Shown here one piece after another: positions 1 through 64,000 of a stretch of 64,000 nucleotides of DNA. The number at the start of each line of letters is the position of its first letter. Position 1 is the first letter of the stretch. The notes beneath the pieces were generated by a model. It searched no databases and was not told the origin of the DNA. It worked only from the letters and a program-made list of their open reading frames with translations. A program made the position numbers and the translations under genes. This DNA comes from Daphnia pulex (taxonomy: Eukaryota; Arthropoda; Branchiopoda; Diplostraca; Daphniidae): contig NC_060024.1 of NCBI RefSeq assembly GCF_021134715.1, positions 11,036,001 to 11,100,000 of the forward strand, read 5' to 3'.

Positions 1-723
1 GACAGGTCTACCATCTTGAATAGTTGATGACCGCCGGAACCTATCGCGTGTCGTTTGATGCTGCATGAACAAAAGGGAAAAAATTCACCCTGTTACATGA
101 TCAACGCGTTTCTACCGCAATAAAGTATGCCGCAAGTAAAAAGATGTTTTGACACCCGCTTTGTTTTCGTTGCTAAGCAGTAAAATGTGTTGAAATTCGG
201 GTTTTGCTCCTCACACCGAATAGATGGAAAGGACTCGGCTCGGATACATAAAGGATCGTTGGTTGCACACAAATACACATTATTCTCTGCGAAAGCAAAA
301 GCTTCATGTCGTATCTAGCATTACCTTTTTTAATGTTTTTTCTTCATTTGGTTTGGCGTTTCGTTCAGTGACTCCTTGTCACCAAAACCCCTCAATGGGC
401 AACACCTCCGCGTCATCTGGGTAATACAAACAATTGAATTTTTTAGCTGTAGCATTTTGACTAACGTGTAATTACGTACCCTCGTTTAAGCCTCGATGGA
501 ATAGCAACCCTAAAGGGTTCAGGATTGTCCGGGCCGCTCAAAGGAAGCGTTGTTCTAGATTTAAATTCTTATTTTAACAGACCGTCCGATTCAAACTGCA
601 GCCAGTCAAGCAGGGGAAGACACTGCCCGACTGACTCGACCAGGGAGATTACCCGGCCATGGTTAAGAGAAACCGGAAAAAGAGCGAAGAGAGCCGAGGA
701 GCAGTTATCATGAGAGAAATGCA
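1..723. other. No gene recognised; start of repeat-rich tract
   Basis: Both strands carry only short open frames with no recognisable protein and no convincing splice layout. The stretch leads directly into a dispersed repeat that also occurs in the palindrome arms on the right side of the window, so it may be the outer part of that repeat unit. Confidence 0.4.
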
Positions 724-912
724 TCATAGTAGGCTTCCGGCTTAGACTCATGACCCTCCAACAGATTTAATCGAATCATGCGCCTAGCAAGTCCCCGTTC
801 GACAGACATCTCCCTCCTGGTTGTCGCAGCGAGTGAGTGACCACTGGCGGGCGTTGGTTATTGGTTAGTTAGGGGAACGGGGCCACTGAAGAAGGGAACC
901 CAGATTATGCAC
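724..912 (+). repeat. Dispersed ~250-bp repeat R1, copy A
   Basis: This is a diverged copy of a repeat found four more times in the window (48,728-48,980, 51,878-52,133, 56,910-57,165, 60,062-60,315). Shared blocks include AGTAGGCTTCCGG, AGACTCATGACCCTCC, AAGTCCCCGTTCGAC, GCGGGCGTTGGTTA and GAACGGGGCCAC, in the same order. It is the only copy outside the inverted repeat. No coding frame is conserved between copies. The GTTCGAC block vaguely resembles a polymerase III B box, but no tRNA fold or A box is evident, so a SINE identity is only a guess. Confidence 0.7.
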
Positions 913-1084
913 GTGTAATTTATCTACATAATTTATTGATCAATCTTGAATTTCAGCTACGTCTTCTTAGTTTCACCGGTGAATCAAGTCTAAGGAACGG
1001 CGGCTAACGTTTCAACTGAAATGAGAACAGAGATTTGAAATAAAAGTCAATAACTGAACGAAACATCAAGCATTACCTCAACGC

Positions 1085-1125
1085 CGGCAGAGGTAGCAAG
1101 AGACGACATATCGACAAAATGCAAC
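1085..1125 (-). repeat. Copy of cysteine-rich exon-like module
   Basis: Read on the minus strand, this piece carries GCATTTTGTCGATATGTCGTC and ends at AG followed by GTAATG, a possible splice donor. It resembles modules in the palindrome near 54,842, 55,406 and 60,905, which also carry a TTTTGCC-type core and end at a GTAAAT or GTAATG donor. In one frame it reads FCRYVVSCYLCRR and then stops. It is probably a decayed fragment of the same repeated unit. Confidence 0.45.
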
Positions 1126-1657
1126 CGATAAAATAAGACCGACAGGCGACAGCCATCAGGCAGCATAGACTATTTTACCCCAACTGTTCAACACTGCATA
1201 TACTGCATGGACACCAACATAGACAAATGACACATTTAAGTGTGATGTTGAACTACAAGTCTGCACAAGTTCCATTTCAGAGCATCTCTCAACTGGAAAG
1301 GGACTGCAAAACCACTGTTCACCAAACAGCAACACCAAAAACAGCTCAAACATCACTGACCATGAACTCCTAAAAAGCAAAAGAACATTAATGAACCAAT
1401 AACATTTTGAAATGTGAAAAAAGGTACAGATAATAAAATTTACTTTAGGGAAAATGAATAATAATGTAAATTTGAAAAGAAACCAGTAAAGAATTATGTA
1501 CATCTACTTCCAATAAGTTATAAAAACTTGGAAATACTGAGTGGGAATTTTTGTTCTAGTTTGATTGGAAGAAAATAAATAAAAAAAATCTCAGTGGAAG
1601 CTGACCAACAATATGGCTTTCTTTAAACATAAACAGTTATTTGGAAGGAAGCAGCTG

Positions 1658-1713
1658 CAGCTCAACTTGAATCGATCACACTTTTCTCATCAGCTGGCTG
1701 CAACAAAATCATG
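1658..1713 (+). repeat. CAGCTCAACTT module, copy 1
   Basis: The sequence runs CAGCTCAACTTGA, then a C/T-rich part, then CAGCTGGCTGCAACAAAATC. The same arrangement recurs at 1,933-1,990 and, in the palindrome, at 60,443-60,502 (+) and 48,544-48,600 (-). It has no evident coding function. Confidence 0.6.
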
Positions 1714-1884
1714 GTAATGATACGACAGCCATGAAGCTAAGACTTTGTCGTGTTCTCAATTTCTGTAACACCATCATGATCCTTCTCACAGCTCTGGATG
1801 GAAAAGCAGATTATGGCATGACTTCATAAAGGATGTCTGCAATGAAATTTTCCATTACAATTTATGACTCACCCAAAGGTAACA

Positions 1885-1908
1885 CCAGACCAGACCAGAC
1901 CAGACCAG
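1885..1908. repeat. (CCAGA)n short tandem repeat
   Basis: Nearly five perfect copies of a 5-bp CCAGA unit lie just before the second CAGCTCAACTT module. The matching place in the palindrome arm lacks this array, so it expanded locally. Confidence 0.85.
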
Positions 1909-1932
1909 CACCATGCACACATCCACTGCATG

Positions 1933-1990
1933 CAACAGCTCAACTTTACAAGATTACACCTTTCACCAGCTGACTGCAACAAAACCATGC
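1933..1990 (+). repeat. CAGCTCAACTT module, copy 2
   Basis: This is the second copy, with CAACAGCTCAACTT, CACCTTTCACCAGCTG and CTGCAACAAAACCATG blocks. It is the copy closest to the palindrome version, which has CACCTTTCACCGGCTG at the matching place. Confidence 0.6.
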
Positions 1991-2375
1991 GCACATAGAA
2001 AGCAATCAAAATAGTTTTGACTTGATCCTGATGTTAAACCTATTTAAAAAAAAAAAAAAATTAGTTCTGAGAACAAAACAACAGAAATAAACTTACAAAC
2101 TGCTCTAACAATGTAGTCCCTAAAAAATTATTTCCTTGTCAAAATACAAGAGTCAAGCAAAAGGATCTATTCTCTGGTCATCAATAAACTTAATCTATAT
2201 ACTTGCTGTAGGAAAACTGATAGAGTAAGGAATTAAGAAGCTGAAGCAGGAATTACCATTTTGACGAAAAATGTAAAGTACACCGTAATAACGTAACGCA
2301 CAACTTTACGACACATTTTCTATCAGTTTCTCGAGAAAAAAAATGGCGGAATTTTCATCTCCAACGAAGACACGC

Positions 2376-2386
2376 GCGCCATCTAG
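2376..2386 (-). promoter_or_regulatory. CTAGATGGCGC motif (possible CTCF-type site)
   Basis: On the minus strand the sequence reads CTAGATGGCGC. This resembles the AG-x-x-GGCGC core known for insect CTCF insulator sites. The same 11-mer occurs on the plus strand at 3,275-3,285. The motif is seen; insulator function is inferred. Confidence 0.3.
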
Positions 2387-3272
2387 AGGACATCATTTTA
2401 GTCGCGTATGAGAGCCAAGATCCACCAACGGGCAACGACTGGACGGAACGGCTGGATTGTCAGCTACTTGCGGTTAGCAAGATACCGGAAGGGCTGATTT
2501 ACGTTTGAGAATGAGGAAAATTCAAGGACACAAACGAAATACAAAATACAAAATACGGAGGGCTGTGGTGTTAGTGTCTGTTGATTTAAAGCAGACAAAT
2601 ATTGACACTGACAGATTGCTCTCTGTTCACTCTGCAATCGAGCACCAAATCATAATGTCATCATTTAACATTCTTGTATCCTAATTCGGCAAGTTAACGA
2701 CATGGGAACAAACACCAAAACAATCCATCCAGCAACAACTGGAAAACCCAGTTTTTCAGAAAGGTTCTAACTAATTATACTATCAGGCTACTTGGAGTTT
2801 GTAGCTTATAATACGTTTAACTAGTCACAGTACATTCAAACACACACAAAAAAAACTAGTTGTCGAAAATGGTGGAAGCAAGTAAAAGTCTTTCGTATTC
2901 ACAGTTACATGTAATAAATGTAATTCCTAATTAGATAGAGAAATAGTTAGCGAAGTAATCCACCAAATTATACAGGGCATTTACACGAAGGACATGGAAA
3001 TGCAAAAAATCGAAAGTGCTAGGATCCTTTTGTTGGGAGAGGTGGAATTAACGTAGGTTAATCGCCGTTATCGGGCTATGGGATGCCTTAAGAAAATTTA
3101 GCTGAATAGTCTCATACAGTTTTATGAAAGAAATATTCTTACAAAAACAATTTTAGCCATTTAATTTATTTTATTTTAATGAACGCGGAAATATGTGGAT
3201 CCAAATGAACAGAAGAACGATAAAAACGAATGATGAATTAATTATTCAAATGAACAGCCGTTTTACCATCCC

Positions 3273-3285
3273 CGCTAGATGGCGC
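3273..3285 (+). promoter_or_regulatory. CGCTAGATGGCGC motif (possible CTCF-type site)
   Basis: This 13-mer contains the same CTAGATGGCGC core as the minus-strand site near 2,376, in opposite orientation about 900 bp away. Both sit at the border between the repeat-rich left end and the long gene-poor region before the homeobox gene. Confidence 0.3.
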
Positions 3286-6058
3286 ATTCGGGCTCCTATC
3301 TGTTTGTATCAAGTTAAAACCTGGACCGAATCAGACCAGGAAGACAGGAACTAAACTGTTAAATTTGCATTATTCACGCCTGCGAATTCAAAACTTTGGA
3401 GTTATTCCTCGTTCTTCTTCTTTCATGAGGAAGAAAACGTTACGAATAAAAAATTATTTCGTGTCCATACAAGCTACGAGTTAAAAGCTACGAGATGAGA
3501 ATCGGTACTGAATAGTAAGTATCTATTAAACCTGAAGGTCTAGGAGTAGTTTGTCGAAATGGTCAGTAAAATTGTTGCTCATTCTTGTGATCATCAACGT
3601 GATGGTCCGTTTATTTCACGATTATTTCACTATTTCCATATTTGGCGCTCTCCTCTTTTTTACTAGCCATCTATTGCCGGTAAACTCAACCATTAGGAAG
3701 GATCAAAAGAAATTTGACGAAAAAAGTAACCGAAATCACGTCGAAAATAAAAAACGTACGAAAAGATTACCACCCGGAGCAGGTAATTATTGGCTGCATC
3801 ATTTGGCCTGTTATACAGGATGAGGTTATACAGGATGAGACAAATGTAATTTAGCTACTGGCCAGCAAATCATCAACTCGATTGACAAGTCCACCTTTTA
3901 TTTTATTTTTTTTCTGTCCATTTCTCTTTCAGCGATGACGGAACGGTGATGGACACACCACACAGTGGGAAAATTTGTAACCTGTAACCTGACCTCTATA
4001 ACTGGATTTCTCTCTGCTCGTCGCTGTTTGCTGGGTTACACATAATTCCTTTTTACTTCGTTCTTTTGCTGGCCAGCTAAAAGCATTTCGATATTCGTTT
4101 TCCCTCTTATCGATCCGCAGCTGAAATGTCCGATTCCCATTGAATTGAATGTTCTGTCAAATGAATCATTGCGTTTTATCCCCGTAGAAGACAGTAGCTC
4201 AGATACATTTTGATTGCAAAAGCTTTTTGATATCTTTCACTTTTTCCTTGTTTTATTTTGCGCACAGCTGCGGACGACTATAATGCGACGCATAACCTCA
4301 GCTGATGGTTTTTCACATACGTACATATATATATACACAAACAGCACACAACATTTTCTACCGATTATGGCTGTTGTCTATTATATGTGTGCACAAAAGC
4401 AACTATGGCGGTAGATATCTATTCTAATTGAATTTTAACGAGCCCGGAGCGCTTATTTCTTTTTTTTGGGGGGAGGGTGGTGGTTAAGACTACATAAGGC
4501 GAGGAAATATAATAATAATAATAATATTCCAACTTTTATTTTTCGTCTTTTTGTTTTTTTTTTGTTTTTTTCTTGGTGCTTGCTCTCCTTTCACGGTTAA
4601 TTCTTTACTAACAGACCAATAAACGAGCTAGAAGAAACAGAAAACAAGAAAGAGTTAAGTGGAGTTAACAACCCGAGCGCAGCAGCAGCTCACAACCGAA
4701 AGAACTAGAAGAAAAGTGACAATTAGACATGTTAATTGGTGTGGGGAACTGACGGTGCCTTTCTTTCTTTCTCGAAATGAAATAAATGTTGTGACTGCAC
4801 TGTACACTACCCCATAGATGTATATATACCTACCTACGAGAGTTTTAGTCCGCTGATTGGCTGATTGCACACCGAACGCACACAGAAAAAAGAGAGCGGA
4901 GAGACGCAAAGCGGCGCCACCGCTCCTTTTTCTTATATGCGCCGATGGCCTCATCAGCAGCGCTCATATTCACATCGTGTTTTACCTTGTCAAATAACAG
5001 AGCGCCTTTTTTTCCCTCCGACTAATAGTCTACTCGTTGGGGGCCGCCAAAATAACAGGCATATCTCTCTCTCTCTTTCGACGTGTGGTTTTTTTCTCTT
5101 TTGTGATGGTATGCTGCTGCTGCTGCTCGTCAGCAGGTCTATAGACTACGTCTCGTTTTCTTGATGACATCTGTTTCCGTTTTTCTCTTTTCGGGGGCCC
5201 CTTTTTCGGCCATTATGTTCCATTACAACAAAACGTGCAACCCGACTAAACAGACTCATTGTGTTTTGCCCTTCTTAAGACTCTCTTTTACATATTGTAT
5301 TGTACATAGGTATATATACTTGTATATAACTGCGAGAGTCTATAGAGATATGGGTAATAGGATTCTATTTCATATTGTCATATCCTGTGTGTTTTGTTTG
5401 GTTGCAACAACAACAATAAGGCAAGACAAAAAAAAAAGTCTTGTTTCCTTAACAGCCCCGGCATTTAGTTTCTTCTTGTACACAAAAATGAATGTCGACA
5501 TGTTTGACTTTGTATTATTATATTAACGTCGTGGGAAATCATCGGTATCGTCCCGCCTCTTCGCCCCTCCGCCGCCCATTTTAATTTAATTTTCTCATAT
5601 CAGCTGAAACCATCCAACCCCCGGAAAAGAAAGGGGAAAAAAAAACTATTGTCCGTCTTGTGCTGTGTGTAATATGCCGCCCGGCGACTGACTGCGGCGC
5701 ATAGTCAGATATTATACACCCAAATATAGATGCCCGGACTATAGCTCTCATCGCATACCATCATTATCAAATAGACGCTCTGACTGCTGGAGACCAGGCT
5801 GGAATATATTTAATGATCTTGATGAAAACTACACCGCAGACACCAGACACACACACAAAACAGAGAGAGAACGGAGAAAATGGAACTATTATTCTATTTA
5901 GGCCTCTCGCAGAAGTTATATCTATTTGTTATAAAGGACGGGTCTTATTAGGCAGCCACCGGGGTCCGCCCACTGTCTGAAACTCGACAGACAAAACCAC
6001 TTGTCCAGTTTAAAAATGAATGAATCAGCAGCAGCAGCAGCAGTGGCGTATATAGCTA

Positions 6059-6076
6059 AGAGAGAGAGAGAGAGAG
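6059..6076. repeat. (AG)n microsatellite
   Basis: A pure AG dinucleotide run of about 18 bp within the gene-poor region. Confidence 0.85.
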
Positions 6077-9000
6077 TCTGGAAAACACATCACACTATAT
6101 GCCGGTGCTGTTTTTGTTTATAGATCTGCCTCTGGAGGGATATAATAGCGAGAAGAGAAGAGAGACAGAGGGCCTATACATGTATACAAGAGCCAGAGCC
6201 TAAATGGCCTACATTATAAAGGGCCTTGATGAATTCACCCACTCTAAAAGCATTCAACATTAAAAGCTTCTTCCAATCTTCTGATATTTGTACCAGCGCA
6301 GTGCTGACGCCAATGTGAGAACGTGATCTGCATCCACATTCCAATAGGTTTTTACCTGCTGTAATCATCATCTATAAATGCGATTTTGTCATTTCCATTT
6401 CATTCGAAATTTTAATTGCATTGAGGCTCTAATTTGGTACGTGAAATTTAAAGCGAATTGAGTTTCCCTCATGATTCTGGTATACACTAGCTCTATAAAA
6501 CTTTGATAATGGATGGGTCTAATAATTGAAAAAGGTCCTCCCCTCACTTCTAGTGGCCCCCCTCCTAAAACTGATTAGCTCTTGTTTAATTGGCCTTGAT
6601 TTATTGATGGTTAAAAGATCTCTTTTCGGTTATACTACCGAAACTGAGCACTGGTGAGTGCCCACGGCAAACGGGCGTACGCCATTCGCTATATAGAACA
6701 AGCGTTCCTGTTCTATTCAATATAAAATCAACTTTAGCCATAAAAACGCTTTCCTCTCTCTCCCTGTGTGTGTGTCCTGTCTGTTTTTCCCTGGCGTCGA
6801 TTCTAATTGAAAGTGACGGGTCCTACCTACCTACCTACCGGTACCTCTGCATTTATGCAAATACTTATCGCATGCATTTTGTGAGCCAACTGTTTTGCTG
6901 CTGTTGTCGCAGCAGTCGATTCCATCAGCAAAGTATGCGGTGATATAGTTGAGGCGGCAAAGAGCCAAGTTGAGAGAGAGAGAGAAAGTCTATGTCGTGT
7001 TAGATCCTATTATTGACGTAGGTGGGATTTGGCGCAGTTAGCCAACAGTAGCAGCAGCTATAGTACTAGCTTGATGTACCGAGTCTTTAATTATTCCATC
7101 ATTTAGGCGGTCTGACTGTCTGACTGTCTACCGGCTTGACTCTCGACACGGGCGGGGATGGCTCCTAGCAGCTCACACAACTTGGTCATTTATATTATGC
7201 GGGACTGGCGCTATTAGCCAACTTGAACTGCTCCTGCTATAGCTCATTAGGCTTCGTTAGCCGTTCATTAACTTGCTCTTATTCTCTCCTGCTTCTTCTT
7301 ATTCTTACTCCTTTAATTTGCCGCCGTGGCGTACACGATTAGGATATCCATCCACCTTTTTACCCCCCCCCCCTTGATGGCACCTCAAGTCTCCCAAACT
7401 CTGTCCTCTTTCCTTACACGAAAGTTGGATCAATTGGCGCACATGTTCGGGATCCATCAGCGCAGAGAGTTGCACGTGAATTAAACTGAACCTTATTATA
7501 TAAAGGCCAGCAACAAATGAAAATGATTCCTATCAATTAATCATATGTGTAGATTTATACATATGCATAGAATAAAAGTTCAAAATGGTGGGCGTCTATG
7601 TGTGCATACAACGGGGGTATATCTAAGCTTTCTGTTTTGTTTAGATGCGCCATGACAGGTGACGAATGATTCAGGACCCTATATACCCTCTTTTTCCCAC
7701 CAACGCCTTTTCCCCCCTATTCTATCTTATTTTTTTTTCCTGTGCGGAATATCATCCGCCGATGGATTTCAATCCCCTCCGCTCTTTATTCCCTTTCTAT
7801 ATTGCTCAGCAGTTCCCAATAGCCAGCAGCTCTCTCTCATGATCAATTATTCAAGTCCATCACACAGAGGAGAAAGCGAAACCTTTAGCCATCGTAATAT
7901 CTAAACATATATGCAGCAGTCATGATTTGAATTGATTTGAATGGCCCGCGCTTTTGAGTGTGAGTGTCTCTGCATACACATGTATAAGCAAATCCTGTTT
8001 TATAAAACACGACATCAAAGTCAAACGAAATGTAAGGAAAAGGGCAGCACATATTGGAGTAGAGAGAATAAAAAAAGAGTCAAGTCAATAACTTTATGAT
8101 CTCATAAAATATACTTGATCACATCTTGAAAATCTCTTTGAACAACTAAAAATTGCAGGCCTCTAACGTCGTTAGATAGAGATGATAACCGCTTGGGTAC
8201 GCCGTTATATATAAATAGAGTCTCCGAGACCATCTACTTTATTTTATTTCGCGTTCTCGTGCTGCTGCTGGGCGCGTCCATTATCTAAAGTAGGTTCTTA
8301 TATAATTGATGACGGATGTAATCCAATGATCCGCAGGGTCTATAATACCGGGGGCAAAAGACCTCAACGGATGTTGACACCGTGCGTGCTGCTGCTGCTG
8401 CTGCTGAGCCCCCTCTCTTATTTCTTCCTTTTGTCCTTTTTTTATCCACCCACAAAAGAGACTCTCGTACGAATCGTATGGACACACACACAACCGACAC
8501 GAGTGCTTGGCTCAAACAACAACAAGAGGCCAGTAGAAGAATAAAGGGAATAATTGATACATAAATACAATCAAAAGAGAGGCGCAAAGGCTCATAGATA
8601 TTCCTGTGGGGGATGAGCCCTCTCCTGATAATATACCATCCATAACAAGGTTTCACAAAACAGCACACACACTCTGTTGGTGCTGCTGGATATAGCCTAT
8701 ACTCCTATACAAACTGCAACATGAAAGAAACATCAGCAGGGTTCAGAAAAGAGCTCGGCTTGAAAAAGGGTGTATACGATCTCATCATTTACCGGCCTCT
8801 TCACGGCCCATCAAATCGATCTGGGACTTTATTATTTGAGCAGCATAGATGTAGCCTATATGCTGTACAGCTTTAACTGCTTTATATAGAGAGAGATCCA
8901 ACCCCCCGAAAAATGTACTACACAAAAGAAGGAGGGGCCTTGATGACCGCAACAGTGTTTGTAGGCCTATATACACACACCCATGGGTGAAAATTCATGG

Positions 9001-12000
9001 GGGGTGTTCCGTTGCAATTTATCGCCAATTATGTACATGAAAAGGCAGCAACCGGGCATATACTATAAGTCAGACCCTCTGATGTTAATGCGTTTTGCCT
9101 TGCTGTGCCCTTACACACATACTCGCCCCAGCCAAACTGACTGATTGCCGCTCATTGTTGGCCGTCTGTGTGCGCTGCACGTATATTATAATATAGTACA
9201 CTAGGTAAAGGAAAACATATGTCGTGCGGTGGTGATTGAGCAGCTAGCCGAAAAACGATTTCGTTAAGAAATGTGAAAGTTTATCGTTTGAATAAAAGCA
9301 CAGCGCACGATTCCGGTTTTTTGGTTAGTCAGTTGAGCTTAGAGAGAGGGGGGGAACTAAGTAGCTTTACACAAATTTACGATAAAAACAGAAGCGCAAC
9401 GAATGCTTCCTCCTATATAACCGCGATAAAAACAGAAAACGAGTCTTCAATGAAAATTCCAATCGACTTAAGATTTTTGGTTTTTTTAACCAACCGAGAC
9501 CCGCTTCTTCTCCGCATTTTCATTATAAACTGACGACGATGTTGGGCTGTAGACTTTTCTTGGTATCGCATTGTGTGTTTCCTTTTATCGAACTTTTCGT
9601 GACTCTGTCATATTTAGATTCGTTGCCAGAGTAAATAGACAACGAAAAGTCCTTGGAATATGACAAAAAAAAAAGCAGCAGCCAAAGGTAGTCGTCGTTA
9701 AATTGCTTGGAATTGATAGGAGACAAGTTGAATGTGTTTCGTGTTGTTTGTAGTAGTCAGCAAGTGAGTGAGCAGTTTGCTCTGTCGACTGGCGTTATCT
9801 TTTATGTTAATACATTTCTGCGTATTAGGCAGCACGGCAGCAGAGAGAAGGAGGAGTTGGGTTTAAAACCGGAAAATGTGCAGTTATAGGATGAGAACTG
9901 TTTGGGATAGTTTGAAATAGAACGACGACGTTTTGACTATAATTTTCACTCGAGCAAAGCGAAAGGATATTGAAACAAACAAGGAGGCAATTTTCTTTCT
10001 GAAAAAAATAAAACTATTAGCACTTTTCCCATAGTCGGAATCCACCTGCGGTTTACACCAGTTATTTCAAGTACACACATATTGAAAAAGGAATGCAGAA
10101 ATTCAACAACATGTAAGGAACCAACCGAAAAATCTCGAAACAACTTGTCATCAGTCTTGTTTGTGCAAAAGAGTCCATTGATATTCCCAAGTCGCATTGA
10201 TTGTAACCAAGTCGATCTGGGTAAATGAATCATTATTTATACGGGCCAAAGTCTTACTTATGAACGGTCTCTATAAACCTCCCTGTCTAATGTACGAATA
10301 GGTAACCTGTTATTGTCAAATCGACTTGTTTAACTACCACAAAAACATATTCGGATAATACTGGAATGAAAATAAGAAACGAGAGATTTCGTGTTCGCCC
10401 GGTTAGAGTCGTCCCATTCAGTTTTATAAATTTTGTAGAGATTGGAATTTCATGGCCACGAAAAATAAATGAAAGAAAGAAGCCTTTTAAAAAAAACAAA
10501 TAACATAAATTTGAAAAAAGCCGCTCATCTTGCACGAGAATGCAATGCGTTGCGCATTGCGGGTTTTTTTGGGAATGATTTAACCGGATTGCGCGCTGTT
10601 GTCGTTTTTCTCGTTTTGTTTCTCTCTCTCTCCCAACCGTCGAAACGGTGGAAACTTGAGACCAGCATGAAGTTATCTGATGCCATGTCGATAACTTGAT
10701 TGCCTCAACATTCATTAAGGCAACGTTTCAAGTATTTTGAGGCATTATATAAATCTATATGGAGACAAACCCGTTTGACATTTCGATTCAATCATCGAAC
10801 GAACCCCCAAAAAGGAGACAAGACAAACTCGATCGGCCCGCCAATCTCTACCTAGTCATCAACAGTCTTGCTATGTAAAGTAAAACTATTGCCACACGAA
10901 GGTTCAACAATTCAACATACCGAAAAGACATCAATAATCAAAAGAAAAATGTTCCCTTTCGTTTTGAATTGCGCGCGCAAATTTTGGGATTCGACGACTG
11001 GGCTTGGGTGGCGGTTCGTTCAAAAAATTCCGAAATGAAAAATCTAGAAAAGACGGTGTGGCCAGCACAGGTCCCTCAATTGTTCAAGATGCACTTTGCA
11101 AACAAAGTGTTATAAAGTTAAAATATTTTTGAATTTGATTGTTTACCCACAAACAAAGTTGTGAGGTATACAAAAACAAGCCTGATCTGTTCTACAAATG
11201 AGTTATTTAATGAAGCCTAATTGAGTCAACAAAAACGGCAAGTGAAAAGGTTGCAGCCACAATCGCCTAGCTCAGTTGAATAATTTGACTTCGTACTATG
11301 TAATGATTTATAATCAACGCCACCAATTAGTCAAAAGGAAGAATAGAGATTAATATTTCCTGCCTTTCAGCCAGGGAAATACGGCCAGGCATCCGCAGAA
11401 AAGTTGAATCCACCAGGCGGAATAGGGAAAAGGAGGTTCTCGTGAATACACCCACACACACATGGGCGTACACGAGGACAGGGGGGTTTAAAGAAAGGGG
11501 AAGAAGAGATCCGTTACTCGATCGACATCGGTGGATTCTCCAATAAAACGGGATGCTGTTTATCTAAATAAAAATTTATAAAATGGGTTACGAGAAATAT
11601 TTGCAGAAGCAGCAAGGAAATGTTGAAAATGAAACATTGGTTAAACCTTAATTGTTAATAAATATGAGAATTTAAGTTTTACATGTTATACACATACACT
11701 AATTTATGCACTGAGTCATGCAACACTCAACTATCTAGCAGGTCACAGGTTGATAAAAGTAACGAAAATCATAACCCAAAAACCGATGATGCTGAGATGG
11801 TTCCTGCTGACATGCCCAGCACAAGCAAAGCTGGCACATCTTGCTGTAATTATAGTTAGCTCAGGCCTAAAAACTGCACAAAGAAAAAGATTATAACATA
11901 GTGTAAAAAACTGCCATGCATTGACAGGGTGGTGGGTGGCTTTACATGATAAGTACTAGTCAGGAACATTTCACAAACTTGGAACAGGTTTCTCTTCTAT

Positions 12001-14118
12001 TTAAGCTTCCATAATAATCATTCTATTTGTGTTCTTAGCTTTATTTACCTGCTAAACAACATGGTCAGAGTGTGTATTGAGTTTCTATAAAGAGCCATGA
12101 CACCAGAAGCACATTTTCGCAATTTCATTTGGTGTGCTGATTTTTCGTTCACAAGCAGACGACACTAATCTTCCAATTAGCGATTCTTAAGATATCGATC
12201 TAGAAATTATTAAAAATTGACCCGCTCTAAATTCAAACTGCTCCGAAACGGTTCTCGCTTGACATCCACTGGACGGATAGGAATTATTTTATAAATATCT
12301 AATACTTCGTCCACTGAGCCCCATATTATTCCTCTAGCATTTTTCAGATAAAAATAAAAATTTGCATGAAAAACCCGCAGATAATTACTGTTAGACCGCC
12401 ACAATAAGACCCTCATATTAAATGGAAAATCAATTCTGTGTGTTTTCATCAGCCCGTGCTGCTAGCGTATAATAGTCGCAATAACTCCAACGACAAGTTA
12501 GAAAAATCTCTTCGCCGCCCATGTCTGATTCGGTCGTTTATCTTCTTCTTCTTCTCTTACCACATTTGCTCTGTATTATAAATATATAGCCTAAAAGGAA
12601 ATGAATATAAATGAGAGAGAGGCGAGTTTTTCCCAATTGCGCATTTCACGATCAGTTCACGATCGTCGTCGCTTATATAGACAGACAGCACCACCGTCGC
12701 CCGTCTTCGTGTTTCTATAATCTTTTGATTTTTTTTCTTTTCTTTTTCAAGTTTGGGGTCGGCTAACAAGGCTTGACCATCTACAGAACCACAATCCGTT
12801 TGTTGGGGTCCGTCTTTCTATAGTAGGACAGTCGTCGTCAATTTCGGTTGATTGACACGACTCGACCGAATATCCAAATCCAGTTCCGTCGGTCTATATG
12901 TACACCTGTTTCTATTAGATATAATAGGGGCTCTCTTTATTCTTTTCGCTCTGCTTTTATTTCGTCAATGACGTCATCATGGCGGATGCTTTTGATTTGT
13001 TTAAAGGTCAATCTGTTTTTTTCTTCTTATATATTCCACATATAACGTCACCAGTTTTGTATGACAACTGGCTTCCGTTTCGGCCCCGGTGACAACTGAC
13101 CATAGTCTACAGCTCGTCCCAAACAACAACAGCACAATCTCAATAGCAATAATAGACAGTGTCAAGTCGACCGTCACAACGAATGAAAACAGCCGAGGGG
13201 TCAGCACTTGATATAAAAGAGAAAAACCAGTTGAATAGCGCGCCAGCCAGCCAGCCCCGTTCTATACAGATATCAGCACAATGTATACATACATGAAACA
13301 TAAGCGTGTGCTTTATGTCTATACACTCACCCCCCTCTGTCTATTAATAACACGACATCTGCGACAGGAGCCTATTATATACATGGCAAACCTCCCCTCT
13401 CCATCAGCCCCCCTGAATATCTCCAAAAGTCAAAAAGTCGTTCGCTTGTTTGAGATATCATTGTATAAAGCCCGGGGGCCAAAAGCAGCAGCTAGAGGAG
13501 CAATCACCATATGCCATGTTATATCCCAACTCTTTTGTGACCCCCAATAATTTTTCTTTTGCTGCCTGATTCTCGTACGTGTGTATATAGTGTCCGCAGT
13601 CATTATAAAACATCTAACATCTCCTCTCTATTTTTTCTCGTTCACAGGTCGGTGCAATATGCGATAATATAACATTTTTGTATTTTTTTTTTTTTCTGGT
13701 TTGAATGCGCGTGTCCCGCCCGGTCAGTTTCGAATAGCCTCAAAGTCTTGTGATGTGGCTGTATAATAATATTACACTCACGCGATCGTCCAAATGGAGA
13801 AAGAAACGGCACAGTTCTTATACATATGAATTGTATGTGTAGGTATACTGTCGGAGAAAACGCGTAATATGTAATACGTGTACGTAGGCTACCTATATAG
13901 TACGTGTCTGTCCTGCCTCCCCCCCCCCCCGTGATTTATTCAAATGAGCCGATGACGTTATGTCCTATGAAGCCCAAAAGCCCTTTTTGGCTGTGCTGCG
14001 TTCGGTTTGTTATTGCAGCAGTGGAAGGACCCCCCCCAAGCGCAGACCCGATGACTTTGTGTGCGTTTATATAACGGCGTACACGACGACGAGCCATAAA
14101 AAGAGCCCAAGTGCTGCC

Positions 14119-14142
14119 CAGCAGCAGCAGCAGCAGCAGCAG
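14119..14142. repeat. (CAG)8 microsatellite
   Basis: Eight perfect CAG triplets. They create Gln and Ser/Ala runs in the overlapping open frames, which are not genes. Confidence 0.9.
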
Positions 14143-16779
14143 TAGAGCTAGACAAAAAGGACGAATCAAAACGGGCCCCGGCACACTGTGGAAATTGTGC
14201 AAAAGTTTTGGCCACCGTCAAACATCATCATCATCATCATAGCCTTTGCTTTTATAACTCGATTAAGCTGGAACGTCGGTTGGGTTGGGAGGGGGGCATA
14301 ATCAAGTCGTAACAGCATGCATATAATATACTTTAGTCCCGCGTGCAGTTATACTTAACGTTATAGAGATATTATATATACATATTGTGTATATGTATAT
14401 CTCTAGTTTTCTGGCGGGCTGGAGGTTTATTATATGTACACACATAGAAGCGCTGATATTATAACGGGGTATATACACACACATGTCTAATAGTTTCTTA
14501 ACTTTTTCGAGTTGCAACTGTGCATGTATATAATCACGGCTGTAATAAAATCTGACTAAGAGAGCATCAGGCAGTATAGGCAGGAGTTTTGAAAACGAAG
14601 TTGATGATACCTCGCCAAATTGTCATATTATATTACAGCGGCTAAGTGTATTATAGCGTACTTGAAAAAGGGAAATAGTATAATAGAGAGAGAGCTCAGC
14701 ACACGTCTAATGGGGGGGGGATGCATCATGTTTGACCAGATTCGTTTGGGTTTCAATCGACAAAACTCTATATAACTGTTCAATTCTGATCGACTGTGAT
14801 GAGCTTATATATATTTGGTGTACATCCAAAAAGCCAGAACAAACAAATGGACTCGACTGGAAAAATGAGACCAGTCTTGTCACGTTCATCGAAAAGAATT
14901 GATCACCACGCTCTACTCTGCTTGTATACCGGCTCGTTTTTTTATTTTTCTTCTTCCCCCTCAACAAATTTCAATTCGAATTTTTTTTTTCTTTTCCAAA
15001 CACTCACGAATAAACAAATGACTAGTTTTGTTGTCCTTCCCAGAATCCTGTCTCGCCTTCAGCAAAAGAAAAAGATAATGTTTTTTTATTGATCGATCGT
15101 TCATTGATTTCCAAATTAGCTAAATTTTAAATAATAGCGCCATAAGCAATTAATTATAAGAGCAAATAAGGGAGGATATCAATTGTAAAAATTTTTAACT
15201 TTTTATCAATTCAAAGAAATGGGGGAATGTATTATTTCAATGGGGAAAATTATTAGCCCCCGACAAAAACTATATGGAGACGACGCCGGCTGACATCAAG
15301 TATAGCGCCGGCGTTTAATTGCTTTATGACGATGTGCCCAGTTGAGCCGGGCAGCGCACGAGAATAAATGTGTACACAAGAGCTGTGTGCTGGGCGTTTG
15401 TTCCAGGCCAGGCTATAGCAAAGAGAGCGGGGTTATACACTTCCCGCATTGCGTGTCAATCGTTGCGACCCGACGTCAACTCTCTTAAAACTTATTAGAA
15501 CAATAATATCACCAGTGCTGATGATGATATGCCCGGCCGTCTCTAATAATAATACATTATACGCTTAAATTATAGTACCCCCACTTTATATATGCGCACT
15601 ATACATATATACCACCCATGACATATTTGACAAACAATTGCGCACCGCATCCATTTATAGCCGGCACGAAATTATTTATTAATCCAATTTCTTTCTTTCT
15701 TTGGCTCTGCCATATCTACATAGGCCTAAACAAGTACTAGCACGGAATCAAGGTGCAATCATGTTAATCCTTAATGTTTCCGCCGTTCTTTTATTTTTTG
15801 TGTGTGTTTTATTATTTGAAAAAGAAAAGCTGCTGCCATCAGACAAGAGAGCGTCCAATAGTCAAGAGAGTCTTAAAGAGACGAGAGCCACTCTGCTCAA
15901 TTGAAAACTCCCGCAGCAGTAGCAGAGCAGCCGGCCGAGCTGGGATGAAATTCCCTCGGTGACCCTTGGTTTCTCGACATGTTTATGTCCGTCTTTTCTT
16001 TCATCCTCCCAAGCAGCATCCGCCCGAAAGAGAGAGCTCCAGCAATCGATCGAGCGTCTAATAATTCAGTCATTGTATTCATTTCTATTTCTTATTCCGT
16101 ATTATTATTACGACGAGATCCAGGCAGCCAGAAAAACGGTGGGAATATGTGTTTCCGGATGGCGGCCAGCAGGCCTATATAGTACAGACTTTCATTTCTT
16201 GATTGTTATTTAGTCGCCACACACATCTTAAATATCTTCTTCCTCATTTTGAAACAAACAAGAAAAATAATTTTTCCCTTACGCCGGAATGACTCTTCCG
16301 AGTAGAGTCGGAAGCGGCCAAGAAGAAAAACAAACCAAATTTTTCCTTCCATAGCCCAGTCAGTCAGTTTGTTAATAGTTAGACACACACAATATCAAGT
16401 CGATTAGAGGCTCCTCCAGCTTGTTAAGCGGAACGGGGAAAAGTAGAAAAACCGGAGGCAAAACAATCCAATTAAGTCATCCGGGCGGCGGTAATGTAGT
16501 ATGTGCACTGCAGTGTATAGCCAGCGTGTATTACCTTTGCGTGTATTAGCGTGAAAACCGCGCGCCTTACATTATATTTCAAAAACAACGAACCTGGAAA
16601 AAGACAGAAAAATTACAAAACGGAAAATGGTAGGGAGAGAAAAGAAGAAGATAAAACGGAATATAATGGACTCGCTCGGCATATAGACGAAGGAAAAAAA
16701 GCGGAAGAAATAAAAAGAAAATTCAATCCGCATCCCCCACCCTCACTTTTGGGCTTTGCCCTTCTTTTCTTCTATTTCT

Positions 16780-17257
16780 TTTTCCAAAAAGAACCAATGG
16801 CAGTTGAATAGGCGGACCAATGGCGAGCGGTGGTGCCAGCCCGCAAGCTCCTCCCACCACCTCACGTGACTTTGTGTGTGGGGATGAAAGGGGAGGGGAG
16901 GGAGAAAACGGGTCCCGAAGAGCGTTCAAGTCACTTGACATGAGAGGCAGATTACACAGCGATCCGGCACTCAGTCGCTGACTAACTGCAAGTCACAAAA
17001 GTCGTCGCCGTTTCACCGTTCCCCCCCCCCCGTCATTCACGCACCAAGTCAATCAGTCACATCGCCGTCAATCAGTTTCGTTGGTTTTGTTTGTTCATTT
17101 GTTTTTCGTTCATTTATAGAATTTTGAAATATTTTATTCCGGCCGGAATTGAATTGAATAAATCAGTCAATCCCTCCGTTGTCTTAAAAAAGTGAAACAT
17201 ATTCGTGCGGGATCCAGTGTGCCACACCACAAGTGAATTCCGGCGTAATTTTGCGTA
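16780..17257 (+). promoter_or_regulatory. Promoter and 5' leader of the Tlx/C15 gene
   Basis: Two CCAATGGC motifs lie close together near 16,794 and 16,818, in the usual place for CCAAT boxes. About 150 bp further on, a TCAGT arthropod-type initiator lies near 16,971, giving a 5' leader of roughly 290 nt before the start codon at 17,258. No TATA box is obvious at the right distance. The motifs are seen; the transcription start is inferred. Confidence 0.4.
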
Positions 17258-20200
17258 ATGACACTGGACAGTCAGGTGATGACCTGTCCTGTTAACAAGA
17301 TGGCAGTCTCGGCCTCACCCCGTACCAACAACACGACCAGCAGTGCCGGAAGTGGATTGAGTTTTAGCATTTCTAGACTCTTGGAAAAAGCTACGGCCAA
17401 TGACAATTCCGCCTCGGCTCATCCGCTGGAGATTAAACCGTCGGCTACGGTCAAGTCCAACAGCAACCCGAAAGTGACAGCAGCGGCTGCGGCTGAATTG
17501 TTGCTCAGCCGAGAAAGTCCGCCGGAATCGCCGCTGGAAGTGGACGACGAGATGGGCGAGGACATGAGTGACGTGGACGACGATGAGGACGTCAAAGTCA
17601 ACGATTCCGGCGACGAGGAATCGGCCGGATCTCGACCGGACGATTCGAAAATGCCTGACTATTCTAGTCATCCGCCGCATCCGTCGATGGGCATCGACTG
17701 GTACGCCCTCTACGCCCTGCAACAACAGCAACACCAACAACACCACGGCATGATTCCGTCGCATTTGATGCAGCACCACCACAATTCCGGCGCCTTTGCC
17801 AACAGCCAACGCGGAGGGCCTTCCGGCGGCATGTTGAACATGAGCGCCGGCACTTACCTCAGCTATCCGTCGACACCCGGATCGACGGGTACGAACGCCG
17901 GTTCCGGCGGTGGGGCGTCTTCCGGCGGTTACCCCGGCGGCCCGCCACCTCCTCCGCACGGATTATCTTCGTCATCTCAACACTCGCCGCTGTCGCCGGC
18001 CAGTCTCCATCACCACCACCACATGAGTGGCGGACTCAATCCGGCCGGAATTCCCAACGCCTTTGCCGCTCTACTGGAAGCCACCGTCTTCAAGGATCGA
18101 TTAGCCGCAGGTAATAATCATCATAGCGGGGAATGTTGGGTTGTTTATTCTTTTAAAAAAAAAGCGCGCGTGATTTGAATTTTCTAAAATGAAACTTTCA
18201 TTTCGCACGACACGGATGATAAATCGAGCGAAAATTGTCGCTCAACCGCCGACGACACTATAGACACACACACAGCAGCAGAGGATAGTATGAGAGACCT
18301 ATCAAATAAAAGTCGACGCTAAATTATTCATGATATCGTCATAAAGGCCCAGGCCCCCTTCCATTTGAAAAAGAGAAACAGAGTCTCACAAATTTTGTAT
18401 CACCTTTATTTTTTATTCCCCTGGAATCTTTGATGCGTTTATTACGACGTGGACTCTCTGCTGCTGGCTGTATAGACGTATGTGTATTATAGACACACAC
18501 AGACGGCGAGCTCTTTGACATGTATATACAGTAGCTGTCTAGCTATTGTATCAATGGCCGTTTGGGGCTGCTGCTGCTGCTGCTGGAATCGAAAAAAAAG
18601 AATAATCATTTTGAAATGTATATAACACATATCTCTTGACTCGCTTGGGGGGGGGTTGTGCTGTGCCCATGACGAATGATCCGGACATTCAACGTGACGC
18701 CCCAGCGACGCAAGTGGATTGCTCTTTATGCATATGTTGAATATTAAAAAGAGAATCCATATACGCCAGCATCTCGAGAGAGAGTCACAGAGTCACAGCT
18801 AGTCTGAGAGATATTATATGAAATAGTAATGGCCAAAGCACTTTGAACTTATTGGCGCTTCTGCTGGGCCGCCGGTCCCACATTTTATTTGACACCTCTT
18901 TTTTTAGTTCAAGTTTTTTATTTCAACTCTTTTACATAATTGTAACGTCGATGTAAAATGACATTTTTGGAAATGTTTTTTTCAGGATTTCCGTTGGCCA
19001 GACGCATCGGCCATCCGTACCAGCAGCGAACGCCGCCCAAGAGGAAAAAACCTCGCACTTCATTCACTCGTTTACAGGTGAGCATAGTCGATTTGCTTTT
19101 CGCGATCAATCATTGATTAATTACTTTCGGTGGACACGGCAGCACCGAAACGATTCGCTAGAACACCCATTACATTCGCCGTCGGGGTGAATGGCTATAG
19201 TCGACTGACGTCAACTTATTATTTTATTAAAGAGTCTTGATTGTCTCCTTGAAACCAAGTTGTATAATTCATTGATTTATTTTTACGCTACGACCCAAAA
19301 AAAGGTGTGCGAGTTGGAGAAGCGATTCCACAAGCAGAAATACCTGGCGTCTGCTGAACGCGCCGCCCTGGCCAAACTGCTCAAGATGACCGACGCCCAG
19401 GTGAAAACCTGGTTCCAAAATCGCCGCACCAAATGGAGGTCAGTGATGATAATAATATTACCAAAACTAAACCGACCGAAATTCCTGAACGCGCGGGTTA
19501 TTCAATTTAAAATTTAAAATAAAAAGAGAGGGGGGCCAAAAAGGAGGAGCAACTTCATTATCAATAGACGATTGATTGACACTCCCCTAAAGCTATACAT
19601 ACAAAAACTCCCGGCTCCTGCTGCTGCTTTGTAGTTTCAATAATGTGTATAAAAACCTATTTAAAGTCAGACACACACAGCACAATAGTGCGCTCTGTTG
19701 TTTTCAAACGTATTTTGGATGGGAAGAGAGTTTGTTTTGTTTTATTTCCTATCGGCAACATTCCCCCCCTCCTGCTGTCCCGCTGAAAATGGCTGGCGCG
19801 CCATTTAAAAAAAACATCAGCTTTACACGAGCACTTTCAGCTGCAGCTATTGCATTTGTATTTCACCAAGTGCCTGATTGTCATTCAAAATGGCCGTCTA
19901 CATTATTCACCGCCGACGTGCCAATCAGATAACGAACGAGGAGGACGGGGGGGAAGCCCAAGGCAATATATACAACAGTGTGTGTATATCTACGTGCATG
20001 GCGTCGTCGTCGTCGTCGAAACAAAGTTTCTTCTTCTTTTGGTTGTATATATGTTATATTCTCTCGGCTGGTTTGCCGTGTGCTGGTTCTATCTCTCTAC
20101 TTTGCGAGCTGATCGAGAGTCGCATTATTATCTGTCGACGCGGGATTGTCTTAATTGTTCACGGCTGATTACGGGAACGACGAAGATCGTTTGCTAAAGG

Positions 20201-23200
20201 GCGCCAAGTTCATCCAGACGTTTTTATTTCTTCTTCTTCTTTGGCTGCCGCCCGTCGTGTGTACTGTAGTCTTCTTTCCCCTCTTCTTCTCTCTCGTGTG
20301 TGTCTTTTTTATTTTTCAAATTGTTTGAGTGGGCCCATTTGTCTGTCGCTAGTCGTTGGCGCCGGCCGCAAAAAAAAAACCCACCCAGGATGGTGGGCGC
20401 CACCTCCCAGAGCAGGTTCTTCCAGCTAAAACTAAAATGGTTTAAAAAGAAAAAGAAAAGAAATACTTTTTTTTCCGTTTGAGATTGTAATGTAAAGATG
20501 ATAATCTAAAATGCGTAAATCATCATCACTTTATTTTCCCAATTTGAATGGCGACTTTTTTTAAAAAAAGGACTTTTATTTGTCGTTGCGCCATTAGATT
20601 TGATATTGGCTAGTCGCTTTAAAAATGGTGGCGATGTAATATTAAAAAAGGGAAGAAGAGAACAGGTTTTTTGTTTCTGAATGCGAATCATTTATTCCAT
20701 CAACAGAGCCGCAAAACAATCGCAGAAAACATGGGTCGTGTGTGAGAGGGGATATTATAATACTATCACGAAAGAAATTCCGATTGATTCACGACTGGTT
20801 ATTTATTGATTATTGCTGATGTGTCCTTGGGCGTTTTTCCCCCTTTGATATTTTGAACAGTGGGGTTTCTTGATGTTACGTCATAGCACACAAGTCTAGC
20901 TAATGCGCCATGACTTGTCCGGCGAGGTATTAAATGGGAGTCTAATCTACACGATCCATCAATCGAATAAGTCCATATGTCATGCGTCTTCCTATTAGAG
21001 TCGTTGCGCTACTGTCGCCTATGTAAATTTCAACCATCTGAAATTTCATTTTGATTTGTGGCTCAAAATCTATCCACAAACTTGTTTTATTTTTTTCTGT
21101 GTGGGTATACAATACCAGTACGAACGGTCTCAATTTCAGTTTGTTTTAGTTAAAAAAAAGGTCCTTAATCGAAAGAGCATGTTGCGGGTCCACACGATAA
21201 AAAAAAAAGAGCGCGGGCTATTTGAAAAACTATTAAAAACTAAACCAGCAGCCAAAAAGAAGAAGCTATGGTTTTTTTTCTTTTCTCGTCTATATACTAT
21301 TTTTGTATGAGAGCGTCTTATTGCGCTGTTTGATATACTCAGCAGCAGAGTGGGGCGACCGTCGTCGTCGCCGTGTCTCTCCAACAGGACACATCCATCA
21401 GTCGGTGGGAGAGACACGGAAACCTGCTCCTCTCTGCTGATGGCCTCCACTTCTTATCGGAGTTGAAAGAAGAAGAAGAAGAAGAGTCTCGTCGTCGTCC
21501 ATTTTGCCTTTTATTTTAAATTTTTTCTAAACGGTGGGATTGCGCTCGCGCGCGCGCGCAACAATCAATTAACTTGTTTTTTCTCTTCTCTGGAAGAAGA
21601 AAATTGTTAAGTGGATCGGCTAGCTCTCTGTAGGAGATTGTGTGTGATACATTGGAGACCAGGCTGCTTCAAAACCTTGGGCTCTAAACTGTTTTTAGTG
21701 GAGACCGAGATAAGGTGGGGCCCCATTAAGGGCGGTCCACCTTTTTTTCCCAATAGCCATCGACTTTTCAAAGTTTGAATTGTTTTCTGATTTATTTTCT
21801 GATAATCGCCCAGTCAATATTTGTCCCAATTATTTTGCGCGGTATCATTTGCCTTTTTCTTTTAAATTTCCCGCTCTATTGTCTTTTTGATATAATATGT
21901 CACGCCGAACCACGCCGAAAAAAAGAGAAGGTCGAGAATTAGCGCTGTGTGTGGCGTTTGTTGGAACCGGCTTTTTAATGGCGCCACTTTTGAAAATAAA
22001 AGCTCGCCAGAGAAAGAGAGAGACACCGACAGCATTCTCTTTCGTTTTTGTTTATTTCCAGGCGCGGTGTGTACATAAATACGTAAATAAAGATGGGCTA
22101 GCTCTATACTCTAAAAACCATCGTCTCTCTCTTTTCTTTCTTTGTGGAAATATATTTAATTTCGGGGTTTCACGAGTATAGACAGAAGTCGAAACACGAA
22201 AGACCCACCCGTTATTGTCGGCCCTTTTTTCTTTATTTCTCCGACACTCGTTAACCTACACACCCAAACAACTGTACATTTGTGTAATTTGGAAGACTCC
22301 TCAGCTAGACAAACTATTTATACACCTGAAGACTACACCTTTGTACTACACACTTATTATTCGATGACATTTACACATCACAAGTATACAAGCGCTGCGC
22401 TCCTTTTCAAAGCTGGGGTTGAATGGGCTTATCCAGTCTAGAAAAAATACAGCAGAAAATCTAATCGGCGGTGAAAGTAAAATATATAAAACCGAAAAAA
22501 GGGACAACACACACACACAACGGTTGTTCTTTGTTTTGTTTGTTATTTATTTTTTTCTTTCACCGACGGCCAATCAGTTTGGGTATATCATTCCTGAGGA
22601 GGAGGGGGACAACAATCGCTAATGGATTGCTTGTCGGTCATTTAATGACCCCAGCAACTGGTTAAACTCTAAAGTTTCCAACCCACTTTTGAAACGAGAG
22701 AACTAGTTATATTTCATTTAAATTTGTATAGTTTTGCATTATAAATGTTTTTGATTTTGTCGATTATTATTCGGCCCTGAAATAAAAAATTATTTTCCAA
22801 TTTTTTGGGTTATTTATTTTAAAAGAGCAGAGAAATGGGGTGAATAGGGCAGCGCTGCTGGAGGAACGTAGGAATGTTATGCGCAGCTTATCGATAAAGT
22901 GAAATATCCAGTAAGCGATATGACGTGAAATGCCTGGGTTGCTGTTGCTGCTGCTGTCGTCCGTCTGATTGATTGCCGTTCACTCTCTCTCTGTCTCAGT
23001 CTCGACACAATGAAATGCATCTATATAAGAGCTGCAGTTGCTGCTGCTGCTGCCCCCCTCGTCCTCCGTTTGATAGCTCTTGATGGTAACAAGCCATTAG
23101 GCTACCGAGTTTGGTATGAGACGCCAGCCAAAGAGTGGCTGTGGCCCAGCCAGCGCAGCACACAAACCGACCGGTCAGTCCAGCAGTTCACAGAAAAAAC

Positions 23201-24256
23201 CCAACTCCCTCCAGCAGCAGCAGCAGCAGCTCTTATAGAGAAAAAGGGGAGGAAAAAGGTTCCTTTCTTAACAGTTTCTTAACAGCTCCTCTTCTCTAGA
23301 TACTCTAGCTATATAGCTGTGTGTTTTGGTGTGTTGTTCAACTTTTCAGTTAGGCCATTAATTTGACGTAATAAAAGAGCTGCTGACTGCTGCTGCTGCA
23401 GACTGATGGGCAAGAGCGAGTGGCGACCGGTCAGGAAAAACGCTCTCGATGTCTTTTAACGAGACGACCTGAAATTATGCAAATTAATCCGATTATAACC
23501 CTTTTATGCAAATGAATGCGCATACACACAAACCGAGCGCGCTCCTCTTTTTTCTTTTTGGGTGGATGGAATACAACACGAAATTCCTCGACTGTTGTGT
23601 GACCCGTTTCGTCACCCATGCTGGATTTTGGTTTTCTATTCCTTCTGGGGGCTCTTTAACCTTTTGGTGGTGAGTGGGTGTTGGACCAGTTCGTGTTACA
23701 CATCCATCAGCTGGCGACACAACGAGGAGCGCGGAGCCTCTGATGTCGCTTAGACCCTGTGATTATTTAAGTTCAACTAGCCGCTTTTGCTGGCCTTTCA
23801 AAAATTGGTTGAGCTCCTCCTCCGGCGCGAGATGATTGATTTGAAAAACAAATGAATTCATAAAATAAAACGTGTAGTATAATTTGTTTTTTTAATTATT
23901 TACACAGGCGCCAGACGGCCGAGGAAAGAGAAGCTGAGCGCCAAGCGGCCAATCGATTGATGTTATCCATCCAGGCGGAAGCCATGACAAAGACGCTCTA
24001 TCCGGTGACGTCAGGAGCCCCCGCTGCTGCTCAGCGATCGTCATCGTCTATGCAACACCACGAAACGTCACCCCCAGCACCCACTCAGCAGGTCCACGGC
24101 AGCAACAACAACAACAGGCAGCAACAACCGGATTTGCGCGGCAGTCCCACCGCCACTTCACTCAACGCCCTGCAAAGTTTGCAACCGTGGGCGGAATCTG
24201 CGTCATCGGATCCTGGCAACAGATCCTCACCTGGATATCATCACCATCACCATTGA
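17258..24256 (+). CDS. C15: Tlx/C15 (HOX11-like) homeobox transcription factor, 4 coding exons
   Basis: Coding exons are 17,258-18,110, 18,986-19,077, 19,305-19,438 and 23,908-24,256, giving 475 residues. The homeodomain spans about residues 304-363 and is split over exons 2-4. It shows Arg5, Phe8, Leu16, Phe20 and WFQNRR, plus Thr47 (VKTWFQN), the hallmark of the TLX family. The flanking [20 protein letters not shown] and [12 protein letters not shown] are also TLX-typical. Near residue 34, [10 protein letters not shown] resembles an eh1 Groucho-binding motif. The rest of exon 1 is low complexity (Ala, acidic, Gln/His, Gly/Ser/Pro), and the protein ends in five His. In flies the orthologue clawless patterns distal legs; vertebrate TLX genes act in spleen and neurons. 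It is a nuclear DNA-binding protein. The acceptor of exon 3 is unusual in being A-rich. The next-best alternative is another NK-like homeobox gene, which the Thr47 signature argues against. Confidence 0.95.
19439..23907 (+). other. Large third intron of the Tlx/C15 gene
   Basis: This 4.47-kb intron interrupts the homeodomain between Trp and Arg of TKWRRQT. Open frames inside it are short and low in complexity, with CTG/GAA/TCG triplet runs (for example near 19,997, 21,468 and 23,032), and none resembles a protein. A nested gene is not seen. The size contrasts with the 60-90-bp introns of most genes here, and regulatory elements are plausible. Confidence 0.7.
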
Positions 24257-27095
24257 TTTTTGATCAAAACCAATTCATATTAGTTTCAAATCTCCGCTCG
24301 ATTCATTTTTTAAAAATCCAAATCAAATTTTGGCGCCCAAAAAATTTAGTTTTTCGAAAAATTTCAGTTCACAAAATAAAATAAAAAATAAACGAAACTT
24401 TTTGTTTGTTTTCAATGTTCACACGCTTTTCGCACAATATAATGTTCACAATTTTCTCTATTTCTGTAATCTCAGTTTTTCAAAAATTTAAACAGAATTT
24501 TTTTGTTTTTCTTCTTTTTGAATTTATTTGTAAATAAATGTCAATATGTTGTTTGTTTCTTCACCCCTTTTTGTGTGTGTGTATGCGTGTGTATGTGTGG
24601 TTGGACGATGTGTAGCTTTCGACCTGTTGGGCTTCCCGACCGATGTTTTAAATAACCCACCTGGAGATGATGATGAAGCGAGCTAAATGCGTTAGAAAGA
24701 CCAAAATCGTTTCATTTCAAATTCCTCAACCAAATTATTATTTTTTCGATCCCATCCATGAAATAAAAAGGCAACTTTCCATCTGCGGCTCCCTCCTTTT
24801 ACTTTTCCAAAATATCTGTGTGCATGTGATTCTCTCCGTGTGTCTGTGAAATTGTCCGTGTGTGTTTATTTCCCGCGACCTCAATTATCGACACCTTAAC
24901 CAACAATAACAATCAGAATAACAATAAAAACAACAAAACAAAAAAACCAAAATCGTCAGCCTTCGTCCTAAATGTCCACGATCCGGTTGATTTCGAAAAT
25001 CCGGCGAGAGGGTGGTCGGCATATAAAAACTGACACCTTCTCTTATAATACATTCTTAGATATATATTTATAGGTGTCGGAAAAGAAATGTGGACAACCT
25101 CCCCCGCGCCCAACACATCCGAAAAAAAACCCCAAAAGAAAATTGAAGCGAAAAGGGAAAAACATGTATTATATAGTAGTAGTTCCTTTACACTTCATGA
25201 GGGTCAATCATCCAGAGCTGCTAAGTGGTCTATCTAGTGTTTTCTGATATTTTTCTTCTTATAGTTATGCGGCGGCGGCAGGACACCAAAAAGATGTAAC
25301 GGTTTGAACAGAAAACGATGAGAAAAAGCCCTGCAGTTAAAGACGGAATAATACACAACAATAGCAATAGCTAGCATCTCTCTCTTTATCGTCTGTGTGC
25401 ATGTCGTCGTTTGGCCCTGCGCTATGCGCTGAGAGAGTCGCGGCGCGGCGTTCAATTCCTTTCACACAAACGAGCCAAATAGCCCGCGAGAAGTTGAGAA
25501 ACTTTCTTCTTCTTCTCCGATCTTCAAATAGCTCCAAGACAGCTGAATTACTACATTCTTTTGGGTCTTTTATCAGGGGGGTTTGGTTTTTATTTTATTC
25601 GGGAAACCCAACAGCAGCAGCAGCGGGGTCGTCCCGCCCGATTGATAGACTTTGAAAAAATGTGTGTGTGTGTTTTTTAAAAATTTAAATATCTAACGAT
25701 GCGCGCTTTATATATTGATGTTGCGCGCTCTTTGCGCCGTGTGGCCGGACGAAGCGTGGCGGCGGCAGCGGCGGCATTCGGGTGACGAAATCACACGGTA
25801 GCCATGTTTCTTTTTTTTTTCCTTTTTTTGTTCTTTTATTACCATTATTGATAATACCTCGGCATTGTTATATTACAGGGGGCGGCTTTTTTTTTATTTT
25901 CCAATAGTTTGTCTCTACACTCAAAGACCGCTGCTGGCTGGCTGGCTCTTTTTTTATTTTCTATTCTTTATTCTTATTTTTTTACGACTACCATTTATTG
26001 ATTTTCGATACGTTCGAATGCCGCGCGGTAGAGATTCCGTGTCAGTTTCCTTTTTTTTCTTTTCTACGATTTATAAAATATTTTTTTATTTTTTTTTTGT
26101 ATTTTTTAACCGAGAAATTTGAAACATTAACTGAATCTCCGCGACGAGTTGACGTTGTGTGTTGTACCGTACGCGTATCATAATAATATTCTCCCCCATG
26201 TAGTTATTAGACACGGCATTGATACCGAATTACAACGTACATACACACACTGTATATAGCGTGCTGCCGTCTGTTTACAGATGGGCCTATAAGGGCCGCA
26301 GCCCCCCCCCAACGGAAAGTTATTGTCATTGGCGTGTCACTTGTCACTGGACTACCAAAAACCCTCCCCTGACGAAAAGAATTCCCGGCCAAAAAGCTAC
26401 TTGTGTTACACTGAGCTGCACAAGTCAAGAGAGAACACCAGCAAACAGGAGGATATAGAAGAAAGAACCCAAAAATGAAAATCAAATGGGCGCTGTTCAC
26501 AAAGAGTCGCTACTTTTTGTGTTGGAAACCGGAGGTTATATTCGCCGGTGAATGTAATATGTGCGAGCGCGGACGACGACGACGGCCGAGCAGCGCAGCG
26601 CGTCGGACCAAATCGCATTCCTCATTTTTACTTTATTCTTTATTTTTTTTCCCGCTGCTGCTATCTCATCATTTCAGTGTCCTGTCATAAACGACTTCAA
26701 ATTCGTAATTTTTTTTTCTTTTTTTTCCCGGGGTCGACAAAGGGCCAAACTTTTTCTTCTTCGCCAACCATCGAGTTATATAATGTTTTTTGAATTTGAT
26801 TATAGCGTGACTCGTGTTTGTTGGCCGATCTGACATTATTATTTACGTGTGTACAAACAGACGAGGCCGTTTGACGTCGGCATCTGAATTAGAGAGAGAT
26901 GACAGTGTGTCTAGTATTCAGTTTTATTTTTCGTTTATTTATTTCCATCTTGAGATAATAATAATTCCAACCTCTTTATAATATGTCCGCTGACGGGGTC
27001 GTAGACACGCAATTTTGTCGTGTGGGCATTTCAATTGAACGAGGACGAATTTCTTTTTTTCACACACACAAAATATTATATCTATAAATATAATC
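24257..27095. other. 3' region of Tlx/C15 and intergenic DNA
   Basis: The 3' untranslated region of the homeobox gene probably extends through AATAAA-type signals near 24,375-24,392 or further ones near 24,534. Beyond that no gene is recognised; the DNA is T-rich on the plus strand, with GT/AC and TTC runs. Corazonin converges from the other side, and its poly(A) site must lie below 27,096. Confidence 0.5.
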
Positions 27096-27611
27096 TTAAT
27101 GAATAACGTCAATGAGTGGGTTGTCGTCGGATTTGGCGTCCTTGTTCTTCAAGACGGAGCCCAGCGACGTGGCCAATTTGGCGCAATGGCTAACGTGGAC
27201 GAGCCAAGAATCTCCGTCCTCGTTCACCTGTTGTCGTCATGGCAACCAACCGAAATGAGCATGAAATCCCTTTTTAGAAAAAGTGACGCAAGAACACACT
27301 ATAAGAAATACCTTTTCGCTGTTGACTCTGTAACGGCTCCAATCCTCGAAGGAATTGCTCCTGAATTCTGCAGGGACGACGATGGGGTGTCCATTGCGCT
27401 GGATCCATTGCTGCTGCTGCTGGACGAAAGAAGGATCGGAACGTTTGCGACCGTTGGTCCAGCCTCTGCTGTACCTGCACTCGGGCAATCAGATTGGCGG
27501 GGAAATGAATTATTTGTGAACAAAGTGAAATCGAATGGAACTCAACTGAAATGTCTGGGCCATGGCGGACACGACGACTAGGAGCAGGACGAAATACAGA
27601 CGGACAGCCAT
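27096..27611 (-). CDS. Crz: Corazonin preprohormone, 3 coding exons
   Basis: Minus-strand exons are 27,611-27,547, 27,474-27,312 and 27,227-27,096, giving 119 residues. Residues 1-18 form a clear signal peptide, directly followed by QTFQYSRGWTN, the [Arg7]-corazonin sequence, and then the amidation and dibasic cleavage signal GRKR. Corazonin is a secreted neuropeptide acting on a G-protein-coupled receptor of the GnRH superfamily, linked in arthropods to stress, ecdysis, metabolism and pigmentation. The C-terminal spacer peptide of about 86 residues is not conserved, as usual. Intron 1 (72 bp, GTTGAG donor) cuts the hormone within codon 22 (Q4 of the peptide), so no single open frame shows it. 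Intron 2 is 84 bp. All three exons join in frame and end in TAA. A plus-strand open frame of 160 codons over the same place is a shadow. Confidence 0.95.
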
Positions 27612-27690
27612 GGCAAAAGAAGAGTATCGAACGTACTGATTGATGAACATCGAGTGATGTTGTGGCTTGTTCCACTCCATCGCCGTTGGG

Positions 27691-27699
27691 CTTTATATA
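27691..27699 (-). promoter_or_regulatory. TATA box of the corazonin gene
   Basis: On the minus strand TATATAAAG lies 80 bp upstream of the corazonin start codon. Transcription would begin near 27,665-27,670. A TCAGT initiator-like motif lies further down near 27,639. Strong TATA boxes are common in neuropeptide genes. Confidence 0.6.
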
Positions 27700-28617
27700 T
27701 ACCGTCCAAATATCCTCAAGATTGTGTTTTTGATTGATATTCAGTCGGCGATCTTGACTCGAAAAGTTTTCGGTGACACAAGTTCAGCCTGACACGAGTT
27801 CTTGACATTTCGTCCAGCTCCTTGTGGTTGGTGGCTAATTTTAAACCAACGTCTCTCTACTGTGTACATAGTATATCTAGTGGCTAGTCTCCGCCTGGGA
27901 CGTTGATTCAATTTTCTGAGGGTTGATAGAAAATCAGCTGTCCATTGATAACTTTGGGATCAGAACTTGAAGGGGAATAAAGTCGTCAAACTTTACTTGA
28001 TTGGATTGAAAGATTGACGGTATATGCACATATTGTAGTGATTGGCATTTGAATCTCCAATTTCCACCTAAACACGTACGGACTAGTTTTTTAAAAAAGA
28101 AAGCGGCGATTCTTTTAGTTAAGACATCTAGCGGCAATATATTGAACTTGGTGGTTTAGCCACCTAGCGAACAATTGCCGAGGGACTATTGCAAGAGAGA
28201 AGAACTGTGTGTGTATGTTGCAATGCCCACTTCTTTCTCTCTTTGGCATTGAAAACCTTTTTTTTTTATTTACCAGTGGCCTCCAAGGTGTTCTAAATTT
28301 TCGCCTCTCGAATATCGGTAATCTTTCTTTGTGTCGAATCCCGACGACAGAGCAAAGTGCAAGAGAGTGATAAGACCAGTGTTTTTGAGGGAGGATGACT
28401 CAGACAGGTTGACGTTTTCTACAAGAGAAAGCGAATCGCCGTCATGATTAGTTGCGTCCGTCTGTTTCTCCTTGTTTCTCTCTGTTTTTGGTCGTGAGAA
28501 TGAGAGCTGCTGTAGTGCTGTGAGCTGGTGAATTTGTACCAAACCTAGAAATCAACCCCTCGCACAGAAGAGGGAGTTGAGTGTGAGTGTTCCCCACGAG
28601 ATTGTGTCTGTATTAAA
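27700..28617. promoter_or_regulatory. Divergent intergenic region, corazonin / Lst2
   Basis: About 900 bp separate two genes that point away from each other, so both promoters lie here. No TATA box is obvious on the Lst2 side. A short GACATCTAGCGGC string near 28,124 resembles the CTAG-containing motifs near 2,376 and 3,273. No gene is seen in between. Confidence 0.4.
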
Positions 28618-31000
28618 ATGAATTCACTCCGAAAGTGGCTCTACAAACCAAAGGTTCTTCAGTCTAGGATTTTGTCCACCAACCAAGACCTGTTTTTAAT
28701 GTGGCCATTTCTTTTCCATTTCCCAATAGAAACATGATACATCTTTGCTGGCCCAGTTTTACTATGCAGATGAGGAGCTTAATGCAGTGGCCACTGAATT
28801 GGATAGTTTCGATGGAAGGAAAGACCCAGAACGGTGTGCATCGCTTGTTTACCAGCTAAGGCAGTGCCAGGACAAGGTACGATAAGTTTTGTAGCCTTGA
28901 AAATTGTGATATTGATTTTTCACCTTGGTCATCGTTTTCAGGTGCTGACAATATGCAGTCAGTTGATGGACGAAGTGATGCCCATCGACAGAGCATGCAG
29001 GGATTTCAGATCCAAGTTTCCTGATGATGTGTTGCAAGAGAACCTAGCTGGCCAGTTATGGTTCGGTGCTGAGGTTGGCTGTTGATGTTTTAGTCTCCTT
29101 AATTCATGCTCATCACATTTTTTCTTTTTGTCTTACAGTGCCTGGCAGCTGGTTCAAGTATTTTAAATAGAGAAACGGAAAGTGCAGTGATGCGTCCTTT
29201 GGCGAAAGCGTTGGCCAAATCGCTGGAGACGGTGCGGGAACAACTACGTGAGCAGTGCCTCCGTAACTCGATGGAGTTTCCCGACAAGCTACGCGAAAGC
29301 CTATGCTTGTTCGATAGGCTCTTCGCTGAATTTGAGCTGAGTTACGTCAGCGCTATGGTTCCAGTTAAAACAGCGCTCGAGTACAACCACCAGCAGGACA
29401 TTATTGTCCTGTTCTCTGAGACGTTACAACGTGCCTTGAGTCTGGGACTTTTGTCCCAAGACTTGGTAGACGCCTGTGATCCCGCGCTGATGTTCACTAT
29501 CCCGCGGCTTGCCATCGTTTGTGGTCTTCTCGTTCTTCCTGACGGACCACTCAATCTTCAAAGGCAGCTGTCTGAACTCTTCCGACCTTTCCGTAATCTA
29601 CTGTGTAAAATTCGCGATCTGCTGTGGACCCTAACTAGCCAAGAACTGCAGCTCCTCGAAAAGGCTCTTTGTTCCACGGACCCAACTCCGACGTCGGACT
29701 CATCTGGCACTTACCCCATGTGCAAGACGGATGAGTACATAACAAAGTTTCATCAGGATTACCCAACCACTCAGAGGTAAATCAATTGCATTTTGTTTTC
29801 GTTCTTGTTTCCCATTTCCCCCCTAATAGCCAACATTGTCGTTCATCATTCAGAGTGGCAGGAAAGCTGTCACAAAAGAACAACAGCAGTAGTAACGCGG
29901 CTCCCGCGGAAGTGGCCAACGCAGACCAAGGCCGGACTGGTCACACAGTTGAGCGAAGGACCAATGACGAAGGCGATACCAGCTCGTGTTCTAGTACGAC
30001 GTCGTCAGCATGCGGTACGAATAGCGACAGCTCCTCTGTCACGTCCGCCGCCTCCGAGTGTCAAGATGACGAAGAAATAGCGCTGGCCCTGCAAGCGGCC
30101 GAAATCGCTTCACGGAATCAAATTCGGGGCCGATTTAAAAGCAGCGAAGACTTGATCCACAGACTCTTTGTCTGCATTTCTGGCGTGGCGGATCAGCTGC
30201 AGACCAACTTCGCATCAGATCTACGCGCCATCCTCAAGGCTGTTTTTCTAATTAACGCCTCCCCGGTCAGAATAACATTACTAGCCCGCTTTTGTTGTTT
30301 ACAGTTTAATCATAAACTTGTGCATTTTTTCATGCAGACGGAAGAGGAGGAGGAGCCAGTGGAAGAAGCTGAAGAAGGAGAAGAGGAGGTGGACAGCGGC
30401 AATTCGGCGTCATTGCTAGATGACGCCTGGTACGTCAACAACAGCTCATTCTTGACATTCCCTGGCCAGCAGTTCCAGCAGGAGACGTCCGAAGAGGAGA
30501 GACGAAGCTCGCTACCGAGCAACGTGCCTTTCCGCCTTAGCCAATCGACACCGTCGCCAGACGGGTCACCTGTCGACGACGATGACAGTGGGCTGCTTCA
30601 ACCGGATCACGCCGAAACGGATTCGCTGGATCAAACGCCACCGTCCAGTCTGAGTCAGACATCGGATGGAACGCCTCCATTGACTATGCATCGGGCCACC
30701 ACAGTAGCTCCGTACTCGGGCAGCCCCAGCAGCACATTCCCACTTGACGGGCAGCTTTCGACGCCACCGGCCTGGATTCCCGACGAGTCGGCGCCACACT
30801 GCATGTCCTGTCAATCGGTTTTCACTGTCGTTCGCCGTCGCCATCATTGCCGAAATTGTGGGAAAGTCTTTTGCGGCAAGTGCAGTGCTAACGCTGTCCC
30901 TTTACCTCGCTACGGCCACGTCAAGCCCGTCCGCGTCTGCAATCGATGCTTCATGTTCCACGTGACACATTTCGCCGTGACGGAAGCCTCTCTCTCCTAA
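28618..31000 (+). CDS. Lst2: Lateral signaling target protein 2 homologue (ZFYVE28/Lst2), FYVE protein
   Basis: Exons are 28,618-28,653, 28,730-28,876, 28,942-29,073, 29,139-29,776, 29,854-30,265 and 30,338-31,000, giving 675 residues. The N-terminal helical region (about 1-320) has family strings such as [20 protein letters not shown] and [13 protein letters not shown] Ser/Thr-rich and Glu-rich middle follows. The C-terminal FYVE zinc finger (about 601-665) has [14 protein letters not shown] and four CxxC pairs, which bind phosphatidylinositol 3-phosphate on endosomes. The family promotes endosomal down-regulation of EGF receptor signalling, and ubiquitination controls its localisation. The 72-bp intron at 30,266-30,337 is in frame, so retention would add 24 residues. 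I prefer splicing because the intervening codons look non-coding. The length is shorter than the human protein, mostly in the low-complexity middle. Confidence 0.92.
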
Positions 31001-32000
31001 TAACGATTCTACAGCTACATTACTACACTACCCGCCTCTTGCCCGTTTGTCGCACTTTCCAGGAGACTACGCACAATATTCTCTACAAAAGGAATCACCA
31101 CATTGACCATGATGACGAAAAGCAATTACAAATTGACCTTCAGATTATATCAAACCAAGCCCCGTCTGCTCTTTTGGTTCCCCAATTTTCCCATGCAACC
31201 ATTTTATTAATTATTATTATACTCCCGGCATCGTCAAATTTACATCTTGCGGGTGGTTAGTGACTAGTGACAGGACGAAGCCGTGTTGCCTTGTACAGTT
31301 CGCGTATCTCGCCCACAATAACCACACATGCGCGCTCCTATTGTTCCTTTTCTGTACAATTATTATTCATTTTTTTTTTTGTGTTTTTTTATTGGGTCTT
31401 TCTTATTGAAGCAATTATTTGATTGCGAAATAGTCTTGATCGTTGCCGGAATTTGGAGCTACAGTTCTGGTGATCGATGGCCTCCGTGAGACCACAAACA
31501 TGAAATTTTTCTTCCCTTCCCTTCCCTTCCCCCCCCCCCTCCCGCAAGATGAAGAATGAAGAATTTAGAAGAAATTGAAGAATGAATTAGAGAAATTTGA
31601 ACAACTTAATCTGGTGTTGGTTTATTTTGTTTAAGGTTTGGATCGAACTGCAGCCTGCCCTTACAATCTTTGCAGTTTCCCTACCAGTTTCCCCCCCCCA
31701 TCCTTTATACCAATGTCACTTGATAATCGGCCCAAAACATCATCGTTTTGATCGTCAAAATATCCACAAGGATTATGCGACGAATGTGTAATTGTACATT
31801 CAATCCATTCTCCCTCCCCTCAATTGGTATTCGATTTAATACCACTTTCTTGCTGGACACACTGCTGACCTGTTATATTATATATTCTCCTTCTTTATGA
31901 TAGCTACGCAATAATAAAATTGTTGTTTCCGATCACGACATGACCATTTCAAGCTATTGCCAGAATCTCGGTTTTTCCCGTTTGAAATCTATTTTCCAAA
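31001..32000 (+). other. 3' untranslated region of Lst2
   Basis: No further gene is seen. An AATAAAAT poly(A) signal near 31,911 follows about 900 bp of pyrimidine-rich DNA with CCCTT repeats near 31,515, a plausible transcript end. Confidence 0.5.
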
Positions 32001-33217
32001 GAAGGACTGGTGGGGATTTCAGTACACCCTTCGTTAAAACACGTTATTCTACCATTTCGGTAGGCATAACTATTCATTTAAAAATTTTTCTACAACTAAA
32101 ATAATTTTTTAAGGTCGACACCATTTTGGCATTTTGACCTATTTATTCTTTCGGAGAATTTCAAATAAAATAGTTAAGTGCTGATGTGACTGACAACCTA
32201 ATATAATACAGTGGTATCACTATACGCAGCTCTACTCGAGACAAATAAACAGACGACAGGATGTACTGTCATCCGAAAACAGAAAGTCAGTAGTTTAGAA
32301 ACCTTACGTGATTTGACAGATAACGACAGTGGAACGAGATTGTTTCGTGCTTTGCAAACCCTGGTTCCACATCGATCGCAACACAAAGTGAAATATTTCC
32401 ACCCCAAGGCACGCTCTACTAATCCAATTGCATGGAATTACCTTTTCGTACTTCCCCATGTTGACGAACCAGCAGCTACAGCAACGGTTACCATACCCAT
32501 AATAAGACAGAATATGTGGGCTGCTCTCTTCGCCGGTCGTCCAAGCAGAACTTTGCCTCGGCATCAACTCAAGTAAGGATTCGTGTGAAATGCACAAGTC
32601 AAATATGTTAAAACCATGTGTTTGTAGCTATAGGCCAGCACCCAGCTCAAAATCAGTAGGCATCAGGCTAGCGATTTAAGAATTAGAGTTTTGAGTTTTT
32701 CCAGGAATGGATCTGTTTAATTTATTGCAGAATCAAGGGAATTGGAATGATACATTTTTTGTTTTAGACAGAAAGAGCTGCAGACTACTGACACTTTCAG
32801 TCATTTCATGATATTACAGACCCAAAAGGAGATTCTTGATTGATGTTTTAAAAGGGACCTGAAATACTATTTTTCTTTTTTTTTTCTCTTGTGGCAAGTC
32901 TGCAAATTTCTAACAATCGGAATAACTATACAAAAGAGATTTTTTTCCTTTGAAGCAAAAGAATCAAAGGGTAAATATAGCCGAAATAGGAGGCAAAGGA
33001 GGGATGTGGATGGCTACAGTTTGAACACCAAATTAAATTGTTTTACCAGCTACAAATATCTACTTGCCTTTTGCTTTCAATCAAACCAATTCAACCATAA
33101 TCAGTTAAAATAGTTCACCAATAGAGAATGTGAAAATAATGTGGCAATGATGGGAGATTCATAGCAAATTCCTAATTTGCACTTATCAATATGTTCCTAT
33201 ATATAAATCAGAATAAT
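32001..33217. other. Unassigned interval between Lst2 and ATPase beta, with an unexplained open frame
   Basis: An open frame on the plus strand (32,211-32,576, 121 codons) and one on the minus strand (32,597-32,304, 97 codons) overlap. Neither matches a family I know. The plus frame ends next to a GTAAGG donor-like site. The lower end probably holds the 3' untranslated region of the ATPase beta gene, with a minus-strand AATAAA near 32,720. The rest of the interval shows no gene. Confidence 0.35.
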
Positions 33218-35457
33218 CTAATCCATCAAGAGCTCAAAGTGAACCGATCCAAGACGGCGCTGGCGATCGTGAACGATGTTCTTGGCCCAGACTTTGCATT
33301 CGATGTTGATAAGAACGCCGGCTGTAACAAGAAAACAAAATGCGGGTTCAATTGCGACTTCCAATCCACAAAAATTAATAACTTGACGAGAAACATACCT
33401 TCGGGCTTCTGGAATTGAAGGGCAACAATAGGACTAAGATAGCCTGGAACGTTTTTGTATGGGAAATAGTAAGCTGGGAATCCACGGAATGGTGTGTATG
33501 TAACATTTCCAATATGTTCTCGATCAGCTGAGTTCTCACCGTCACACGAGACCCAAATCATTTTCAACTAGGGCAAAATTACGAATCAGTTTCAGCCACT
33601 TAAATCAAAGGCGTTCTAAAAAGTTACCTGTTCCTTGTTTTCAGTTGCTTTAGTTTTGATGTACTCCTTTAGCTCAGTAGGCATATTGGCAGGCAAATCG
33701 TTGAGATCGTCATATGGCTCAGGAATCCAGCCAAAGATACGATTGAGCTTGAGGACGATGCATGGACGACCGCGTTCATAACCAAAGTTCTCTTCCTTGG
33801 TGCATTGAGTGCCCAACAGTTTGATGTCAAAGTTGCAAACTTTTCCCTCGGCAGGCCACTTGTCGAAGCTGCAGCTGGTGAAGTACTCGCCGCTGCTGGC
33901 CACAGTGTCGTACGCTATTTCGTTTCAATTGAAATTTAAAACTGATTGTAAACGGGAAAGCTTTACAACATTTGACAACTTACGATAAAGGAATTTCTCC
34001 AACTCGGAAGTCCAGTGTTTCCAATTTCCAGCTGTTCCATGTTTGAAGTGGATCAATGTGCTTTCCACGTTAGATGAAGTGGGCATGGGTCTGAATCCGA
34101 GTCCTGTTGGGTGGGGAGAGAAAGATCGAGAGAAGAATAATCATATTAGCTGGGAATTGCAAGCAATAGGTCACGTCTGGCTCAATCATGTAAAATGATA
34201 GTCTCGAATAGACCGGACGGCTCCAGTTGCGGCTGGAATTGCTCAATATTCAAGACGTTCCACTTGAGCAAACCGTGGGAAACTGGCATTTTTTAACGCT
34301 AAATGTTTTTTCAAATTATTTTTTAATTTTTTTTTACCTGGGTTGGTGCCGATAAGTCCGTTGGCGTTTTGCCACCTTGGTTGGTAAAGATCTAATGTCT
34401 GGAAGAAAACCATGAGCATAGCAGCAAAGAAAGCGGCCAGGAAAGCGTAGAGGACGACGTAGAACAAGAAAATTTTGGCTGTAAATGAATTAAAATTTTG
34501 AAAATGAAAGTCGTGGTTTCATCACAAATTTGTTCTTCGAGACTCTACACACGTAACGAAAAACACATAAATTTCCATCTGGACGTGCTGTAGCATCAAT
34601 CCCGTTAAATTTAGGTCCATATTGTTTCCTTTCTAGTTCTAGCCTTGTAGGGTTGGCGGCCACCATCAATTTGAAGTTAGGCATTAAGTAATTCAACTCT
34701 TCTAGTTTCCAATTTTACATCTTATGTTTGTTTATATGTTTTTAGAATTTTCTGCCTATATAAGAATTATTCGGGTCATGGACATTTAGCGGTACATGTG
34801 TGTGCTGATGATGGCTGTCTTCAGCACAAGGACTATGCCCAATGGGTGAAACTTTCTTTTCCAGTTGAAACTGGTTTGATCTCGTTTTCTACTCTCCAGT
34901 TCATGACATAGCAAATGCGAACGGTGCTTCCAGGGACAATTTCAGTAGCAACATTTCATTTTCAAGAGTCCAAAATTTGAACATACTTAAGGAGATAATC
35001 CATAAAGTGAACTAAGCAGTACAGCCGTTGCTATGGCGACCCATAGCGAAATAAAAGTGGCAGTTTTTTTTCTTGTTTCAACATATAGGGCTACCCCGAA
35101 AGTTTTCCTATAGATCCCCAGACGACCGAGGTATTGATTTTACTGCAGGTCCTTGTCAATCCAGCCCCCCCTTAGTCTCTTGCGTGCATGTCTGCACCAC
35201 TACTTGGATCGAAAGTCGTCAGCCATTGTGTTTGGCCTCCCCCTATTCCACTTATTCTTCTGACTAGTTGATGACTTTTTCTGATAACTCTATCGATAGT
35301 AGCAAATAAATGAATGTTTTGTTTTACCCCAGCTGCTGGCACTGCGACCAAGGAATTCGCTCGTCTCTCCATTCCAGAGAAAGATCTTAAAGCTCGCCCA
35401 GCCCGAGCGTTTGGGTGGAGCGACGGCGAAGTAGTCTTCACTTTTCTTCTCAGTCAT
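33218..35457 (-). CDS. nrv: Na+/K+-transporting ATPase subunit beta (nervana type), 6 coding exons
   Basis: Minus-strand exons are 35,457-35,328, 34,478-34,338, 34,103-33,984, 33,914-33,628, 33,567-33,399 and 33,321-33,218, giving 316 residues, normal for the family. A cytoplasmic tail with the conserved [14 protein letters not shown] precedes one membrane helix (about 46-70), so it is a type II membrane protein. The ectodomain has the conserved cysteines expected for three disulphides (TSCSF / KVCNF, TQCTK / RPCIV, VSCDG / IECKV), the YYFPY motif and an NVT glycosylation site. The subunit pairs with the alpha subunit to fold and deliver the sodium pump to the plasma membrane, and insect nervana proteins also act at septate junctions. 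The 849-bp first intron could hide alternative first exons, as in fly nrv2, but none was identified. Which nrv paralogue it is cannot be settled here. Confidence 0.94.
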
Positions 35458-36708
35458 GGCTGTTTCTCTTTTTTGGCTGGGAAATTTGTATTCTAAAATC
35501 AAAAGAAATAGACAACAACAGAAGACACAAATGATGAGCACAGCTTGATTCTCGCGCGCACCTCGGTAGTAGTAGTAGCAAAGAACTTGACGAGCTATGA
35601 TTGTAATCAGAGAAACTTACAGGGCCGAAACGACGAAAACAACCTGCTCCCAACTGACTGCGCCACCGTCTCGCTGGAGAGTGAAAAGTCGGGGAAAGAA
35701 GGAGAAGAGAGAGGACCCGTGTCGTGTTAGCGGGGAAAAATAAAATATGACGCTTGAGGGCGCCTTTACTTGTGCCCGTTGGGGGTTTTATACTGGGGTG
35801 CAATCGGGTTTTTCCTCGTCTTTTCAGATGAGGTTCTCCGGGCGTGGCTTACTACTAATATTTTCTTTTTTGGCCGGTTTCGTACTGCTCATCACTAGTT
35901 TTCGAATTTCTATTTTAACGTGTAAAAAATTCGTGTTGGGAAACGCCCAATTTGGTATTCATCTGCTGACGCTATCAAACTAGCGCCTCGCAGCGGCATC
36001 CATCAGAAATAGTGATGGTGGTCATATTTTGTTTTATTTGGCTGTTTGGCTCTTTGATTTAAGCGATTGCGTGAATTGAGCGACACAAGCCCTTCGGCGG
36101 TTATTTTCTCCCCCCATTCGGAATAATGTATTCTTTATTTTTCTGTTTTTAAACAACCTCATAAAAAACATCATACATGTTGAATCTTTAGATGCGATTT
36201 TACATTGGCTAAATTTTTTGACTCAATTCTTCAATTGATTAATTTATTTTAATAGGAAATATTCAAGTCTTTACACAGGCGAAATTTAAGAATTGTTAAA
36301 TTGTGCGACCTTTCAATTCGTATCAATCAACCCTACATATTTTTTATGAATAACTCTTGTATGATTTTATCTCAGTGCATAACAAAGAGCGAAATTGTTT
36401 ACATAATCTTGCAAGCGGAAATAATCGAATCGAAGGATCCGTTTCAAATATCTCCCGTTTGGAAATTAAATCACTGATCGCCTCTGGGCACTCTGGGCTC
36501 TGGCTGTGGCTGGGGTATAGGTTGGGGACTAAGCCGCCTGGCGAGAAAATTTGCAACCGATTTCGTCTGCGTCTTGTCAATTGAAACAACGCGATTATAA
36601 CAAGCTGCCTTACTGACGAGTGAATTTCTTGTTTATACTTTACTCTATATTTGATTTGATTTGCCTGATAGCAATTAAGGTTACAAAATTTCAAAAGAAC
36701 ATTCCCAA
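35458..36708. promoter_or_regulatory. Divergent region between ATPase beta and SENP genes
   Basis: The start codons of the two genes are about 1.25 kb apart and point away from each other. A non-coding first exon of the ATPase gene is likely, because a minus-strand TTTTAG acceptor lies about 40 bp upstream of its start codon. Open frames in both directions, such as 35,450-35,803 on the minus strand, are not recognisable proteins. No separate gene is seen. Confidence 0.45.
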
Positions 36709-39160
36709 ATGTTGGGGAAATTCAAGAATTTTTTTTCTAACTGGTTCCCCACTGGTGATCAAATACAGGGTCAAAAGCGGGGAAGGGATTTGTAAGTTAA
36801 TAAAGACAGAAATGTTTAAAATTTAAAAGACCGATATGATAAAAAAGACATGAATGGATATTTATCTTATCATTATTATCTTTTTTTTTTTATGTTATAG
36901 CTCACCAGATGAACGGTCTCCTGATTTGGCAGTACCAACATTGAATGATGCTCCAAGTACGAAAAAACTTAAACTAATGTCTGGGGTTCCACATGACACA
37001 GAGAATCACATTCAGAGCATGGCGTATTCAAGCCAAAGAAACAAAAAAGATCTAGAGACCAAAGAGACAAATATGTATAAATTTTTCAAGGGTTCAAACT
37101 TGCAGACATCAACTCCTATTGGAAGCCCAATTCCAGTTAGCTCTATCAATTCCTTATCTTTTTATATGACTAAGTAAGCAATTATATCTTGATTCTTAGG
37201 TTGATGCCCAACTTTTGAAAGAAATTCCTCGTGGGAACCAGAATCAAAAAGATCTGAAATCTGGCACACAAAAGAATAAAATGGAATTAAATCAACCTCT
37301 CTCAAGCACTGGGCCTGTTGAAACTGGATCGAGTTTAAGTCAGTTGGAGAGACTTATGGTAGACAGATTGGGTAGCACTGCTCTCAGTGTTAAACCAAAA
37401 GCCAAAGCTTTACACAAATCTGAATCTACCCCAACATTCGCTTTCACTCCCATGGCAACTACTATTACCACATCAAGCAAGAAAACTGAATTTTCATCAA
37501 GCATCCATTCAAAAATCCCCTTTAAACAAAACACACAAGATTTTACGAAACGAGTTTCCAATGGAGGTGTTCAGAAAAATAACTACAGGTGTGCATATTT
37601 TCCATGGTTTAATGAACTCATGACAAGACAAGTTTCTTTTATTTTTTAGGCCACTGATGCAAAAGCTTTATGGATCCCCCAAACAACACAAAGCTCTGAA
37701 ATCTTCTATACTGAATAACCATTCACACTCCTTAGCAATCCAAAATGTAAGAATAAAAAATTGTTTAATTTTTCGGTAAGAAATCTTTATTTTGTAATGC
37801 TTTTTTTAACAGTGTGTCAGAATGGACGAGAAGCTGTCATACAAAGCTCTTATTAGTCAATTTACGACTAAAGTTCCTTCCGGCAGATTTTCACTTACAT
37901 CGTTGGCTTCTACATCAAGTAAACTTAATCAACTTAAGCATTGTCAAAACATGGAATCAATTACTTAATAAGATACATTTTTTCAGGCTGCCAAAATTCT
38001 TCAGCTATCTTGAAAGAGAAAATCGGTAGTAATGAAGCCAAGTCAATTCAGTTGCAGCTTAAGGCATCGAGCATTGTTATCGACCTGGTCAATGAGTCGA
38101 ACTCTTTCCAAAAAACCCCAATCGCTTCGCCAATTAACCGTTCTCCCGTTAAATCTGCTGTTCGGATCAACTCTTTAGAAGAAGCACTGGCACAGTCTCC
38201 TCAATACGATTGTCGCTTCATCTCCGAAATCAAGAGTCGCTTTAATAAAAAAGAACGTGATCGGCAGCGACTGCGAGATGAAGAAGCGATTCGATGCAAA
38301 GTTTTAGCTGAAAATCGTGAAGAATGGGAGAAAGATTTAGAAAACAGAGTTCGCAAACAATTGGAGATTGCCATCAGGCCTGTAATCGAAGAACCAGAAG
38401 TTGAAGAAGTGGTAATTTTGCCGGAAATCTCTAGTGGCATGCATAATGTCATTGAGAAAGCTTGGGGTGGCCATTCGGAAAATGAAGTTCTGTGCGATGC
38501 GTTCAGTCTTACTATTACCCGGCGTGATGTCAAAACTCTTTCTGGACTTAATTGGCTGAATGATCAGGTAACTTGTTTGCGTTAATTTGTGCTGCATTCC
38601 ATAAATCAACATTTCATTATGTTTTCCCTTAGGTCATAAATTTTTACCTAACCCTCGTCATGGAGCGCAGCAGCTCCGGTGATTGGCCCAAAGCCTATGC
38701 CTTCAATACATTTTTCTATCCTAAGTTGATGAGCTCGGGACATGGTGGACTCAAGCGATGGACAAGAAAAGTCGACCTCTTCCAACAGGATATCATTTTG
38801 ATTCCCGTCCATCTAGGGCTCCATTGGTGTCTAGCGACCGTTTGTCCAAAGGAACAGGCAATCCGATATTACGACAGTATGGGTGGTCGGAATCAAGATT
38901 GCCTTAATGGGCTTAAGCGCTACATGGAAGCGGAAAGTATGGACAAAAAGAAGACTTCCCTCGATACAAGCAACTGGACACTGGAGTGTGTAGAAGACAT
39001 TCCTCAGCAAATGAACGGCTCTGATTGTGGCATGTTTACCTGTAAATATGCAGAGTACTTATCACGGAAGGCCAAAATTACATTCGCGCAAAAAGATATG
39101 CCCTACTTCCGAAAGAGAATGGTATACGAAATTATCACCCAAAAGCTCATCAATCCCTAA
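36709..39160 (+). CDS. Ulp1: Sentrin/SUMO-specific protease, SENP1/Ulp1 type (C48), 7 coding exons
   Basis: Exons are 36,709-36,791, 36,901-37,135, 37,200-37,588, 37,650-37,746, 37,813-37,918, 37,987-38,567 and 38,633-39,160, giving 672 residues. The C-terminal peptidase domain (about 455-672) starts with the family string NWLNDQVINFY. It has the full catalytic set: His561 in GLHWCLA, Asp578 in YYDSMG, and Gln623 and Cys629 in PQQMNGSDCG. The enzyme matures SUMO precursors and removes SUMO from target proteins, mainly in the nucleus and at nuclear pores. A charged helical stretch (about 380-430, KKERDRQRLRDEE) precedes the domain, as in SENP1/2. The N-terminal 370 residues are Ser/Lys-rich and poorly conserved. 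The first exon is short (27 codons plus 2 nt) and is supported by a GTAAGT donor and the correct phase; it is the least certain part. Confidence 0.93.
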
Positions 39161-39219
39161 ACAAAGTAAACGCCCATCTTAAAGCTCATCAATCCCTAAA
39201 CAAATTAATTGCCCATCTT
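39142..39219 (+). repeat. Tandem 39-bp duplication across the SENP stop codon
   Basis: Two adjacent 39-bp copies begin with AAAGCTCATCAATCCCTAAA. The first copy (39,142-39,180) contains the last codons and TAA stop of the SENP gene; the second (39,181-39,219) lies in the 3' untranslated region and differs at a few positions. It does not change the protein. Confidence 0.9.
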
Positions 39220-39915
39220 TTAGATCACTTCAATCGGAGGTCTTTCCTTGTTCTTTCTATCTTAATTTATACTTGCTAATTCGACACTGTCATGTGCTTA
39301 TTTTTGTCTTTCGACAAGAAGGAAGAAAATATTAATGCAGAATAAATATTGCTTTTTTCAGCTACTCTTCTCTTGATTATATCAACTTGCAACAGTGTCG
39401 TCAAGGAACACCTCGGGGGGTTAAGGGAAGGGTAAGTATTTTTCATTATGTATTGTACCCCACCTCTCCAGTCTCCAGGATGGGGTACAAAGTTGTGTAC
39501 CACACCTGTCTACTCGCTCTGTGATTGGATGTGTGACACCATATTCTTTTCTCGTCTCCACAATCGATTGAATTTTGTGAATTTATTGCGAGCCAAGCGA
39601 TTGACCCGCCCCAGTCGTTCGCAAACCGCAAAGCGTGTGAGAGGTGTCCCGCAAAGGTTTGCATTTAGTGATCATTCACTAAATCATTCGTGTTTACGTT
39701 TTCAGTATCAGTTATTGAATTAAAAGTCTGCCTCAATAGAGCCGGAATCCATTTGTTATTTTCGGGTTTTTGGCGATTTGTTTCTAGTACTTACTGCTAT
39801 ATAGAAACACGTGTTAGTTAACTTTTGGTGATTGTCAGAAAGCTGTAATTTTTGCCACGAGGTTAGGAACTGCGTGTAATCTTTGTCTGTAATTTCCTAA
39901 TATTTAATTAGTTAA
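39220..39915. other. Intergenic, SENP 3' end and MATH-BTB promoter
   Basis: An AATAAATATT poly(A) signal near 39,340 probably ends the SENP transcript. The remaining 570 bp lead to the next plus-strand start codon and hold no recognised gene. Short open frames around 39,446-39,723 look like chance. Confidence 0.45.
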
Positions 39916-41186
39916 ATGATGAGTGACGAAGAAAATGTGGGTGAATTTTTGAGTGTCACTCGTGCTGTACATTATCACGTTGTACACACTTGGTAAGTGC
40001 AAGTTACGTAAAAGTTATCAAAGTTAGCTTATAAAACTTACATTTTGATCATTTCAGGAGAATTGAAAGTTATGAGCAATATTTCTCAAGCACAAAATGC
40101 CATTTAACATTTATCAATTCAAGCGTTTTCGGCCACGAGGACGATCCTGGAACTAAATGGACACTTCAGTTATTTCCCAAAGGCGACAAAGAAGCTAGTT
40201 CCAATGCAATTCCAGGAACTGAGACGATTTCTTTTTTCATCAACCTGGACAAGTCATCGGACATGCCTGAACTTCCTGCCAAATACTCCGTAGAAATCCT
40301 TGGTAATTTACAGCAGAAACGATTGTCATCAATTTGAAATTTGATCGATTATTGCTTAATATTTATTCGATCAGGTGAAGATAGGATCGTACACAAAGTG
40401 ACAGGAGACAATACTTTCAAGAGAGGCAGTGGCTGGGGTCGTTCTAAATTTATGAAGATGGATGAGCTTTTAAAAGACAAGGCGGTCTTCTTAGTTAACG
40501 ATGCCATGACGATTCGCTGCACTGTCCAGTACACAAAACATATAACGAATCAGGAACGCAAGAAAAAAAGAAGAAATAGTAACAGTAGTGCGTCGACCGA
40601 GCCATCCAAGATTCTTAACACTGACACTAACTTCGACAGCCCTGGATCTCCTCAACGACTGGCACACTCATTTCCTTGGCATGATATAACTTTCGTTATT
40701 TCCGGTTCTTATGTTAGGGCGCACAAATGGATTGTGGCTGCTAGCTGCCCCTTTCTGGCGCAGTTGGTGCGTGGAGGTGAATCAGTAATCAAAGTAGAAG
40801 GAGTTGATGCCGAAGGCTTCGCCCAAATGATCCGTTTCATCTATACGGGTGAATGTGACTTGGTTAACAATAGCTACAAGTTGATGGCTGTCGCTAACAA
40901 ATTCAAACTTGAATCTTTGTTTATCAAATGTGAAGAATATCTTGTCTCGGTAAGTTATCTTAACTACTTTTTATTCCTGCACTTTCATCCTATATTTATA
41001 ATTAATACATCTCAATTGTTCGTTAACTAGATACTCAACAAGACCAGCTGCTATATGATCTACAGTGTTGGTGACATGCACTGCTCGTCGCGTCTCAAGA
41101 ATGAAGCCCTCCGAATCATTGAGAGTCTTGAATGTGGGAGCGATGGTAACAAAATGTCGATACAAGGAACTATTGCTATAATTTAA
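39916..41186 (+). CDS. MATH and BTB/POZ domain protein (SPOP-like substrate adaptor), 4 coding exons
   Basis: Exons are 39,916-39,992, 40,058-40,302, 40,375-40,949 and 41,031-41,186, giving 350 residues. A MATH/TRAF-like domain covers about residues 28-160 and a BTB domain about 211-300 (DITFVISGSYVRAHKWIVAA, FAQMIRFIYTGECD). In this family MATH binds the substrate and BTB binds cullin-3, making the protein a ubiquitin-ligase adaptor. The two domains are joined by a Lys/Ser-rich linker (about 163-190). The C-terminal segment after BTB is short and weakly like the usual SPOP tail, so nuclear localisation cannot be assumed. Two consecutive ATG codons mark the start; the first is used here. This gene type is expanded in several invertebrates, so one-to-one orthology with SPOP is not claimed. 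Confidence 0.9.
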
Positions 41187-41466
41187 AGGCAATACAACAT
41201 GACCAACCAGATAAGTGTTTGAATTTTTTAAAAATCTGCATGCGATCTGCCGAAATTGCTTTCATAACTCGACTGAATCATTGTAACAACGCGTATTGGT
41301 TGGTTTGTGTACAGTTAAAAATGGAAAAGTCAGATGTTGCATGTCGAACAAGTCAACCGTTTATATTACAAAATGTCACTAGCAGGAAATACCGAATAAG
41401 TTTTGGATGACGAGTCGGCTGATACTTCACACAATTGCTTGTAACTAATACTAATTTAAACCTAAG
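41187..41466. other. Short convergent intergenic region
   Basis: About 280 bp hold the 3' ends of the MATH-BTB gene (+) and the mEFG1 gene (-). No further gene is seen. Confidence 0.5.
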
Positions 41467-44303
41467 TTACTTCTTCTTTTTCTTGTTGTCCGTGGTGCTG
41501 ATACCTATAGATTCTCGATATTTATTGATGACTTGGTTTTGGACATCTGGTAAAGCTGGCGAATAGCGCGAATATTCCATTGAAAACTCTCCTTTTCCTT
41601 GTGTACTCGAACGTATCTCGGTGGAGTAACCAAACATATCGTTGAGTGGTACTTCGGCGTAGACAGTAAACCAGCCGTCATTTCCTTCCGTTCCTGTGAT
41701 AATACCGTGGCGCTTGTTGAGCTGTCCGATTACAGTTCCTTGAAATTCGTCAGGGGCAGTAATCTCCACACTCATGATCGGCTCAAGGATATGCCAGAAA
41801 CCGTTTTCGTAAACCTATAAGAAACTTTGTTTTACTTTGAATCAGATAATTGTTACTATCTAAAATACGGACCTCTTTCACAGCGCCTTGAGCAGCCAAA
41901 ATAAATGAAATTTCGTTAGAATCGACTATGTGATGAGCACCGTCACGAACGATAAATCGGACTCCAGCAATCTTGTGTCCGGAAAGCAACCCTTTGTCCA
42001 CCATCATTCGGAATCCCTTCTCAATGGCAGGTATAAATGTCTTTGGTACGTTCGTACCCATCGTTTCGTCAACAAACTCCACCTAAGACATATAAAGTAA
42101 AATGTAATTTTTTCTAGAAACCCCATCGGTAAAGTTCTTACTTTAGTATTCTCTGTAGCAGGTAGCGGTTCCATCACTCCAGAGATTCGTCCAAATTGAC
42201 CTGAGCCTCCCGATTGCTTCTTGTGCAAATAATCAAATTCACAAGGAGAAAGAAGTGATTCTCTAAAAGACACTTTGGGCTTGCCCATAACAACTGGGCA
42301 ATTGTATTCGCGTTCCATACGTTGAGCGTAAATTTCCAAGTGAAGCTCACCCATCCCGGACGCGATAGTTTCTTTGTTGTCTGTGTCGTAATTAATCTAT
42401 AAAGGAAAAGAAAACGAATTTCAGTAAGGTACGTACTAATAATTTTATAGTGCAATTTACATGATAGGTAGGATCTTCTTTAGTAAAACGACCGACTGCC
42501 TTGGAAAAGCTGTCCATATCTTTGCTGTGGGCCGGGCGAATTGCCATTGAGATAACTGGTTCCGGTATATGAATTGATTCTAGAGCTATTTCTAATTTAG
42601 GCTCGGTAACGAAAGTGTCTCCACTGGCGCAATCGACACCAAAAAGTGCGCAGATATCACCGGCATATACTTCATTGACATCTTCCATCTCGTTAGAATG
42701 CATTCGCACTAAACGAGCAACACGAATCTTCTTTCTTGTACGAGTATTGTACAAGTTATCTCCCCTTTTGAGCATACCTATTGGAACAGCAAATTGTAAC
42801 TTTTATTTTCTTTTTTTTCCAACAAGGAATGCAAAATGGCGCAGATAAATACCTTGGTATACTCGAACATAAGTCAATTGCCCAAAGCGTCCGGCTTCCA
42901 ACTTAAAGGCCAGCCCAGCAAAAGGACTTGCTGACGTTCTAGCTGGATTCAGTATAATTTTCTCTCGTTCCTTACCTTCCTTTTCTATATGAGCATAGTT
43001 GACGACTTCTCCTGCAAAGTTGGCGCAATGAAAAAATTAGCAAAGTTTTATAATATTTCCAGTAAATAACTTAGCTGTACCTGGATTTGGTAAATAGTCA
43101 ATAACGGCATCTAATAAGGGTTGGACACCCTTGTTTTTCAATGCAGTACCCAGCATTACTGGCGTAAAGACTCGTTTGATACATGAACGACGAATAGCAG
43201 CCATGAGATCTAGTTCAGTAGGAACCTTTTCCTCTAATTACAGAAATAGAATTTAAAACGGATGATTGCAGAATAAATACAAATTAATCCTTACCAAGAA
43301 ATATTTCGCCAAGTATTTCGTCAACGTTCGAAACGCTTTCGATTAATTCCTGTCGCCGGTCTTCACTCTCTGCTCTCATATCGCTAGGTATTTCGTCATA
43401 CCTGATGGTAGTTCTGTTAAACGAGTAAATATTTGTTGTAAATTGAAAAGCAGGGTAAAGTAAAGTGAATTTCAATTTTTACCCAAGAACTCCTTCAAAA
43501 TAAATGGCTCTTTGATGGACTAAATCAATAACTCCCTTGCATTCACTTTCTAAACCAATTGGGAGTTGTAGAAAAGAAGCATTATGATTTAATTTCGTCC
43601 TAAATAAAAAAATATGTATAATAATCTGAAAGACTAACACAAACTTAAATGTTACCTCAGTTGATGTAAAACTCTATAGGGATTGGAGCCCAATCGATCC
43701 AGCTTATTGATAAATGCCAGGCAGGGTACATTGTAACGCTTCATCTGCCTGTTTACAGTCAATGTTTGACTTTGCACTCCTCCTACAGCACAAAGAACAA
43801 GAACTGCTCCATCTAGTACCCTGAGAGCTCTTTCAACTTCCACAGTAAAATCTACATGCCCTGGGGTATCAATAATGTTCACATTGTGATCCTTCCACAC
43901 TGTATAGGTTGCTGCTGATTGGATTGTGATTCCCCTTTGCCTCTCCAGCTCCATGGAATCCATAACTGCACCTACACTGTCTTTACCCTTGACTTCATGC
44001 ATTTCTTCAATTCGTCCAGTGTAAAACAGCACACGCTCAGTCAATGTGGTCTTTCCTGAATCAATGTGAGCAGAAATCCCTATGTTTCTGATTTTCTCCA
44101 GCTCCTTATGCTCTGAAAATTTGGCTACAGCTGCATAAGAACGCGAAATAGTCTAAAAAGGTAAATAGGCAAATTGGAAAACTCGGAATTCCAAAAACAA
44201 CAAACTTTAAGTTTACCTTTCGGTATAAGATAGAAGATCGAGCGTGCCGCAAAGCACATTTCGCTGATCGCAAGAGGCATGTTGCAGTAATGTGTGGAAA
44301 CAT
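41467..44303 (-). CDS. GFM1: Mitochondrial elongation factor G1 (GFM1/mEFG1), 10 coding exons
   Basis: Minus-strand exons are 44,303-44,217, 44,152-43,656, 43,599-43,483, 43,413-43,295, 43,233-43,081, 43,011-42,853, 42,777-42,461, 42,396-42,142, 42,082-41,873 and 41,814-41,467, giving 753 residues, the normal length. An Arg/Ala-rich N-terminus fits a mitochondrial targeting peptide. The GTPase domain shows the P-loop AHIDSGKTT (57-65), RGITIQSA (102-109), DTPGHVDF (124-131) and NKLD (178-181). Domains II-V follow, with [14 protein letters not shown] and the C-terminal ending in a Lys-rich tail. The protein catalyses GTP-dependent translocation on mitochondrial ribosomes. RGITI and the full domain IV favour mEFG1 over the recycling factor GFM2. 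It is called iconoclast in flies. It is head to head with the next gene. Confidence 0.96.
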
Positions 44304-44742
44304 TTAAAATGCTAAATTTTTCAATCGAAATTACAATCAATTTATATAACAGCTATACTAAATTTTAGTAAAAGCCGGTAGTGCACGTGAGCCCTTTTAT
44401 ATTTTTGACCCGAAACTGACAAGTTGTCTGCTATCCTATCTATTCATGTCTAGTTACTTACTTCCTATCTATCGACACCTGCCGGCAGGAACTTTCATCA
44501 ATGTTCGAGAGAGTCGGAGACTCAGAGGGATTGGCATTTCAACATCGCTTATCAGTTACTCACGGAAGTTCGTCTGCGGAACAGTACAAAAATCTTCACA
44601 AGTAAAACCAAAAACTCGTGTCTCGTCGGTTGTTGGCTTGTTGCTTGTTGTTGTTGCAGACTTGCAGTTGAGATTTGAAAGTTGACTCGAAGTCGAATAG
44701 TAGAAGTGTAATTTAGGGGCACGTAAGATACAGTCAGGAAAC
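44304..44742. promoter_or_regulatory. Bidirectional promoter, mEFG1 / G-patch gene
   Basis: Only 439 bp separate the start codons of two divergent genes, so they very likely share one promoter region. No TATA box stands out. Short open frames inside are not conserved proteins. Confidence 0.5.
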
Positions 44743-45446
44743 ATGTTGAGTACTAAGATTACAAAAGAAGTTATGAGAGGGAAAGCAAATTCAACTCAAG
44801 ATTGTTCCACTGACCACGCTTTTGAGATCTTATCAAAAGGTGAGAATACGATCACACAACCAGTTCAGTCTACGTCCGCTATGAGAATGATGAAATTGAT
44901 GGGTTGGACTGAGGGGACCGGGCTTGGACTGCAAAAGCAAGGAATTGTCGAACCGATAAAGTAAATTAATGTTTTGTTCCCATAGATATGATAAATTATT
45001 AGTTTAAAATATTTCATGAATACTTTTTTTTTCAGATCTGACGTGGTTGTTGGCAGAAAGGGTATTGGTTACCACGACGGTTCCAGAAATGCTGAACCAT
45101 TTGCAAAAAGTTTTCGTCGCTACCTACAGAATTATAAAAACAGCGCTTCAGTCCATAATATTGTATTTTCCAGTGAGTTTTCCAGTGAAGAGAGGAAGTT
45201 TATTCACGAGTAAGTTACAAAGAAAAAAAAAATCGAGACATTTATTAACGTTTGATTTTCTTTAGTGTTGCTCGTAAAATGGGAATGCTCTCTTCCAGCA
45301 TTGGCAAGGAGCCTAAACGTCAGTTGACTGTCCGTCGCTCCCCCTGTAAACCTCGCCCTTTAATTGAACTACTTAATCGACTCATAGAATCAAAACAATC
45401 AGATCCTCTCTTTTCTAGAATCAATCTTATTTCACCAACAGGCTAG
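44743..45446 (+). CDS. Small G-patch and R3H domain protein (NKRF-like), 3 coding exons
   Basis: Exons are 44,743-44,960, 45,036-45,209 and 45,266-45,446, giving 190 residues. Residues about 46-95 form a G-patch (MRMMKLMGWTEGTGLGLQKQ, GRKGIGY), a glycine-rich motif that activates DEAH-box RNA helicases. Residues about 115-165 resemble an R3H nucleic-acid-binding domain (SSEERKFIHDVARKMGM, RQLTVRR). The same order occurs at the C-terminus of NF-kappa-B-repressing factor, which works with XRN2 and DHX15 in ribosomal RNA processing. The protein here is far shorter than vertebrate NKRF and lacks its double-stranded RNA-binding part, so the function is inferred from domains only. Confidence 0.85.
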
Positions 45447-45478
45447 CTTCTTGAATAATATTTTTGCTTGTGAATCCC

Positions 45479-45484
45479 AATAAA
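45479..45484 (+). terminator. Poly(A) signal of the G-patch/R3H gene
   Basis: AATAAA lies 33 bp after the stop codon, at a usual distance for a short 3' untranslated region. Confidence 0.6.
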
Positions 45485-46172
45485 ATGCGTTGGATTTCAC
45501 ATTAAAGGATACGTAAGTTTATTGATTTAAATGAGTAGAATGGATTGAGTAGAATGGAAAAACTATAAAATGTCTTCATTAACTTTATTTTCACGGTAAA
45601 AAGACATACGATAAAAAAAGTAATGGCTTGATGAGTATGCGTCGACAGTTTCCCTCTGGGGGGAGAGCCAGAAGGAGGCTTTCAACCTGGAGTTAATTTG
45701 CGACATCGCCAAGCTTTAACGAATAATTTTTAAAGAGTAGTTAACTCAGAGGTTAACTGATTGGTAAGCTTAAATTAAAATAATTACACAGCATGTTGAT
45801 ACCGAAAACTATCATAACCTAGTCTTTCATGGCGCGTCAGTATACGTTCCCTACCACACGTTCCTATTTGATTACATTTGTGCTTTCCAGCCCGATCGAA
45901 TTTTAGCTGCGTGAAGATAAAGAAAGTCTAGAACCCAAATCCCAGACAACTTATATTTTATCCTGTCTCTTGGTTTATGATTATTCTTTCTGTATACAAA
46001 GTCACATGAAAAGACGAAGTCAACCGGAACGGAACAATAAAGGTAACAAGGTGTGCTGTAGTGGCGTGATTTGTTAATCATAGACATGACATCTCGAATC
46101 TGGTACGGATTTGTCTTTATTCAAGATTCCAACACAATTGTGTTTTAATCACTTTAAAAATTTGCCATTAAG
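45485..46172. other. Intergenic, no gene recognised
   Basis: The stretch between the last ordinary gene and the inverted repeat shows only short open frames on both strands. The outer limit of the inverted repeat could lie inside it, but the matching right-arm sequence is beyond the window. Confidence 0.4.
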
Positions 46173-47544
46173 CTCTGAACGTTTTGTATTCACAGTTCAC
46201 ACACGGACTTTTGGACTTTTGCCGCTTTGGCTGATTGCGGAGATGCCAGTTACCGATGCGGACGTTTTTAATTGCATAACTGAAAATGACAACGTTGCGC
46301 CTTGAACGATATTTTCAATATGGCTGCTGGCATTCGACGAGGAAATGTAGTACTTTTAATCCCGACATTTTTCGTTAGATAAATGGTAATTTCTGCTTGT
46401 ATTTTTTAAGGCTATTATTGAATGTAAAGTTTTTGTGTGGTGAATTTACAGGTAACAGCTAACAGCCTCCAATTTATACTTTGCGATTCCATTCCATCAC
46501 GTTGCCTGAAACTGCAGTACATTTTCCCAAAATGTTTCTTGCAGCATGTTGTACGTTTCGTCACATGATTTCATCACGTAATTTATTCTTTAGGATTTTA
46601 ATGTGCTTTATTGGAGGAACTCACCAAACTTGAAAATGGGAACACCAAAGTTTGCTGTGTTTATTGGGACTGTTTATTGGGACACCAAATTGGAGTGACA
46701 TGTGAATCATGACATCATGTGATGGTGTGGCACTTGCATTTGGAATCACCGTGAATAAACAAGTTTACTTATGAGTGGGGTGTTGCTTTAATCTGGCATC
46801 TTTCTCTCAACACATCCTTAATAATTAATGAAGGCAAGTAGTTTTTTTTTCATTCTGTTTGTTGGGTAGCGTTTAACACACTGTTTTTCTTTTCTCAATT
46901 TCATAGTAAACCAAGTGAGATTATTCTTGGAACAACTTTGGTCTGATGAATGAGAAATTCAAATTCTTCTTGAGTACTTGCGTGTCACGGCTTTCATGCT
47001 CTTCCACAGCCTAGATGTGTCATTAATCAAGTTGTTTTGAAAACAACCCAATAAATGTATTAGTCATAAGTAAATTAGATATATTAGTTATAAGTAAATC
47101 TTTGTGAATCTGTGCACTGTAGAAATAATGCTGTCTTTTTGTGGTTATTTTACAGGTTCTACTTCAGCTGTAGGCCTACCCCTTTCGGTTGTTACTACGA
47201 GAAAATGAGATGACATCTTGTATCAGTCTCGCCAGTATTTAAGTCATCATCGTGGTGTTGTACAAATATACAGCAAACAAGTAGATGTCTTTGCACATCC
47301 ATTAATACTGCAAAAGAATTCTTTGTTGATTAAAGAAGAAGTCCAATATCGGCTACACTCTGCAGAATAATCCATCTCGTCGCAGACTCGCAGTAAGTGA
47401 TGATTTTCCTTGTGGCGACGTTTTGAAGTAATAGGATGAAGACGGTTAATGTTTGTAATACGTTTTATCAATTTGTTGGCCATTTTTATGATTCTAAGCA
47501 TTCTAAGCAGTGGTTAAGGTTGTGAAGTTGTCAAGCCAAACCAC

Positions 47545-47632
47545 GTCATTCGTTTCCGGGACAATGTGCGGATTGTGCGGTGTTGTATCCATTACGTCGA
47601 GTTTCCAACCTTTTTCATCATCAAGATGGAAA
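47545..47632 (+). repeat. Cysteine-module relative (CGLCGVV), left arm
   Basis: It reads TMCGLCGVVSITSSFQPF, then SSSRWKG at a GTAATT donor. The C-x2-C-G-V-V pattern is like the CTFCRNVV of the 60,905 module. The mirror lies at about 62,471-62,560 on the minus strand, where the upstream frame is longer by about 50 bp. Confidence 0.4.
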
Positions 47633-48543
47633 GGTAATTTTGTTTTAGATTTTCTCCATTACTACTGTGTATGTTAAATAGTAATGTTCATGTATTTGTT
47701 TGTGGATCTATAGGTGGTTTTGCCTACAATTTCAGTCCCACTCCCAGTGTGTCATCTGGCCAAGTGGCCTGAAATTGCTGTCCGGATGCCGAAATGTCGT
47801 CTCGTACCAGAAACTTTAATGCAATGGTAACTATTTTGATATTCGTTTTTCAAAATTAAGATGTTGTAGTATTTTTATTCATTACATTTTAATTTTGATT
47901 CAACTACACTTGATTTAAAAAATGGGTTTTTGTTCCAGCTGTAAAATTACAAAAAAAAAATTTTGAAGCACCTTTGGAAGAAGTCGTTGGCATGCTAATT
48001 TCATTTTGTAACTACTGTCGGCTTCCATAGCTAATTCAATCTTTTTCCCTTAAGGTTCTGATTGCTAGATTAATTCAAGCTGTTGAATGATTGTGTTTGC
48101 TGCCAATGTGTAGATGGTGAAAGATGTGCTTGACACGAAAGAATGGTGAAAGAAGCACTTGTAGACAAGGTAATGTTTATGAATTTCGTTAAAAGAAAGC
48201 TATAAATGTCGGTGATTAAAGACGAGAGAGTAGATTTTGTTTCATCTTAGTTTCAATATACGTGAATCATTGGGCGTGGTTTTACATGATTTAATTTTCA
48301 TAATTACAACATTTTTTGTGTAATTCGAAAATCTTGTTTACTCTCGACTCCTCTGAAAAATGTCTTACATCATAACAAATTTGACCAAGTGCTTAATTCA
48401 ACTTTACTCCTGTCAATTAGATTTTACTCTTTTCAATTAAACATTATAAATCTGTTCCTTAATAGTAAGTTCACTAGTTCAGTTTGTAAAATAGGTTCAA
48501 CAGCCAGGTGATATTTCTGCATTGTTGTTTTACACAACTTGGT

Positions 48544-48600
48544 TTTTGGGTGCGGCCAGCCGGTGAAAGGTGCTATCAAATCAAGTTGAGCTGTTACATG
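48544..48600 (-). repeat. CAGCTCAACTT module, left arm copy
   Basis: On the minus strand it shows AACAGCTCAACTTGATTTGA and CACCTTTCACCGGCTGGCCG. It corresponds to copies at 1,658 and 1,933 and to the right-arm mirror at 60,443. Confidence 0.6.
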
Positions 48601-48727
48601 GAGTCTGTGGTGGCGGTGTTATCCTGGAGTGTGTTGGTGTTCTGACTGTTTGTGTTTAGTGTATTCTCCTCGTCAGAACATTTTTTCATCCTCGATTGAA
48701 AGTAGGTTAGCATATAGATGTAGATAA

Positions 48728-48980
48728 GTGCACATCTGGGCTCCCTCTTCTCTGGTCCCGTTTCCCTAATTAACTAACGCCCGCCGGTGGTCGCTCATTA
48801 TGAAACTAGGAGGATGAGGAGGGCTCTGGTCGAACGGGGACTTGAAAGGTTGATGATCCGATGAAAACTTTTGGAAGATCATGAATCTAATTAGGAATCC
48901 TACTATGATTAATCGAACCTAGCAAAACTTGTCTCGCACTCTTCTCTCTTCTTCCATGTCCAGGGAATCTACCTGGGCAG
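48728..48980 (-). repeat. Dispersed repeat R1, copy B
   Basis: On the minus strand this reads in the same order as copy A: AGATTCATGATCTTCC, AAGTCCCCGTTCGACCAGAG, GGAAACGGGACCAG and CCCAGATGTGC. It is mirrored at 60,062-60,315 in the right arm. Confidence 0.75.
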
Positions 48981-49248
48981 AGTCTCCCCCTGTCTTGATT
49001 GGTTGGACTTTGTAGGAGTAAAGTAAAAAGTGAATTATTTAAACCTTGTCCGATACAAGAGCTTAAATTGGTAACATGGAAAATAATTATAATAAATAAA
49101 TTAACAAGAAAAATGAAATTAACCTGAAATATATAGTACGTTATACGGTCATAGCAAAATTTACAAATACAACATTGATAATCTTCTATTTATTTTCCAT
49201 GCTTACGTTTCGTTATCCTTATATGTTATATGTTGCATGGATGTGACA

Positions 49249-49430
49249 TGACAGACGAACAACACATTGAAATATGCCACCAAAGACAGTAGCAGCTTTA
49301 AGCACACTTATCACCATCTCCTCATTGGGCTTGAACATCATACAACCATCACAACCTGCAGGGAAAAAGACAGATTTTGCTTCAAACAGGAATAGATATA
49401 CCACAGGCCAGGCCCACTGAAGAAGTTAAA
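49249..49430 (+). pseudogene. Unrecognised short coding-like frame, left arm
   Basis: A frame starting MPPKTVAALSTLITISSLGL runs about 48 codons to a stop. The right-arm mirror at 59,761-59,537 (-) keeps the first 26 residues but shifts frame after IIQPS. Such decay in one arm suggests that any coding role is lost. No family is recognised, and chance is possible. Confidence 0.25.
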
Positions 49431-50389
49431 AAAATAACAATTACCCTCATCTCACATCCAGAATTGTCAATCAACTACTTCTGCACCAAGTTTCCTAGTA
49501 AGATAATTCTCTTTTTGGTGAAGTCCTAATTCAAAATTACACATAACAGTGAACATGGAAATGAAAGAAAATGAAAGGACTTCAATCTGCCTAACCAATT
49601 TCATTACATGGCCAGTATCTAGAGTGAGGATCAAATGAGCCAGGAACATGCTGTTGTTGCGAGACAAGATAGTGTGGAAAGGTTTTTAAACTTTACCATC
49701 ATATTTTTTTGACTTAACATTTGCTGTTGCCTTGTAGTAAACCACTTTAACGAATAGAAAAAAAAAATCTGAACAACTGGCAGATTTACCTTACCAACTC
49801 GTATTTTTCCTTTCAGCAATCCACTGTCCAAGTGCTGTTGCCCGGGTGCTAAAACGTCTGGAATCACTAACAGATGCCATAGACAAGGCACATAAACGAA
49901 TGTCAAGAGTCCTTCTCCTCACTGTAGAAGTTGGACTGACGTCCATTAACGATTTCGTCTGTTGCGGTCTCGGTCTGTTGTTTTGTGTGGTGCTGCGGTG
50001 GTGGCTTTTTTTGGTGAAGACTAAAGACGAGATATAAATTTGGAGGGGAGACTATTACGTGAGTATCAACTATCAAATATATTTGCCTTTGTTTGTTGGA
50101 TCTTTCAATTAAGTACTAACTGATAACGAGCTAGAGCGGACATTGCTTTTAACTTTTAAGTTTTATGTTTCTTTTAAACGTTTCTTCTTTCTGACGCTAG
50201 ACACTGTAGACAGCTTAGCCTTTGATCATTTTTGATTTTTAACTAAAAGAAGCATCAGTTTAGTTACGTTTATGCAGTCCACTGTAAGAAGCATTAGTTT
50301 AGTAACGTTTACTTTGCACATCTCTGAAGAAATTTCTCGCTTCCACAATAACGAAATTTTGGGTGATAACTGCCAGTTTCTGTTTCAGC

Positions 50390-50777
50390 AACAAAGCTCA
50401 CTTGTTAGATTTTTAATAATGTGATTTTTTTCTACTTCCGGTTTTCTCATTTCTGTCAATAGTTTAATAAATATTCATCTGACGCACAAAAGAACCACAT
50501 TTTCGTGATCCTCGTAAAATGTGTGGTAAAGTTCATGTTTTTTTTTGTACGTTCGCGTACTTCCGGTTTCGAGAATTATCCTGAACTATAGTTCAGGAAA
50601 AATTTCGATTTTGACCAAATTCTGGATTTCTTTTAAATTACACCTAATCGACCCCAAATTTCACGTAGATCATGAATTTTTGGTTTATTTTGTCGACAGC
50701 TCAATGGTTAAGGAGCTATCCCTTACTTCCGGTATACTTCCGGAAAATTTGCATGAAACTAACAAGTGAGCTTTGTT
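50390..50777. mobile_element. MITE-like element with 19-bp perfect terminal inverted repeats (left arm)
   Basis: AACAAAGCTCACTTGTTAG at 50,390-50,408 is matched exactly, in reverse complement, by CTAACAAGTGAGCTTTGTT at 50,759-50,777. The 388-bp interior has no open frame for a transposase and contains ACTTCCGG strings several times, plus a small palindrome CTGAACTATAGTTCAG near 50,580. It is non-autonomous. No target-site duplication is obvious right outside the repeats, so the superfamily is not assigned. Confidence 0.75.
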
Positions 50778-51877
50778 CTCTGTAGAATTCTATAGATTCC
50801 GTGCTAATTTAAGCAAAGAGAAATGGTCTTTTTGATTACTTTTATGACTTGTGACTATCTAAGGTCATTCCTTTAGATATTGAGTTTTGAACGTGTCAAA
50901 TAGATGGCGTGAAAGAATGTTGTTTGTTGTGTCACATATGGGCTAATGGCGGTTCGTTGTCAAAAGTTCAGCTACAGCTATCTTCTTCGAAAATTACCAA
51001 TGAATTCGTTGGTAAATTGACTAGATTTCCTGTGCAATTTGTTTTGCATGTGTTGTTTACTGAATATGTGTTTAATAACATCATTATTTCTCCTCCATTT
51101 CCAGGAAAAAATGTGAAAGGTGCATGAAGCCAGTACTGTCAACTATTGTGTTGGTATCCTACAGAATATGTCATCCAAATGACAGAGAGTGGTAACAACC
51201 AATGCTAGCTTTAGTAAAGTATTGCTGGAACATAGTCAATCTTCTCATCTTTTATTAGGATTCATCACTATTATCGGCTGAATCATTCTATGAGACTTGC
51301 CAGATTGCAACCCAAGCATGGACCAATTTCTTATTCCATCTTCTAGAGAACCTTACATAACCGATTGGTGGTTTAGTGTGTAAGTTTACTTGTCATGTCA
51401 CTGAACTTATTTTGTTGCAGTCCTATATGTATTTAAAGTATTGTTCTGCACTTAAGTCTATCTAATGTTTGAGTTTAATTATTCTTTTAGATCATAGACA
51501 TTAAGCACATTGATGCCACAAATTATAGACAAGGTTACTTTATTTTTTATTTACAGGTTTTAGGTTTCTAATGTAGCATGATAGACTTTATGAGAAGTCA
51601 TGTTGTTTGAAGAAAAAGGACTATACAGTCGACAAGGTTCTTTGGTAACCCGTTGGCTGCTACCCTTGAATCTCCCTGTTTACTTCCTTACACGGGTCCA
51701 CTTGATTTGAGGTACTGCTTTCTGTTGCTACAACCTCGTTTGAATATTTTCCAAATAAATGTTCATTCTGCTTACAGGGTAATCCTTCGCTACTGATCAC
51801 ACCCACGCTGGTGAAAACCGACGAGAGAATGCTGTAATCCAAGACTGATAGATTGTGTAGTTGTTAGATAAATGACA

Positions 51878-52133
51878 AGTGCATATCTGGGCTCCCTTCT
51901 TTTCTGTGGCCCCGTTTCCCTAACTAACCACTAACCAACGCCCGCCGGTGGTCACTCACCCGCTGTGAAACCAGGAGGAGGGGAGGGCTCTGGTCGAACG
52001 GGGACTTGGAAGGCGCATGATCCGATGAAAACTTGTGGAGGGTCATGAGTCTAACCCGGAAGCCTAGTATGACTACATCTCCCCGGAAAAACTTGCCTCG
52101 TACTTCTCTCTTTTTCTCGGTCCAGATACTTAT
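51878..52133 (-). repeat. Dispersed repeat R1, copy C
   Basis: The minus strand shows CTTCCGGGTTAGACTCATGA, CCCCGTTCGACCAG and GGCGGGCGTTGGTTAGTG. It is the mirror of copy D and is closer in sequence to copy A at the window start than are copies B and E. Confidence 0.75.
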
Positions 52134-52170
52134 CTCTGGGGGCCGTAGACATGTCCTATAACAGCATGTG

Positions 52171-52593
52171 CGATTTAAACAATGCAACCCACTACCCAAT
52201 GAAACAAATAGCCATGGTTTATGTTTTGCGCAAATCTGCGTTAGTCAAGTTACAAATTTTTCCTATTCCACAACTCGCGTAGAATTTTGCATGTAATCTA
52301 TTAGTGCAAATCGCCATTCCATGTGTTTGGTAGTTAAGAAAATGGTTGTTTAAGAAACAAACAATGGGGTGTTCTGAGTAGCCAAAAAAACTCACCATTG
52401 TTTGTTTTTTAAACAACCATCAACTACCAAACACATAGGATAGCTATTTGCACCAGTATAGTAGATGCAAAATTCAACAGAAGTTATTGATTATGAAAAA
52501 CTTGTAACCTAACTGACGCAGATTTCCGCAAAACTAAACCATCGCTTTTTGTCTCATTGCCGCAGCGGTGGTGGCGGGTTGCGTTTAAACTCG
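52171..52593. mobile_element. Fold-back element, ~420 bp imperfect hairpin (left arm)
   Basis: Two halves of about 200 bp are imperfect reverse complements around position 52,380. Paired blocks include ATTGTTTGTTT against AAACAAACAAT, CTACCAAACACAT against ATGTGTTTGGTAG, and GTTTAAAC-type ends. It would fold into one long stem. It contains no conserved open frame and fits a fold-back MITE, though the family is unknown. Confidence 0.65.
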
Positions 52594-53639
52594 TGCAGAA
52601 GAAAATGGTTTTGAACCGGACGCTCTGTTTATTGAATTTTTTGAACATTTTAAAAAGAAAATAAAAATTATTTCATATAGTGTGTTTTTTTTTATTTATT
52701 ACAGATATTACATGGTTAAGGTTTAACATTGGTTTATAGGGTTAAGGGTATAGATTTAAGGGTTGATAGGTGTATGTTATCGGGGTTTGAAGGATTGGAA
52801 GGTACAAGTCTGTGGGGCTTGGAGTTTAATTGGTAGGGATACATTTGTAGGGTTATAGATTAAATGAATTTTTATCCAAACTTGAAATATCCTCCTTCCC
52901 CCCTCATACATCCACCACTTTCCCAACCCCAAAAACATGTTTATTATTTGTTTGACATGAACATCCCATATTTGTTTTTGTTGCTTCTGAACTTATAAAC
53001 GATTAAACGGTAAACTGCAAGTCACGATGACAATTTAACAAAATATGATGCAACTTCGGTAACACAACATCAGCACCAAGGAACGGCCAGTTGAACTTGA
53101 TGTAGAAAGAAATTTCACCAGCATAGGTTTCAACAACGTGCCACATCGGACAGCAACTACGCGAACATAAAACACTAAACCTATTAACAAAATGAAATTA
53201 ATTAATCTAGATGAATAAATGTCACTTTACGTTATTTACAAGAGTTAAAGCACTCAGCTGGCTGCATCAAATCCATGTGTACGTTGGGCAGCAACAAAGA
53301 AGCTCATACTTTTACTAGACTGATAATCCTATTTATAAAAAAAAAACTAAATTACTATCAACTATCAAGGAAACAATGTCTTAAATTACAAAAACAAAAA
53401 AGACAGAAGTCAAAGTAAACTATGCAAACACAATCCTTCAGAATAAAAGTTGCAAAAGAACCTACAGGCCTACAGCTAGCAAGCATTAACAAGGTAGACA
53501 ACTGAAAAATCTACAACAAATAAGGTAAGAGATAGTCACCGACTTACTAAGTCTGTAGTCTCACAGTCAGAAAGTTGAACATATTTACCTGAATAGTTCT
53601 GAAGTGTTTCTTACAAAACGTACAGCCGGTACAGGAAAC

Positions 53640-54292
53640 AGAGGAATTTATCCTTGGCATGGTTGTCCAATTTCAACGAGCTCAATTTCACCTACATGAG
53701 GGGAGAAAAGAGTTACTTATAACAGGAAATCAAATGCGGTTTTGTTTTCTTCTTTTCAGACCTGGAGTGTTACAATTCTGGCTCGGCATCACTCAATGAG
53801 GGGAAAGAATTGAGGTAATCACTAGTTGTGATTGTGATAGGTAAATGATTTTCAATCTTTTCATTGGTATCCAACTCTTACGGCACTCTGTGAAGAACTC
53901 TATAAACAAATAATGGTTAAAGCTTTATTAAACTATCTATTATACTGCAGCCTGCAGGATTCTCACTTTTCAATGCTTGGCATTTGTCTCTCAATTCAAT
54001 AGTGGGTGGTGTCAAGTGAAGAAAGTTGGTGATCTTCATCAACTCTACCTTGGCAAATTTACCGGGTGGTGTTGCCCCCGGAACAACCCAGCCCTGATGC
54101 AACTATGCAAGGCCAGCAGGACACTAGCTGGATGGAAAGACCTGGCACCTGGCCTAACTGAGGCCCAGTCTTGATCAAAAGCTCGTTATGTTTGAACGTG
54201 AACTGCTGCTCTCTTGTATACTTTAAGTCCGTAAGATCTCATATTCAACGACTTGTTCGGACTCAGATCCAGCGAACGGAGTTCGTCATCTC
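53640..54292 (-). pseudogene. MRPS35: Decayed mitochondrial ribosomal protein mS35 (MRPS35) gene copy with introns
   Basis: Minus-strand exon-like pieces are 54,292-53,967, 53,899-53,762 and 53,691 to about 53,640. They read in order FDQDWASVRPGARSFHPASV, then PPGKFAKVELMKITNFLHL, then ELDTNEKIENHLPI and SDYL, then VKLSSLKLDNHAKDKF. These match the mS35 order as I recall it (DQDW, FKPSAVPL, IPNFLHLTP, DEKCEKHFPIEID, VKLSSLNLDDHAK). mS35 is a small-subunit protein of the mitochondrial ribosome. Introns with a GTGAGA donor and AG acceptors are kept at the expected places, so this is a DNA-level duplicate, not a retrocopy. The first piece has an in-frame TAA and a frame change, the second also changes frame, and the third runs into unrelated repeat sequence. 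The true start exon and the C-terminal half are absent. Confidence 0.8.
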
Positions 54293-55099
54293 CTAATAAA
54301 TTTAAACAGAAAGCAGGTTACACGTTACAGCACATGCCATTCAGGCATTCACGAATAATCTAATGATACTCACCGCCATTGTAAAAAGATGATAGTTACT
54401 ATACACTTTTTGAATTTTTTCATTTTTGCGAAATGATGTGGGACAATTAGAAATGGGTCTAGTTGACACAAACTGCTGAAATTACGTAGGTTGACAATCG
54501 TGTGCAGACATTTTATTTGACTCTTTTTTAGCAGACTATAATACAAGTTTCATAGCCATCTATGATTCACATTTACAACTACTCATATTGAACAATAAGT
54601 CTTCGCTCGCCGAGTCTCCGCCATTTTTTTTCGAACACCGATCGTTATTCGTATCGTTATTCGTACAGCGTATTTTCTTTCCTCACATATTTCTTCATAG
54701 AAATGGTATTTCCCGTTTGGATTGTTAGATGTTACTGAATCTTAATTATTTGTGTGTGAATTTAGTTATTTGTGTGGTAACCTAGCCTATAATTTCTACT
54801 TGGAAATTCCAGCTGATCATGTGCAGAGATGCAGAGCCTGAGTACATTTTGCCAAGATGTCGTCTCTTTTTCCTGTACCGGCTGTACGTTTCGTAAGAAA
54901 CAATTCAGAAGAAATCAGATAAATATGTTCAACTTTCGAACTGTGAGATTTAAGTTAGTTGGTAACTATGTCTTAACTTGCCTGTTGTAGAACTTTAGTT
55001 GTCTATCTTGGAAAAGCTTGCTAGCTGTAGGTTCCTTTGCAACATTTATTCCAAAGAATTGTGTAGTTAACTTTAACTTCATTTGAGATCCTGTGTCCT
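53945..55099. other. Central spacer of the inverted repeat
   Basis: This stretch of about 1.15 kb is not mirrored between the two sides. The left half holds the 5' part of a decayed mS35 gene. The right half holds a diverged second copy (54,842-55,085) of a sequence that also lies in the right arm at 55,380-55,640. Homology between the arms stops at TATTATA on both sides. Confidence 0.85.
54842..54919 (+). repeat. Cysteine-rich exon-like module, spacer copy
   Basis: In one frame it reads TFCQDVVSFSCTGCTFRKKQ. It closely resembles the right-arm module at 55,406-55,455, which reads SCTGCTFCKKHFRTIQ before a GTAAAT donor. At the matching place this copy has ATAAAT, so the donor is lost. Confidence 0.5.
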
Positions 55100-55144
55100 T
55101 ATAATAGATATTTTGATAAAGCTTTAACCATTATTTGTTTATAG

Positions 55145-55400
55145 AGTTCTTCACAGAGTGCCGTAAGAGTTGGATACCAATGAAAAGATTGAAAATCATT
55201 TACCTATCACAATCACAACTAGTGATTACCTCAATTCTTTCCCCTCATTGAGTGATGCCGAGCCAGAATTGTAACACTCCAGGTCTGAAAAGAAGAAAAC
55301 AAAACCGCATTTGATTTCCTGTTATAAGTAACTCTTTTCTCCCCTCATGTAGGTGAAATTGAGCTCGTTGAAATTGGACAACCATGCCAAGGATAAATTC
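55145..55400 (+). pseudogene. MRPS35: Second copy of the 3' mS35 exon fragments, right arm
   Basis: This is the mirror image of the left-arm exons at 55,145-55,282 and from 55,353 to about 55,400, on the plus strand. The 5' exon present at 54,292-53,967 is missing here because the palindrome boundary (about 55,100) lies within the preceding intron. It is non-functional for the same reasons as the left copy. Confidence 0.75.
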
Positions 55401-55405
55401 CTCTG

Positions 55406-55455
55406 TTTCCTGTACCGGCTGTACGTTTTGTAAGAAACACTTCAGAACTATTCAG
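55406..55455 (+). repeat. Cysteine-rich exon-like module, right arm copy
   Basis: This module reads SCTGCTFCKKHFRTIQ and ends at CAG followed by GTAAATATG, a good splice donor. The C-x2-C-x2-C spacing hints at a small zinc-binding motif. It begins directly after the mS35-like VKLSSLKLDNHAKDKF piece in another frame. The mirror copy in the left arm lies at about 53,589-53,638 on the minus strand. Confidence 0.5.
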
Positions 55456-56449
55456 GTAAATATGTTCAACTTTCTGACTGTGAGACTACAGACTTAGTAA
55501 GTCGGTGACTATCTCTTACCTTATTTGTTGTAGATTTTTCAGTTGTCTACCTTGTTAATGCTTGCTAGCTGTAGGCCTGTAGGTTCTTTTGCAACTTTTA
55601 TTCTGAAGGATTGTGTTTGCATAGTTTACTTTGACTTCTGTCTTTTTTGTTTTTGTAATTTAAGACATTGTTTCCTTGATAGTTGATAGTAATTTAGTTT
55701 TTTTTTATAAATAGGATTATCAGTCTAGTAAAAGTATGAGCTTCTTTGTTGCTGCCCAACGTACACATGGATTTGATGCAGCCAGCTGAGTGCTTTAACT
55801 CTTGTAAATAACGTAAAGTGACATTTATTCATCTAGATTAATTAATTTCATTTTGTTAATAGGTTTAGTGTTTTATGTTCGCGTAGTTGCTGTCCGATGT
55901 GGCACGTTGTTGAAACCTATGCTGGTGAAATTTCTTTCTACATCAAGTTCAACTGGCCGTTCCTTGGTGCTGATGTTGTGTTACCGAAGTTGCATCATAT
56001 TTTGTTAAATTGTCATCGTGACTTGCAGTTTACCGTTTAATCGTTTATAAGTTCAGAAGCAACAAAAACAAATATGGGATGTTCATGTCAAACAAATAAT
56101 AAACATGTTTTTGGGGTTGGGAAAGTGGTGGATGTATGAGGGGGGAAGGAGGATATTTCAAGTTTGGATAAAAATTCATTTAATCTATAACCCTACAAAT
56201 GTATCCCTACCAATTAAACTCCAAGCCCCACAGACTTGTACCTTCCAATCCTTCAAACCCCGATAACATACACCTATCAACCCTTAAATCTATACCCTTA
56301 ACCCTATAAACCAATGTTAAACCTTAACCATGTAATATCTGTAATAAATAAAAAAAAACACACTATATGAAATAATTTTTATGTTCTTTTTAAAATGTTC
56401 AAAAAATTCAATAAACAGAGCGTCCGGTTCAAAACCATTTTCTTCTGCA

Positions 56450-56872
56450 CGAGTTTAAACGCAACCCGCCACCACCGCTGCGGCAATGAGACAAAAAGCG
56501 ATGGTTTAGTTTTGCGGAAATCTGCGTCAGTTAGGTTACAAGTTTTTCATAATCAATAACTTCTGTTGAATTTTGCATCTACTATACTGGTGCAAATAGC
56601 TATCCTATGTGTTTGGTAGTTGATGGTTGTTTAAAAAACAAACAATGGTGAGTTTTTTTGGCTACTCAGAACACCCCATTGTTTGTTTCTTAAACAACCA
56701 TTTTCTTAACTACCAAACACATGGAATGGCGATTTGCACTAATAGATTACATGCAAAATTCTACGCGAGTTGTGGAATAGGAAAAATTTGTAACTTGACT
56801 AACGCAGATTTGCGCAAAACATAAACCATGGCTATTTGTTTCATTGGGTAGTGGGTTGCATTGTTTAAATCG
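56450..56872. mobile_element. Fold-back element, right arm mirror copy
   Basis: Mirror image of 52,171-52,593. Together the two copies form small hairpins nested inside the giant palindrome. Confidence 0.65.
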
Positions 56873-56909
56873 CACATGCTGTTATAGGACATGTCTACGG
56901 CCCCCAGAG

Positions 56910-57165
56910 ATAAGTATCTGGACCGAGAAAAAGAGAGAAGTACGAGGCAAGTTTTTCCGGGGAGATGTAGTCATACTAGGCTTCCGGGTTAGACTCATGA
57001 CCCTCCACAAGTTTTCATCGGATCATGCGCCTTCCAAGTCCCCGTTCGACCAGAGCCCTCCCCTCCTCCTGGTTTCACAGCGGGTGAGTGACCACCGGCG
57101 GGCGTTGGTTAGTGGTTAGTTAGGGAAACGGGGCCACAGAAAAGAAGGGAGCCCAGATATGCACT
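56910..57165 (+). repeat. Dispersed repeat R1, copy D
   Basis: Plus-strand mirror of copy C, in the right arm. The central blocks are the same as in copy A. Confidence 0.75.
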
Positions 57166-58265
57166 TGTCATTTATCTAACAACTACACAATCTATCAGTC
57201 TTGGATTACAGCATTCTCTCGTCGGTTTTCACCAGCGTGGGTGTGATCAGTAGCGAAGGATTACCCTGTAAGCAGAATGAACATTTATTTGGAAAATATT
57301 CAAACGAGGTTGTAGCAACAGAAAGCAGTACCTCAAATCAAGTGGACCCGTGTAAGGAAGTAAACAGGGAGATTCAAGGGTAGCAGCCAACGGGTTACCA
57401 AAGAACCTTGTCGACTGTATAGTCCTTTTTCTTCAAACAACATGACTTCTCATAAAGTCTATCATGCTACATTAGAAACCTAAAACCTGTAAATAAAAAA
57501 TAAAGTAACCTTGTCTATAATTTGTGGCATCAATGTGCTTAATGTCTATGATCTAAAAGAATAATTAAACTCAAACATTAGATAGACTTAAGTGCAGAAC
57601 AATACTTTAAATACATATAGGACTGCAACAAAATAAGTTCAGTGACATGACAAGTAAACTTACACACTAAACCACCAATCGGTTATGTAAGGTTCTCTAG
57701 AAGATGGAATAAGAAATTGGTCCATGCTTGGGTTGCAATCTGGCAAGTCTCATAGAATGATTCAGCCGATAATAGTGATGAATCCTAATAAAAGATGAGA
57801 AGATTGACTATGTTCCAGCAATACTTTACTAAAGCTAGCATTGGTTGTTACCACTCTCTGTCATTTGGATGACATATTCTGTAGGATACCAACACAATAG
57901 TTGACAGTACTGGCTTCATGCACCTTTCACATTTTTTCCTGGAAATGGAGGAGAAATAATGATGTTATTAAACACATATTCAGTAAACAACACATGCAAA
58001 ACAAATTGCACAGGAAATCTAGTCAATTTACCAACGAATTCATTGGTAATTTTCGAAGAAGATAGCTGTAGCTGAACTTTTGACAACGAACCGCCATTAG
58101 CCCATATGTGACACAACAAACAACATTCTTTCACGCCATCTATTTGACACGTTCAAAACTCAATATCTAAAGGAATGACCTTAGATAGTCACAAGTCATA
58201 AAAGTAATCAAAAAGACCATTTCTCTTTGCTTAAATTAGCACGGAATCTATAGAATTCTACAGAG

Positions 58266-58653
58266 AACAAAGCTCACTTGTTAGTTTCATGCAAATTTTC
58301 CGGAAGTATACCGGAAGTAAGGGATAGCTCCTTAACCATTGAGCTGTCGACAAAATAAACCAAAAATTCATGATCTACGTGAAATTTGGGGTCGATTAGG
58401 TGTAATTTAAAAGAAATCCAGAATTTGGTCAAAATCGAAATTTTTCCTGAACTATAGTTCAGGATAATTCTCGAAACCGGAAGTACGCGAACGTACAAAA
58501 AAAAACATGAACTTTACCACACATTTTACGAGGATCACGAAAATGTGGTTCTTTTGTGCGTCAGATGAATATTTATTAAACTATTGACAGAAATGAGAAA
58601 ACCGGAAGTAGAAAAAAATCACATTATTAAAAATCTAACAAGTGAGCTTTGTT
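58266..58653. mobile_element. MITE-like element, right arm mirror copy
   Basis: This is the mirror image of 50,390-50,777 with the same 19-bp ends. It was present before the inverted duplication formed, because both arms carry it at the same place. Confidence 0.75.
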
Positions 58654-60061
58654 GCTGAAACAGAAACTGGCAGTTATCACCCAAAATTTCGTTATTGTGG
58701 AAGCGAGAAATTTCTTCAGAGATGTGCAAAGTAAACGTTACTAAACTAATGCTTCTTACAGTGGACTGCATAAACGTAACTAAACTGATGCTTCTTTTAG
58801 TTAAAAATCAAAAATGATCAAAGGCTAAGCTGTCTACAGTGTCTAGCGTCAGAAAGAAGAAACGTTTAAAAGAAACATAAAACTTAAAAGTTAAAAGCAA
58901 TGTCCGCTCTAGCTCGTTATCAGTTAGTACTTAATTGAAAGATCCAACAAACAAAGGCAAATATATTTGATAGTTGATACTCACGTAATAGTCTCCCCTC
59001 CAAATTTATATCTCGTCTTTAGTCTTCACCAAAAAAAGCCACCACCGCAGCACCACACAAAACAACAGACCGAGACCGCAACAGACGAAATCGTTAATGG
59101 ACGTCAGTCCAACTTCTACAGTGAGGAGAAGGACTCTTGACATTCGTTTATGTGCCTTGTCTATGGCATCTGTTAGTGATTCCAGACGTTTTAGCACCCG
59201 GGCAACAGCACTTGGACAGTGGATTGCTGAAAGGAAAAATACGAGTTGGTAAGGTAAATCTGCCAGTTGTTCAGATTTTTTTTTTCTATTCGTTAAAGTG
59301 GTTTACTACAAGGCAACAGCAAATGTTAAGTCAAAAAAATATGATGGTAAAGTTTAAAAACCTTTCCACACTATCTTGTCTCGCAACAACAGCATGTTCC
59401 TGGCTCATTTGATCCTCACTCTAGATACTGGCCATGTAATGAAATTGGTTAGGCAGATTGAAGTCCTTTCATTTTCTTTCATTTCCATGTTCACTGTTAT
59501 GTGTAATTTTGAATTAGGACTTCACCAAAAAGAGAATTATCTTACTAGGAAACTTGGTGCAGAAGTAGTTGATTGACAATTCTGGATGTGAGATGTTATT
59601 GTTATTTTTTTAACTTCTTCAGTGGGCCTGGCCTGTGGTATATCTATTCCTGTTTGAAGCAAAATCTGTCTTTTTCCCTGCACTGATGGTTGTATGATGT
59701 TCAAGCCCAATGAGGAGATGGTGATAAGTGTGCTTAAAGCTGCTACTGTCCTTGGTGGCATATTTCAATGTGTTGTTCGTCTGTCATGTCACATCCATGC
59801 AACATATAACATATAAGGATAACGAAACGTAAGCATGGAAAATAAATAGAAGATTATCAATGTTGTATTTGTAAATTTTGCTATGACCGTATAACGTACT
59901 ATATATTTCAGGTTAATTTCATTTTTCTTGTTAATTTATTCTTTATTATAATTATTTTCCATGTTACCAATTTAAGCTCTTGTATCGGACAAGGTTTAAA
60001 TAATTCACTTTTTACTTTACTCCTGCAAAGTCCAACCAATCAAGACAGGGGGAGACTCTGC

Positions 60062-60315
60062 CCAGGTAGATTCCCTGGACATGGAAGAAGAGAGAAGAGT
60101 GCGAGACAAGTTTTGCTAGGTTCGATTAATCATAGTAGGATTCCTAATTAGATTCATGATCTTCCAAAAGTTTTCATCGGATCATCAACCTTTCAAGTCC
60201 CCGTTCGACCAGAGCCCTCTCATCCTCCTAGTTTCATAGCGAGTGAGCGACCACCGGCGAGCGTTGGTTAATTATTAGGGAAACGGGACCAGAGAAGAGG
60301 AAGCCCAGATGTGCC
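60062..60315 (+). repeat. Dispersed repeat R1, copy E
   Basis: Plus-strand mirror of copy B. It is followed about 130 bp later by the CAGCTCAACTT module (60,443). Copy A at the window start is also followed by such modules, though at a greater distance, so R1 and this module may belong to one larger repeat unit. Confidence 0.75.
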
Positions 60316-60442
60316 ATTATCTACATCATAACCTACTTCAATCGAAAATGAAAAATTGTTATCTGACGAAGAGAATACACTTAACACAAACAGTCAGAAC
60401 ACCAACACACTCCAGGATAACACCGCCACCACAGACTCCATG

Positions 60443-60502
60443 TAACAGCTCAACTTGATTTGATAGCACCTTTCACCGGCTGGCCGCACCCAAAAACCAA
60501 GT
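60443..60502 (+). repeat. CAGCTCAACTT module, right arm copy
   Basis: Mirror of 48,544-48,600. It is close to the copy at 1,933-1,990, with CACCTTTCACC followed by GGCTG instead of AGCTG. Confidence 0.6.
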
Positions 60503-60885
60503 TGTGTAAAACAACAATGCAGAAATATCACCTGGCTGTTGAACCTATTTTACAAACTGAACTAGTGAACTTACTATTAAGGAACACATTTATAATGTTT
60601 AATTGAAAAGAGTAAAATCTAATTGACAGGAGTAAAGTTGAATTAAGCACTTGGTCAAATTTGTTATGATGTAAGACATTTTTCGGAGGAGTCGAGAGTA
60701 AACAAGATTTTCGAATTTCACAAAAAAATGTTGTAATTATTAAAATTAAATCATGTAAAACCACGCCCAATGATTCACGTATATTGAAACTAAGATGAAA
60801 CAAAATCTACTCTCTCGTCTTTAATCACCGACATTTATAGCTTTCTTTTAACGAAATTCATAAACATTATTACCTTGTCTACAAG

Positions 60886-61942
60886 CAGCAAGACACACGA
60901 GGCCAGTAGGAGGTACAACATTTCGGCAAAATGTACAGGTAGTTTCAAGTCCGATGATTTTGGCAAAGTGCTTTTTACATGCTAAATCACCCACAAATTT
61001 TACAAATCGATATTTTACATTAATTAAACATTAGATATAAAAGCAGAAATACCTTTCAATTTTCAATTTTAACAAGGTAAACGTCAAGACCATCAAATTT
61101 GGCTGCGTCTTGGAACAGAATGGCTGAATTTTTCCGTCCTTGAACACACCCGCGTTCCCTGGTGGACATTTTAGCCAACTATAGCGACAGCCAATAGATT
61201 TCTGTTCAAATGACTGAACGGAACGACTGGATATTGCTTGATTGCTTGCTGGAATTCGTCACGCCTTCCACTAGCTGGCACGAAACGAATCAAATGAGGA
61301 TGAAGACTAGATTACTCCAGCATATTTCCCTATGACACAACACACAAATGATTTGATTAGCTATTTCTAACTTTCCTTATTTTTTCCAACATAAAAATCT
61401 ATAATATTAACAGAGAGCTTGGGATTCAAGAAAATATAAAACACAATTGTCTGAAGAAATAGAATAACTTTTCTGCCTGTGCGCCTGTGCCTGTGCGGCA
61501 GCAGCAGCTGTTAGGGTTGGAGTTCTGACTAACTTTGTCATCAAACAGTTAAACATGTTGAATCTAAAGGAAATGTGTCAATTAATATAAAATTGTTTCT
61601 GGTTTCTGCAAAATGGACAGCAATGAATCCATGTGATCAGATAATTTTGCCAAGTGGAATTTAGCTTTGGACAGGAAAAGCTGTTTCACATGTAAAGCAC
61701 ATGAAGATAAAACAAAAAAGCAATTATATCATCTTTCTTTAATTAAGGCTTCAGCACTAAATCTCTTTTTGACTGGTCCTTACATTTCTTTACATTTTCT
61801 GACATCTATATTGAAACAATCTAATTCTAATCATTAAGACAAAAAACCTGTAAAAAAACCATGTGTCCAGAGAAGCTGAAGAAGGTAAGAAAAGCAACTG
61901 TAGATTCACCAACACCAGCATAGACAACAGCAGCTTGTTTCG
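60886..61942. repeat. Right-arm-specific segment with cysteine-module copies
   Basis: About 1.06 kb is absent from the left arm, where about 20-25 bp lie at the equivalent place (48,140-48,165). On the minus strand its edge at about 60,975-60,886 reads CKKHFAKIIG, then CTFCRNVVPP and CLAACRQ, ending at a GTAATG donor. Around 61,600-61,680 a weaker copy reads CPFCRN. No complete gene is evident. It may be an insertion in the right arm or a deletion from the left. Confidence 0.6.
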
Positions 61943-64000
61943 CGTCAAGCACATCTTTCACCATCTACACATTGGCAGCAAACACAATCATTCAACAGCT
62001 TGAATTAATCTAGCAATCAGAACCTTAAGGGAAAAAGATTGAATTACCTATGGAAGCCGACAGTAGTTACAAAATGAAATTAGCATGCCAATGACTTCTT
62101 CCAAAGGTGCTTCAACATTTTTTTTTTGTAATTTTACAGCTGGAACAAAAACCCATTTTTTAAATCAAATGTAGTTGAATCAAAATTAAAATGTAATGAA
62201 TTACCAAAATAAGGAATGTACTGAATAAAAATACTACAACATCTTAATTTTGAAAAACGAATATCAAAATAGTTACCATTGCATTAAAGTTTCTGGTACG
62301 AGACGACATTTCGGCATCCGGACAGCAATTTCAGGCCACTTGGCCAGATGACACACTGGGAGTGGGACTGAAATTGTAGGCAAAACCACCTATAGATCCA
62401 CAAACAAATACATGAACATTACTATTTAACATACACAGTAGTAATGGAGAAAATCTAAAACAAAATTACCTTTCCATCTTGATGATGAAAAAGGTTGGAA
62501 ACTCGACGTAATGGATACAACACCGCACAATCCGCACATTGTCCCGGAAACGAATGACGTGGTTTGGCTTTCAAAGACCACCTCTGGTTGACGAATTCGA
62601 ACCCCACCTATTGACAACATGACAACTTCACAACCTTAACCACTGCTTAGAATGCTTAGAATCATAAAAATGGCCAACAAATTGATAAAACGTAGAACAA
62701 ACATTAACCGTCTTCATCCTATTACTTCAAAACGTCGCCACAAGGAAAATCATCACTTACTGCGAGTCTGCGACGAGATGGATTATTCTGCAGATTGCAG
62801 CCGATATTGGACTTCTTCTTTAATCAACAAAGAATTCTTTTGCAGTATTAATGGATGTGCAAAGACATCTACTTGTTTGCTGTATATTTGTACAACACCA
62901 CGATGATGACTTAAATACTGGCGAGACTGACACAAGATGCCATCTCATTTTCTCGTAGTAACAACCGAAAGGGGTAGGCCTACAGCTGAAGTAGAACCTG
63001 TAAAATAACAAAAAAAAAAAAACAGCATTATTTCTACAGTGCACAGATTCACAAAGATTTACTTATAACTAATATATCTAATTTACTTATGACTAATACA
63101 TTTATTGGGTTGTTTTCAAAACAACTTGATTAATGACACATCTAGGCTATGGAAGAGCATGAAAGCCATGACACGCAAGTACTCAAGAAGAATTTGAATT
63201 TCTCATTCATCAGACCAAAGTTGTTCCAAGAATAATCTCACTTGGTTTACTATGAAATTGAAAAAAGAAAAACAGTGTGTTAAACGCTACCCAACAAACA
63301 GAATGAAAAAAAAAAAAAAACTACTTGCCTTCATTAATTATTAAGGATGTGTTGAGAGAAAGATGCCAGATTAAAGCAACACCCCACTCATAAGTAAACT
63401 TGATTTTACACGGTGATTCCAAATGCATGTGCCACACCATCACATGATTCACATGTCACTCCAATTTGGTGACCCAATAAACAGTCCCAATAAACACAGC
63501 AAACTTTGGTGTTTCCATTTTCGAGTTTGGTGAGTTCCTCCAATAAGGCACATTAAAATCCTAAAGAATAAATTACGTGACGAAATCATGTGACGAAACG
63601 TACAACATGCTGCAAGAAACATTTTGGGAAAATGTACTGCAGTTTCAGGCAACGTGATGGAATGGAATCGCAAAATATAAATTGGAGGCTGTTAGCTGTT
63701 ACCTGTAAATTCACCACACAAAAACTTTACATTCAATAATAGCCTTAAAAAATACAAGCAGAAATTACCATTTATCTAACGAAAAATGACGGGAATGAAT
63801 GTACTACATTTCCTCGTCGAATGCCAGCAGCCATATTGAAAAATTGAAAATATCGTTCAAGGCGCAACGTTGTCATTTTCAGTTATGCAATTAAAAACGT
63901 CCGCATCGGTAACTGGCATCTCCGCAATTGCAGCAATCAGCCAAAGCGGCAAAAGTCCAAAAGTCCGACTGTGTGAACTGTGAATACAAAATGTTCAGAC

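What the first reader, a model, noticed from the sequence alone, without database searches (positions are those of the whole stretch)
46173..64000. Giant inverted repeat with arms of at least 8 kb
Reading one side as the reverse complement of the other gives continuous matches over almost 18 kb, around a centre near 54,522. Palindromes of this size are rare in assemblies. They could be a real head-to-head duplication, a fold-back structure, or two haplotypes joined wrongly. The roughly 1.06-kb length difference and the scattered differences speak against a simple read-through artefact, but not against a haplotype joining error.
Basis: seen in the sequence. Interest (0 to 1): 0.8.

Follow-up and report, generated by a model that had tools for sequence, protein, structure and literature searches.

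The report
Family of self-homogenising giant palindromes
A stretch of about 21,000 bases reads almost the same on both strands; it looks real rather than an assembly error, belongs to a family of such mirror structures scattered over an animal's chromosomes, and its two halves appear to have been copied over each other.

Summary
The inverted repeat is real in the sequence and larger than reported: window 44,739 to 65,445, running 1.4 kb beyond the window, with arms of 9.2 and 10.3 kb around a 1.16-kb centre.

Two haplotypes joined wrongly is unlikely. The flanks are unrelated. The right arm ends inside a coding frame of a gene that continues into the right flank; the left arm holds only that gene's 3' part. 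The same centre, with both junctions, lies 1 Mb away. Related sequence forms facing inverted pairs at 30 loci on 7 contigs.

Best mechanism: arm-to-arm gene conversion. The inner 4.4 kb of the arms has 3 mismatches; 45,900-49,499 differs by 1.65%. Arms of one locus are sisters in 10 of 16 loci; 6 keep older, different arms. A private substitution sits on both arms.

Most surprising: a ~250-bp, apparently non-coding block in each arm, 97-100% alike on five chromosomes, with 290 close copies.

Converting palindromes are known; a dispersed family with such a block looks like a new variant. No reads could be examined; the species (probably Daphnia pulex) is inferred.

The parts
44739..53944 (+). 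Left arm of the palindrome
   Evidence: aligns to the reverse complement of 55,100-65,445
55100..64000 (-). Right arm; continues outside the window to 65,445 (C8:11,101,445)
53945..55099 (+). Centre (core) between the arms; relatives of it at other loci
   Evidence: 40 candidates scored of 106; 14 of the 20 loci returned have inverted flanks within 1.5 kb
49500..53944 (+). Homogenised inner tract of the left arm: 3 mismatches and 1 gap column against the right arm
55100..59544 (-). Homogenised inner tract of the right arm (mirror)
   Evidence: mirror coordinates by sum 109,044
60886..61934 (-). 1.05-kb segment present in the right arm only; probably lost from the left arm
44743..45443 (+). Truncated copy of a gene with G-patch and (weak) R3H matches, starting 4 bases inside the left arm; the other copy continues beyond the right arm with XTBD exons
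   Evidence: The name NKRF-like is recalled from the domain set
51880..52149 (+). Ultraconserved block 'beta', left arm
56895..57164 (-). Ultraconserved block 'beta', right arm (mirror)
48723..48963 (+). Second, diverged beta-like block, left arm (79% to beta)
60075..60314 (-). Second, diverged beta-like block, right arm
52197..52559 (.). Self-complementary stretch inside the left arm (79% to its own reverse complement); missing in part from some relatives
56484..56846 (.). The same self-complementary stretch in the right arm

Best explanation
This is a true chromosomal palindrome and one member of a dispersed family built from a mostly non-coding unit of some 9 kb, placed as two inverted copies whose inner ends face each other across a core. 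Shown by sequence: the palindrome, its relatives, the shared facing orientation, the patchy identity between the arms, and the truncated gene at one end only. Inferred: after the palindrome existed, one arm served as repair template for the other, and long tracts were copied across (gene conversion), which keeps the arms alike while different loci drift apart. Also inferred: at least once the copying ran past the end of the repeated unit into the neighbouring gene and so lengthened the left arm with the 3' part of that gene. How the units first came to lie head to head and spread is not shown; ends that vary between copies and the lack of a visible target-site duplication favour copying by repair or segmental duplication over a cut-and-paste element.
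For: (1) Flanks beyond 44,739 and 65,445 are unrelated, and the right end lies inside an open coding frame (65,301-65,669, minus strand) that continues upstream with XTBD exons, while the left arm starts 4 bases before an internal ATG of that frame. (2) The locus at C8:12.08 Mb shares the whole centre: 97.7% over 2 kb, both core-arm junctions aligned without a break. (3) In the four arms of the two loci, 52 sites group the arms by locus, 1 by side; the right arm here differs alone at 2 sites, its counterpart there at 144. (4) Tree of 38 arm segments from 22 loci: the two arms are sisters in 10 of the 16 loci where both were found; in the other 6 they are not. (5) A T-to-G change in the beta block is on both arms here; the exact 41-base string with G occurs twice in the genome, once per arm, and the 11 other copies that I could read all have T. 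(6) Arm identity steps from 3 mismatches in 4.4 kb to 1.65% in 45,900-49,499. (7) Orientation: 11 of 11 paired arm hits, 9 of 9 paired beta hits, and 16 of the 17 neighbouring beta copies within 10 kb face each other, the remaining one being tandem, among the 100 listed of 290.
Against: No reads, coverage or second assembly could be examined. For several members the arms are 99.5-99.9% alike, which taken singly could be artefact or very recent duplication. In the tree the pair of this locus has support 96/76 only, because one arm of the 12.08-Mb locus is nearly as close. The side-of-core labels do not form clades (at least 13 changes), so the older arm split rests on 6 loci. The odd arm of the 12.08-Mb locus could have been replaced from a third locus instead. 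Two dispersed sub-blocks (49,597-49,964, and part of 60,886-61,934) also occur as pairs in the opposite arrangement (C12 at 8.99 Mb; C8 at 12.31 Mb), so the facing orientation holds for the arms and beta, not for every repeat inside them.
Confidence: 0.8

Rival explanations
1. Assembly error: two haplotypes, or a fold-back read, were joined head to head.
For: Some members have arms that are almost identical (99.87% over 7.8 kb at C8:11.40 Mb); the gene-conversion reading needs no fewer assumptions for such a case alone. No read data were available.
Against: Unrelated flanks and a gene cut at one end only; the same centre and both junctions at a second locus; loci with the same layout but arms of only 82-92% identity; indels including the 1.05-kb segment.
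Confidence: 0.07
2. A foldback-type transposable element: a mobile DNA whose long inverted arms are its terminal repeats and which moves as a whole.
For: Dispersed family on many contigs, constant arm orientation, and whole-palindrome relatives at other loci.
Against: Outer ends differ between copies: arms extend past the shared part with sequence of their own at C8:11.40 Mb and C4:2.02 Mb and at C2:4.05 Mb, and the ends of five copies do not line up. No target-site duplication or common terminal motif was visible to the eye at three palindromes. No frame longer than 106 residues lies in the arms. Copies group by chromosome.
Confidence: 0.25
3. Each palindrome arose recently and separately in place by inverted duplication; no gene conversion is needed.
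For: High identity of arms at 10 of 16 loci; outer parts are locus-specific; the truncated gene shows that duplication in place did happen here.
Against: The core with both junctions is shared with a second locus, so the palindrome is older than the split of the two, yet its arms are more alike to each other (99.92%) than to the matching arm there (98.4%). In 6 of 16 loci the arms are not sisters, which in-place duplication would not give.
Confidence: 0.12

Closest known systems
Palindromes of mammalian X and Y chromosomes (arm-to-arm gene conversion; PMC8981503 and PMC3723533, listing and start of abstract seen)
   Same: Large inverted arms over 99% alike, kept alike by conversion between the arms, with a non-repeated centre
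   Different: Those lie on sex chromosomes and often hold testis genes; here the arms are mostly non-coding, the family is dispersed over at least 7 contigs, and members share a core and an ultraconserved block
Conserved long inverted repeats of Caenorhabditis (PMC1803023; outline, abstract and passages read)
   Same: Invertebrate; inverted structure and high identity between the arms within a species, with the sequences themselves diverging between species
   Different: Those are paralogous gene pairs with arms up to about 2.2 kb in the passages seen; here arms reach 10 kb, carry no gene pair as their core, and recur as one sequence family
Palindromes reported in Adineta vaga and Folsomia candida (PMC7953838; passages and section 14 read)
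   Same: Intrachromosomal inverted blocks proposed as substrates for gene conversion in animals that reproduce without sex
   Different: Those were found as gene-colinear blocks and the authors warn of misassembly; D. pulex was one of three species that study could not screen. A gene-based screen would miss mostly non-coding arms

Membership tests
Palindrome maintained by arm-to-arm gene conversion | Two long inverted arms of very high identity around a short unlike centre | tested here: met
Palindrome maintained by arm-to-arm gene conversion | Palindrome older than the identity of its arms (concerted evolution) | tested here: met
   core and junctions shared with a second locus, arms more alike within than between; based on paralogous loci, not on sister species
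Palindrome maintained by arm-to-arm gene conversion | Private derived changes present on both arms | tested here: met
Palindrome maintained by arm-to-arm gene conversion | Conversion seen among individuals of a pedigree or population | not testable with these tools
   No population reads at hand
Foldback-type or other inverted-repeat transposon | Constant outer ends with a target-site duplication | tested here: not met
   inspected by eye at three palindromes and on five outer ends, so weak duplications could be missed
Foldback-type or other inverted-repeat transposon | Transposase in the element or in a relative | tested here: inconclusive
   No frame over 106 residues in the arms and no domain match in the arm frames submitted, apart from the host gene part and a sub-threshold PCI match; a separate autonomous partner was not searched for
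Two haplotypes joined wrongly | Flanks on both sides are alleles of each other | tested here: not met

The most novel reading that the evidence does not exclude
The palindromes are a functional chromosomal system rather than debris: a roughly 250-bp non-coding block present in some 290 copies acts as the element under selection (for example a promoter pointing at the palindrome centre, or a site where repair starts), the inverted layout lets its copies be repaired from each other, and this keeps the block nearly unchanged across chromosomes while the rest of the arms drifts.
Probability: 0.25. Interest if true: 0.85.

Novelty: new variant of a known kind. Interest (0 to 1): 0.6.

Why it matters
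Gene conversion between palindrome arms has been studied mainly on sex chromosomes that lack a partner. If the reading holds, an animal whose chromosomes are (as recalled for Daphnia) not of that kind carries dozens of such palindromes of one sequence family, some with old unlike arms and some freshly homogenised, so that rate, tract length and direction of conversion can be measured in one genome. The ultraconserved non-coding block, kept in hundreds of copies inside drifting arms, asks for a function or a homogenising process that can be tested directly.

Tried and rejected
RNA genes: no Rfam family at gathering score in 110 kb and no match up to E = 5 around beta; folding of beta is no better than shuffles (z 0.96 and 1.03); no tRNA in the window.

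Coding in the arms: 36 open frames of 60 residues or more in left arm plus core, against 12-26 in ten single-base shuffles, an excess that partly reflects the gene fragment at the outer end and was not pursued further. The 106-residue frame over beta stays open in 5 of 6 copies, which could be read as coding, but its variable columns fall evenly on codon positions (11, 13, 9) and one copy is broken; a 79-residue frame gives 20, 22, 21. I take both as non-coding. No Pfam match for either.

Beta in viral contigs: no exact match to a 41-base part. Beta as a dispersed short insertion: every long arm hit that spans the site aligns through it, so no empty site was seen, among the 34 candidates scored of 1,010.

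A linear copy on C1 was read to look for fixed ends and a coding part; it is colinear with the arm at 64-78%, has both beta-like blocks, printed no frame of 110 residues or more, and gave no clear end.

Species: inferred only from 133,188,837 bases in 13 contigs, against 133.2 Mb given for D. pulex in passages of PMC12926508, and GC near 40%; 12 chromosomes for D. pulex is recalled.

Literature on Daphnia palindromes: searches listed no paper whose title or shown abstract describes such a family; most subscription papers and preprints are not held.
Full report
Observation. The window is bases 11,036,001-11,100,000 of contig C8 in a genome of 133,188,837 bases and 13 contigs. Self-comparison confirms a giant inverted repeat centred at 54,522. 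With neighbouring DNA it spans 44,739-65,445. The inner 49,500-53,944 of the left arm has 3 mismatches and 1 gap column against the right arm; 45,900-49,499 has 59 mismatches in 3,576 aligned bases (1.65%), in patches of 0 to 3% per 400 bases; 45,100-45,899 has 3 in 799. The 1.05-kb segment 60,886-61,934 is in the right arm only, and a single-arm relative at C8:11.64 Mb has it too.

Not a joining error. Beyond the arms the two flanks are unrelated. The left flank has a frame with an EF-Tu-type GTPase domain (43,652-44,152; taken as mitochondrial EF-G by recall). On the right, the arm ends at 65,445 inside an open frame (65,301-65,669, minus strand) with a G-patch match; two frames further out match XTBD (4e-20 and 4.9e-7). 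The left arm starts 4 bases before an internal ATG of the same frame and holds only the 3' part of the gene. A 180-residue query from the left copy strongly matches the two arms only; two other places match weakly at 34-40%. So the right copy is the original and the outer end of the left arm is a copy of it. The combination XTBD, G-patch and R3H suggests NKRF; the R3H matches are below Pfam's cut-off and the name is recalled.

A family. A 2-kb query over the centre has a full-length match at C8:12.08 Mb (97.7-98%) and matches at many loci at 79-91%. Both junctions between core and arms align without a break there. Of 20 loci returned for the core alone, 14 have inverted flanks within 1.5 kb, at 82-99.7% identity. 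Pairing the 37 long arm hits gives 11 pairs, all with inner ends facing. Pairing 40 beta hits gives 9 pairs, all facing. The exact-string search found 290 beta copies, of which 100 were listed, all without a mismatch; among neighbours within 10 kb, 16 face, 1 is tandem, none point away, whereas within 100 kb all four arrangements occur. The union is 30 loci on C1, C3, C4, C6, C8, C9 and C10. Ten of these rest on paired beta hits alone in that tally; one of the ten (C9:8.23 Mb) was then read and has arms 99.86% alike. Counts are lower bounds because only the best candidates are scored. Two dispersed sub-blocks also occur as pairs pointing away from each other (C12:8.99 Mb; C8:12.31 Mb), so the rule is for arms and beta. 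Further palindromes lie at C8:11.02-11.04 Mb, C8:11.39-11.41 Mb, C4:2.01-2.02 Mb and C2:4.05-4.06 Mb; outside the part they share, at least the C8:11.39, C4 and C2 ones have symmetric outer arms of their own.

Gene conversion. A 691-base arm segment was sought in 22 loci; both arms were found in 16, one in 6, giving 38 rows. In the tree the arms of a locus are sisters in 10 of 16: C3 at 0.21, 0.70, 0.84 and 1.05 Mb, C4 2.02, C6 3.28 and 4.69, C8 11.09 (this one, support 96/76) and 11.40, and C10 15.90. In 6 they are not: C3 11.75, C6 1.23, 3.42 and 3.70, C8 12.08 and C10 15.06. The side-of-core label needs at least 13 changes on the tree and is no more clustered than shuffled labels. In four arms of this locus and the 12.08-Mb locus, 52 sites group arms by locus, 1 by side, 144 have the far arm there alone different, 2 the right arm here alone different; arms here are 99.92% alike, against 98.4% to the matching arm there. 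In the 12.08-Mb locus the unlike sites are sparse between about 50,970 and 52,470 and dense on either side, as after a partial conversion. Finally, one base in beta is G on both arms here and T in the 11 other copies read; the exact 41-base string with G occurs only on these two arms, though copies with a second change in that string would be missed.

Ultraconserved block. In six copies from C4, C6 (two), C8, C9 and C10 the 50-base steps from 51,896 to 52,145 have mean pairwise identities of 97-100%, while most other steps lie between 73 and 94%; 52,246-52,445 and 52,546-52,595 are also high (91-98%). The left edge is sharp: no variable column from 51,890 to 51,969 and 4 to 7 per ten just before 51,880. 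A linear copy on C1, otherwise 64-78% alike, has the 51-base string unchanged. It is not an Rfam family, does not fold better than shuffles, and shows no codon pattern. Selection on a non-coding function, or homogenisation confined to the block, are both open.

How it may work. Two inverted copies on one chromosome can pair; a break in one arm can be repaired from the other. Long-tract copying explains identity that stops abruptly at about 49.5 kb, and copying beyond the end of the repeated unit explains the gene fragment on the left. These steps are inferred. What set up the first head-to-head pair is unknown. A transposon with fixed ends is less likely: ends vary and no target duplication was visible at three palindromes.

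Comparison with what is known. Conversion between palindrome arms is described for mammalian sex chromosomes (PMC8981503, PMC3723533: listings), and Caenorhabditis has long inverted repeats whose arms are alike within species (PMC1803023: abstract, passages). A survey of asexual animals screened 23 of 26 species for gene-based palindromes and left out D. pulex for lack of annotation (PMC7953838: passages and section 14). I know of no description of this family from the searches named; the library lacks most subscription papers.

Limits. One assembly, no reads, species inferred, candidate lists capped, and three of the giant members have arms so alike that, taken alone, they could not be told from artefact.

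Noticed in passing
window 1-2783 (C8:11,021,639-11,038,783): The first 2.8 kb of the window belong to the right arm of another giant palindrome: arms 7.8 kb, 99.09% alike, 1.57-kb centre. It shares only a beta-like (window 724-926) and an alpha-like block with the main one, and its arms hold tyrosine- and threonine-rich frames.
   Followed up: partly
window 51880-52149 and 290 places in the genome: Ultraconserved, apparently non-coding block of about 250 bp inside otherwise diverged repeats; function unknown.
   Followed up: partly
window 67414-68822 (C8:11,103,414-11,104,822), right of the window: A small inverted repeat, arms about 317 bp at 97%, just beyond the XTBD gene.
   Followed up: no
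C8:11,394,055-11,410,088 (L018, L019, L041, L042): A 16-kb palindrome whose arms are 99.87% alike over 7.8 kb with hardly any centre; its middle is made of short repeats of a GACAGTAGAACTCC-like motif.
   Followed up: partly
C7:23,059-24,427 and C7:72,387-73,757: Two core copies 50 kb apart in opposite orientation near a contig end, each with an arm segment found on one side only.
   Followed up: no
window 40035-41030: MATH-BTB type gene frames next to the EF-G gene.
   Followed up: no
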